Origin: Astropecten irregularis
Lineage: Eukaryota; Echinodermata; Asteroidea; Paxillosida; Astropectinidae
Assembly: GCA_963971285.1 (NCBI GenBank)
Contig: OZ020251.1
Span: 4,402,001 to 4,466,000, forward strand
Length of the DNA: 64,000 nt
Reading direction: 5' to 3'
In this document: in pieces, positions 1 to 64,000 of the stretch
How positions within the stretch are numbered: the stretch's first letter is position 1
How the letters are laid out: each line of letters begins with the position of its first letter
Made by a program: the position numbers and the translations under genes
Notes under the pieces: model-generated
Databases searched by the model: none
Told to the model about the DNA's origin: nothing
What the model saw: only the letters and a program-made list of their open reading frames with translations

Positions 1-469
1 TGCAGAACAGTTGACATGGAACATCATGATGTACATATGAATTGGCCACAAGTTGTTACCCGAGGCATAGGTGATCCTCTGCTGTGCTATTTGGACTTGG
101 CAAAAACATCGTAATTGGGAAATGCTGGAAAACAACCAGAAACAAAAAACAAACTTAACATAAAATATTTCAGTAAGAAACATAAAACAAGAGGCAGAAC
201 CAATGTGAAAAAACAGCTATTTACAGAACTTAAAAGCCCAAAACTCTAAAACGGACATGCAGTGAATAAGGTAAACATGGCGTCCACATTAAAAAGAAAA
301 ACATCAGTTAATGGTTGTTGTAATGATTTAAAGAAGAATCTGATAATAAAAAATGATGTGTAAATTATTGGAGAACATGTGTCTGTCAATATCTTGTGCC
401 TACAGTCCAATTTCATGAAATTAAAAAATAAATTGCAACTAGACAGGCCGCTATCTTGGATTTACTATA
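1..469. other. Non-coding, no feature recognised
   Basis: AT-rich sequence without a coding pattern or clear repeat. It lies beyond the last visible kinase exon and is probably intronic. Confidence 0.5.
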
Positions 470-937
470 GGGTGCAGACCAGTAAATAATTTCCCATATG
501 CTCCCATGCAAAATGGCAAATTTAAAAAAAAATATTAAAAATACTCAGAAGTTTCTCAGGCAATCGAGCCATACAGCAAAATAAAGCTGAAATCTTCAGT
601 TTTCATTTTCTCTTCAATTTTATATAGGGTAACCAATGACTTTTTGAGAAAAATCCATCCAAAGAAAAATACCATGAAAACGGCCATGTTGACTGGTGCC
701 AGACTAAAAAAATGTACCCCTCCATTACATGCCCAAATGAGGGATTTTGGGGCCTGATTTCACCCAAACAGCTCAAAACTGAAAGTCCAAACTCTGGTGA
801 CCGGGTTCCATCCATTTCCTTTACAAGACTTGGCCTGTAGGCCTCAGCAAATGCTTTTATTAAAAAGATTTTGAGGGTATACAAAATATTAATGAGCTCC
901 GCGGATTGATTTGGACCTATTTACTGGTCTGCACCCC
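470..937. mobile_element. MITE with ~20-bp terminal inverted repeats
   Basis: The left end reads GGGTGCAGACCAGTAAATA and the right end is its reverse complement with one extra C (TATTTACTGGTCTGCACCCC). TA dinucleotides flank both ends, which fits a TA target duplication. The 468-bp interior has no coding capacity, so this looks like a non-autonomous DNA transposon. The superfamily is not certain. Confidence 0.7.
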
Positions 938-2680
938 TAGAGCACTAGCTCAGTGTACAGAGTGATGCCTGCTGGTGCATCCATGTTTGTGCACAAACCT
1001 ACGGTGAGCACAAAATTGTGTACGTCTTTTGTACGTCTATTTATCTGCATTTGTGTCTATACGCGTACAGGTGCATTATCGAAGCCCAAAACGCCCAAAA
1101 TCCGTTGCATCTTCTGTCAAATCTGCGCAGTGCGCAAACACGCGCTACACTTCAGTCATGCAATGTTTGCAAGCGTCATCAAGACGCCCTACCGGTACCT
1201 TTCGCACATACTTGCTCGTTGCATAATACTGTAGTGCACTCTTCGAAAGGCATCCACTCAAAGTTTTCTTGTTCCACTGACTCGCCCTCAAATTCAAAAT
1301 GACTGGGCCCAGGACGGCTTCAAAGCATCTACGCATGAAGAACGCAGAGCTAGCGCTAGTTATTTTAATATAGCTCTATGATGGTCATGACACTCTGACA
1401 TAAGCTGAGCTCACACACACAAGATGCCATTTGAAGGGTAAACGAAACAAAAACAAAGATAATGACCAATGGCCAATACCATTTACTAAAATAAACTTTT
1501 CATACCGTCATATAATTCCTTCATCACAAAAAAAAGCACAAAACAAAAATGTCAACGTTAATTCATGGAAGTCTTTGATTTCCATAAGGTACACCCATTC
1601 TTCCATGGGCTTCTTAATAAATTGATTCAAGTATAAACAATAAGGCAATCGGCCATTTTGTTGCCCTGCTGAGGGGAATTCAACCTAAGGTGTTTACAAA
1701 ACGATGGATTAGGCTCAGGCTCCAGCTCTGACTTACAAATATCGAAAATATTGGTTGTCGAGTTTAATTGAAGTTGAAGCTCTGTTTTCCTTTTCAAACC
1801 AGAGAATCTACTTCCGAACCGCAGTGAAAAGCCTCTCTTTTGTTTTACAAGTTATTTCAGAATGGATTCACAGAATGGAGCCGGAGCCCAAGCCTCTGTT
1901 TCGAAAACGCCCCTAAACCGTTTTGGGATACACCTCACGGAAAGTTAATTTACGCCCAAAATGTCAGAATATCCTACTTATTTACAAGCTTGTAATTTGA
2001 AATATTTCAATTGGTATCAATTTTATACTCAATCTGTAATCTAACTCCATTAAAAGAATGTTCACTAGATTTCTCTGATTTGTATTAATCCCAAAATTGG
2101 CCTCAGCTAAACAGCGCCCTCAATAGGCCAACATAGTCCAGTGACTACAATTACATTCACTGTCTTCAAAAACAATGGCAATTGTCTTATTGTTCTGAAA
2201 AAAAAAAAAGACAAAAAGAGTGAAACGAAAACAAAAGAAATATAGAATCTCTTTCTTTGTGTACTTGTGCGTGGTCCACTGCCTAACCCCCACCCCCCCC
2301 CAAAAAAAACCCTACAATCTCATTTGGACTGCTTCTCTATAAACCACAAAGCGCACAGTTTTAAAACAAACACCCATCCAAAAAACAGCACAAATGAGGG
2401 TTAAATATAATGATGGGGTATCAAATGTTGTCACTTTTTAAGGAGAGCAGAACAATCATGACAAAATACAGCAAGTCCTAAATACAAAAAGTGAAAAAGT
2501 CATAGGACTCATGCCATGAAAAAGTCCTTTGTCTGTTTTCAAATTCCTTACCAAACTCTGTCCCAACACAACACAGTGAATTCCAACCTTAAAACATTTT
2601 TCTAGGAGCAGCAGAAGCCAAAGAATTAAGAGCGAGCCAAAAGATCAAGCCAATATTAAAGCCATTTGCGAGATAATTCT
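938..2680. other. Non-coding; possible diverged foldback at 1688-1915
   Basis: No exon or RNA gene recognised. Around 1688 (AGGTGTTTACAAAACGATGG) and 1915 (reverse complement AGGGGCGTTTTCGAAACAGA) there is a loosely matching inverted pair followed by similar GGCTC-rich sequence, possibly an old MITE. Short A runs and a C/A run near 2290-2310 are also present. Confidence 0.35.
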
Positions 2681-3010
2681 GAATAGTATCTAGTACACAG
2701 GCTTCTTTCATTGCATAGAAACACCCCAGTTTGAATTTCCCAGACTTAAGACTCTGTTGCTATATCACATGATTCGGGGCAAGCTTTTGCTTTTAGTTAC
2801 ATTACAGACGTCTTGCACCAATGCACTTTTCATAATGGATAAGAATGGCACAAAGGAACCAGACCACTCCAGAGATGGGTATCACTATGCAAAAGCTTGC
2901 CCCGAATCATGTGATATAGCAACAGTCTTTTTTAATAGTCTGGGAAATTCAAATTGGGGTGTTTATATTCAATGAAAGAAGTCTGCGTACCAGATAGGCA
3001 GATACTATTC
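2681..3010. mobile_element. Foldback element with ~120-bp arms
   Basis: The two halves are near-perfect reverse complements: GAATAGTATCT begins at 2681 and AGATACTATTC ends at 3010. The inner arms match from TTTGAATTTCCCAGACT through GCTATATCACATGATTCGGG to GCAAGCTTTTGC. About 95 bp separate the arms. Such a structure is typical of foldback or long-TIR miniature transposons. The apparent small reading frames here only read through the arms. Confidence 0.8.
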
Positions 3011-3029
3011 AAAAGTGTGGAGGATTCTT

Positions 3030-3415
3030 TTAAAGGTAATATCATACTTTGGTTTTTGTCTAAGAAGTACAGATTCATGGGCAAATATATCAAGGAAGAT
3101 ACAGTTACAGTCATCTGTGAATATTTCAGTCCCATACGGTGCCCACTTTTTGAGAAAATCTTGAAAAACGGCTACAGTATTTCTTAAGTCTTTTCTCTTT
3201 TTTCGATCTTTTAAAAGATCACAAAGATTTTCGGTTGATGTTTTACTAATTATTTCTGGATTTTATAAATACACCATTTCAGGCGGAACAATTTTAACGG
3301 TAGATTTCCAACAGCATGCAGCACCATCTTTTTACATGTTATTCCCTGAAATTTATGCGTAAATCTGTGAACATTCCTGTTTTGGTTTCTTACCAAAGTA
3401 TGATACTACCTTTAA
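3030..3415. mobile_element. MITE, TTAAAGGTA family, copy 1
   Basis: Starts TTAAAGGTAATATCATACTT and ends with the matching inverse AGTATGATACTACCTTTAA. The interior (ATTCATGGGCAAATATATCA, CATCTGTGAATATTTCAGTC, TCTTTTAAAAGATC) recurs at 32328-32706 and, inverted, at 33056-33420. The three copies in one window define the family. There is no coding capacity. Confidence 0.8.
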
Positions 3416-4074
3416 GGGATAATATGCAAAGCCTTGAAGTTGTACATGTGATGGTTCAATTCATAAACATCACGCGGCAATCAGTTTTCTTATGCTCTAG
3501 TAGCTCTCTGCTCTGATCCTCAAGTGACTAACCATTTGATCCTACAGATCCCTGTCAACAACCTGCACAGGGATCTCTCAAAGGACACCATCTTAAGTAC
3601 GGAGATTCCAACCACGGAGTCAATGCCTTATGTCTGCTAAGGTGCCCGTACAGCGTGCAGTTGAGATCAATGCAGATCAAAATGAGTTCAGAACACTGTG
3701 CAGATGATAATGTGTCATAATACAAAGTGACATACATGTACAGTATTTGTACAACATGCTGAAGCTAACAGGGTAAGGGTTGTGATCTTGTCATCTGATA
3801 AGGAACTATCAGGTACATGTACCTCTGGGAATCATGATCATGGTGAAAAAAAAACATACAGCTAGAAAGGACACCTTACATTGCAATTGTGTGTCCCAAC
3901 TCACAACCTTTCAGGAGCTGTGCATTGTGCAAGCTTACATGTACATGTACGTGTACAAGTACACATGGAACACCAACTATGACGAATTAACACACCAGGA
4001 TGTTATAGCGTCCGTTCGTTATAGTAAACAATGTACAGCAGTCCTAGATACATTGTACTGGTGCATGCAAATTG
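3416..4074. other. Non-coding, no feature recognised
   Basis: Mixed sequence with several TACATGTA-type palindromes. No exon with acceptable splice borders was recognised. Confidence 0.45.
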
Positions 4075-4130
4075 GTAGCTAAGGATGATGTTCGGTATAG
4101 CCAAATGTTCAATATGGTGTTCATGATAGT

Positions 4131-4170
4131 GGGGGGGGGGGGGGGGGGGGGGGAGGGGGTGGGGGGGGGT
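4131..4170 (+). repeat. Poly-G tract
   Basis: A nearly uninterrupted run of G with single A and T interruptions. It could form G-quadruplexes and its exact length is unreliable in assemblies. A matching tract starts copy 2 at 5054-5092. Confidence 0.9.
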
Positions 4171-5037
4171 TGCTACTTGTACTCCACTGATAAAAAGTAA
4201 ACAAACTATACTGGCTGAGCACTGCAGGTTGTTCTGGAAGAATTCAGAAATTTATCGGGTGGAAAGAGAAGACTTCAGTTAACATCTCCAGAACTAATCC
4301 GGGAATAAAATTTTCGGACGGACACGTGTCTCCGGGACTTACCCAGAAAGAATTTTGACAGGGTGCCTTAGTCAGTATAAAGCCACAATGGAACAAGTTT
4401 GTCTTTTTTCAGAAGTTAAGCAAGTTTTCATACTAATAGGAGCTCCAAGAAATTTGCTAAAAAGGACAATTTTAGAACAACCTTGATAGATCAGTATTCA
4501 TCAACTACCAGACAGAAAGGAAACAGAAAATCAACAAAAGTTTGACGAATCAAGAAAACTGAGCCCAGGTTACATGTACATGTAGTTTAAAATGCCAACT
4601 CATGCCAGTTGAATTCAAAAAGGAAAGACGAAAAAAATTCATAATGATGAAATCCGAAAACGAAGCCAAGACTGAGATAATTGAAAAGGCCAACCCCTAA
4701 ATTCAGTTAAATTTAGAAACATGCGAAAGAGAAGAAAAAAAAGCAACAAAAATAGCGCTGAATCAGAAAGCGGAGCCTATATAAAGTTGCGAATGCCAAC
4801 TCGTGCCAGGTGAATTCACAAACAGGCTGCCTTCCAGCCAGAGTGAGTTTATAAAGCCCGAAGCCGTGATGCCAGGGACATGGCATATGATAGTGGCGGG
4901 TGGATCTTCTAAATCCTCAGCCACTTTAACCAGGCAATTAGAGGCTAGGTAGTCTTAAACAGCCAACGGGGAACTATGGCTAACACTGTTAAAAGTCCAC
5001 TCTGGCAGGCCCTCATGGATTCTGTTTCTTTCAAGTC
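4131..5037. repeat. Tandem segmental duplication, copy 1
   Basis: From a poly-G tract through ACTCCACTGATAAAAAG to TTCTGTTTCTTTCAAGTCAC. It aligns end to end with 5054-6226, with scattered substitutions. It lacks the MITE present in copy 2; the empty site is at 4509-4511 (CAG). Confidence 0.85.
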
Positions 5038-5053
5038 ACTTTCATAGAGCTGC

Positions 5054-6226
5054 TGGGGGGGGGGGGGGCGTTGAGGGGGGGGGGGGTTGGTGGTTTGCTA
5101 AATATACTCCACTGATAAAAAATAAACAAACTACTGGCTGAGCACTGCAGTTTGTTCTGGAAAAATTAATACAATTATCGGGTGGAAAGAGAAGACTTCA
5201 GTAAACATCTCCAGAACTAATCCGGGAATAAACTTTCCGGACGGACACGTGTCTCCAGGACTTACCCAGAAAGAATTTTGAGAGGGTGCCTAAGTCAGTA
5301 TAAAGCCACAATTGAACAAGTTTGTCTGTTTTCGGCAGTTAAGCAAGTTTTCATACTAATAGGAGCTCCAAGAAAATTGCTAAAAAGGACAATGAGAAAG
5401 GACAACCTTGATAGATCAGTAAAACATCAACTACCAGGGGCCAATTTCATAAAACTGTTAAGCACAAAAAGTTGCTTACCACAAAAAGTTGCTTAGCACA
5501 AAAATGTATCGTCTAATAAAACAAACCACCACTGAAAATTCCATTTGATATTCATGGTCAGCGAACAACAGCCAAAGAACAATCACAAGTGATACACAAC
5601 ACGTGGAAATTTGGTTGTTAACCCTGTTTTTATTAAGACAGAAATGTCATGCTTAGCAAATTTTTGTGCTTAACAGTTTTATGAAATTGGCCCCAGAAAG
5701 AAAGGAAACAGAAAATCAACAAAAGTTTGACGAATCAAGAAAACGGAGCCCAGGTTACATGTACATGTAGTTTAAAATGCCAACTCATGCCAGTTGAATT
5801 CAGAAAGGAAAGACGAAAAAAATTCATAATGATGAAATCAGAAAACGAAGCCACGACTGAGATAATTGAAAAGGCCAACCCTTACCATGTTCCAGTTAAA
5901 TTTAGAAACACGCGAAAGAGAAGAAAAAAAAAGCAACAAAAATAGCGCTGAATCACAAAGCGAAGCCTATAGAAAGTTGCAAATGCCAACTCGTGCCAGG
6001 TGAATTCACAAACAGGCTGCCTTCCAGCCAGAGTGAGTTTATAAAGCCCAGAGCCCTGATGCCAGGGACATGGCATATGATAGTGGCGGGTGGATCTTCT
6101 AAATCCTCAGCCACTTTAACCAGGCAATTAGAGGCTAGGTAGTCTTAAACAGCCAACGGGGGACTATGGCTAACTCTGTTAAAAGTCCACTCTGGCAGGC
6201 CCTCTTGGATTCTGTTTCTTTCAAGT
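5054..6226. repeat. Tandem segmental duplication, copy 2
   Basis: Second copy of the 4131-5037 unit, again starting with a poly-G tract (5054-5092). It is longer mainly because of the 256-bp MITE at 5438-5693. Differences elsewhere are mostly substitutions and small indels, so the duplication is not very recent. Confidence 0.85.
5438..5693. mobile_element. Harbinger-like MITE with resolved empty site
   Basis: Ends are GGGCCAATTTCATAAAACTG and the reverse complement, extending into TTAAGCAC (about 28 bp). It is flanked by CAG at 5435-5437 and 5694-5696, a 3-bp target duplication. The homologous site in copy 1 (4509-4511) has one CAG and no insert. A 3-bp duplication and GGGCC ends fit the PIF/Harbinger superfamily; that assignment is inference. 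Relatives are at 12296-12545 and 29397-29644. Confidence 0.85.
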
Positions 6227-6654
6227 CCTGTGTGCTATAACTGGCTGCCGATTTAATACCCCAATCGGTGTGCGTCGCGGAGTGTATACGTACCACCCCG
6301 GGAGTTTGTCCCACTTGGGCTATGTCATGCCTCTGGGTCTGTGCGCCCTTTAATAATGACCCCGAAGCATTTCGGTGCAGGAGTGCGTGATTTCCCACGT
6401 GTCTGCGGTACATGTGCTTTGTTGAATGGGGCCAGGATCGCAACATATTTTTTCCAGTCAACAACTTGAATTCGGACTGAATTCAAACTACGCATTATAA
6501 TACTGCTTCACTGACAAACACATGTATTCTCCACAACAAGGAACACTGCTATACTGAACATTTGGCTATACCGAACATCATCCTTGGCTCCCAATGTTTG
6601 TGTACAAAACATACCTAATATGGTTCTTTAAATCACTATAAAGAATGACCACTA

Positions 6655-7072
6655 TATACAAGGTTTTCCCAAAAAAAACACTTTTTGTTGAGAACATTAC
6701 ATAAAAATTTAACTGTTTATCACTTCAAGATTAAGATATGTGATACAGCTATGTCTTGGCTATCACCATGCAGAATTTGAGAAAAATTTGACTGAAATTG
6801 AGAGAAAAATTTAGACTGAATTAACCAACCTCAAAACCCGATTTTAATCTTTCTTTACCTCTTATTCTGGAATACTGCAAATTTGTTTTTAAAGAGTACT
6901 CTTTCGATTGGTCATATTTTCGCCAATTTCAGCCCGATTTCGCTCAAATTCTACATGGTGATAGCCAAGAAATTGTTGTATCACATATTTGAATCTTGAA
7001 GTGATAAACAGTTTACTTTTAACATAATGGTTCTCGACGTAGTATTGCGTTTTTTCTGGGACACCCTGTATA
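6655..7072. mobile_element. Tc1/mariner-like MITE
   Basis: Begins TATACAAGGTTTTCCCAAAA and ends TTTTTTCTGGGACACCCTGTATA in part, i.e. inverted TATACAGGGTGTCCCA-type ends with TA at both borders. Internally it has a second inverted pair (CTATCACCATGCAGAATTTG near 6760 and its inverse near 6950). A partial copy is at 32104-32270. The TA-flanked GGGTGTCCC end is typical of mariner-derived MITEs. Confidence 0.75.
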
Positions 7073-7073
7073 C

Positions 7074-7402
7074 ATAGACCTTTCTTTTGCAACATCACAG
7101 CCTGAGTTTTTGCCAACCAAGATGGCAGAAACTATGGAGAGCCATCAAAGCCGGGCATAAAAACTAAAAACAATTTGAACACAATTTTTAAACAACGATT
7201 CCTAAACATTGAAAGATATTGCTGAACGTAATGGAAACAACACAAGTGATGAGGGAACATATTTTGTTAAGCTTTGGAAAGTTTGTAAAAATGCTGAATT
7301 TGGTCACGCCGTCTTTCGAGAAGACGATATGATTAGCAAATTTTGGCTGCCCATGCCAACCAGCAGTGAATGTTTGTATTACAAAACAAAAGAAAGGTCT
7401 AT
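7074..7402. mobile_element. MITE with ATAGACCTTTCTTTTG ends
   Basis: Inverted termini ATAGACCTTTCTTTTG (7074-7089) and CAAAAGAAAGGTCTAT (7387-7402) enclose 297 bp of non-coding sequence. It directly abuts the mariner-like MITE on its left. Confidence 0.6.
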
Positions 7403-7640
7403 AACGGACATTTTTACCTGAATGAGGCATTTTGGAGATTTTGTCTGTCTAATTGATTAACTTCGTCACAATGGCTCGGTCAGGGCTCAGCTGAATGACG
7501 TGTGACCATAATATTCATACACTCCTCGAAAGAGTAATTTTCCAATTGCGCCTATAATATGTACAATAATTAGCGGTCCATAATATCCGTATTCACCTTA
7601 ACTTCAATGCTTAACTTCGCGTTGAACGGGTTGAAACAGA
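7403..7640. other. Non-coding, no feature recognised
   Basis: Unique-looking sequence between two inverted-repeat elements. No exon seen. Confidence 0.4.
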
Positions 7641-7698
7641 AACCATAGATAGCGGAAGAATATTTTAATTTTTTTTTATTCTTCCGATATCTATGGTT
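7641..7698. repeat. 20-bp-stem hairpin
   Basis: AACCATAGATAGCGGAAGAA and, after a T-rich loop of about 16 nt, the reverse complement with one mismatch. The stem and loop size resemble a small-RNA precursor, but it may equally be the core of a MITE. No mature small RNA can be inferred. Confidence 0.7.
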
Positions 7699-7764
7699 CA
7701 ACTTGGTTCGCGTTTCTTGTTCCTATTCCTATGCACCAAAAAGAGTTGAACAGGTTAATAATAA

Positions 7765-7903
7765 TAATATTGACTGGCGTTACTTTCGGGAGATACCACA
7801 TATATTTCCCTCACTAGACCCATATTGCCCTCGTCTTCGACTCGGGACAATATGAGACTAGTTTGGGAAATGTGGTATCTCCCTCAAGGCCTTTCAATAT
7901 TAT
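7765..7903. mobile_element. Foldback sequence
   Basis: Two arms pair around a 3-nt centre near 7836: GGGAGATACCACATATATTT on the left and AAATGTGGTATCTCCC on the right, with an outer AATATTGA/TCAATATT match. The arms are about 48 bp with several mismatches. Confidence 0.65.
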
Positions 7904-8030
7904 ATAAATATCTGTGCATCCCACTATGCTCATTAATATTGAGCATATTCAAAATCATTAATAACATTAATCTATTACAAAAGTACAGCACTTGGTGGAA
8001 GTTTGCTTTGAGATCAATTTTTCATCTTAC

Positions 8031-8181
8031 CCTGATAACTTCTGGGCAAGCGTAGTGCGGCGACCCACAGCTTGTCTCCAGTAGTGACTGGTCTAGTTGC
8101 AGCGATGCCATACCGAAGTCCGCGACCCTGATATTGTTCTTCTCATTCAGAAGGAGGTTCTCCGGTTTTAAATCCCTGTGG
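8031..8181 (-). CDS. BRSK: BRSK/SAD kinase exon (catalytic and activation loops)
   Basis: 151-bp exon: one base completing Cys, then 50 residues. It carries the catalytic loop [19 protein letters not shown], the Mg-binding DFG in [10 protein letters not shown], and the activation loop [18 protein letters not shown]. The Thr in [10 protein letters not shown] is the site that LKB1 phosphorylates in BRSK1/2 (family knowledge). All catalytic residues are present, so the gene looks functional as far as it is visible. The acceptor is TTTTCTGTTATCAG and the donor AGG|GTAAGA, phase 0. The expected next exon (beginning around GEKYDG) is not in the remaining 8 kb to the left, so the last visible intron exceeds 8 kb and the C-terminal exons lie outside the window. 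Confidence 0.95.
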
Positions 8182-8188
8182 CTGATAA

Positions 8189-8254
8189 CAGAAAAAACAA
8201 ACAAACAAAATAAACAACAAACAAACTAAACAAACAAAATTAACAAACAAATAA
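8189..8254. repeat. AAAC-type simple repeat
   Basis: Degenerate (AAAC)n immediately upstream of the catalytic-loop exon acceptor on the minus strand; in the transcript it reads as a GTTT-rich pyrimidine-leaning tract next to the 3' splice site. Confidence 0.85.
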
Positions 8255-8302
8255 GATGGACGAGGAAATCAAGATGGACGACAAAGCTGTGGAGTCAGCC
8301 TC

Positions 8303-8684
8303 TTAAAGATAAAGTACAGGATTTGTAACACACATGTACCCAAACAGAAATGTTCACAGATTTACACAATGTATTGTACATATAACTTTCACTGGGTATG
8401 AAGATGGTGCTGGTAGAAACATACCATGAAAACATTCCTGCCTGAATCTGTGAAATGCTGTATCTATCCAGAAATTAGTCAAACAACGACTGAAAACAGT
8501 TTTGATCTCGGGGTGAAATCAAAACTCTCGTGAATTTGAAAATACCATTTGAGCATTTTTCAGTTTTCTACAGTTTCCCAGATGATGAAAATGTCACAGG
8601 TTTGTTTTTATTTCATCACAAATCAAATTATGAGCAGACCGCAGTTGTTCTGTCACCTTTAGCAATCCTGTATTATGCCTTTAA
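8303..8684. mobile_element. MITE related to the TTAAAGGTA family
   Basis: Ends TTAAAGATAAAGTACAGGAT and, inverted, TTAAAGGCATAATACAGGAT. The interior shares ACAGAAATGTTCACAGATTT and ATGAAGATGGTGCTGGTAGA with the copy at 33056-33420. It lies in the 2.2 kb intron between two kinase exons. Confidence 0.7.
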
Positions 8685-9056
8685 TCCTAAATCCCTTTAA
8701 AAGCATTTTGGCTGGAGCCTCCTGTCAATCTCCAACACTGTGTAGTATCCATACGACATATTCTACGGCCCCAGATATCCAGGCAATTTGGCTCGGAAGA
8801 TCCTTCCTGGATCTACCACCAACCAAACACTGTGCAAGATAACCGTAACAGAATTATGTCCAGAACTTTGGCAAGCAAATCTGGTAAATCTGCCAAATTC
8901 TTATTGTATCTCAATGGCATAATCTGAAACCCTATATAAACCCTTAGCATTTTGGCATGAAGTCATTTCATGAATCTGGTAACAGTATTGAGCAGTATAT
9001 ATCCCAATAATACATGCTTTGTGCATGTGTATATCAGAAAGGCCTAATTAGTCCAG
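8685..9056. other. Intron sequence, no feature recognised
   Basis: Between two MITEs inside the intron 8182-10362; nothing further supported. Confidence 0.4.
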
Positions 9057-9202
9057 GGGTTGATTTCACCAAACTCATCATAACTTGCTATCAATTGTAG
9101 GTCGGACTTTATATGATGCATTGCAGCCCTAGTTAGAGGTCGTGGGATACGATGGGTTAACTTGAGTTATAATTTATCGTAGAGCTTCTTGAAATCAAAC
9201 CC
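9057..9202. mobile_element. MITE, GGGTTGATTTCACC family, copy 1
   Basis: Starts GGGTTGATTTCACCAAA and ends with the inverse CTTGAAATCAAACCC. The interior GCAGCCCTAG and ATACGATGGGTTA recurs in a diverged copy at 13922-14106. It is 146 bp and non-coding. Confidence 0.65.
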
Positions 9203-9404
9203 AGATTGGCAATCAAACCCTCAAGATATTGTTAATCATGGTTAAGGTGTCAACAAAACCACTTGCTTTTATAAAAACAGCAACTTCAAATACACTTTAG
9301 AGTTTCTACAATCCAAGCTTTCATGTAAGCTTCCTGACATGAATGAAGAGAATGTTTAGAGTTTTATTTAGGAAGGCTTGTTGTTTCATTTATAGCAGGA
9401 TCTT

Positions 9405-10300
9405 TCTCAAAGACTAAATCTCTTAAGGCTTAGCTTTTGAGAAAGATCCTGCTATCAATCAAACGTCAGGCCCTCCTACCTCTGCCCATTTAGCCTTTGA
9501 GAAAGATCCTGCTAGCATTGAAATGTCAGGTCCTCCTAACTCTGACCAGTTAGCTTTTGAGAAAGACCCTTACTATTAGGATTGAAATGCCAGGCCCTCC
9601 CAACTCAGACCATTTAAGCCTTTGAGAAGGATCCCATTAGGATTGAAACATTAGGTCCTCCTACTCTGACCATTTAGCCTTTAAGAAAGATCGTGCTAGC
9701 ATTGAAAAATGTCAGGTCCTCCTAACTCTGACCAGTTAGCTTTTGAGAAAGACCCTAACTATTAGGATTGAAATGCCAGGCCCTCCCAACTCAGACCATT
9801 TAAGCCTTTGAGAAGGATCCCATTAGGGTTGAAACATTAGGTCCTCCTACTCTGACCATTTAGCCTTTAAGAAAGATCGTGCTAGCATTGAAAAATGTCA
9901 GGTCCTCCTAACTCTGACCAGTTAGCTTTTGAGAAAGACCCTAGCTACTAGGATTGAAATGCCAGGCCCTCCCAAACTCGGACCATTTTAGCCTTTGAGA
10001 AGGATCCTGCTAGCATTGAAATGTCAGGTCCTCCTAACTCTGACCAGTTAGCTTTTGAGAAAGACCCTACAAAGATTGAAATGTCAGGCCCTCTAAACTC
10101 TGACCATTTAGCTTTTGAAAAAGATCCTACAAGGATTCAAACGTCAGGCCCTCTTAACTCTGACCATTTGGCTTTTGAAAAAGATCCTACAAGGATTGAA
10201 ATGTCAGGCCCTCCCAACTCTGACCATTTAGGTTTTGAGAAAGATCCTGCTGGGATTGAAACATCAGGCCCTCCCAAATCTTAACATTTTAAGCATTTCA
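9405..10300. repeat. 60-bp tandem array
   Basis: About 14 copies of a unit containing TCAGGCCCTCC, ACTCTGACCATTTAG and TTTTGAGAAAGATCCT. The last four copies (10021-10260) are exactly 60 bp each; earlier ones carry small indels. Because 60 is a multiple of three, the regular copies leave a plus-strand frame that reads as 20-residue repeats (MSGPPNSDQLAFEKDPTKIE). That frame is antisense to the kinase gene, has no continuation into the older copies, and is probably not translated. Single diverged units also occur near 11908-11940 and 12040-12110. Confidence 0.9.
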
Positions 10301-10362
10301 GGTCATTATTGTGGTTGATAAAGCCCAAATGATTCTGGGTATTTATTTGAGGATCCTCGTAC

Positions 10363-10503
10363 CAAATAGAGTGACAGTGACAGAAGTCGATGGCCGAGAT
10401 GATTTGTCGGAAGAACTTCCTGGCTTCTCGCGGCGTCAATCGACCTTTTCTCACCAGGTAGTCAAACAGCTCCCCTCCAGACACGTGCTCTAAAACCAGG
10501 TAT
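10363..10503 (-). CDS. BRSK: BRSK/SAD kinase exon (hinge and helices D/E)
   Basis: 141-bp exon: one base completing Leu, then 46 residues starting [20 protein letters not shown] and ending [17 protein letters not shown], then TG of a split Cys codon. This is the hinge, helix D and helix E of the kinase C-lobe and is almost identical to vertebrate and nematode BRSK/SAD proteins. The acceptor is CCGATAG|A and the donor is TTTG|GTACG. The first base of the next exon (C) completes TGC, so the joined sequence reads HSIC-HRDLK as in the family. The exon is bracketed by two unrelated tandem arrays: one ends about 60 bp downstream of its donor and the other begins within 5-10 bp of its acceptor. Confidence 0.95.
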
Positions 10504-10507
10504 CTAT

Positions 10508-11090
10508 CGGAGAGGCAACAGAACGAGAGAGAATGTGGTAATGTGTGGTAAGCAGCTCTTGTCTTGTGTGGTATGTGCAGAGGGTTAGGGTAAAGAATGT
10601 GGTAATATGTGGTAAGCAGCTCTTGTCTTGTGTGGTAGGTGCAGAGGGTTAGGGTTAAGCCCCTCTGTGGAGAATGTGGTAATGTGTGGTAAGCAGCTCT
10701 TGTCTTGTGTGGTAAGTGCAAAGGGTTAGGGCAAAGAATGTGGTAATGTGTGGTAAGCAGCTCTTGCCTTGTGTGGAAGGTGCAAAGGGTTAGGGTTAAG
10801 TCCCCCTGTGGAGACTGTGGTAATGTGTGAAAAGCAGCTCTTGTCTTGTGTGGTAGATGCAGAGGGTTAGGGTAAAGAATGTGGTAATATGTGGTAAGCA
10901 GCTCTTCTCTTGTGTGGTAGGTGCAGAGGGTTAGGGTTAAGTCCCCCTGTGGAGACTGTGGTAATGTGTGATAAGCAGCTATTGTCTTGTGTGGTAGGTG
11001 TAGAGGGTTAGGGTTAAGTCCCCCTGTGGTAGTGTGTGGTAGGCAGCTCTTGTCTTGTGTGGTAGGTGCAGAGGGTTAGGGTTAAGAAAT
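10508..11090. repeat. 64-79-bp tandem array with GGGTTAGGGTTA motif
   Basis: About eight to nine units sharing AGCAGCTCTTGTCTTGTGTG and GCAGAGGGTTAGGGTTAAG. Measured spacings of the CAGCTCTTGTC box are 66, 75, 64, 79, 64, 76 and 69 bp, so short and long forms alternate. The difference is the presence of TCCCCCTGTGGAGA-like sequence. The array starts next to the acceptor of the hinge exon. Confidence 0.9.
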
Positions 11091-11645
11091 AAAGCTTGAA
11101 ATGGTTGAAGCTATGCATATTCAGTGTTTTTATACTTCAACTATAACCTGCTGCATCGAGATCAAAACCTCACAATAACAATGGGCATGATGGGAGACTT
11201 TGGAGCTCTTCAACTTGGTAGTGCAAGCGAACAACAACGCGCGTATGCTCATAATTGTGCGAGCATGCTCAGAGCTAGCAAAAAAGAGATTTTGGTCTGC
11301 TGTTGCTGCCAACATCTCAAAAGTGTCCCATAACTTTTTGCGCAACAATTGCAGTTTTCAATTTTGCGCTGCTTTCTACTGTTTCCAATGATCGATTTAG
11401 CTGAAAATTTCACAGATCTATTCCGACCATGACAAATCAAATTATGAACAGACAGCAACAGTTTTATCAACTTAACCGAAGTATGATAGTACATATATGT
11501 ACCTTTAACTGTGGTATGTGGTATGGAGGTAGGTTATTGGTTAATCTGAATGTCATTTGTTCCTTAACTTGCAAAACACTGTCACAATGTCTAAATGGCT
11601 ATCAACTGAAAAAAAAAACCTGCAAAACATGTGTCTATTACTTAC
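11091..11645. other. Intron sequence, no feature recognised
   Basis: Between the tandem array and the helix-C exon. It shares CAAATCAAATTATGA with the MITE at 8303-8684 near 11437, so part may be an old repeat. Confidence 0.4.
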
Positions 11646-11731
11646 AGGTATTTTCTGTTTTCGTAGACGTCATACAGACCCAGCACATGTGGATGCTCAA
11701 TCAGTTTCATGATTGCGATCTCCCTCTCAAC
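11646..11731 (-). CDS. BRSK: BRSK/SAD kinase exon (helix C region)
   Basis: 86-bp exon encoding 28 residues from [20 protein letters not shown] to YDVYENRKY plus two bases of a Leu codon. It contains the helix-C glutamate (in VEREI) that pairs with the VAVK lysine, then beta-4 and the start of beta-5. The acceptor has a pyrimidine-rich tract ending in AAACAG. The donor is CT|GTAAG, leaving phase 2. The next exon at 10363-10503 begins with A, restoring CTA (Leu), which gives the family sequence KYLYLVLEHV. The spacing to that exon is 1,142 bp, while the upstream intron is 17,238 bp and holds the heptamer array. Confidence 0.94.
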
Positions 11732-12117
11732 CTGTTTAGGAAGAAGAAAACAAAATCGACAACAAATGATTGAGTGAGTTTGCATATTTTACAGACATTT
11801 CATTGTGGCCTGTATTTCTAATCACAATTGTATCTCGCAGGTCGAAAGTTCAAATCCAACACACAGAGTGTGAAATTATAGTCGGACAGCGGACATTTTC
11901 TGCCGAGCACTTATGCGTCAGGCCCTCCTAACTCCGAGTACTTATTGTGTTCACCTTAACAAAATCAAATATGCTCGGACAAAATGGTCAACCATATGAA
12001 CAACATCTCTTAAAACATCAACAAAAAATCACTTTTGATTTTAGCCTTCGATAAAGATTCTGGTAGGTCGAAGCAGTCGTCAGGCCCTCCTAACTCCAAG
12101 CATTTTATATTAAAATT

Positions 12118-12170
12118 CCAGGTCATTATTTTGGCTGATGGGCAGTTTGCTGCAGTTTATTACTTGTATA
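12118..12170. repeat. Dispersed repeat fragment
   Basis: CAGGTCATTATTTTGGCTGA through GCAGTTTGCTGCAGTTTATT recurs near 37519-37568; the first part also follows the 60-bp array at 10299-10320. It may mark an element that carries the 60-bp repeat. Confidence 0.6.
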
Positions 12171-12295
12171 AAAAAATAACTTGAATTGGAGATCAAAGCT
12201 GGTTTTTAGTGCTTCTACCAGGCTTTTACTTTTCCACAAAATAAAGGTACATAGTACACAGACCTGAAATGAGCAAGTATACATGTACTGTACAG

Positions 12296-12545
12296 GGGCC
12301 AATTTCATAGAGGTGCTTTAGCACCAAAATTTGCTTAAAAGCACCTAAATTCCTAGTGAAAAAAATCAGTATGCCAGCCAAAACTACTTGTGAATGTTAT
12401 GCTCAGCAAGCAATGGCCGAATACAAGTCAAAAGTATTAAACATCACATGACAATTTGGTTGATAATCCTGTTTGATCAAGGAAGACTTTTCATGCTTTT
12501 AAAACAAACTTTTGTGCTTTAAAAGCAGCTCTATGAATTTGGCTC
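12296..12545. mobile_element. Harbinger-like MITE, diverged copy
   Basis: GGGCCAATTTCATAGAGGTG at the left and, inverted, GAATTTGGCTCC at the right, with internal GTGCTTTAGCAC-like ends and GTTGATAATCCTGTTT matching the 5438-5693 element. CAG precedes the left end; the right flank has diverged. Confidence 0.75.
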
Positions 12546-13250
12546 CTGAAGTGTTTATTTCCCACTTTAAAAGAATCCCATTCGAATGTACACCTTTATT
12601 TCTTCAAATTCAATGCATTTTAAATATGCCATTCCCTGTCTGACAGACACAAGAACATCATGAGCGTAATAATTACATCAACGTTCCCAAGAATAGAGTA
12701 ATCTAGTGTACGATCACACATTGACGAGGTGGTTAACGTGTATCCCACTCGCGCTAATTAACGCTGTGCCGTTCATGCAACGACGTGACCTTCGTTCCCA
12801 GCCTCGGTCCTTGCCTTACCCAACAACGTCGATCGTTCTGCCTTTCATACCCCCTTCCCTCTACCCCTTTTTTCCCCCTCTCCCTCATCCAGCGCAGCCA
12901 GGGAGCGTGGAGGCACCACACATGGCTTTCTCCACACGGCCTCCCTAGTAATTATCCAATTATACCAAGCCACAATCTGATTTTGCAGCGGGACCAGGCG
13001 GTTTTATTGTGCGGCAGGCACCGGCAAAAATCTGCAAATCGTAGCCTACGGAGATACAGTATTCAAAATATATTCCGCACCATCATCATGCTCCTTTTCT
13101 GTTTGCATGTTTTTTTTCTGCTTTTTTTTTTTCGAGAAGGTGGGGGATTTTTAAAATAGGAAAACTGCTTTTGGATAATGGTTGATCTTATTTGGCTGGA
13201 TATTTTAAGCTCAGGATTTAATGCAGTGAGGCAATGGTCATTCTGTACAT
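12546..13250. other. Non-repetitive intron segment, possible regulatory DNA
   Basis: The least repetitive part of the large intron. From 12700 to 13000 it is richer in CpG and holds CGCTAATTAACG and CTAGTAATTATCCAATTAT, which resemble homeodomain-type sites, plus a CT-rich tract at 12840-12895. No exon recognised. A regulatory role is inference only. Confidence 0.3.
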
Positions 13251-14300
13251 GCAACAAAACTAGCTACATGTACATGTTGTAATTCAATTAGAGTTTTATG
13301 GTATTCGTGGTAAATTGGTAATTGACGCTAAGTATGGTATTTATAAATCTATTTAAGCTGGTTTAAATGTACATGTACTCTTAAGTCTCTGGAAGTTAGC
13401 AACATGATCTAGACTGCACAAGATGATGGCAATCCATAAAACAAGCAAACCTAGGCACACTGTATACAGCATGTACAGTGTACATGTATTACGGACTGAC
13501 TGTTCAATAGCGCTGCGCACTTGAGCTAAAAATAGCACCGAACCTCAGACAAACACTGCAACCGGCCATGCAAACGTGTGGTGAGTGGGGGTATGTGTGC
13601 GCGTACATGCATGGTGTGACGTCATCAGTGCAGAACGCTATTCTCTGTCTGTGTCAAAATTCTATTCCATCTCACCAGAAAGTACTTTTGTCTTGGAGAA
13701 GAGCCTCAATTTTGAAACAAAGTACATGTAGTAGGGTGTCAAATCTTACGACTGTAGGAAAATATTACAATGTACCTAATGGATTACGCTCATACGTACC
13801 AGTACAGTACAGTGTACTTGACCTGTACACTATGTACATACATGTGTATTTCAGTTTCATGTGTAATGTACGTACATGTATGTACATATGTACAGGTGTA
13901 CAAATGTATTATACAAGTACTGGGTCCGATTTCACCGAAGAGCCATCAATTTTAACATACCGGTACACTGTATGTACATGAACATGTATCTATCGATCGA
14001 AGGACTCAAGATGCGCTGCAGCCCTACGTACAGACGTAAGATATGATGGGTTATCCTATGTACATGTAACTCAACGATCGGATCGTAAGGCTCAGTGAAA
14101 TCGACCACGCGTATTGAACAAGTTCCGTATGAATGATGCATACTGCATACACTGTGCATGAACAGTGAATGAACTTCATTGAATGCGAAATGTGCATGGA
14201 AACAGTATGCAGAATAACATGTTACATGTATGTAGATGTACATACATACATGTACATACATGTGTCCATGTATACGTACAATGTACCTGTACAGTGCACA
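13251..14300. repeat. TACATGTA-rich stretch
   Basis: Dense in self-complementary TACATGTA, GTACATGTAC and TACATACATG motifs, especially 13780-13900 and 14210-14300. Small reading frames here are low-complexity (Tyr, Val, His, Cys rich) and are not supported as genes. Confidence 0.8.
13922..14106. mobile_element. MITE, GGGTTGATTTCACC family, copy 2
   Basis: GGGTCCGATTTCACCGAA at the left and GTGAAATCGACC at the right are inverted relatives. The internal GCAGCCCTACG and ATATGATGGGTTA match copy 1 at 9057-9202. TACATGTA motifs have expanded inside it. Confidence 0.6.
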
Positions 14301-14946
14301 TAAGAATTTACCCTAAGTACTGTGACTGTATGGATTCTTACAGTACCACACAGATTAAACAATTAGCCTCAGACAAACAACCCTACCGCACACTGCGTGT
14401 TACAAACTAAATCCACTTTAATGTGATTCTAATGTTTTGGCGTTCAATATTGTTCCAGCGTGCAATGGATCAATACATACGAACGGCTGGTTCCCTCATC
14501 GTCCCATTCTAATGATTTCAAGCCTGTGTTTGTCACTGACAGCGAGATGGGAGTCCCATCTGCTAACTAGTGAAGTCCTGCAAGCTCTCGCTGACAACTT
14601 TAAAGGGGCTTGCCAAGTTCTACGGCAAGGACGAACACTGGAGATAATGTACATGTGAAAAGTACTGCATGTGAGTGTACCATGTAACATACTTTGAACT
14701 TCAGGACAAAGGACGTCCACATCGAGTGCAAGTTTGAAATTTCAACTTTATAAATATGACAATGGCGGAAAGAAAAACTACCAACTAATAGATCACACTC
14801 ATGACATTTACAGCAAACAGATTTAACGATACAATCATCTACAGTCATTACAAAAACACACAAACAAACAAAGGAATCCAGACAAACACACGAGCAACAA
14901 ACTGCCTGACAACATCACCATAGTCTGCAGAGAAAGTAGACATCAG
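14301..14946. other. Intron sequence; CA/AAAC-rich edge of the heptamer array
   Basis: No gene recognised. The last 100 bp (14845-14946) are T-poor with CACACAAACAAACAAA and AGACAAACACACGAGC, a composition that grades into the heptamer array. Confidence 0.5.
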
Positions 14947-17900
14947 TGACAACAGACAACAGACAACGGACAACAGACAACGGACAGAGGACAACGGACA
15001 ACGGACAGCGGACAACTGACAACGGACAACGGACAACGTACAACGGACAACAGACAGCAGACAACGGACAACGGACCTCAGACAACAGACAACGGACAAC
15101 GGACAACGGACAACGGACAACGGACAACGGACAACGGACAACGGACAACGTACAACGGACAACAGACAACGTACAACGGACAACGGACAGCAGACAGCAG
15201 ACAGCAGACAGCAGACAAAGGACAGCGGACAACAGACAGCAGACAGCAGACAACGGACAACGGACAATGTACAACGGACAACGGACAGCAGACAGCAGAC
15301 AGCGGACAACGGACAACGTACAACAGACAGCGGACAACGGACAACAGACAACGGACAACGGACAACGGACAACAGACAGCAGACAACGGACAGCGGACAA
15401 CAGACAACGGACAACGTACAACGGACAACGGACAGCGGACAACAGACAACGGACAACGGACAACGGACAACAGACAGCAGACAACGGACAACAGACATCA
15501 GACAACGGACAACGGACAACGGACAACGGACAACGGACAACGGACAACGGACAACGGACAACGGACAACGGACAACGGACAGCGGACAACAGACAACGGA
15601 CAACAGACAACGGACAACGGACAACAGACAGCAGACAACGGACAACGGACATCAGACAACGGACAACGGACAACGGACAACGGACAACGGACAACGGACA
15701 ACGGACAACGGACAACGGACAACAGACAACGGACAACGTACAACGGACAACAGACAACGGACAGGGACAACGGACAACAGACAACAGACAACGGACAACG
15801 AACAGCAGACAGCAGACAGCAGACAGCAGACAGCAGACAAAGGACAGCGGACAACAGACAGCAGACAGCAGACAACGGACAACGTACAACGGACAACGGA
15901 CAACGGACAGCAGAAAGCAGACAGCAGACAGCAGACAGCAGACAGCAGACAGCAGACAAAGGACAGCGGACAACAGACAGCAGACAGCAGACAACGGACA
16001 ACGGACAATGTACAACGGACAACGGACAGCAGACAGCAGACAGCGGACAACGGACAACATACAACAGACAGCGGACAACGGACAACAGACAAAGGACAAC
16101 GGCAACGGACAACAGACAGCAGACAACGGACAGCGGACAACAGACAACGGACAACGTACAACGTACAACGGACAACAGACAACGTACAACGGACAACGGA
16201 CAGCAGACAGCAGACAGCAGACAAAGGACAGCGGACAACAGACAGCAGACAGCAGACAACGGACAACGTACAACGGACAACGGACAACGGACAGCAGACA
16301 GCAGACAGCGGACAACGGACAACGTACAACAGACAGCGGACAACGGACAACAGACAACGGACAACGGACAACGGACAACAGACAACAGACAGCAGACAAC
16401 GGACAACGGACAATGTACAACGGACAACGGACAGCAGACAGCAGACAGCAGACAGCGGACAACGGACAACGTACAACAGACAGCGGACAATGGACAACAG
16501 ACAACGGACAACGGACAACAGACAACAGACAACAGACAACGGACAACGTACAACGGACAACAGACAGCAGACAACAGACAGCGGACAACAGACAACAGAC
16601 AACGGACAACGTACAACGGACAACAGACAACGGACAACAGACAACAGACAGCAGACAACGGACAACGGACAACGAACAACGGACAACAGACAGCAGACAA
16701 CAGACAACAGACAGCAGACAATGGACAACAGACAGCAGACAACGGACAACAGACAGCAGACAGCAGACAACGTACAACAGACAACGTACAACGGACAACA
16801 GACAGCAGACAACGGACAACAGACAACAGACAGCAGACAACGGACAACGAACAACGGACAACAGACAACAGACAGCAGACAACGGACAACAGACAACAGA
16901 CAGCAGACAACGGACAAAAGACAGCAGACAACGGACAACAAACAGCAGACAGCAGACAACGGACAACAGACAGCAGACAACGGACAACAGACAGCAGACA
17001 ACGTACAACGGACAACAGACAGCAGACAACGTACAACGGACAACAGACAGCAGACAACGGACAACGGACAACGGACAACGGACAACGGACAGCAGACAGC
17101 AGACAGCAGACAGCAGACAAAGGACAGCGGACAACAGACAGCAGACAGCAGACAACGGACAACGGACAATGTACAACGGACAACGGACAGCAGACAGCAG
17201 ACAGCGGACAACGGACAACGTACAACAGACAGCGGACAACGGACAACAGACAACGGACAACGGACAACAGACAGCAGACAACGGACAGCGGACAACAGAC
17301 AACGGACAACGTACAACGGACAACGGACAGCGGACAACAGACAACGGACAACGGACAACTGACAACAGACAGCAGACAACGGACAACAGACAGCAGACAA
17401 CGGACAACGGACAACGGACAACGGACAACGGACAACGGACAACGGACAACGGACAACGGACAACGGACAACGGACAACGGACAACGGACAACGGACAACG
17501 GACAGCGGACAACAGACAACGGACAACAGACAACGTACAACGGACAACAGACAGCAGACAACGGACAACGGACAACGGACAACGGACAACGGACAACGGA
17601 CAACGGACAACGGACAACGGACAACGGACAACGGACAACGGACAACGGACAACGGACAACAGACAACGGACAACGTACAACGGACAACAGACAACGGACA
17701 GGGACAACGGACAACAGACAACAGACAACGGACAGCAGACAGCAGTCAGCAGACAGCAGACAGCAGACAAAGGACAGCGGACAACAGACAGCAGACAGCA
17801 GACAATGGACAACGTACAACGGACAACAGACAACGTACAACGGACAGCAGACAGCAGACAGCAGACAGCAGACAAAGGACAGCGGACAACAGACAGCAGA

Positions 17901-20900
17901 CAGCAGACAACGGACAACGGACAATGTACAACGGACAACGGACAGCAGACAGCAGACAGCGGACAACGGACAACGTACAACAGACAGCGGACAACGGACA
18001 ACAGACAACGGACAACGGCAACGGACAACAGACAGCAGACAACGGACAGCGGACAACAGACAACGGACAACGTACAACGTACAACGGACAACACACAACG
18101 TACAACGGACAACGGACAGCAGACAGCAGACAGCAGACAGCAGACAAAGGACAGCGGACAACAGACAGCAGACAGCAGACAACGGACAACGTACAACGGA
18201 CAACGGACAGCAGACAGCAGACAGCGGACAACTGACAACGTACAACAGACAGCGGACAACGGACAACAGACAACGGACAACGGACAACGGACAACAGACA
18301 GCAGACAACGGACAACGGACAATGTACAACGGACAACGGACAGCAGACAGCAGACAGCAGACAGCGGACAACGGACAACGTACAACAGACAGCGGACAAC
18401 GGACAACAGACAACGGACAACGGACAACAGACAACAGACAACAGACAACGTACAACGGACAACAGACAGCAGACAACAGACAGCGGACAACAGACAACGG
18501 ACAACGTACAACGGACAACAGACAACGGACAACAGACAACAGACAGCAGACAACGGACAACGGACAACGAACAACGGACAACAGACAACAGACAACAGAC
18601 AACAGACAACAGACAGCAGACAATGGACAACAGACAGCAGACAACGGACAACAGACAGCAGACAGCAGACAACGTACAACGGACAACGTACAACGGACAA
18701 CAGACAGCAGACAACGGACAACAGACAACAGACAGCAGACAACGGACAAAAGACAGCAGACAACGGACAACAAACAGCAGACAGAAGACAACGGACAACA
18801 GACAGCAGACAACGGACAACAGACAGCAGACAACGTACAACGGACAACAGACAGCAGACAACGTACAACGGACAACAGACAGCAGACAACGGACAGCGGA
18901 CAACGGACAACGGACAACGGACAACGGACAACGGACAACGGACAACGGACAACGGACAACGGACAACGGACAACGGACAACGGAAAACAGACAACGTACA
19001 ACGTACAACGGACAACGGACAGCAGACAGCAGACAGCAGACAGCAGACAGCAGACAAAGGACAGCGGACAACAGACAGCAGACAGCGGACAACGGACAAC
19101 GTACAACAGACAGCGGACAACGGACAACAGACAACGGACAACGGACAACAGACAGCAGACAACGGACAACGGACAATGTACAACGGACAACGGACAGCAG
19201 ACAGCAGACAGCAGACAGCGGACAACGGACAACGTACAACAGACAGCGGACAACGGACAACAGACAACGGACAACGGACAACAGACAACAGACAACAGAC
19301 AACGGACAACGTACAACGGACAACAGACAGCAGACAACAGACAGCGGACAACAGACAACAGACAACGGACAACGTACAACGGACAACAGACAACGGACAA
19401 CAGACAACAGACAGCAGACAACGGACAACGGACAACGAACAACGGACAACAGACAGCAGACAACAGACAACAGAAAACAGACAGCAGACAATGGACAACA
19501 GACAGCAGACAACGGACAACAGACAGCAGACAGCAGACAACGTACAACGGACAACGTACAACGGACAACAGACAGCAGACAACGGACAACGGACAACAGA
19601 CAACAGAAAACAGACAACGGACAACAGACAGCAGACAATGGACAACAGACAGCAGACAACGGACAACAGACAGCAGACAGCAGACAACGTACAACGGACA
19701 ACGTACAACGGACAACAGACAGCAGACAACGGACAACGTACAACGGACAACGGACAGCAGACAGCAGACAGCGGACAACGGACAACGTACAACAGACAGC
19801 GGACAACGGACAACAGACAACGGACAACGGACAACAGACAGCAGACAACGGACAACGGACAATGTACAACGGACAACGGACAACGGACAACGGACAACGG
19901 ACAACAGACAGCAGACAACGGACAACGGACAATGTACAACGGACAACGGACAGCAGACAGCAGACAGCGGACAACGGACAACGTACAACAGACAGCGGAC
20001 AACGGACAACAGACAACGGACAACGGACAACAGACAACAGACAACAGACAACGTACAACGGACAACAGACAGCAGACAACAGACAGCGGACAACAGACAA
20101 CGGACAACGTACAACGGACAACAGACAACGGACAACAGACAACAGACAGCAGACAACGGACAACGGACAACGAACAACGGACAACAGACAACAGACAACA
20201 GACAACAGACAGCAGACAATGGACAACAGACAGCAGACAACGGACAACAGACAGCAGACAGCAGACAACGTACAACGGACAACGTACAACGGACAACAGA
20301 CAGCAGACAACGGACAACAGACAACAGACAGCAGACAACAAACAAAAGACAGCAGACAACGGACAACAAACAGCAGACAGCAGACAACGGACAACAGACA
20401 GCAGACAACGGACAACAGACAGCAGACAACGTACAACGGACAACAGACAGCAGACAACGTACAACGGACAACAGACAGCAGACAACGGACAACGGACAAC
20501 GGACAACGGACAACGGACAACGGACAACGGACAACAGACAACGGACAACGGAAAACAGACAACGTACAACGTACAACGGACAACGGACAGCAGACAGCAG
20601 ACAGCAGACAGCAGACAGCAGACGAAGGACAGCGGACAACAGACAGCAGACAGCAGACAACGGACAACGTACAACGTACAACGGACAACGGACAACAGAC
20701 AACGTACAACGGACAACGGACAGCAGACAGCAGACAGCAGACAGCAGACAGCAGACAAAGGACAGCGGACAACAGACAGCAGACAGCAGACAACGGACAA
20801 CGGACAATGTACAACGGACAACGGACAGCAGACAGCAGACAGCGGACAACGGACAACGTACAACAGACAGCGGACAACGGACAACAGACAACGGACAACG

Positions 20901-23900
20901 GACAACGGACAACAGACAGCAGACAACGGACAGCGGACAACAGACAACGGACAGCAGACAGCAGACAGCAGACAGCAGACAGCAGACAAAGGACAGCGGA
21001 CAACAGACAGCAGACAGCAGACAACGGACAACGGACAATGTACAACGGACAACGGACAGCAGACAGCAGACAGCGGACAACGGACAACGTACAACAGACA
21101 GCGGACAACGGACAACAGACAACGGACAACGGCAACGGACAACAGACAACGGACAGCGGACAACAGACAACGGACAACGTACAACGTACAACGGACAACA
21201 CACAACGTACAACGGACAACGGACAGCAGACAGCAGACAGCAGACAGCAGACAAAGGACAGCGGACAACAGACAGCAGACAGCAGACAACGGACAACGTA
21301 CAACGGACAACGGACAGCAGACAGCAGACAGCGGACAACTGACAACGTACAACAGACAGCGGACAACGGACAACAGACAACGGACAACGGACAACGGACA
21401 ACAGACAGCAGACAACGGACAACGGACAATGTACAACGGACAACGGACAGCAGACAGCAGACAGCAGACAGCGGACAACGGACAACGTACAACAGACAGC
21501 GGACAACGGACAACAGACAACGGACAACGGACAACAGACAACAGACAACAGACAACGTACAACGGACAACAGACAGCAGACAACAGACAGCGGACAACAG
21601 ACAACGGACAACGTACAACGGACAACAGACAACGGACAACAGACAACAGACAGCAGACAACGGACAACGGACAACGAACAACGGACAACAGACAACAGAC
21701 AACAGACAACAGACAACAGACAGCAGACAATGGACAACAGACAGCAGACAACGGACAACAGACAGCAGACAGCAGACAACGTACAACGGACAACGTACAA
21801 CGGACAACAGACAGCAGACAACGGACAACGTACAACGGACAACGGACAGCAGACAGCAGACAGCGGACAACGGACAACGTACAACAGACAGCGGACAACG
21901 GACAACAGACAACGGACAACGGACAACAGACAGCAGACAACGGACAACGGACAATGTACAACGGACAACGGACAACGGACAACGGACAACGGACAACAGA
22001 CAGCAGACAACGGACAACGGACAATGTACAACGGACAACGGACAGCAGACAGCAGACAGCGGACAACGGACAACGTACAACAGACAGCGGACAACGGACA
22101 ACAGACAACGGACAACGGACAACAGACAACAGACAACAGACAACGTACAACGGACAACAGACAGCAGACAACAGACAGCGGACAACAGACAACGGACAAC
22201 GTACAACGGACAACAGACAACGGACAACAGACAACAGACAGCAGACAACGGACAACGGACAACGAACAACAGACAACAGACAACAGACAACAGACAACAG
22301 ACAGCAGACAATGGACAACAGACAGCAGACAACGGACAACAGACAGCAGACAGCAGACAACGTACAACGGACAACGTACAACGGACAACAGACAGCAGAC
22401 AACGGACAACAGACAACAGACAGCAGACAACGGACAAAAGACAGCAGACAACGGACAACAAACAGCAGACAGCAGACAACGGACAACAGACAGCAGACAA
22501 CGGACAACAGACAGCAGACAACGTACAACGGACAACAGACAGCAGACAACGTACAACGGACAACAGACAGCAGACAACGGACAACGGACAACGGACAACG
22601 GACAACGGACAACGGACAACGGACAATAGACAACGGACAACGGAAAACAGACAACGTACAACGTACAACGGACAACGGACAGCAGACAGCAGACAGCAGA
22701 CAGCAGACAGCAGACGAAGGACAGCGGACAACAGACAGCAGACAGCAGACAACGGACAACGGACAACGTACAACGGACAACGGACAACAGACAACGTACA
22801 ACGGACAACGGACAGCAGACAGCAGACAGCAGACAGCAGACAGCAGACAAAGGACAGCGGACAACAGACAGCAGACAGCAGACAACGGACAACGGACAAT
22901 GTACAACGGACAACGGACAGCAGACAGCAGACAGCGGACAACGGACAACGTACAACAGACAGCGGACAACGGACAACAGACAACGGACAACGGACAACGG
23001 ACAACAGACAGCAGACAACGGACAGCGGACAACAGACAACGGACAACGTACAACGTACAACGGACAACAGACAACGGACAACGGACAACGGACAGCAGAC
23101 AGCAGACAGCAGACAAAGGACAGCAGACAACAGACAGCAGACAGCAGACAACGGACAACGGACAATGTACAACGGACAACGGACAGCAGACAGCAGACAA
23201 CGGACAACGTACAACAGACAGCGGACAACGGACAACAGACAACGGACAACGGACAACGGACAACAGACAGCAGACAATGGACAGCGCACAACAGACAACG
23301 GACAACGTACAACGTACAACGGACAACAGACAACAGACAACAGACAACGGACAACGTACAACGGACAACAGACAGCAGACAACAGACAGCGGACAACAGA
23401 CAACAGACAACGGACAACGTACAACGGACAGCGGACAACAGACAACGTACAACGGACAACGGACAGCAGACAGCAGACAGCAGACAGCAGACAGCAGACA
23501 GCAGACAAAGGACAGCGGACAACAGACAGCAGACAGCAGACAACGGACAACGGACAATGTACAACGGACAACGGACAGCAGACAGCAGACAACGGACAAC
23601 GTACAACAGACAGCGGACAACGGACAACAGACAACGGACAACGGCAACGGACAACAGACAGCAGACAACGGACAGCGGACAACAGACAACGTACAACGTA
23701 CAACGGACAATAGACAACGTACAACGGACAACGGACAGCAGACAGCAGACAGCAGACAAAGGACAGCGGACAACAGACAGCAGACAGCAGACAACGGACA
23801 ACGTACAACGGACAACGGACAGCAGACAGAAGACAGCGGAAAACGGACAACGTACAACAGACAGCGGACAACGGACAACAGACAACGGACAACGGACAAC

Positions 23901-26900
23901 GGACAACAGACAGCAGACAACGGACAATGTACAACGGACAACGGACAGCAGACAGCAGACAGCAGACAGCGGACAACGGACAACGTACAACAGACAGCGG
24001 ACAACGGACAACAGACAACGGACAACGGACAACAGACAACAGACAACAGACAACGGACAACGTACAACGGACAACAGACAGCAGACAACAGACAGCGGAC
24101 AACAGACAACAGACAACGGACAACGTACAACGGACAACAGACAACGGACAACAGACAACAGACAGCAGACAACGGACAACGGACAACGAACAACGGACAA
24201 CAGACAGCAGACAACAGACAACAGACAACAGACAGCAGACAATGGACAACAGACAGCAGACAACGGACAACAGACAGCAGACAGCAGACAACGTACAACG
24301 GACAACGTACAACGGACAACAGACAGCAGACAGCAGACAACGGACAACGAACAACGGACAACAGACAACAGACAGCAGACAACGGACAACAGACAACAGA
24401 CAGCAGACAACGGACAAAAGACAGCAGACAACGGACAACAAACAGCAGACAGCAGACAACGGACAACAGACAGCAGACAACGGACAACAGACAGCAGACA
24501 ACGTACAACGGACAACAGACAGCAGACAGCGGACAACGTACAACGGACAACAGACAGCGGACAACGGACAACGGACAACGGACAACGGACAACGGACAAC
24601 GGACAACGGACAACGGACAACGGACAACGGACAACGGACAACGGACAACGGACAACGGACAACAGACAACGGACAACGTACAACGGACAACAGACAACGG
24701 ACAACGGACAACAGACAACGTACAACGTACAACGGACAACGGACAGCAGACAGCGGACAACGGACAACAGACAACGGACAACGGACAACGGACAACAGAC
24801 AGCAGACAACGGACAGCGGAAAACAGACAACGGACAACGTACAACGTACAACGGACAACAGACAACGTACAACGGACAACGGACAGCAGACAGCAGACAG
24901 CAGACAAAGGACAGCAGACAAAGGACAGCAGACAACAGACAGCAGACAGCAGACAACGGACAACGGACAATGTACAACGGACAACGGACAGCAGACAGCA
25001 GACAACGGACAACGTACAACAGACAGCGGACAACGGACAACAGACAACGGACAACGGACAACGGACAACAGACAATAGACAACGTACAACGGACAACGGA
25101 CAGCAGACAGCAGACAGCAGACAAAGGACAGCGGACAACAGACAGCAGACAGCAGACAACGGACAACGTACAACGGACAACGGACAGCAGACAGCAGACA
25201 GCGGACAACGGACAACGTACAACAGACAGCGGACAACGGACAACAGACAACGGACAACGGACAACAGACAGCAGACAACGGACAACGGACAATGTACAAC
25301 GGACAACGGACAGCAGACAGCAGACAGCAGACAGCGGACAACGGACAACGTACAACAGACAGCGGACAACGGACAACAGACAACGGACAACGGACAACAG
25401 ACAACAGACAACAGACAACGGACAACGTACAACGGACAACAGACAGCAGACAACAGACAGCGGACAACAGACAACAGACAACGGACAACGTACAACGGAC
25501 AACAGACAACGGACAACAGACAACAGACAGCAGACAACGGACAACGGACAACGAACAACGGACAACAGACAGCAGACAACAGACAACAGACAGCAGACAG
25601 CAGACAATGGACAACAGACAGCAGACAACGGACAACAGACAGCAGACAGCAGACAACGTACAACGGACAACGTACAACGGACAACAGACAGCAGACAACG
25701 GACAACAGACAACAGACAGCAGACAACGGACAACGAACAACGGACAACAGACAACAGACAGCAGACAACGGACAACAGACAACAGACAGCAGACAACGGA
25801 CAAAAGACAGCAGACAACGGACAACAAACAGCAGACAGCAGACAACGGACAACAGACAGCAGACAACGGACAACAGACAGCAGACAACGTACAACAGACA
25901 GCAGACAGCGGACAACGTACAACGGACAACAGACAACGGACAACGGACAACGGACAACGGACAACGGACAACGGACAACGGACAACGGACAACGGACAAC
26001 GGACAACGGACAACGGACAACGGACAACGGACAACGTACAACGGACAACAGACAACGGACAACGGACAACAGACAACGTACAACGTACAACGGACAACGG
26101 ACAGCAGACAGCAGACAGCAGACAGCAGACAAAGGACAGCGGACAACAGACAGCAGACAGCAGACAACGGACAACGGACAACGGACAACGGACAACAGAC
26201 AACGTACAACGGACAATGGACAGCAGACAGCAGACAGCAGACAGCAGACAGCAGACAAAGGACAGCGGACAACAGACAGCAGACAGCAGACAAAGGACAG
26301 CGGACAACAGACAGCAGACAGCAGACAACGGACAACGGACAATGTACAACGGACAACGGACAGCAGACAGCAGACAGCGGACAACGGACAACGTACAACA
26401 GACAGCGGACAACGGACAACAGACAACGGACAACGGACAACGGACAACAGACAGCAGACAACGGACAGCGGACAACAGACAACGGACAACGTACAACGTA
26501 CAACGGACAACAGACAACGTACAACGGACAACGGACAACGGACAGCAGACAGCAGACAGCAGACAGCAGACAAAGGACAGCAGACAACAGACAGCAGACA
26601 GCAGACAACGGACAACGGACAATGTACAACGGACAACGGACAGCAGACAGCAGACAACGGACAACGTACAACAGACAGCGGACAACGGACAACAGACAAC
26701 GGACAACGGACAAGGGACAACAGACAGCAGACAATGGACAGCGCACAACAGACAACGGACAACGGACAACGTACAACGTACAACAGACAACAGACAACGG
26801 ACAACGTACAACGGACAACAGACAGCAGACAACAGACAGCGGACAACAGACAACAGACAACGGACAACGTACAACGGACAACAGACAACGGACAACAGAC

Positions 26901-28694
26901 AACAGACAGCAGACAACGGACAACGGACAACGAACAACGGACAACAGACAGCAGACAACGGACAACAGACAACAGACAGCAGACAACGGACAACAGACAG
27001 CAGACAACGGACAACAGACAGCAGACAGCAGACAACGTACAACGGACAACGTACAATGGACAACAGACAGCAGACAACGGACAACAGACAACAGACAGCA
27101 GACAACGGACAACGAACAACAGACAACAGACAGCAGACAACGGACAACAGACAACAGACAGCAGACAACGGACAAAAGACAGCAGACAACGGACAACAGA
27201 CAGCAGACAGCAGACAACGGACAACAGACAGCAGACAACGGACAACAGACAGCAGACAACGGACAACAGACAACAGACAGCGGACAACAGACGACAGACA
27301 ACGGACAACGTACAACGGACAACAGACAACGGACAACAGACAACAGACAGCAGACAACGGACAACGGACAACGAACAACGGACAACAGACAGCAGACAAC
27401 AGACAACAGACAACAGACAGCAGACAACGGACAACAGACAGCAGACAACGGACAACAGACAGCAGACAGCAGACAACGTACAACGAACAACGGACAACAG
27501 ACAACAGACAGCAGACAACGGACAACAGACAACAGACAGCAGACAACGGACAAAAGACAGCAGACAACGGACAACAGACAGCAGACAGCAGACAACGGAC
27601 AGCAGACAGCAGACAACGGACAACAGACAGCAGACAACGTACAACGGACAACAGACAGCAGACAACGTACAACGGACAACAGACAGCAGACAACGGACAA
27701 CGGACAACGGACAACGGACAACGGACAACGGACATCGGACAACGGACAACGGACAACGGACAACGGACAACGGACAACGGACAACGTACAACGGACAACA
27801 GACAACGGACAACAGACAACAGACAACAGACAACGGACAACGGACAGCAGACAGCAGACAGCAGACAGCAGACAAAGGACAGCGGACAACAGACAGCAGA
27901 CAGCAGACAACGGACAACGGACAACAGACAACGTACAACAGACAACGGACAGCAGACAGCAGACAGCAGACAGCAGACAGCAGACAAAGGACAGCGGACA
28001 ACAGACAGCAGACAACGGACAACGGACAGCGGACAACAGACAACGGACAACGGACAATGTACAACGGACAACGGACAGCAGACAGCAGACAGCGGACAAC
28101 GGACAACGTACAACAGACAGCGGACAACGGACAACAGACAACGGACAACGGACAACAGACAGCAGACAACGGACAGCGGACAACAGACAACGGACAACGT
28201 ACAACGTACAACGGACAACAGACAACAGACAACAGACAACGGACAACGTACAACGGACAACAGACAGCAGACAACAGACAGCGGACAACAGACAACAGAC
28301 AACGGACAACGTACAACGGACAACAGACAACGGACAGCAGACAACGGACAACAGACAACAGACAGCAAACAACGGACAGCAGACAAAGGACAACAGACAG
28401 CAGACAGCAGACAACGTACAACAGACAACGTACAACGGACAACAGACAGCAGACAACGGACAACAGACAACAGACAGCAGACAACGGACAACGAACAACG
28501 GACAACAGACAACAGACAGCAGACAACGGACAACAGACAACAGACAGCAGACAACGGACAAAAGACAGCAGACAACGGACAACAGACAGCAGACAGCAGA
28601 CAACGGACAACAGACAGCAGACAACGGACAACAGACAGCAGACAACGGACAACAGACAACAGACAACAGACAGCGGACAACGGACAACGGACAA
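14947..28694. repeat. 13.7 kb heptanucleotide satellite (CGGACAA and variants)
   Basis: About 1,960 consecutive 7-bp units. The common forms are CGGACAA, CAGACAA, CAGACAG, CGGACAG and CGTACAA; rarer ones include AGGACAG, CAATGTA-type and 6-bp units such as CGGCAA. The plus strand is almost free of T. The first three units are TGACAAC-like and the array ends at CGGACAAAT. None of the common heptamers makes a stop codon in any of the six frames. Because 7 is not a multiple of 3, the code cycles every 21 bp, giving frames of more than 4,400 codons on both strands (TDNGQRT-type on plus, CPLSVVR-type on minus). They have no other coding feature. The array lies in a BRSK intron. Confidence 0.98.
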
Positions 28695-28812
28695 ATAAAC
28701 AAACAAACAACAAACAAACACCACAACACCCCAACAAACACCCTCCCCCAACCTCAACACACAAACAAACAAAACAAAACAAAACACAAATCACAAACAA
28801 ACAAAGAAACAA
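28695..28812. repeat. AAAC-rich right edge of the heptamer array
   Basis: T-poor (AAAC)n, (AAAAC)n and CCCCAACA-type sequence bordering the array. Like the left edge it suggests that the heptamer arose within A/C-rich simple sequence. Confidence 0.85.
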
Positions 28813-28920
28813 ATATGTGCATACGATTATGAAATGGTATACATAATAAAGCTAAGAAGCGACGAATAAACAAATCACTGAATCACAGATGTCACACCCT
28901 CCAAGGTTACGATTCCCCAA

Positions 28921-28957
28921 GATGGGGTGGGGGTAGAGGAGGGGGGAGTCTTGGGAG
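28921..28957 (+). other. Predicted G-quadruplex motif beside a kinase exon
   Basis: Four G-runs (GGGG, GGGGG, GGGGGG, GGG) with loops of about 1, 7 and 6 nt, starting GATGGGGTGGGGGTAGAGG. It lies 13-49 bp past the donor of the VAVK exon. The gene is transcribed from the other strand, so the G-rich strand is the template and the RNA is C-rich here. Confidence 0.7.
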
Positions 28958-28969
28958 CAATATTCTCAC

Positions 28970-29064
28970 CTTCATCAGTACAGACTCACTCAACTTCTCC
29001 TTGTTGATGATCTTGACGGCGACCTTCCGTCCAGTCACGCAGTGTACACCCAGTTTCACCAGAC
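28970..29064 (-). CDS. BRSK: BRSK/SAD kinase exon (VAVK lysine region)
   Basis: Internal exon of a BR-serine/threonine kinase (SAD kinase), an AMPK-related kinase that acts in neuronal polarity and synapse organisation in animals. The 95 bp give two bases of a split Gly codon and 31 residues starting [19 protein letters not shown] and ending SVLMK. This is the N-lobe segment directly after the glycine-rich loop; VAVK holds the ATP-binding lysine. The acceptor is CTGTAG and the donor is AAG|GTGAGA, ending in phase 0. It joins the 11646-11731 exon across a 17.2 kb intron. The preceding exon must supply a G (phase 1) and should encode the glycine-rich loop; I did not find it. Family assignment is by recognition of the BRSK sequence, which differs from AMPK, MARK and SIK here. 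Confidence 0.93.
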
Positions 29065-29396
29065 CTACAGCAGAAAGAAAATAGAGACACAGTCCCGTCT
29101 TAATTAAAGATGACAGATGTGAGAGAAGCCGCTAGCATGGCATGAACCAAATGTAAACAAAATAACAACCATCATCCATGAAAATGAAAAAAAGAAACAA
29201 GGAAATCAATCAATCTGACATTTTGAAGGTCTGCAAGTGCTATGATTCTCTAAAAGGACAAACTATTCAAGTTAAACCTTCAAGGCCATTTTCAAGTCCA
29301 TTCTCTTGAGTGAGTCTTGGCTTCAATTGACTTAATTTCACATGGCACTTTTTTGATTGGAAACCAAACCTTACATGTAGATTACATCTAAGCTGA
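29065..29396. other. Intron-like sequence, no feature recognised
   Basis: Upstream of the VAVK exon acceptor. I looked for the glycine-rich-loop exon and did not see it. Confidence 0.4.
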
Positions 29397-29644
29397 GGCC
29401 AATTTCACGGCGCTGCTTAGCACAAAACTTTGCTAAGCATGACATTTCTGTCTTAATAAAAACAGGGTTAACAACCAAATTTCCATGTGTTGTGTATCGC
29501 TTGTGAGTGTTCTTTCACTTCTTTGGCTGATGTTCACTGACCCTGAATATCAAATGAAATGCTAACCGGTGGTTTGTATTATTGGGCAAGACATTTTTGT
29601 GCTAAGCAAACATTTGTGCTTAGCAGCGCCATGAAATTGGACCC
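29397..29644. mobile_element. Harbinger-like MITE, copy 3
   Basis: GGCCAATTTCACGGCGCTGC and, inverted, GCAGCGCCATGAAATTGGACC end a 248-bp element. The interior (AAGCATGACATTTCTGTCTT, AACAGGGTTAACAACCAAAT) matches the inverse of 5438-5693. It lacks the terminal G at the left. Confidence 0.8.
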
Positions 29645-29667
29645 TGATCAATTGATCCCTTTGAAAG

Positions 29668-29731
29668 ATAACCATGACAACATGGTAACCATAGTAACTT
29701 GGTAACCATGACAACTTGGTAACCATGGACC
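29668..29731. repeat. GGTAACCATGACAACTT short tandem repeat
   Basis: About 3.5 imperfect units of 16-17 bp, each containing GGTAACCAT; the motif GGTAACC is self-complementary. Confidence 0.8.
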
Positions 29732-30239
29732 CGGGGGAGTGATGTGGACAAAGGGATGGTGATGACAGCAAGGTGAGGACCAGAGGATCAGAGCTCATAA
29801 TTACGAGTTCCACTCAGTCATCCTGCAAAACATCTCTGTACTGCAGGACATTGACCACAAGATTTTGAACAATATTTGGTTACATTACAGTCCTGACAGT
29901 GAAACACTGTTATAACCAAAGATCCTATAGCTGCACAAGATAGCCTACTCTTTCAATATCATGCACAACTAGAGGAAGTACGCACAGGCGGCCATTTTAA
30001 TAAGCAAAATTTCCTGTTTTCATTTGGTGTGTGATTATGGATGAATCTATAATAATAGGCCTTAGTAATGATTATAAAAATTATTGGGGTGAAAGTTTCA
30101 TCTTGAAACAGTTGAATTTGACGTTATAACATAACATAAGTGCTGTTGCTTACTTGGCAGCCAAATGATTGTTCACTTTTTGGGCTGAGTAGGCTATCTT
30201 TGGTTATAACGAACATGGTGGGATGCATTGTCTGTTACT
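29732..30239. other. Non-coding; possible inverted-repeat element at 29908-30212
   Basis: GTTATAACCAAAGAT near 29908 and ATCTTTGGTTATAAC near 30198-30212 form inverted ends, with GATAGCCTACTC/GAGTAGGCTATC just inside. This is probably a MITE. No gene recognised. Confidence 0.5.
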
Positions 30240-30900
30240 ACATGTGTAAAAGTACACTAGTACTGTACATGATTGGTAACATACCCACACACATGTTCAC
30301 AGATTTTTAACATATAACCAGGGTATAGTGCTGATAGAAACATACTGTTAAAATATTTATGCCTGGAATGGAATATTTATAATAATAAAAATAATAATAA
30401 TTGAATTTATAAAGTGCAGATTCTATAAAAATATATTCAAATGCGCTGTACAAAGAGGATTTAAAAATGTTTAAAGCAGCTATTACATTACAACATACAG
30501 TATGTATAAAAACAGTTAGATCAAAGCAAAACATCTAACAAAAATAAAAATGCGATATGCAAAATTGATTACAATTATAAATTACAGAATTGATAATAGA
30601 TTACAATAATTGGGTTAATTATTTATCCAGAAATTATTCAAACAAAGACCGAAAACAGTTTTGATCTTGGAGTAAGATCAAACCATTCTTTGAGTTTTAC
30701 AATGTATTTAATACACATATGTACACGTACATGTACACATATGTACATATCAGAAATTGAGTCAGGTTTTCGCTGTTTTCTTGTGACTCAGATGTCTGAC
30801 TGAGCTCAAATTTCCACAAGACTATCACTTTATGCATATTGGATCAGACAAGGTGTGAATACTGCTAGCTGTGAACTTTACCAATTATGTATACCTTTAA
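30240..30900. mobile_element. Decayed TTAAAGGTA-family MITE with AT-rich insert
   Basis: Left end near GATTGGTAACATACC and right end ACCAATTATGTATACCTTTAA are inverted relatives. The interior shares CATGTTCACAGATTTTTAAC and ATTATTCAAACAAAGACCGA with the other copies. An (AAT)n-rich stretch at 30370-30620 including TTTATAAAGTGCAGA and GCGCTGTACAAAGAG looks like a separate insert. Confidence 0.5.
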
Positions 30901-32103
30901 AGTGGTCATTCGTTGAAAAACAAACGACCACCGGGTGTATTGAAAAACCATACAGCAGGGCTGGAAATACATGTAAGGTTTGGTGAGGGCAAGGCCAATT
31001 TTCCATAGCAAGGGGCACTTCCATTGGAAAATCATAATGTCTATGAAAACATTTGAAGGGGCACCAAGGCCAAGAACCAGAGCAACGAAGGCTGTGGCCT
31101 CTGTTTATTTCCAGGCTTGATTCAGTACATATGTATTTTACACAAAAATTTGGAGCCAAGGATGATTTTCCGTATTGAATTTAACCAAATGTTCGGTATA
31201 GCGGTGTTCATTATCTATAGACTTTGTGGCGTTTCATTGTCAGTTTATACCTGTGTCATACACTGTATACTACATACAACACTTGACAATGTGATACTGC
31301 ATGCATCAATAAATGATTAATAAAACCTTAATGAAATTGTATGCTCACTTTACGTACATGTACGGTATTGCACGTATATATATATACATACTGCATGTGT
31401 GTATTGTATTCCGAAAATGTTCATTTAAGGAATACAATGGACCCATGCACACTACTATTCACAGACCATATCTACAGTCTTAATAACCAAAGATATCAAA
31501 GAGAATTCAATTATCTGTACTCATTGATACATGTATCCGTGGTAACGGTTGTCAAAGTGCACCCAACTCCACGGTAGTCCTGGTGATATATACGTACATG
31601 TAGCTCATCTATATGTACATGTACATTGTACATTGTATGCCTTCCTCCTTTTTGTTTAGTTTTGCAAACTAACACTTATTAGTGATTAAATATCGTATAT
31701 ACATACTATACATACATGTATGTACGTGTATGTATGTATACACGTAGACTACACCATGTACAATATGTGTGTTTTCACTGTGCAAATATACGTGTATATT
31801 TAAGCACGTTCATCAGTATTATAGAACGATCATATTTCTTGTATAAATCACGCTATTCATACATTCATCCACCTACGCAGACCTACAGTCATGACAGTGT
31901 ACACATGTACACGTTTGCAATGCTTTCTTCAAAGTGAGAGTTTAGAAAACACAGAATTTCAGGACAGTGCAAAACACACCACTACACGTACATGAGATGT
32001 ACATACATACATACATGTATGTAAATAAGGAATCTTTAAATATATTTTTCATCACTGAGATTTTGGAAATTTTGTGATAAATGTACAATGTACATGTACA
32101 TTG
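30901..32103. other. Non-coding with TACATGTA motifs and an end-repeat copy
   Basis: Contains a copy (31149-31213) of the end sequence that bounds 4075-6589 and many TACATG/GTACAT motifs (31340-32100). An imperfect inverted pair near 30957 and 31116 (GGGCTGGAAATA/TATTTCCAGGC) may be another small element. No exon recognised. Confidence 0.45.
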
Positions 32104-32270
32104 TATACGGGGTGTCCCAATAAAAAACCCGCAACACTTTGTGTCGAGAACTATTATATGAAAATTAAACTGTTTATCACTTCAAGATTCAGATGTGATA
32201 AAATCATGTATTGGCTATCACCATGTAGAATTTGAGCAAAATTGGACTGAAATTGAGGGAAAAAACATGT
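32104..32270. mobile_element. Partial mariner-like MITE
   Basis: TATACGGGGTGTCCCAATAA followed by GAGAACTATTATATGAAAAT and CTATCACCATGTAGAATTTG, homologous to the first half of 6655-7072. The right end is missing. Confidence 0.7.
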
Positions 32271-32327
32271 CGTGTAGATAATAGAACATGCAGACAAAGT
32301 ACAAGGTATTCATTGTATACCCGGTAG

Positions 32328-32706
32328 TTAAAGGTAAATAAATATCATACTTTGATTTTTGTCAAAAGAAATACAGAATCATCACCATGGGCAAAAATAT
32401 CAAGGATACAGCAACAGTCATCTGTGAAAATTTAAGTCCTACACGGTGCCCACCTTTTGAAAAAACTTTTATTAAGTCTTTTCTCTTTTATTTTTGATCT
32501 TTAGAAGATCCAAAATCATTTTGGTCACTGGTTCCACTCTTTTCTGGATATTAAAATACAGCATTTAAGGAAGAAATATTTTAACAGTCATGTCGGTATG
32601 TTTCTACCATCACCATCTTTATACCCCGTAAGTTATCTATATAGGTAAATCTATGAAGACTTCTGTTTCAGTATGCTGCCAAAGTATGATACTGTATTAC
32701 CTTTAA
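32328..32706. mobile_element. MITE, TTAAAGGTA family, copy 2
   Basis: TTAAAGGTAAATAAATATCA to the inverse ATACTGTATTACCTTTAA; interior as in 3030-3415 (ATCACCATGGGCAAAAATAT, TTTTGATCTTTAGAAGATCC). Confidence 0.8.
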
Positions 32707-33055
32707 TGCTGTTTTTGTTACCAAAATCAATAATAATATACACGTAAATCAAATAAATATTTATTTGTTTATTGTTCTGTTCACATTTATTCATCTATAG
32801 ATGTTGTAGGCCTCTCCTATCAGCAAGCCATATGTATGGTATATGGCCTCTACAATATTAACGGTCAACGCATTTTGAATTCTGCTACATGACTCACACA
32901 GTGAATACGTTCAACATACTGTATGGAGGAAAGACTGGCCTTCCTAGTCCCTCCTTCATTTTGTCCCCTCCTTGTAACGTTATGTTCTAGAATGACTCTG
33001 GATGATTGATCGATTGATCAAATGACTGATTGGTTGATTGACTGATCTAAATCAT
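32707..33055. other. Non-coding spacer between two inverted MITEs
   Basis: No exon recognised. A GATTGAT-type short repeat lies near 33000-33045. Confidence 0.45.
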
Positions 33056-33420
33056 AGGGTAGTATCATACTTTGGTAAGAAACCAAAACAGAAATGTTCA
33101 CAGATTTACATGAACTTTCAGGGTATGAAGATGGTGCTGGTAGAAACCTAGGTTAAAATTGTTCTGCCTGAAATGGTGTACATGTATTTATCCAGAAATT
33201 AGTAAAACAACGACCACAAATCATTTTGATCTTTTAAAAGATCAAAAATAAAAGAGAAAAGACTTAAGAAATACCGAGGCCGTTTTTCACGATTTTCTCA
33301 AAAAGTGGGCACCGTATGGGACTGAAATTTTCACAGATGTCTGTGATTGTATCTTCCTTGATATTTTTGCCAATGATTCTGTACTTCTTTGACAAAAACC
33401 GAAGTATGATACTACCTTAA
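33056..33420. mobile_element. MITE, TTAAAGGTA family, copy 3 (inverted)
   Basis: AGGGTAGTATCATACTTTGG to AAGTATGATACTACCTTAA. The interior is the reverse complement of the 3030-3415 and 32328-32706 copies, e.g. GATCTTTTAAAAGATC and CCTTGATATTTTTGCC. Confidence 0.8.
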
Positions 33421-33424
33421 ATGT

Positions 33425-33714
33425 CAGGGCTCGAAATCTCCACTAGACCTTGGACCGAGTCTAGTGATTTCAGTGTCGGTCTAGTAAAGTGTGTACTGCA
33501 CTAGTCCGGCTGTCTAGTGATTTTGTTTTCCTTGCACAAATAAAATGGTTCCTAAATTGATTATTGTGGACAGAATATTGTTATACAATTGTACATGTAG
33601 GCCTACATGAATGCCACAAGTCTAGTGAAAAAAGTTCAGGTCTAGTAAAATGCTTCAGTTACATGTACTAGACCTGCTGTCCAGTGCTTTTTTTTGGACG
33701 GAATTCGAGCCCTG
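33425..33714. mobile_element. hAT-like MITE
   Basis: Inverted ends CAGGGCTCGAA and TTCGAGCCCTG (with ATT next to the latter) enclose 290 bp. CTAGTGATTTC/GGTCTAGTAAA motifs repeat internally. CAGGG-type ends fit hAT, but the 8-bp flanks do not match, so the target duplication has been lost or the ends are not exact. Confidence 0.6.
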
Positions 33715-34389
33715 CATATATGTACTCGATCGGGCCAATGATTTTCCGTTTCAGAAAATGTTGAAAAATCCTGCATTTCGCTTCGGGCTCAAAAAACTTA
33801 GTTTCACTTTTTTCAGTACATAAAAGTGCATTAAAAAGGGTATTATATTGGTAAGTGTCACAACTGCGTACGATATTACTCAGTTCTTAAAGATTTTTGG
33901 TCTCCAGCAGTAGTAATTTCATGCTGTTTTGGTCTGTCTCTTCAGTCAATCATTAACATTTCATATTGAAATCAATCATTTTGACAAATTATGTGTAAAC
34001 TTAATCATTTATTTTTTAGTATGAATATTAAATGATTTGGTCGGGAAATAGATAATATGCAAATACCGGTACAACATTCCAGGCGAAAATATTTTAAAAC
34101 AGTGTTTCTATCATCACCATCTTTATGTCCAGAAAGTTATACGTAAATCTAAGAACATTTCTGTTTGGGTAGGCCTATCTTACCAATCCTGTATCTTTAA
34201 TTCAATTTGACCCTCTTTACAAAAATGGATGTCAGTTAAAAGATTGCCCCAATGACAAGAAAACTGAGTCCAAATCCTTTATAAAAACATACTACGAAAA
34301 TGGTGCTTCACGATACCTAAGCACCTTGACAATTACTCTGAGATCTTCACATCCTTTCTATGTTCCAACTGACTTTCTGAATCCTCCCC
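33715..34389. other. Non-coding, with a TTAAAGGTA-family fragment at 34075-34205
   Basis: CATTCCAGGCGAAAATATTT through TAAATCTAAGAACATTTCTG resembles the right part of the TTAAAGGTA-family elements. No exon recognised. Confidence 0.45.
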
Positions 34390-34571
34390 CCAGTAGTGTG
34401 GGTCGAGTCTACTAGTGAATAATTCCCCAAATAACATCTATCTGCATATTTCTCTAGTGCCGTTAATAGATAATGGCTAAGTTGATCAACTGGAGTGAGC
34501 CCTCTATTCCCACAATGCCTATCCGCGCCAGTAATTTCCCTTCTTTTTTGAAAGTGCTCCCTTGCAGCAGG

Positions 34572-34950
34572 CAGAGCTACCAAGTCTCACGCATTGTGCG
34601 TGAGACTCACGCATTTAGGGTCCGTCTCACGGTCTCACGTCACGCATGACACCCATATTTCTCACGCATCGGGACCCGACAAGAAACAAAAAAAAAGTAG
34701 CATTATTTGCATTGTTTTCCTTTTGTTTTTCAAAATGAATTAAAAAAAAAGAGAAAAAGGTCACTTAAGTATGCACCAGATCGCACCATTAAGAGCTAAA
34801 AATTAAAAAAGCTCCCTACCAGGGGAGGGGGAAACACCCCCCTCCCCCCACTTGGTTGCTCTGCTCCCTCACTTTCGCGCATGTGCGCGCGCTGAGACAC
34901 CGCGTCATGAAAATCTCACTCATGAAAAAATTTTGAACTTGGCATCTCTG
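34572..34950. mobile_element. 379-bp MITE nested in the DIRS-like element
   Basis: Ends CAGAGCTACCAAGTCT and, inverted, CAGAGATGCCAAGTTC (about 13 of 16 match). AGCAGG flanks it directly on both sides (34566-34571 and 34951-34956). The interior is rich in CTCACGCAT and its inverse. CAGAG ends recall hAT, whose duplication is normally 8 bp; only 6 match here. Confidence 0.8.
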
Positions 34951-34956
34951 AGCAGG

Positions 34957-35700
34957 TCACATGTAGGAATGTCACCCATCTTAACTGATGAACCTGGCTG
35001 TATTGAGGGAGCATCCCTTAATAGGTGTTTGCCCTCTGGAGTTTGCTGCCGTCAGCTCAGTCCTGCTTGAGATGCCCTCTGACTGCAGCACAGCCCTCAG
35101 GTAGCACGAGGAGAATGTGGACGGTCACTTCCAGAATGCCGCTTTGCAGATGACTGCAATTGACACGCCCCTGAAATGGGCCCATGAGGTGGACACGGCT
35201 CTGACGTCGTGAGCACGTATGCTCTGTTAGACACTACCCAGCGTACTATGGTGTCACATGTCACAGGGCAATGGTGACGAGTTGTTATTATGAACAGTTG
35301 TCGAGTAGTCCCTCTGAGTTGTTTTGTCCGTGACGGAGTTTGTCTGAAGGGACCCAAGATTGGGATCCAATACTGGGCACGAAGATGTCTTGTAGGTCAA
35401 ATGAGGACTGGTTCTTGGTCATGAACCCAACTGCTGGGACAAATCACGCCCCACTGGGTTCCCTGCAAATATGTCCCTCGGTAATAGTTAGCGCTTGAAG
35501 CTCAATCCCCCTGCGACTGCTAGGGGGAACGCAAGCTTCATTGTCATGTGTATCAGTGATGCCCGACTGATGGGTTCAAAGGGAGCTTGAGTAAGCATCT
35601 GTAGGACATGCCCTATGTTGGTATGCACAGGTGGTTGCTCGGTGAATATGCCACGTGCCAGGTGTTTCAACAGTTGGTTGTCCGAAACAGTGGAGCCATT
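34957..35700 (-). pseudogene. Tyrosine recombinase remnant of DIRS-like element
   Basis: Contains LKHLARGIFTEQPPVHTN, the helix APFEPISRASLIHMTMKLAF followed by PLAVAGG, and, in another frame, HDVRAVSTSWAHFRGVSIAV with ICKAAFW. The latter is the conserved box II region (HxxR-like) of DIRS recombinases. Several frameshifts and stops separate these pieces. The distal end is displaced by the MITE at 34572-34950. Confidence 0.8.
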
Positions 35701-36254
35701 AGAAAAGGCTTGGTGGATGGCCGTAACCCCGAACGGTAATTCTTTATCGTTGCTATAATGAAGCCTGACTTTATAAACAGGTAAAACAGAAAATCAGCCA
35801 CTGCTGTAACAGATATTGAGGTTGGATCAAGAGATCACTCCCTGCACCACAACCCAAAACATCGTAGCCTGCTACTGTAGACTTGCCGGGTCGAGGCACG
35901 TCGCCCTCATGGTGGCAGCCTCTGTAGAAAGGCCTGCTGCCTGGAATGTTTGAGGGCATGATCATAGGAGTCTACAATAGAAGTCTGATCAGAATGGGGC
36001 GATGAGAAGAACATGGCACCGTTCCAGCTCTATCTTGGCTATTACCCTGGGAAGTAGCGATATGGAAAGGAATGCGTAGGTGTAAATGCCATCCCATTTC
36101 ATAAGTAGTGCATCGGTGCCCACACCTGTGGGTGCGGAAATTCTTGGCTGACGCAAACAGGTCGATGTGGGGTTGATCCATGAGCATAAAAATCATCTGT
36201 ACGACCTCGCGATAGAGAGTCCCTCCATAGAGATGACTGTCCTCCTCGAGAGGG

Positions 36255-36525
36255 CATCTGCCAGGACGTTCTCATTGCCAGGGATGTGGACTGCACGTAA
36301 GTGTACGTGGTTTTCCATGGTCCACTGATAAACCTGCCACATCAGTAAGCACAATTTGGCTGATCAGGTGCCGCCCTGGAGGTTTATGTATGACACCATA
36401 TTTGTGTTTTCGGACATAACCAATAGTGCCCTGCCCCTGACTGACGTCTTGAAATGACGCAGGGTTTTGAATACGGCCTGGAGTTCCAGAACATTGATGT
36501 GGAGTCCCGGACACTCCTGGTCCCA
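36255..36525 (-). pseudogene. RNase H remnant of DIRS-like element
   Basis: Reads HINVLELQAVFKTLRHFKTS, then RALLVMSENTNMVSYINLQG and GGT followed by a TGA stop at the position normally Arg (CGA to TGA). Beyond a break it continues to VHIPGNENVLADALSR, the usual end of the DIRS RNase H domain. The family usually has D-N in the SENT motif; here it is E-N. Confidence 0.85.
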
Positions 36526-36599
36526 TTCCCCCTATGCTTGAAGTGGGGTAAGGGTAGCTGCCATGGGTAGAGCCGATAGACTCACTTGACAGGAAAGCA

Positions 36600-36910
36600 T
36601 TTAGGCATTGGAAGAGGTTGACGATGCTTCAGTCGGTTTCACCATACCCCCTAATGTAGAGGACTGCCCCAAGGAAGGTTGGGGTTTGCGATGGTGTGGG
36701 ATGGGATTTCTTGTGATTTATGATAAATTCAGCTGGGTTGTGAGATTTGCATCCACAGTGACGGTGCTTGACTCCCCAATCACTAACCTGTCGTCTGAGT
36801 ACTGGAAAATAATGATGTTCTTTTTGCGGAGGTGTGCTGCCAACATCCTGGTCACTCGGGTAAAGACCCTTGGGGACGGGGAAATAACACCGAGATGGAA
36901 TCAGAAAACT
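36600..36910 (-). pseudogene. Reverse transcriptase remnant of DIRS-like element
   Basis: Reads VFTRVTRMLAAHLRKKNIII followed by FQYSDDRLVIGES, the catalytic YxDD region of a DIRS/Ngaro-like reverse transcriptase (usually YLDDWLIV). A stop follows within about 20 codons. Only the palm region around the active site is left; the upstream part is missing. The plus-strand reading frame over the same bases is a shadow. Confidence 0.85.
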
Positions 36911-37214
36911 TGAAGAATTTTAGATGGTGAAAAACTTCTGATCGCTCTAAAGCTAAGAAAAAGAAGGGAGATTACGGGCACGACACCGCTAGGCATTGTG
37001 GAAATAGAGGGCACACTCCAGTTGATCAAACTTATCTAACAACACATTAGTAGATGTTATATGGGTAAAATGAATGCAGTAGACTTTAGTAACATATTTC
37101 TAATGCACTAGCCAAAAAAACAAAACTCTGTTGCACTTTAATTGCTGCTTAATTCCCTGACTACTTGAAGAAGTTCTCTATAAACTTTAGAACTAGCCTC
37201 ACAACACATCACAT

Positions 37215-37305
37215 GCACATGGTGAGAATTGTGTGGGATTTAAACCAGTGACCTCCGGAACACCGTACCAACGCTCTACCAACCGAGCTATCCAGCCCTA
37301 TGTTG
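37215..37305 (-). mobile_element. tRNA-derived SINE, copy 1
   Basis: The minus strand reads GGGCTGGATAGCTCGGTTGG (box A-like) and, 33 bp on, GAGGTCACTGGTTTAAATCC (box B-like, normally GGTTCGAATCC). It resembles a tRNA 5' head but without a full cloverleaf, so a SINE rather than a tRNA gene. Confidence 0.65.
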
Positions 37306-37639
37306 GTGGTGTCAGTGATAGTCGATTATTTTGTTTGTTTGGCAGTCAAAAACCACGAAACCATTCACATACTGCTATATCCCGAGGATCATTGAAGATG
37401 CGTGCAGCATCGGCAATGCTGCCACCTGAGAAACAGTACCGGTACATAGGAATTACTCAAAGAGGATGATTATTTTTAATTAATATAATTACCAAATGCT
37501 TCTCATTTGATATATTTCAGGTCATTTTGGCCGATGAGCAGTTTGCAGCAGTTTATTACTTGTATTAATATAATTACCAAATAATCACAAGGGAAACTGA
37601 ATTTTAAGTCATTGAAAAGCGAACAAAGAAAAATTTAGC

Positions 37640-37735
37640 AGAGCGGGATTCAATAAACCAGCAACCTCTGGAATACCATACCAGCACTCTTAACCAACTG
37701 AGCTATTAGGGACTTCACCAACATAGGACTGGGTA
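37640..37735 (-). mobile_element. tRNA-derived SINE, copy 2
   Basis: AATAGCTCAGTTGGTTAAGA and GAGGTTGCTGGTTTATTGAA on the minus strand, with GGTATGGTATTCC in between, parallel copy 1 (GGTACGGTGTTCC). Both are preceded by CCAACATAGG-like sequence (CCTATGTTGG on the other strand), so they belong to one family. Confidence 0.65.
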
Positions 37736-38055
37736 GCTCAATTGATCAAAAAACGGAAGTCAAATTTTTCTTTGATTACTTCTCAAAATGATCACAAATT
37801 CAATAACATATGCGAAACTTTAAATGTTATATGCCAGCTATCATGAATGCCAATACTTTTGTTCAGCTCGATGAAATGGGAATGAAAATTCTTTGCTGAA
37901 TGCTGAATGCTCCAGAAAATGTTTTGTGTGACTCGCTAATCAAGTTCTACACCTTTTTAAACATTGGCTACAAGTATTAGCATTTAGAAGCAGCAGTGTG
38001 TGAACTAAAAAAGTCCCTTTTTCAGCCATAATTATATACATGTAAGACATCTTAC
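37736..38055. other. Non-coding, no feature recognised
   Basis: AT-rich stretch between the SINE and the candidate exon; nothing supported. Confidence 0.4.
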
Positions 38056-38131
38056 CCAAGTACTGAGGTGAATCCAGGATGGGGAGCCAGTCATCATCTT
38101 CAAGGGACCTGGCAGCATCTTCCTTCACATT
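38056..38131 (-). CDS. Candidate upstream exon, possibly N-terminal BRSK
   Basis: An open 76-bp segment bounded by an acceptor-like ATGCAG and a strong donor G|GTAAGA. It encodes NVKEDAARSLEDDDWLPILD followed by SPQYL and one base of the next codon. If translation begins at the ATG at 38137 the exon would be 82 bp and start MQNVKED. It ends in phase 1 with a G, exactly what the 28970-29064 exon needs. Its last residues, QYL plus the start of a Gly codon, resemble the QYVG that precedes the first kinase strand in BRSK proteins. Against it: direct joining would skip the glycine-rich loop (PYRLEKTLGKGQT), so a further small exon would have to exist and I could not find one. It may belong to another gene or be chance. 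The charged coding-like composition stands out from the surrounding DNA. Confidence 0.35.
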
Positions 38132-38137
38132 CTGCAT

Positions 38138-39527
38138 GCATTTTAAAGAAATGTAACAACATTTGGCACAAATCACACAGAGGACCAGGTCTCAAAGGGC
38201 AGGGTAAATTGCATGGCAATTTGATCAAACAATCATTTTCTCAGATTGTAACCAACATGTGTACAGTACAGAGGGAATCATGGATCACAAGCCTACAGAA
38301 TTTGGACTGAAATTGTCTTGTTCAGGGCATTTCAAGACATCATAGGCAGGCAAACTCCTCACCGTATATACTATCCTCCATAAAAAAATGTCAAGCAATT
38401 CCTTTAAAAAATTTACAACAAATCAAGCACATTTGTAGCTGGTAGGTGGGGAGGGTGTATTCATGCATGCAATTTAGACCATTTCAAGAAATGGTTTGTT
38501 GGGGCTATGTGGGCATTTGTAATAATTACATAGACTTTGCATGGGCAGTTGGCGGATTGTGCAGCCATCAGTGCTGCCCAGTAGAAAGACAGGCCTCTTG
38601 CAGGTAGAAAGACAAGCCACTTCCTGGTGGAAAGACACGTTACTTCCTGACAGACAGGCAACTTCCTGGAGGAAGGCCTTTTAAGTATGGAGTCAAAATG
38701 CCTACAATGGGCCATTTTAGCCCAAAACTTACCACAAAACTGTGACTTGCAAAGAATTCCTATCTCCAAACTTTGCGAGGGACAGTAGCATCTTCAGCAA
38801 TGATTGAAGGATTTCTGGAAAAATAAAAAAAGTACAAATTTGGTAACTAACTTGGTTGATAATTTAATTGAGTTGACATGAGGATACATTTTTCTAACTC
38901 CATAATACCCATTTGCCAATTTTACAATACTGAGTTTCATTTTTATGGAGCCCAGCATTTTAAAGTGTTAATATCAACATGAAACAGGTGAGATTTCACT
39001 TAATGTTTTCTTTGGCCTCAATAAAGCAAATAATCTTCTATTTGTTCATTAAACATCCTTTATCGATGAATGTAATTTCTGAATCTATGGATTCATTTAA
39101 ATCTTTCTTCTTTTCTTTTATGTGTATTTTCATTTGGAACAAAATTGCTAATACAAAATACAAACACAAACTAAATCATTCACATTACATGCACGGTGCT
39201 TTGCATTGTAAACTTACACTGCTTACCGCTGTCTAGTTTAGGAGTATTGTGATCATTATTATGCTTCTTTCTTCATTAATTAAGAAAAAGGTGAATGTGA
39301 ATGCATCTGCTCTATGATTTGTGATATTTTGTGATTTGATTTTTCTTAATGTCTCATATCAACTTAGTTAGATTATCAACAGTTAAATCAAAATGTACAT
39401 TCAATTTCTCTGTAAGATGTTTATGACAAATTATCTGCACTTTTTACTGTGCTGCAGCTTATCCAGTCTGTAATTTTTTATTATTATTTGTATATCAAAT
39501 AATTATTTCACAAAATGAATAATTTAT
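38138..39527. other. Non-coding; short AGAAAGAC-type repeat at 38575-38670
   Basis: GGTAGAAAGACAAGCCACTTCCTGG-like units of about 25 bp recur three to four times (38575-38670) and resemble sequence at 62570-62690. Near 39190-39235 GCTGCTTACCGCTGTCTAG-like sequence (ACTGCTTACCGCTGTCTAGT) resembles the 46-bp satellite unit and may be an ancestral single copy. No exon supported. Confidence 0.5.
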
Positions 39528-40112
39528 AGAGGGGGAAATAAGTAAGTAAAAACAATGAGATAGAAGGGACAAATATGTACAAACAATGAGAAAGAATAAA
39601 AAAATAAGTACAAACAATGAGATATATAGGGGAAATAACTAAGTACAAAAAGTGAGATTGAGGGGAAAATAAGTAAGTACAACCAGTGAGATTGAGGGAA
39701 AATAAGTAGGTACAAACAGTGAGATTCAGGGGGAAATAAGTAAGTACAAACAGTGAGATTGAGGGGAAAATAAGTAAGTACAAACAGAGATATAGAGGGG
39801 AAAATAAGTAAGTACAAACAGTGAGATTGAGGGGAAAATAAGTAAGTACATACAGTGAGATTGAGGGGAAAATAAGTAAGTACATAACAGAGATATAGAG
39901 GGGAAAATAAGTAAGTACAAACAGTGAGATTGAGGGGGAAATAAGTAAGCACAAACAGTGAGATAGAGGGGGAAATAAGTAAGTACAAACAGTGAGATTG
40001 AGGGGAAAATAAGTAAGTACAAACAGTGAGATTGAGGGGGAAATAAGTAAGTACAAACAGTGAGATTGAGGGGAAAATAAGTAAGTACAAACAGTGAGAT
40101 TGAGGGGAAAAT
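39528..40112. repeat. 34-bp tandem array
   Basis: About 17 units of GTACAAACAGTGAGATTGAG plus GGGAAAATAAGTAA, with the first units more degenerate. Three minus-strand frames are open for 98-213 codons because the unit lacks stops there; the predicted YLFSPQSHCLYLL-type peptides are not credible genes. Confidence 0.93.
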
Positions 40113-41512
40113 AAAATTGCATCGAGCAAAGGTGCTTTTTGCTGTCTATTTTTATTAAATTGCATTGAGCATCAAAGGTGCTTCTTGCTGTCTAGTTTTA
40201 TTAAATTGCATTGAGCATCAAAGGTGCTTCTTGCTGTCTAGTTTGATTAAATTGCATCGAGCATCAAAGGTGCTTCTTGCTGTCTAGTTTTATTAAATTG
40301 CATCGAGCATCAAAGGTGCTTCTTGCTGTCTAGTTTTATTGAATTGCATCGAGCATCAAAGGTGCTTCTTGCTGTCTAGTTTGATTAAATTGCATCGAGC
40401 ATCAAAGGTGCTTCTTGCTGTCTAGTTTTATTAAATTGCATCGAGCATCAAAGGTGCTTCTTGCTGTCTAGTTTGATTAAATTGCATTGAGCATCAAATG
40501 TGCTTCTTGCTGTCTAGTTTTATTAAATTGCATTGAGCATCAAATGTGCTTCTTGCTGTCTAGTTTTATTAAATTGCATCGAGCATCAAAGGTGCTTCTT
40601 GCTGTCTAGTTTTATTTAATTGCAACGAGCATCAAAGGTGCTTCTTGCTGTCTAGTTTGATTAAATTGCATTGAGCATCAAAGGTGCTTCATGCTGTCTA
40701 GTTTTATTTAATTGCAACGAGCATCAAAGGTGCTTCTTGCTGTCTAGTTTGATTAAATTGCATTGAGCATCAAAGGTGCTTCTTGCTGTCTAGTTTTATT
40801 AAATTGCATCGAGCATCAAAGGTGCTTCTTGCTGTCTAGTTTTATTGAATTGCATCGAGCATCAAAGGTGCTTCTTGCTGTCTAGTTTGATTAAATTGCA
40901 TCGAGCATCAAAGGTGCTTCTTGCTGTCTAGTTTTATTAAATTGCATCGAGCATCAAAGGTGCTTCTTGCTGTCTAGTTTGATTAAATTGCATTGAGCAT
41001 CAAATGTGCTTCTTGCTGTCTAGTTTGATTAAATTGCATTAAACATCAAATGTGCTTCTTGCTGTCTAGTTTTATTAAATTGCATCGAGCATCAAAGGTG
41101 CTTCTTGCTGTCTAGTTTTATTTAATTGCAACGAGCATCAAAGGTGCTTCTTGCTGTCTAGTTTGATTAAATTGCATTGAGCATCAAAGGTGCTTCATGC
41201 TGTCTAGTTTTATTTAATTGCAACGAGCATCAAAGGTGCTTCTTGCTGTCTAGTTTGATTAAATTGCATTGAGCATCAAAGGTGCTTCTTGCTGTCTAGT
41301 TTGATTAAATTGCATCGAGCATCAAAGGTGCTTCTTGCTGTCTAGTTTGATTAAATTGCATCGAGCATCAAAGGTGCTTCTTGCTGTCTAGTTTGATTAA
41401 ATTGCATTGAGCATCAAAGGTGCTTCTTGCTGTCTAGTTATATTAAATTGCATTGAGCATCAAAGGTGCTTCTTGCTGTCTAGTTTCATTAAATTGCATT
41501 GAGCATCAAAGA
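40113..41512. repeat. 46-bp tandem array, first block
   Basis: About 30 units of ATTGCATCGAGCATCAAAGG plus TGCTTCTTGCTGTCTAGTTT plus TATTAA. Variants alternate GATTAAA/TATTAAA and CATCGAG/CATTGAG/CAACGAG. It starts directly where the 34-bp array ends. Blocks of several units are themselves duplicated (around 40240-40640 and 40800-41150). Confidence 0.95.
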
Positions 41513-41701
41513 GAAAGTTATTATTATTATTATTAAACTGGCAGACCTTTGCCTAGACCAGAAACAAGGAGTGACCCTCTTCACTGGTCTGTCGCAAAGG
41601 TTGGGGTAACAACGCCAGGCGGAAAACTGTAGAAGTTCTCCTACCCCTCAAATAACTAAGTTTTTATTTTATTGAATGTAATTTTCATGTCTGCATTTTT
41701 A
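41513..41701. repeat. Satellite-complex core module, copy 1
   Basis: A (TTA)n tract, then AAACTGGCAGACCTTTGCCT to AACAACGCCAGGCGGAAAAC, then TTTTATTTTATTGAATG and TCTGCAT. The same segment occurs at 62897-63073, again just before a 116-bp array. CCTTTGC..AGACCAG and CTGGTCT..GCAAAGG can pair into a hairpin. Confidence 0.85.
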
Positions 41702-44700
41702 AATATAGATTTATCGTGTCAACTTTGGTTAATAACTAACCAAAATATTCTAGTAAATAACCTAAATTTTTCTAATTATTTCAGTGAACGTCCTTGTAAC
41801 GTTCTAAAGGTAAGACCAGATATTATTTATTGTGTCAACTTTGGTTAATAACTAACCAAAATATTCTAGTAAATAACCTAAATTTTTCTAATAATTTCAG
41901 TGAACGTCCTTGTAATGTTCTAAAAGTAAGACCAGATATTATTTATCGCGTCAACTTTGGTTAATAACTAACAAAAATATTCTAGTAAATAACCGAAATT
42001 TTTCTAATAATTTCAGTGAACGTCCTTGTTACGTTCTAAAAGTAAGACCAGACATTATTTATCGCGTCAACTTTGGTTAATAACTAACCAAAATATTCTA
42101 GTAAATAACCTACATTTTTCTACTAATTTCAGTGAACGTCCTTGTAACGTTCTAAAAGTAAGACCAGATATTATTTATCGCGTCAACTTTGGTTAATAAC
42201 TAACCAAAATATTCTAGTAAATAACCTAAATTTTTCTACTAATTTCAGTGAACGTCCTTGTAACGTTCTAAAAGTAAGACCAGATATTATTTATCGCGTC
42301 AACTTTGGTTAATAACTAACCAAAATATTCTTGTAAATAACCTAAATTTTTCTAATAATTTCAGTGAACGTCCTTGTAACGTTCTTAAAGTAAGACCAGA
42401 TATTATTTATCGCGTCAACTTTGGTTAATAACTAACCAAAATATTCTAGTAAATAACCTAAATTTTTCTACTAATTTCAGTGAACGTCTTTGTAACGTTC
42501 TAAAAGTAAGACCAGATATTATTTATCGCGTCAACTTTGGTTAATAACTAACCCAAATATTCTATTAAATAACCTAAATTTTTCTACTAATTTCAGTGAA
42601 AGTCCTTGTAACGTTCTAAAAGTAAGACCAGATATTATTTATCGCGTCAACTTTGGTTAATAACTAACCAAAATATTCTAGTAAATAACCTAAATTTTTC
42701 TACTAATTTCAGTGAACGTCCTTGTAACGTTCTAAAAGTAAGACCAGATATTATTTATCGCGTCAACTTTGGTTAATAACTAACCAAAATATTCTAGTAA
42801 ATAACCGAAATTTTTCTACTAATTTCAGTGAACGTCCTTGTAACGTTCTAAAAGTAAGACCAGATATTATTTATCGCGTCAACTTTGGTTAATAACTAAC
42901 CAAAATATTCTAGTAAATAACCGAAATGTTTCTACTAATTTCAGTGAACGTCCTTGTAACGTTCTAAAAGTAAGACCAGATTTTATTTATCGCGTCAACT
43001 TTGGTTAATACCTAACCAAAATATTCTAGTAAATAACCGAAATGTTTTCTACTAATTTCAGTGAACGTCCTTGTAACGTTCTAAAAGTAAGACCAGATAT
43101 TATTTATCGCGTCAACTTTGGTTAATAACTAACCAAAATATTCTAGTAAATAACCGAAATGTTTCTACTAATTTCAGTGAACGTCCTTGTAACGTTCTAA
43201 AAGTAAGACCAGATATTATTTATCGCGTCAACTTTGGTTAATAACTAACCAAAATATTCTAGTAAATAACCTAAATTTTTCTAATAATTTCAGCGAACGT
43301 CCTAGTAACGTTCTAAAAGTAAGACCAGATATTATTTATCGCGTCAACTTTGGTTAATAACTAACCAAAATATTCTAGTAAATAACCTAAATTTTTCTAA
43401 TAATTTCAGTGAACGTCCTTGTAACGTTCTAAAAGTAAGACCAGAAATTATTTATCGCGTCAACTTTGGTTAAAATCTAACCAAAATATTCTAGTAAATA
43501 ACCTAAATTTTTCTAATAATTTCAGTGAACGTCCTTGTAACGTTCTTAAAGTAAGACCAGATATTATTTATCGCGTCAACTTTGGTTAATAACTAACCAA
43601 AATATTCTGGTAAATAACCAACATTTTTCTAATAATTTCAGTGAACGTCCTTGTAACGTTCTAAAGGTAAGACCAGATATTATTTATCGCGTCAACTTTG
43701 GTTAATAACTAACCAAAATATTCTAGTAAATAACCTAAATTTTTCTAATAATTTCAGTGAACGTCCTTGTAACGTTCTAAAAGTAAGACCAGATATTATT
43801 TATCGCGTCAACTTTGGTTAATAACTAACCAAAATATTCTAGTAAATAACCTTAATTTTTCTAATAATTTCAGTGAACGTCCTTGTAACGTTCTAAAGGT
43901 AAGACCAGATATTATTTATCGCGTCAACTTTGGTTAATAACTAACCAAAATATTCTAGTAAATAACCTAAATTTTTCTAATAATTTCAGTTAAACGTCCT
44001 TGTCACGTCCTAAAAGTAAGACCAGATATTATTTATCGCGTCAACTTTGGTTAATAACTAACCAAAATATTCTAGTAAATAACCTTAATTTTTCTAATAA
44101 TTTCAGTGAACGTCCTTGTAACGTTCTAAAAGTAAGACCAGATATTATTTATCGCGTCAACTTTGGTCAATAACTAACCAAAATATTCTAGTAAATAACC
44201 TTAATTTTTCTAATAATTTCAGTGAATGTCCTTGTAACGTTCTTAAAGTAAGACCAGATATTATTTATTGCGTCAACTTTGGTTAATAACTAACCAAAAT
44301 ATTCTAGTAAATAACAGAAATTTTTCTACTAATTTCAGTGAACGTCCTTGTAACGTTCTAAAAGTAAGACCAGATATTATTTATCGCGTCAACTTTGGTT
44401 AATAACTAACCAAAATATTCTAGTAAATAACCGAAATGTTTCTACTAATTTCAGTGAACGTCTTTGTAACGTTCTAAAAGTAAGACCAGATATTATTTAT
44501 CGCGTCAACTTTGGTTAATAACTAACCAAAATATTCTAGTAAATAACCTAAATTTTTCTAATAATTTCAGTGAACGTCCTAGTAACGTTCTTAAAGTAAG
44601 ACCAGATATTATTTATCGCGTCAACTTTGGTTAATAACTAACCAAAATATTCTAGTAAATAACCTAAATTTTTCTAATAATTTCAGTGAACGTCCTTGTA

Positions 44701-47700
44701 ACGTTCTAAAAGTAAGACCAGAAATTATTTATCGCGTCAACTTTGGTTAATAACTAACCAAAATATTCTAGTAAATAACCTAAATTTTTTCTAATAATTT
44801 CAGTGAACGTCTTTGTAACGTTCTTAAAGTAAGACCAGATATTATTTATCGCGTCAACTTTGGTTAATAACTAACCAAAATATTCTAGTAAATAACCTAA
44901 ATTTTTCTAATAATTTCAGTGAACGTCCTTGTAACGTTCTAAAGGTAAGACCAGATATTATTTATCGCGTCAACTTTGGTTAATAACTAACCAAAATATT
45001 CTAGTAAATAACCTAAATTTTTCTAATAATTTCAGTGAACGTCCTTGTAACGTTCTAAAAGTAAGACCAGAAATTATTTATCGCGTCAACTTTGGTTAAT
45101 AACTAACCAAAATATTCTAGTAAATAACCTAAATTTTTCTAATAATTTCAGTGAACGTCCTTGTAACGTTCTAAAGGTAAGACCAGATATTATTTATCGC
45201 GTCAACTTTGGTTAATAACTAACCAAAATATTCTAGTAAATAACCTAAATTTTTCTAATAATTTCAGTGAACGTCCTTGTAACGTTCTAAAAGTAAGACC
45301 AGATATTATTTATCGCGTCAACTTTGGTTAATAACTAACCAAAATATTCTAGTAAATAACCTTAATTTTTCTAATAATTTCAGTGAACGTCCTTGTAACG
45401 TTCTTAAAGTAAGACCAGATATTGTTTATCGCGTCAACTTTGGTCAATAACTAACCAAAATATTCTAGTAAATAACCTTAATTTTTCTAATAATTTCAGT
45501 GAATGTCCTTGTTACGTTCTTAAAGTAAGACCAGATATTATTTATTGCGTCAACTTTGGTTAATAACTAACCAAAATATTCTAGTAAATAACCGAAATTT
45601 TTCTACTAATTTCAGTGAACGTCCTTGTAACGTTCTAAAAGTAAGACCAGATATTATTTATCGCGTCAACTTTGGTTAATAACTAACCAAAATATTCTAG
45701 TAAATAACCAAAATTTTTCTACTAATTTCAGTGAACGTCCTTGTAACGTTCTAAAAGTAAGACCAGATATTATTTATCGCGTCAACTTTGGTTAATAACT
45801 AACCAAAATATTCTAGTAAATAACCTAAATTTTTCTAATAATTTCAGTGAACGTCCTTGTAACGTTCTAAAAGTAAGACCAGATATTATTTATCGCGTCA
45901 ACTTTGGTTAATAACTAACCAAAATATTCTAGTAAATAACCTTAATTTTTCTAATAATTTCAGTGAATGTCCTTGTAACGTTCTTAAAGTAAGACCAGAT
46001 ATTATTTATTGCTTCAACTTTGGTTAATAACTAACCAAAATATTCTAGTAAATAACCTAAATTTTTCTACTAATTTCAGTGAACGTCCTTGTAACGTTCT
46101 AAAAGTAAGACCAGATATTATTTATCGCGTCAACTTTGGTTAATAACTAACCAAAATATTGTAGTAAATAACCTAAATTTTTCTAATAATTTCAGTGAAC
46201 GTCCTAGTAACGTTCTAAAAGTAAGACCAGATATTATTTATCGCGTCAACTTTGGTTAATAACTAACCAAAATATTCTAGTAAATAACCTAAATTTTTCT
46301 AATAATTTCAGTGAACGTCCTTGTAACGTTCTAAAAGTAAGACCAGAAATTATTTATCGCGTCAACTTTGGTTAATAACTAACCAAAATATTCTAGTAAA
46401 TAACCTAAATTTTTCTAATAATTTCAGTGAACGTCCTTGTAACGTTCTTAAAGTAAGACCAGATATTATTTATCGCGTCAACTTTGTTAATAACTAACCA
46501 AAATATTCTAGTAAATAACCAAAATTTTTCTAATAATTTCAGTGAACGTCCTTGTAACGTTCTAAAGGTAAGACCAGATATTATTTATCGCGTCAACTTT
46601 GGTTAATAACGAACCAAAATATTCTAGTAAATAACCTAAATTTTTCTAATAATTTCAGTGAACGTCCTTGTAACGTTCTAAAAGTAAGACCAGAAATTAT
46701 TTATCGCGTCAACTTTGGTTAAAATCTAACCAAAATATTCTAGTAAATAACCTAAATTTTTCTAATAATTTCAGTGAACGTCCTTGTAACGTTCTTAAAG
46801 TAAGACCAGATATTATTTATCGCGTCAACTTTGGTTAATAACTAACCAAAATATTCTGGTAAATAACCAACATTTTTCTAATAATTTCAGTGAACGTCCT
46901 TGTAACGTTCTAAAGGTAAGACCAGATATTATTTATCGCGTCAACTTTGGTTAATAACTAACCAAAATATTCTAGTAAATAACCTAAATTTTTCTAATAA
47001 TTTCAGTGAACGTCCTTGTAACGTTCTAAAAGTAAGACCAGATATTATTTATCGCGTCAACTTTGGTTAATAACTAACCAAAATATTCTAGTAAATAACC
47101 TTAATTTTTCTAATAATTTCAGTGAACGTCCTTGTAACGTTCTAAAGGTAAGACCAGATATTATTTATCGCGTCAACTTTGGTTAATAACTAACCAAAAT
47201 ATTCTAGTAAATAACCTAAATTTTTCTAATAATTTCAGTTAAACGTCCTTGTCACGTCCTAAAAGTAAGACCAGATATTATTTATCGCGTCAACTTTGGT
47301 TAATAACTAACCAAAATATTCTAGTAAATAACCTTAATTTTTCTAATAATTTCAGTGAACGTCCTTGTAACGTTCTAAAAGTAAGACCAGATATTATTTA
47401 TCGCGTCAACTTTGGTCAATAACTACCCAAAATATTCTAGTAAATAACCTTAATTTTTCTAATAATTTCAGTGAATGTCCTTGTAACGTTCTTAAAGTAA
47501 GACCAGATATTATTTATTGCGTCAACTTTGGTTAATAACTAACCAAAATATTCTAGTAAATAACAGAAATTTTTCTACTAATTTCAGTGAACGTCCTTGT
47601 AACGTTCTAAAAGTAAGACCAGATATTATTTATCGCGTCAACTTTGGTTAATAACTAACCAAAATATTCTAGTAAATAACCGAAATGTTTCTACTAATTT

Positions 47701-50700
47701 CAGTGAACGTCTTTGTAACGTTCTAAAAGTAAGACCAGATATTATTTATCGCGTCAACTTTGGTTAATAACTAACCAAAATATTCTAGTAAATAACCTAA
47801 ATTTTTCTAATAATTTCAGTGAACGTCCTAGTAACGTTCTTAAAGTAAGACCAGATATTATTTATCGCGTCAACTTTGGTTAATAACTAACCAAAATATT
47901 CTAGTAAATAACCTAAATTTTTCTAATAATTTCAGTGAACGTCCTTGTAACGTTCTAAAAGTAAGACCAGAAATTATTTATCGCGTCAACTTTGGTTAAT
48001 AACTAACCAAAATATTCTAGTAAATAACCTAAATTTTTTCTAATAATTTCAGTGAACGTCTTTGTAACGTTCTTAAAGTAAGACCAGATATTATTTATCG
48101 CGTCAACTTTGGTTAATAACTAACCAAAATATTCTAGTAAATAACCTAAATTTTTCTAATAATTTCAGTGAACGTCCTTGTAACGTTCTAAAGGTAAGAC
48201 CAGATATTATTTATCGCGTCAACTTTGGTTAATAACTAACCAAAATATTCTAGTAAATAACCTAAATTTTTCTAATAATTTCAGTGAACGTCCTTGTAAC
48301 GTTCTAAAAGTAAGACCAGAAATTATTTATCGCGTCAACTTTGGTTAATAACTAACCAAAATATTCTAGTAAATAACCTAAATTTTTCTAATAATTTCAG
48401 TGAACGTCCTTGTAACGTTCTAAAGGTAAGACCAGATATTATTTATCGCGTCAACTTTGGTTAATAACTAACCAAAATATTCTAGTAAATAACCTAAATT
48501 TTTCTAATAATTTCAGTGAACGTCCTTGTAACGTTCTAAAAGTAAGACCAGATATTATTTATCGCGTCAACTTTGGTTAATAACTAACCAAAATATTCTA
48601 GTAAATAACCTTAATTTTTCTAATAATTTCAGTGAACGTCCTTGTAACGTTCTTAAAGTAAGACCAGATATTGTTTATCGCGTCAACTTTGGTCAATAAC
48701 TAACCAAAATATTCTAGTAAATAACCTTAATTTTTCTAATAATTTCAGTGAATGTCCTTGTTACGTTCTTAAAGTAAGACCAGATATTATTTATTGCGTC
48801 AACTTTGGTTAATAACTAACCAAAATATTCTAGTAAATAACCGAAATTTTTCTACTAATTTCAGTGAACGTCCTTGTAACGTTCTAAAAGTAAGACCAGA
48901 TATTATTTATCGCGTCAACTTTGGTTAATAACTAACCAAAATATTCTAGTAAATAACCAAAATTTTTCTACTAATTTCAGTGAACGTCCTTGTAACGTTC
49001 TAAAAGTAAGACCAGATATTATTTATCGCGTCAACTTTGGTTAATAACTAACCAAAATATTCTAGTAAATAACCTAAATTTTTCTAATAATTTCAGTGAA
49101 CGTCCTTGTAACGTTCTAAAAGTAAGACCAGATATTATTTATCGCGTCAACTTTGGTTAATAACTAACCAAAATATTCTAGTAAATAACCTTAATTTTTC
49201 TAATAATTTCAGTGAATGTCCTTGTAACGTTCTTAAAGTAAGACCAGATATTATTTATTGCTTCAACTTTGGTTAATAACTAACCAAAATATTCTAGTAA
49301 ATAACCTAAATTTTTCTACTAATTTCAGTGAACGTCCTTGTAACGTTCTAAAAGTAAGACCAGATATTATTTATCGCGTCAACTTTGGTTAATAACTAAC
49401 CAAAATATTGTAGTAAATAACCTAAATTTTTCTAATAATTTCAGTGAACGTCCTAGTAACGTTCTAAAAGTAAGACCAGATATTATTTATCGCGTCAACT
49501 TTGGTTAATAACTAACCAAAATATTCTAGTAAATAACCTAAATTTTTCTAATAATTTCAGTGAACGTCCTTGTAACGTTCTAAAAGTAAGACCAGAAATT
49601 ATTTATCGCGTCAACTTTGGTTAATAACTAACCAAAATATTCTAGTAAATAACCTAAATTTTTCTAATAATTTCAGTGAACGTCCTTGTAACGTTCTTAA
49701 AGTAAGACCAGATATTATTTATCGCGTCAACTTTGTTAATAACTAACCAAAATATTCTAGTAAATAACCAAAATTTTTCTAATAATTTCAGTGAACGTCC
49801 TTGTAACGTTCTAAAGGTAAGACCAGATATTATTTATCGCGTCAACTTTGGTTAATAACGAACCAAAATATTCTAGTAAATAACCTAAATTTTTCTAATA
49901 ATTTCAGTGAACGTCCTTGTAACGTTCTAAAAGTAAGACCAGATATTATTTATCGCGTCAACTTTGGTTAATAACTAACCAAAATATTCTAGTAAATAAC
50001 CTTAATTTTTCTAATAATTTCAGTGAACGTCCTTGTAACGTTCTTAAAGTAAGACCAGATATTATTTATCGCGTCAACTTTGGTCAATAACTAACCAAAA
50101 TATTCTAGTAAATAACCTTAATTTTTCTAATAATTTCAGTGAATGTCCTTGTAACGTTCTTAAAGTAAGACCAGATATTATTTATTGCGTCAACTTTGGT
50201 TAATAACTAACCAAAATATTCTAGTAAATAACAGAAATTTTTCTACTTGAAATTTTTCTACTAATTTCAGTGAACGTCCTTGTAACGTTCTAAAAGTAAG
50301 ACCAGATATTATTTATCGCGTCAACTTTGGTTAATAACTAACCAAAATATTCTAGTAAATAACCGAAATGTTTCTACTAATTTCAGTGAACGTCTTTGTA
50401 ACGTTCTAAAAGTAAGACCAGATATTATTTATCGCGTCAACTTTGGTTAATAACTAACCAAAATATTCTAGTAAATAACCTAAATTTTTCTAATAATTTC
50501 AGTGAACGTCCTAGTAACGTTCTAAAAGTAAGACCAGATATTATTTATCGCGTCAACTTTGGTTAATAACTAACCAAAATATTCTTGTAAATAACCTAAA
50601 TTTTTCTAATAATTTCAGTGAACGTCCTTGTAACGTTCTAAAAGTAAGACCAGAAATTATTTATCGCGTCAACTTTGGTTAATAACTAACCAAAATATTC

Positions 50701-53700
50701 TAGTAAATAACCTAAATTTTTCTAATAATTTCAGTGAACGTCCTTGTAACGTTCTAAAAGTAAGACCAGATATTATTTATCGCGTCAACTTTGGTTAATA
50801 ACTAACCAAAATATTCTAGTAAATAACCAAAATTTTTCTAATAATTTCAGTGAACGTCCTTGTAACGTTCTAAAGGTAAGACCAGATATTATTTATCGCG
50901 TCAACTTTGGTTAATAACTAACCAAAATATTCTAGTAAATAAACTAAATTTTTCTAATAATTTCAGTGAACGTCCTTGTAAAGTTCTAAAAGTAAGACCA
51001 GATATTATTTATCGCGTCAACTTTGGTTAATAACTAACCAAATTATTCTAGTAAATAACCTAAATTGTTCTAATAATTTCAGTGAACGTCCTTGTAACGT
51101 TCTAAAAGTAAGACCAGATATTATTTATCGCGTCAACTTTGGTTAATAACTAACCAAAATATTCTAGTAAATAACCTAAATTTTTCTAATCATTTCAGTG
51201 AACGTCCTTGTAACGTTCTTAAGTAAGACCAGATATTATTTATCGCGTCAACTTTGGTTAATAACTAACCAAAATATTCTATTAAATAACCTAAATTTTT
51301 CTAATAATTTCCGTGAACGTCCTTGTAACGTTCTAAAAGTAAGACCAGATATTATTTATCGCGTCAACTTTGGTTAATAACTAACCAAAATATTCTATTA
51401 AATAACCTAAATTTTCTAATAATTTCAGTGAACGTCCTCGTAACGTTCTAAAAGTAAGACCAGATATTATTTATCGCGTCAACTTTGGTTAATAACTAAC
51501 CAAAATATTCTAGTAAATAACCTTAATTTTTCTAATAATTTCAGTGAACGTCCTTGTAACTAAAAGTAAGACCAGATATTATTTATCGCGTCAACTTTGG
51601 TCAATAACTAACCAAAATATTCTAGTAAATAACCTTAATTTTTCTAATAATTTCAGTGAATGTCCTTGTAACGTTCTTAAAGTAAGACCAGATATTATTT
51701 ATTGCGTCAACTTTGGTTAATAACTAACCAAAATATTCTAGTAAATAACCGAAATTTTTCTACTAATTTCAGTGAACGTCCTTGTAACGTTCTAAAAGTA
51801 AGACCAGATATTATTTATCGCGTCAACTTTGGTTAATAACTAACCAAAATATTCTAGTAAATAACCTAAATTTTTCTAATAATTTCAGTGAACGTCCTTG
51901 TCACGTCCTAAAAGTAAGACCAGATATTATTTATCGCGTCAACTTTGGTTAATAACTAACCAAAATATTCTAGTAAATAACCTTAATTTTTCTAATAATT
52001 TCAGTGAACGTCCTTGTAACGTTCTAAAAGTAAGACCAGATATTATTTATCGCGTCAACTTTGGTCAATAACTAACCAAAATATTCTAGTAAATAACCTT
52101 AATTTTTCTAATAATTTCAGTGAACGTCCTTGTAACGTTCTTAAAGTAAGACCAGATATTATTTATTGCGTCAACTTTGGTTAATAACTAACCAAAATAT
52201 TCTAGTAAATAACCAAAATTTTTCTAATAATTTCAGTGAACGTCCTTGTAACGTTCTAAAGGTAAGACCAGATATTATTTATCGCGTCAACTTTGGTTAA
52301 TAACTAACCAAAATATTCTAGTAAATAACCTAAATTTTTCTAATAATTTCAGTGAACGTCCTTGTAACGTTCTAAAAGTAAGACCAGATATTATTTATCG
52401 CGTCAACTTTGGTTAATAACTAACCAAAATATTCTAGTAAATAACCTTAATTTTTCTAATAATTTCAGTGAACGTCCTTGTAACGTTCTAAAGGTAAGAC
52501 CAGATATTATTTATCGCGTCAACTTTGGTTAATAACTAACCAAAATATTCTAGTAAATAACCTAAATTTTTCTAATAATTTCAGTGAACGTCCTTGTCAC
52601 GTCCTAAAAGTAAGACCAGATATTATTTATCGCGTCAACTTTGGTTAATAACTAACCAAAATATTCTAGTAAATAACCTTAATTTTTCTAATAATTTCAG
52701 TGAACGTCCTTGTAACGAAAAGTAAGACCATATATTATTTATCGCGTCAACTTTGGTCAATAACTAACCAGAATATTCTAGTAAATAACCTTAATTTTTC
52801 TAATAATTTCAGTGAATGTCCTTGTAACGTTCTTAAAGTAAGACCAGATATTATTTATTGCGTCAACTTTGGTTAATAACTAACCAAAATATTCTAGTAA
52901 ATAACCGAAATTTTTCTACTAATTTCAGTGAACGTCCTTGTAACGTTCTAAAAGTAAGACCAGATATTATTTATCGCGTTAACTTTGGTTAATAACTAAC
53001 CAAAATATTCTAGTAAATAACCTTAATTTTTCTAATAATTTCAGCGAACGTCCTTGTAACGTTCTTAAAGTAAGACCAGATATTATTTATCGCGTCATCT
53101 TTGGTTAATAACTAACCAAAATATTCTAGTAAATAACCGAAATTTTCTACTAATTTCAGTGAACGTCCTTGTAACGTTCTAAAAGTAAGACCAGATATTA
53201 TTTATCGCGTCAACTTTGGTTAATAACTAACCAAAATATTCTAGTAAATAACCTAAATTTTTCTTATCATTTCAGTGAACGTCCTTGTAACGTTCTAAAA
53301 GTAAGACCAGATATTATTTATCGCGTCAACTTTGGTTAATAACTAACCAAAATATTCTAGTAAATAACCGAAATTTTTCTACTAATTTCAGTGAACGTCC
53401 TTGTAACGTTCTAAAAGTAAGACCAGATATTATTTATCGCGTCAACTTTGGTTAATAACTACCCAAAATATTCTAGTAAATAACCTTAATTTTTCTAATA
53501 ATTTCAGTGAATGTCCTTGTAACGTTCTTAAAGTAAGACCAGATATTATTTATTGCGTCAACTTTGGTTAATAACTAACCAAAATATTCTAGTAAATAAC
53601 AGAAATTTTTCTACTAATTTCAGTGAACGTCCTTGTAACGTTCTAAAAGTAAGACCAGATATTATTTATCGCGTCAACTTTGGTTAATAACTAACCAAAA

Positions 53701-56700
53701 TATTCTAGTAAATAACCGAAATGTTTCTACTAATTTCAGTGAACGTCTTTGTAACGTTCTAAAAGTAAGACCAGATATTATTTATCGCGTCAACTTTGGT
53801 TAATAACTAACCAAAATATTCTAGTAAATAACCTAAATTTTTCTAATAATTTCAGTGAACGTCCTAGTAACGTTCTTAAAGTAAGACCAGATATTATTTA
53901 TCGCGTCAACTTTGGTTAATAACTAACCAAAATATTCTAGTAAATAACCTAAATTTTTCTAATAATTTCAGTGAACGTCCTTGTAACGTTCTAAAAGTAA
54001 GACCAGAAATTATTTATCGCGTCAACTTTGGTTAATAACTAACCAAAATATTCTAGTAAATAACCTAAATTTTTTCTAATAATTTCAGTGAACGTCTTTG
54101 TAACGTTCTTAAAGTAAGACCAGATATTATTTATCGCGTCAACTTTGGTTAATAACTAACCAAAATATTCTAGTAAATAACCTAAATTTTTCTAATAATT
54201 TCAGTGAACGTCCTTGTAACGTTCTAAAGGTAAGACCAGATATTATTTATCGCGTCAACTTTGGTTAATAACTAACCAAAATATTCTAGTAAATAACCTA
54301 AATTTTTCTAATAATTTCAGTGAACGTCCTTGTAACGTTCTAAAAGTAAGACCAGAAATTATTTATCGCGTCAACTTTGGTTAATAACTAACCAAAATAT
54401 TCTAGTAAATAACCTAAATTTTTCTAATAATTTCAGTGAACGTCCTTGTAACGTTCTAAAGGTAAGACCAGATATTATTTATCGCGTCAACTTTGGTTAA
54501 TAACTAACCAAAATATTCTAGTAAATAACCTAAATTTTTCTAATAATTTCAGTGAACGTCCTTGTAACGTTCTAAAAGTAAGACCAGATATTATTTATCG
54601 CGTCAACTTTGGTTAATAACTAACCAAAATATTCTAGTAAATAACCTTAATTTTTCTAATAATTTCAGTGAACGTCCTTGTAACGTTCTTAAAGTAAGAC
54701 CAGATATTGTTTATCGCGTCAACTTTGGTCAATAACTAACCAAAATATTCTAGTAAATAACCTTAATTTTTCTAATAATTTCAGTGAATGTCCTTGTTAC
54801 GTTCTTAAAGTAAGACCAGATATTATTTATTGCGTCAACTTTGGTTAATAACTAACCAAAATATTCTAGTAAATAACCGAAATTTTTCTACTAATTTCAG
54901 TGAACGTCCTTGTAACGTTCTAAAAGTAAGACCAGATATTATTTATCGCGTCAACTTTGGTTAATAACTAACCAAAATATTCTAGTAAATAACCAAAATT
55001 TTTCTACTAATTTCAGTGAACGTCCTTGTAACGTTCTAAAAGTAAGACCAGATATTATTTATCGCGTCAACTTTGGTTAATAACTAACCAAAATATTCTA
55101 GTAAATAACCTAAATTTTTCTAATAATTTCAGTGAACGTCCTTGTAACGTTCTAAAAGTAAGACCAGATATTATTTATCGCGTCAACTTTGGTTAATAAC
55201 TAACCAAAATATTCTAGTAAATAACCTTAATTTTTCTAATAATTTCAGTGAATGTCCTTGTAACGTTCTTAAAGTAAGACCAGATATTATTTATTGCTTC
55301 AACTTTGGTTAATAACTAACCAAAATATTCTAGTAAATAACCTAAATTTTTCTACTAATTTCAGTGAACGTCCTTGTAACGTTCTAAAAGTAAGACCAGA
55401 TATTATTTATCGCGTCAACTTTGGTTAATAACTAACCAAAATATTGTAGTAAATAACCTAAATTTTTCTAATAATTTCAGTGAACGTCCTAGTAACGTTC
55501 TAAAAGTAAGACCAGATATTATTTATCGCGTCAACTTTGGTTAATAACTAACCAAAATATTCTAGTAAATAACCTAAATTTTTCTAATAATTTCAGTGAA
55601 CGTCCTTGTAACGTTCTAAAAGTAAGACCAGAAATTATTTATCGCGTCAACTTTGGTTAATAACTAACCAAAATATTCTAGTAAATAACCTAAATTTTTC
55701 TAATAATTTCAGTGAACGTCCTTGTAACGTTCTTAAAGTAAGACCAGATATTATTTATCGCGTCAACTTTGTTAATAACTAACCAAAATATTCTAGTAAA
55801 TAACCAAAATTTTTCTAATAATTTCAGTGAACGTCCTTGTAACGTTCTAAAGGTAAGACCAGATATTATTTATCGCGTCAACTTTGGTTAATAACGAACC
55901 AAAATATTCTAGTAAATAACCTAAATTTTTCTAATAATTTCAGTGAACGTCCTTGTAACGTTCTAAAAGTAAGACCAGATATTATTTATCGCGTCAACTT
56001 TGGTTAATAACTAACCAAAATATTCTAGTAAATAACCTTAATTTTTCTAATAATTTCAGTGAACGTCCTTGTAACGTTCTTAAAGTAAGACCAGATATTA
56101 TTTATCGCGTCAACTTTGGTCAATAACTAACCAAAATATTCTAGTAAATAAACTAAATTTTTCTAATAATTTCAGTGAACGTCCTTGTAAAGTTCTAAAA
56201 GTAAGACCAGATATTATTTATCGCGTCAACTTTGGTTAATAACTAACCAAATTATTCTAGTAAATAACCTAAATTGTTCTAATAATTTCAGTGAACGTCC
56301 TTGTAACGTTCTAAAAGTAAGACCAGATATTATTTATCGCGTCAACTTTGGTTAATAACTAACCAAAATATTCTAGTAAATAACCTAAATTTTTCTAATC
56401 ATTTCAGTGAACGTCCTTGTAACGTTCTTAAGTAAGACCAGATATTATTTATCGCGTCAACTTTGGTTAATAACTAACCAAAATATTCTATTAAATAACC
56501 TAAATTTTTCTAATAATTTCCGTGAACGTCCTTGTAACGTTCTAAAAGTAAGACCAGATATTATTTATCGCGTCAACTTTGGTTAATAACTAACCAAAAT
56601 ATTCTATTAAATAACCTAAATTTTCTAATAATTTCAGTGAACGTCCTCGTAACGTTCTAAAAGTAAGACCAGATATTATTTATCGCGTCAACTTTGGTTA

Positions 56701-59700
56701 ATAACTAACCAAAATATTCTAGTAAATAACCTTAATTTTTCTAATAATTTCAGTGAACGTCCTTGTAACTAAAAGTAAGACCAGATATTATTTATCGCGT
56801 CAACTTTGGTCAATAACTAACCAAAATATTCTAGTAAATAACCTTAATTTTTCTAATAATTTCAGTGAATGTCCTTGTAACGTTCTTAAAGTAAGACCAG
56901 ATATTATTTATTGCGTCAACTTTGGTTAATAACTAACCAAAATATTCTAGTAAATAACCGAAATTTTTCTACTAATTTCAGTGAACGTCCTTGTAACGTT
57001 CTAAAAGTAAGACCAGATATTATTTATCGCGTTAACTTTGGTTAATAACTAACCAAAATATTCTAGTAAATAACCTTAATTTTTCTAATAATTTCAGCGA
57101 ACGTCCTTGTAACGTTCTAAAAGTAAGACCAGATATTATTTATCGCGTCAACTTTGGTTAATAACTAACCAAAATATTCTAGTAAATAACCTTAATTTTT
57201 CTAATAATTTCAGTGAACGTCCTTGTAACGTTCTAAAGGTAAGACCAGATATTATTTATCGCGTCAACTTTGGTTAATAACTAACCAAAATATTCTAGTA
57301 AATAACCTAAATTTTTCTAATAATTTCAGTGAACGTCCTTGTCACGTCCTAAAAGTAAGACCAGATATTATTTATCGCGTCAACTTTGGTTAATAACTAA
57401 CCAAAATATTCTAGTAAATAACCTTAATTTTTCTAATAATTTCAGTGAACGTCCTTGTAACGTTCTAAAAGTAAGACCAGATATTATTTATCGCGTCAAC
57501 TTTGGTCAATAACTAACCAAAATATTCTAGTAAATAACCTTAATTTTTCTAATAATTTCAGTGAACGTCCTTGTAACGTTCTTAAAGTAAGACCAGATAT
57601 TATTTATTGCGTCAACTTTGGTTAATAACTAACCAAAATATTCTAGTAAATAACCAAAATTTTTCTAATAATTTCAGTGAACGTCCTTGTAACGTTCTAA
57701 AGGTAAGACCAGATATTATTTATCGCGTCAACTTTGGTTAATAACTAACCAAAATATTCTAGTAAATAACCTAAATTTTTCTAATAATTTCAGTGAACGT
57801 CCTTGTAACGTTCTAAAAGTAAGACCAGATATTATTTATCGCGTCAACTTTGGTTAATAACTAACCAAAATATTCTAGTAAATAACCTTAATTTTTCTAA
57901 TAATTTCAGTGAACGTCCTTGTAACGTTCTAAAGGTAAGACCAGATATTATTTATCGCGTCAACTTTGGTTAATAACTAACCAAAATATTCTAGTAAATA
58001 ACCTAAATTTTTCTAATAATTTCAGTGAACGTCCTTGTCACGTCCTAAAAGTAAGACCAGATATTATTTATCGCGTCAACTTTGGTTAATAACTAACCAA
58101 AATATTCTAGTAAATAACCTTAATTTTTCTAATAATTTCAGTGAACGTCCTTGTAACGAAAAGTAAGACCATATATTATTTATCGCGTCAACTTTGGTCA
58201 ATAACTAACCAGAATATTCTAGTAAATAACCTTAATTTTTCTAATAATTTCAGTGAATGTCCTTGTAACGTTCTTAAAGTAAGACCAGATATTATTTATT
58301 GCGTCAACTTTGGTTAATAACTAACCAAAATATTCTAGTAAATAACCGAAATTTTTCTACTAATTTCAGTGAACGTCCTTGTAACGTTCTAAAAGTAAGA
58401 CCAGATATTATTTATCGCGTTAACTTTGGTTAATAACTAACCAAAATATTCTAGTAAATAACCTTAATTTTTCTAATAATTTCAGCGAACGTCCTTGTAA
58501 CGTTCTTAAAGTAAGACCAGATATTATTTATCGCGTCATCTTTGGTTAATAACTAACCAAAATATTCTAGTAAATAACCGAAATTTTCTACTAATTTCAG
58601 TGAACGTCCTTGTAACGTTCTAAAAGTAAGACCAGATATTATTTATCGCGTCAACTTTGGTTAATAACTAACCAAAATATTCTAGTAAATAACCTAAATT
58701 TTTCTTATCATTTCAGTGAACGTCCTTGTAACGTTCTAAAAGTAAGACCAGATATTATTTATCGCGTCAACTTTGGTTAATAACTAACCAAAATATTCTA
58801 GTAAATAACCGAAATTTTTCTACTAATTTCAGTGAACGTCCTTGTAACGTTCTAAAAGTAAGACCAGATATTATTTATCGCGTCAACTTTGGTTAATAAC
58901 TAACCAAAATATTCTAGTAAATAACCGAAATGTTTCTACTAATTTCAGTGAACGTCCTTGTCACGTCCTAAAAGTAAGACCAGATATTATTTATCGCGTC
59001 AACTTTGGTTAATAACTAACCCAAATATTCTAGTAAATAACCTAAATTTTTCTAATCATTTCAGTGAACGTCCTTGTAACGTTCTCAAAGTAAGACCAGA
59101 TATTATTTATCGCGTCAACTTTGGTTAATAACTAACCAAAATATTCTAGTAAAAAACCTAAATTTTTCTTATCATTTCAGTGAACGTCCTTGTAACGTTC
59201 TAAAAGTAAGACAAGATATTATTTATCGCGTCAACTTTGGTTAATAACTAACCAAAATATTCTAGTAAATAACCTAAATTTTTCTACTAATTTCAGTGAA
59301 CGTCCTTGTAACGTTCTAAAAGTAAGACCAGATATTATTTATCGCGTCAACTTTGGTTAATAACTAACCAAAATATTTTAGTAAATAACCTAAATTTTTC
59401 TACTAATTTCAGTGAACGTCCTTGTAACGTTCTTAAGTAAGACCAGATATTATTTATCGCGTCAACTTTGGTTAATAACTAACCAAAATATTCTAGTAAA
59501 TAACCGAAATTTTTCTACTAATTTCAGTGAACGTCCTTGTAACGTTCTAAAAGTAAGACCAGATATTATTTATCGCGTCAACTTTGGTTAATAACTAACC
59601 AAAATATTCTAGTAAATAACCTAAATTTTTCTAATAATTTCAGTGAACGTCCTTGTAACGTTCTAAAAGTAAGACCAGATATTATTTATCGCGTCAACTT

Positions 59701-61255
59701 TGGTTAATAACTAACCAAAATATTCTAGTAAATCACCTAAATTTTTCTAATAATTTCAGTGAACGTCCTTGTAACGTTCTAAAAGTAAGACCAGATATTA
59801 TTTATCGCGTCAACTTTGGTTAATAACTAACCAAAATATTCTAGTAAATAACCTAAATTTTTCTAATCATTTCAGTGAACGTCCTTGTAACGTTCTTAAA
59901 GTAAGACCAGATATTATTTATCGCGTCAACTTTGGTTAATAACTAACCAAAATATTCTAGTAAATAACCAAAATTTTTCTAATCATTTCAGTGAACGTCC
60001 TTGTAACGTTCTAAAAGTAAGACCAGATATTATTTATCGCGTCAACTTTGGTTAATAACTAACCAAAATATTCTAGTAAATCACCTAAATTTTTCTAATC
60101 ATTTCAGTGAACGTCCTAGTAACGTTCTAAAAGTAAGACCAGATATTATTTATCGCGTCAACTTTGGTTAATAACTAACCAAAATATTTTAGTAAATAAC
60201 CTAAATTTTTCAAATCATTTCAGTGAACGTCCTTGTAACGTTCTTAAAGTAAGACCAGATATTATTTATCGCGTCAACTTTGGTTAATAACTAACCAAAA
60301 TATTCTAGTAAATAACCTAAATTTTTCTAATCATTTCAGTGAACGTCCTTGTAACGTTCTAAAAGTAAGACCAGATATTATTTATCGCGTCAACTTTGGT
60401 TAATAACTAACCAAAATATTCTAGTAAATAACCGAAATTTTTCTACTAATTTCAGTGAACGTCCTTGTAACGTTCTAAAAGTAAGACCAGATATTATTTA
60501 TCGCGTCAACTTTGGTTAATAACTAACCAAAATATTCTAGTAAATAACCTAAATTTTTCTAATAATTTAAGTGAACGTCCTTGTAACGTTCTTAAAGTAA
60601 GACCAGATATTATTTATCGCGTCAACTTTGGTTAATAACTAACCAAAATATTCTAGTAAATAACCGAAATTTTTCTACTAATTTCAGTGAACGTCCTTGT
60701 AACGTTCTAAAAGTAAGACCAGATATTATTTATCGCGTCAACTTTGGTTAATAACTAACCAAAATATTCTAGTAAATAACCTAAATTTTTCTAATAATTT
60801 TCTGCAATTTAAATATAGATTTATCGTGTCAACTTTGGTTAATAACTAACCAAAATATTCTAGTAAATAACCTAAATTTTTCTAATAATTTTCTGCAATT
60901 TAAATATAGATTTATCGCGTCAACTTTGGTTAATAACTAACCAAAATATTCTAGTAAATAACCTAAATATTTCTAATAATTTCAGTGAACGTCCTTGTAA
61001 CGTTCTAAAAGTAAGACCAGATATTATTTATCGCGTCAACTTTGGTTAATAACTAACCAAAATATTCTAGTAAATAACCTAAATTTTTCTAATAATTTCA
61101 ATGAACGTCCTTGTAACGTTCTTAAAGTAAGACCCGATATTATTTATCGCGTCAACTTTGGATAATAACTAACCAAAATATTCTAGTAATAACCTAAATT
61201 TTTCTAATAATTTCAGTGAACGTCATTGTAACGTTCTAAAAGTAAGACCGGATAT
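41702..61255. repeat. 116-bp satellite array (~168 monomers)
   Basis: Head-to-tail monomers with a measured period of 116 bp (e.g. CGTCAAC at 42181, 42297, 42413). A monomer runs ATTTATCGCGTCAACTTTGG, TTAATAACTAACCAAAATAT, TCTAGTAAATAACCTAAATT, TTTCTAATAATTTCAGTGAA, CGTCCTTGTAACGTTCTAAA, AGTAAGACCAGATATT. It contains two inverted repeats: TTTGGTTA/TAACCAAA with a 5-nt loop and GAACGT/ACGTTC with a 7-nt loop. Splice-like motifs are described under findings. Blocks of about 28 monomers are repeated (diagnostic variants at 43472 and 46721, and 43990 and 47239, both 3,249 bp apart), as are blocks of about 45-47 monomers. No coding capacity. Confidence 0.98.
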
Positions 61256-61384
61256 AACCAAGTAGAAAGAAGGGATAATGCTTAATGGAGACAAGAAAAA
61301 GTGGAAGTGAAAATTACAAACGTAAAAGTTGCACGCAAAAGCTATATTCTACGAGTTGCATCTACGCTGCTTTGCATTGCTCAT
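61256..61384. repeat. Satellite-complex tail module, copy 1
   Basis: AAGTAGAAAGAAGGGATAAT, TTAATGGAGACAAGAAAAAG, AAAAGTTGCACGCAAAAGCT and TCTACGAGTTGCATCTACGC. The same order recurs at 62690-62815. It links the 116-bp array to a 46-bp array. Confidence 0.85.
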
Positions 61385-61880
61385 TAATGCTGCTTCTTGC
61401 TGTCTAGTTTTATTACATTGCATCGAGCATCAAAGGTGCTTCTTGCTGTCTAGTTTTATTAAATTGCATCGAGCATCAAAGGTGCTTCTTGCTGTCTAGT
61501 TTTATTTAATTGCATCGAGCATCAAAGGTGCTTCTTGCTGTCTAGTTTTATTAAATTGCATCGAGCATCAAAGGTGCTTCTTGCTGTCTAGTTTTATTAA
61601 ATTGCATCGAGCATCAAAGGTGCTTCTTGCTGTCTAGTTTTATTAAATTGCATCGAGCATCAAAGGTGCTTCTTGCTGTCTAGTTTTATTAAATTGCATC
61701 GAGCATCAAAGGTGCTTCTTGCTGTCTAGTTTTATTAAATTGCATCGAGCATCAAAGGTGCTTCTTGCTGTCTAGTTTTATTAAATTGCATCGAGCATCA
61801 AAGGTGCTTCTTGCTGTCTAGTTTGATTAAATTGCATCGAGCATCAAAGGTGCTTCTTGCTGTCTAGTTTTATTTTATTG
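61385..61880. repeat. 46-bp tandem array, second block
   Basis: About 10-11 units, more uniform than the first block. It ends TAGTTTTATTTTATTGAATG, the same sequence that lies in the core module before the 116-bp array. Confidence 0.95.
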
Positions 61881-61917
61881 AATGTAATTTTCATGTTTTC
61901 ATGAAAAAATCACATGC

Positions 61918-61990
61918 TGGCTCAGGTGGGATTCGAACCCACGACCTCCTGCTTACTAGTGCAGGTGCCATACCGCTAGGCCACTGTGCT
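61918..61990 (-). tRNA. tRNA-like sequence (pseudogene or SINE head)
   Basis: The minus strand has box A (TGGCCTAGCGG), a T arm GTGGG-TTCGAAT-CCCAC and an anticodon stem CCTGC/GCAGG around ACTAGTAA. The anticodon loop is one base too long; if the extra A is ignored, CT-AGT-AA would suggest a Thr(AGT) origin. The acceptor stem pairs in 5 of 7 positions only. I regard it as a tRNA pseudogene or tRNA-derived SINE start rather than a functional tRNA. Confidence 0.5.
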
Positions 61991-62079
61991 AGCTGGGGTC
62001 AGCGGGGGTGAATCGAATCCAGTATTGCGGCGAGTACCGCACTGCATACTTGAAAATGAAAAAGTTTTTGATGAAAGAG

Positions 62080-62510
62080 TTCATGAACGGAACAAAGAAC
62101 AGAACGTGGAATGGAACCAAGAACGAACCATGGAACGGAACGTGGATTGGAACACAGAACAAAATGTAGAAAAAACACAGAACGGAACACAGAGTGGAAC
62201 GCAGAAAGGGATGCACAACAGAATGCACGACGGAATACAGAACATTTGAACGCGGAGCGGAACGCAGTATACGGAATGCACAGATCGGAACGAGATTAGA
62301 ACGCGGATATCGGATAATGAAGCACGAAAAAAACACGGGATGACACATGCAGAATAATTGCTACCTTCCGCATCCCATTCCTCTTCCCATTCTACGTTCA
62401 GTTCCGTGTTTAATTCCACCTTCTGCTCCAAGATCTTTTCCAAGATTCGTTCCAAGTACCGTTAAAAGTTCCATTCCACGATTTGTTCCTTCTACCATTC
62501 ATTGACTCTT
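62080..62510. repeat. Degenerate GGAACGCAGA repeat with inverted half
   Basis: From 62080 to 62300 the plus strand repeats a loose 10-mer such as GGAACGCAGA, GGAACGTGGA, GGAACACAGA. From 62365 to 62510 the other orientation appears (TTCCATTC, TTCCGTGT, GTTCCAAG). The two halves could fold on each other. Open frames of 60-124 codons over this area come from the 10-mer. Confidence 0.75.
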
Positions 62511-62559
62511 TCATCATTACCTTATTCATCTCCATGGGGGCCTATGTCAATAAACCTGG

Positions 62560-62689
62560 TAGCAGTCTACGTCCAAGCGAAAAGACCGCTAAGCCCGGTA
62601 GACAGCCTACTTCCCGGTGGAAAGACCGGTAAGCCCAGTAGATAGGACTCTTCCCGGCAGTAAGACCGGATTAGCCCAGTAGAAAGATT
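62560..62689. repeat. AAGACCGGTAAGCCCAGTAG short repeat
   Basis: Three to four units of about 45-50 bp containing AAAGACCG and TAAGCCCAGTAGA. The motif resembles the 116-bp monomer end plus tail module junction at 61247-61275 (GTAAGACCGGATATAACC, AAGTAGAAAGA). Confidence 0.7.
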
Positions 62690-62815
62690 GGCTTATGCCT
62701 AATGGAGACAAGAAAAGCTTGCTAGTAAAAATTACAAATGTAAAAGTTGCACGCAAGAGCTATATTCTACGAGTTGCATCTATGCTGCTTTGCATTGCTC
62801 ACTAACAATGCTTAC
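62690..62815. repeat. Satellite-complex tail module, copy 2
   Basis: CTAATGGAGACAAGAAAAGC, AAAAGTTGCACGCAAGAGCT and TCTACGAGTTGCATCTATGC match 61256-61384. Here it is followed by non-repetitive sequence instead of a 46-bp array. Confidence 0.85.
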
Positions 62816-62896
62816 TTAGTTCTAGAAGGAATAGAGAAAGTTAGAGAGCAGCAGACATCAGAGAAAAGACTGATGTTTAATGATTCTACTGCTTCA

Positions 62897-63073
62897 CCTT
62901 ATTATTATTAAACTGGCAGACCTTTGCCTAGACCAGAAACAAGGAGTGACCCTTTTCACTGGTCTGTCGCAAAGGTTGGGGTAACAACGCCAGGCGGAAA
63001 ACTGGATAAGTTCTCCTACCCCTCAAATAACTAAGTTTTTATTTTATTGAATGAAATTTTCATATCTGCATTT
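62897..63073. repeat. Satellite-complex core module, copy 2
   Basis: Begins (TTA)n and AAACTGGCAGACCTTTGCCT, nearly identical to 41513-41701, and again leads into the 116-bp array. Confidence 0.85.
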
Positions 63074-64000
63074 TAAATATAGATTTATCGCGTCAACTTT
63101 GGTTAATAACAAACCAAAATATTCTAGTAAATAACCTCAATTTTTCTAATAATTTTCTGCAATTTAAATATAGATTTATCGCGTCAACTTTGGTTAATAA
63201 CTAACCAAAATATTCTAGTAAATAACCTAAATTTTTCTAATAATTTCAGTGAACGTCTTTGTAACGTTCTAAAAGTAAGACCAGATATTATTTATCGCGT
63301 CAACTTTGGTTAATAACTAACCAAATTATTCTAGTAAATAACCCTTAAATTTTCTAATAATTTAAGTGAACATCCTTGTAACGTTCTAAAAGTAAGACCA
63401 GATATTATTTATCGCGTCAACTTTGGTTAATAACTAACCAAAATATTCTAGTAAATAACCTAAATTTTTCTAATCATTTCAGTGAACGTCCTTGTAACGT
63501 TCTTAAAGTAAGACCAGATATTATTTATCGCGTCAACTTTGGTTAATAACTAACCAAAATATTCTAGTAAATAACAAAAATTTTTCTAATCATTTCAGTG
63601 AACGTCCTTGTAACGTTCTAAAAGTAAGACCAGATATTATTTATCGCGTCAACTTTGGTTAATAACTAACCAAAATATTCTAGTAAATCACCTAAATTTT
63701 TCTAATAATTTCAGTGAACGTCCTTGTAACGTTCTTAAAGTAAGACCAGATATTATTTATCGCGTCAACTTTGGTTAATAACTAACCAAAATATTCTAGT
63801 AAATAACCGAAATTTTTCTACTAATTTCAGTGAACGTCCTTGTAACGTTCTAAAAGTAAGACCAGATATTATTTATCGCGTCAACTTTGGTTAATAACTA
63901 ACCAAAATATTCTAGTAAATAACCGAAATGTTTCTACTAATTTCAGTGAACCTCCTTGTCACGTTCTAAAAGTAAGACCAGATATTATTTATCGCGTCAA
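63074..64000. repeat. 116-bp satellite array, second block (runs off window)
   Basis: Same monomer as 41702-61255. The first unit is of the short type that lacks the splice-like part and ends TTTTCTGCAATTTAAATATA. About eight units are visible before the window ends mid-monomer. Confidence 0.97.

Follow-up and report, generated by a model that had tools for sequence, protein, structure and literature searches.

A heptanucleotide array of about 1,965 units in the intron of a probable truncated BRSK duplicate, with shorter arrays at the same intron site

The window (the whole 64-kb stretch of DNA analysed, C15:4402001-4466000 of the 475.7-Mb assembly of Astropecten irregularis) most likely carries part of a BRSK kinase gene as a truncated segmental duplicate in inverted orientation, in which a heptamer tract grew stepwise. 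The duplicate would keep four exons, encoding the kinase N-lobe and the early part of the C-lobe, and would be set in a satellite-rich stretch. A fuller copy of the same gene region on the same contig and a partial copy on a second contig carry much shorter heptamer tracts at the same place in the intron.

The array and the kinase exons in the window

Tandem Repeats Finder detected a heptamer array of 13,747 bp (period 7, 1964.7 copies, 84% matches, score 15314) in a window that contains no N, in agreement with the size given in the preliminary description of this DNA. The array and the exons around it are located as follows (window coordinates).

14948..28694: heptamer array, consensus GACAACG on the + strand (Tandem Repeats Finder, unit census)
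28970..29064, - strand: BRSK exon a, GLVKLG...SVLMK (splice sites, BRSK2 match)
11732..28969, - strand: intron between exons a and b, 17,238 bp (splice sites)
11646..11731, - strand: BRSK exon b, VEREIAIMK...NRKYL (splice sites, BRSK2 match)
10363..10503, - strand: BRSK exon c, ...CHCHSI (splice sites, BRSK2 match)
8032..8181, - strand: BRSK exon d, ...CPEVIR (splice sites, BRSK2 match)

A simple split of the array yielded 700 units of GACAACG, 405 of GACAGCA, 391 of GACAACA, 142 of TACAACG, and 111 of GACAGCG. Among 1,952 full units, variation was confined mainly to positions 1, 5, 6, and 7, while positions 2 (A in 1,951), 3 (C in 1,944), and 4 (A in 1,949) were close to invariant. No inverted copies of the three unit types sought were present in the array, and not a single GACAACG occurs in the window outside it. 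The array contains 1,008 CpG dinucleotides, with an observed/expected ratio of 1.07 compared with 0.47-0.53 in the flanks; if methylated, it would form a very CpG-dense block. Strand-biased CpG decay was suggested by the frequency of A at position 7 (882 of 1,952 units) compared with T at position 6 (41 of 1,952). This idea was dropped because the isolated differences in recent blocks were too few (25 site groups, with three C>T and two G>A changes at that CpG).

The splice donors and acceptors of exons a and b are ordinary, and the reading frame continues across the junction of the two exons. When the four exons are joined, the resulting 158 residues align without gaps to BRSK2 (4ynz, which we take to be mouse or human BRSK2), with 137-138 identical residues (138 when the codon at the exon c/d junction is taken from the joined DNA). 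In a PDB search with the four-exon peptide, BRSK2 scored 306.6 bits compared with 186.5 for the next kinase, making BRSK the closest match of this kinase domain. The exons, the kinase family and the intron position proposed earlier are upheld. The preliminary description had also named a misjoin of unrelated loci as one result that would undo its reading. However, the BRSK residues encoded on one side of the array follow directly on those encoded on the other, and both flanks recur together, 4 kb apart, at a second locus; the two sides of the array are therefore not unrelated loci joined by error.

A fuller BRSK copy on the same contig

The second locus emerged from a genome-wide protein search (93 matches, most of them to other kinases; 150 of 228 candidates scored). 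The same four exons are present again, inverted, approximately 312 kb away at C15:4089649-4097712, and the intron between exons a and b is 3,976 bp there, compared with 17,238 bp in the window copy. The two loci share a segment that is bounded in the window by the positions given below.

C15:4089650-4089744: exon a of the fuller copy, inverted relative to the window copy
C15:4093721-4093806: exon b of the fuller copy, inverted relative to the window copy
C15:4094930-4095070: exon c of the fuller copy, inverted relative to the window copy
C15:4097562-4097711: exon d of the fuller copy, inverted relative to the window copy
3008..34021 (window): shared segment, inverted relative to C15:4084700-4101564 (3008 corresponds to 4101564 and 34021 to 4084700), with blast similarity stopping at both ends
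3030..3415 (window): a dispersed repeat, about 390 bp long, where the shared segment begins on the left; the genome DNA examined has 15 matches to it, full or partial

The fuller copy continues into C-lobe exons at 4103980-4104051 and 4105264-4105434, which begin 6.3 kb past exon d. When the genome was queried with 91 residues of the C-lobe (15 matches; 41 of 41 candidates scored), matches at 72-79% identity occurred only beside the fuller copy, and all others were at or below 62%. No C-lobe exon was found at the window locus (the window and 60 kb on each side). A search for further BRSK exons of any kind also came up empty in the window, in its two 60-kb flanks, and in another 40 kb to the right; the 184 kb formed by the window and the two flanks contain no N. 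These results speak against the view in the preliminary description that a conserved, working kinase gene must transcribe the whole array and remove it, as does the intron of the fuller copy, which bears only a 754-bp array. An intact BRSK gene with distant exons was rejected on the same grounds, since the C-lobe exons lie only beside the fuller copy and none lies within 60 kb of the window. A first-exon peptide used as query had no match in the window and no convincing match in 30 kb of sequence spanning the fuller copy; in those 30 kb, no first exon and no C-terminal exons of BRSK were identified.

The window copy shares both exons and introns with the fuller copy and ends abruptly inside the gene, with similarity between the two loci halting at 3008 and 34021 within continuous sequence. 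Window positions 937-2654 match, at 87%, sequence lying about 119 kb further right and not the BRSK locus, as would be expected if the duplicate truly ends near 3008. Among the matches listed, window positions 1-2680 had none near the fuller copy (40 of 5,699 candidates scored for both comparisons). Outside the array, noncoding sequence of the two loci differs by 2.8-4.6%.

Eight codons differ between the two C15 copies, seven silently and one by replacement. The replacement sits in the window copy, at a residue that is D in both BRSK2 and the fuller copy. No disabling change was found: the reading frames and examined splice sites are intact in both copies, and the exons kept in the window show neither disabled frames nor relaxed constraint. 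Under a neutral Poisson model that assigns half of the divergence to the window branch, 5.0-8.1 replacements would be expected in the window copy (P of one or fewer, 0.039 to 0.003). Judged from these sequences, the exon changes do not look like those of an old dead pseudogene. Because the replacements are far fewer than the neutral expectation, the window copy would be either very young and derived from a diverged allele, or overwritten through conversion by the fuller copy, or under constraint during some of its history. The low number of replacements could be accounted for by a duplication that was recent and started from a diverged allele, by gene conversion, or by a haplotype placed wrongly in the assembly.

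The surroundings of the window copy are rich in repeats. The heptamer array is not the largest in the window, being exceeded by a 116-bp satellite that occupies 41709-60800 and, with its extensions, the stretches given below.

41709-61255 and 63174-64000: 116-bp satellite, continuing to 80903 in window coordinates, mixed with 46-bp arrays

A 165-bp lead-in to this satellite at 41524-41688 recurs at 62899-63063 with 97.6% identity. Eight arrays together make up 59.6% of the window. Tandem repeats occupy 52.8% of the 184-kb region that includes the window and 47.8% of the part of this region outside the window; the corresponding values are 9.3% for 30 kb at the fuller copy and 1.9% for the 40 kb further right. 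The satellite domains on the two sides (-59660 to 2654 and 68629 to 121484 in window coordinates) are direct near-duplicates of each other, up to 98.6% identical and offset by 120-137 kb in their largest blocks, and the BRSK fragment lies at the end of the left domain. These duplicates could reflect a segmental duplication or a doubled haplotype. 

Several smaller features were observed in the window. A tandem duplicate of about 1 kb (4135-5037 and 5055-6227) has pieces 89-95% identical, and 35000-36919 on the - strand holds degraded retroelement-like frames whose best Pfam match, RVT_1 (E 0.017), is below the cut-off. A tRNA match at 61918-61990 on the - strand (Rfam, 52.1 bits) has an undefined anticodon in ARAGORN and is perhaps a tRNA-derived repeat. 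A chimeric gene with two exon-like stretches at 38054-38812 on the - strand was considered and rejected; the peptide had no Pfam match or convincing PDB match. It had 34 matches on five contigs (C9, C10, C12, C15, and C19), indicating a multi-copy gene or element.

We consider it unlikely that the window is instead the other allele of the BRSK gene, placed by the assembler as a second inverted copy, in which case a working gene would carry an 18-fold allelic difference in array length. The intact frames and the 7:1 ratio of silent to replacement changes would suit an allele, and a noncoding difference of 1.3-4.6% could, from general knowledge, be allelic in a very variable animal. The direct order and near-identity of the satellite domains flanking the window likewise resemble a doubled haplotype. 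However, the C-lobe exons are missing within 60 kb beyond exon d, in sequence without N, although they begin 6.3 kb past that exon in the fuller copy. An allele also sits poorly with similarity that stops at both ends inside continuous sequence.

A functional BRSK gene that transcribes its 17.2-kb intron with the whole array and then splices it out is highly improbable, given that C-lobe exons are missing from the window and from the 60 kb on each side of it. Such a gene would have intact frames, donors, and acceptors, as observed, and an array whose transcribed strand has no decoy words to mislead splicing: this strand contains 5 AG dinucleotides and no GTRAG, no pyrimidine-rich YAG, and no AATAAA or ATTAAA. 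However, the lack of decoys is not specific to orientation. The opposite strand, with 1,443 AG dinucleotides, also has no GTRAG, pyrimidine-rich YAG, or polyadenylation words. Because both strands score zero, we rejected an orientation filter, by which the array would be tolerated owing to a transcribed strand free of splice signals.

Even less credible is a transcript that titrates a splicing factor, as CUG repeats do, through hundreds of YGCU(U/G)Y sites, described as a Muscleblind-type motif (PMC4176163). The transcribed strand does contain 533 YGCTKY matches (38.8 per kb, compared with 1.7-2.6 per kb elsewhere in the window), but this count follows from the unit GACAGCA, and transcription of the locus is only hypothetical. 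In addition, a 601-nt piece of the transcribed strand folds weakly and no better than its shuffles (z +1.69; 18 of 20 shuffles were equally or more stable), whereas the opposite strand folds better than its own shuffles (z -3.48). The folds and the motif-word counts are properties of the unit and no sign of function. A coding repeat can be dismissed: the + strand is open for 4,630 codons (14940-28832), but each strand has more than one frame that stays open over thousands of codons (up to 4,612 on the - strand), as the unit itself explains, and variants are spread evenly over codon positions (566, 545, and 553).

Three array lengths at one intron site

At the matching place in its intron, the fuller copy carries a 754-bp heptamer array of 107.7 copies. 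A third, partial copy on contig C12 (a 74% match in the genome-wide protein search) has exon a, at C12:9583327 (32 residues, identical), and the adjoining intron and stops before exon b. Its site contains about six clean heptamers directly after (TTTG)n; Tandem Repeats Finder at a low threshold counted 11.1 copies at 82%, with the (TTTG)n edge included. The length at this one intronic site thus varies between paralogous copies, from about 6 to 107.7 to 1964.7 units. The exact sequence (GACAACG)x3 has 162 sites in the 475.7 Mb (137 forward and 25 reverse), and all 162 lie in the two C15 arrays, 137 in the window and 25 in the fuller copy. Two neighbouring minisatellites served as size controls.

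9430..10289: 60-bp minisatellite, 860 bp in the window and 1,059 bp in the fuller copy
10529..11086: 64/77/141-bp minisatellite, 558 bp in the window and 540 bp in the fuller copy

The lengths of these minisatellites differ between the C15 copies by just 23% and 3%, and so the change in size is particular to the heptamer.

Over two stretches present in all three copies, the C15 copies differ from each other by 1.3% and 1.9%, whereas the C12 copy differs from them by 6.7-6.9% and 3.5-4.6%. C12 is therefore the likely outgroup. Because the C12 copy is the most diverged, growth of the array would be the simpler direction, on a comparison of three sequences with no formal root.

The internal structure of the long array also bears on its history. 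The order of units is far from chance, with 6,585 repeated-100-mer positions compared with 0 in three unit shuffles. Exact repeats of at least 100 bp form 220 stretches and cover 85.7% of the array; when mismatches are allowed, 65 internal block pairs cover 90.4%. The largest block is 1,368 bp with 7 differences (99.5%), and another of 687 bp has none. Block pairs at least 97.2% identical number 47 of 65 and cover 75.0% of the array, and 19 pairs at least 99% identical cover 49.7%. Since these 47 pairs are closer than the 2.8-4.6% difference between the flanks, much of the growth looks younger than the separation of the two C15 loci, unless conversion homogenised the array. Block coverage dips in the interior too, so the edges are not clearly the least homogenised part.

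The 21-mers of the short array in the fuller copy cover 96.4% of the long array, whereas its 49-mers cover only 33.2%, so that the long array uses the same vocabulary as the short one, rearranged. Of the 1,952 long-array units, 132 belong to types that the short array lacks. The near-identical blocks point to block duplication on top of slippage.

In the reading we favour, of a truncated duplicate with a growing tract, a small heptamer tract would have arisen in the (TTTG)n simple repeat of the exon a-b intron and lengthened stepwise, from a state of about six units as on C12, through about 108 as in the fuller copy, to about 1,965 in the window. We infer that replication slippage made and shuffled single units, and that in-register unequal exchange or block duplication may later have duplicated segments 0.2-1.4 kb long within it. 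The last step may have been permitted when the copy no longer belonged to a working gene. No function would be needed; if the copy is transcribed, the array would be inert intron filler.

Comparison with known repeat systems and implications

Intronic expansions at single human loci offer the closest parallels in length. As described in the respective sources, (ATTCT)n in ATXN10 reaches up to 4,500 copies, or about 22.5 kb (PMC9528567), (CCTG)n in CNBP up to 11,000 copies (PMC6651174), and (AAGGG)n in RFC1 400-2,000 copies (PMC8145836). On these descriptions, the present array resembles them in its short unit, single locus, intronic position, and thousands of copies. However, the long array here lies in a truncated duplicate, has a 7-bp unit with several variants and kilobase blocks, and differs in length between paralogous copies within one assembly and not between people.

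Among human intronic VNTRs, the one in CACNA1C has a 30-mer unit. The array in the window is likewise a locus-specific intronic tandem repeat, but the CACNA1C repeat differs in that unit and in its working gene. One account gives the CACNA1C repeat a mean of 5,669 bp among 19 genomes (PMC11975116); another describes a 30-mer unit in a passage that leaves the gene unnamed (PMC10502081). In Drosophila, the Y-linked genes kl-3 and kl-5 are described as having simple satellite inside their introns (PMC6508621, PMC8248703), as in the present case. The Drosophila fertility genes are complete and transcribed, have introns of megabase size, and are served by dedicated RNA-binding proteins, whereas the array here spans 13.7 kb of an incomplete copy. 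Similar to satellite DNA families, the array is a head-to-tail kilobase array with internal block duplications; unlike them, the heptamer is confined to one locus family, with no exact (GACAACG)x3 elsewhere in the 475.7 Mb, and occupies neither many loci nor a large share of the genome. The literature titles and abstracts searched held no recognised description of this array or of a BRSK intron satellite.

An intrinsically expansion-prone motif was rejected as an explanation, as GACAACG is not exceptional: (GACAACG)x3 has 10 stretches in viral contigs, compared with 1, 10, 16, 3, and 3 for five composition-matched control heptamers. The array variant GACAGCA has 16 stretches in viral contigs, and (GACAACG)x4 has at least 119 in prokaryote genomes. 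Among the 129 viral and prokaryote loci listed, there are 134 GACAACG tracts, the longest 360 bp; short tracts up to this length occur in cyanobacteria and other bacteria, with GACAACT variants. We take these tracts to be convergent.

A more tentative idea, which we regard as possible but doubtful, is that splicing caps intronic arrays, holding the array near 10^2 units in the spliced copy, and that the duplicate, which lacks the downstream exons and lies among satellites, was freed to reach about 2,000. If this ceiling is real, one genome would display a new satellite as a seed, under a cap, and after its release. By the time satellites are encountered, they have usually reached full size and spread to many places; in this genome, an apparent seed, an intermediate, and a long form occur at one site with alignable flanks. 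How the array grew, and what part gene function had in it, is directly testable in relatives and in individuals, with the two minisatellites as size controls. Finding a large array flanked by two good exons does not by itself imply a working gene, and the interest of this array lies less in any burden on an intron than in its place at the long end of a series of three steps.
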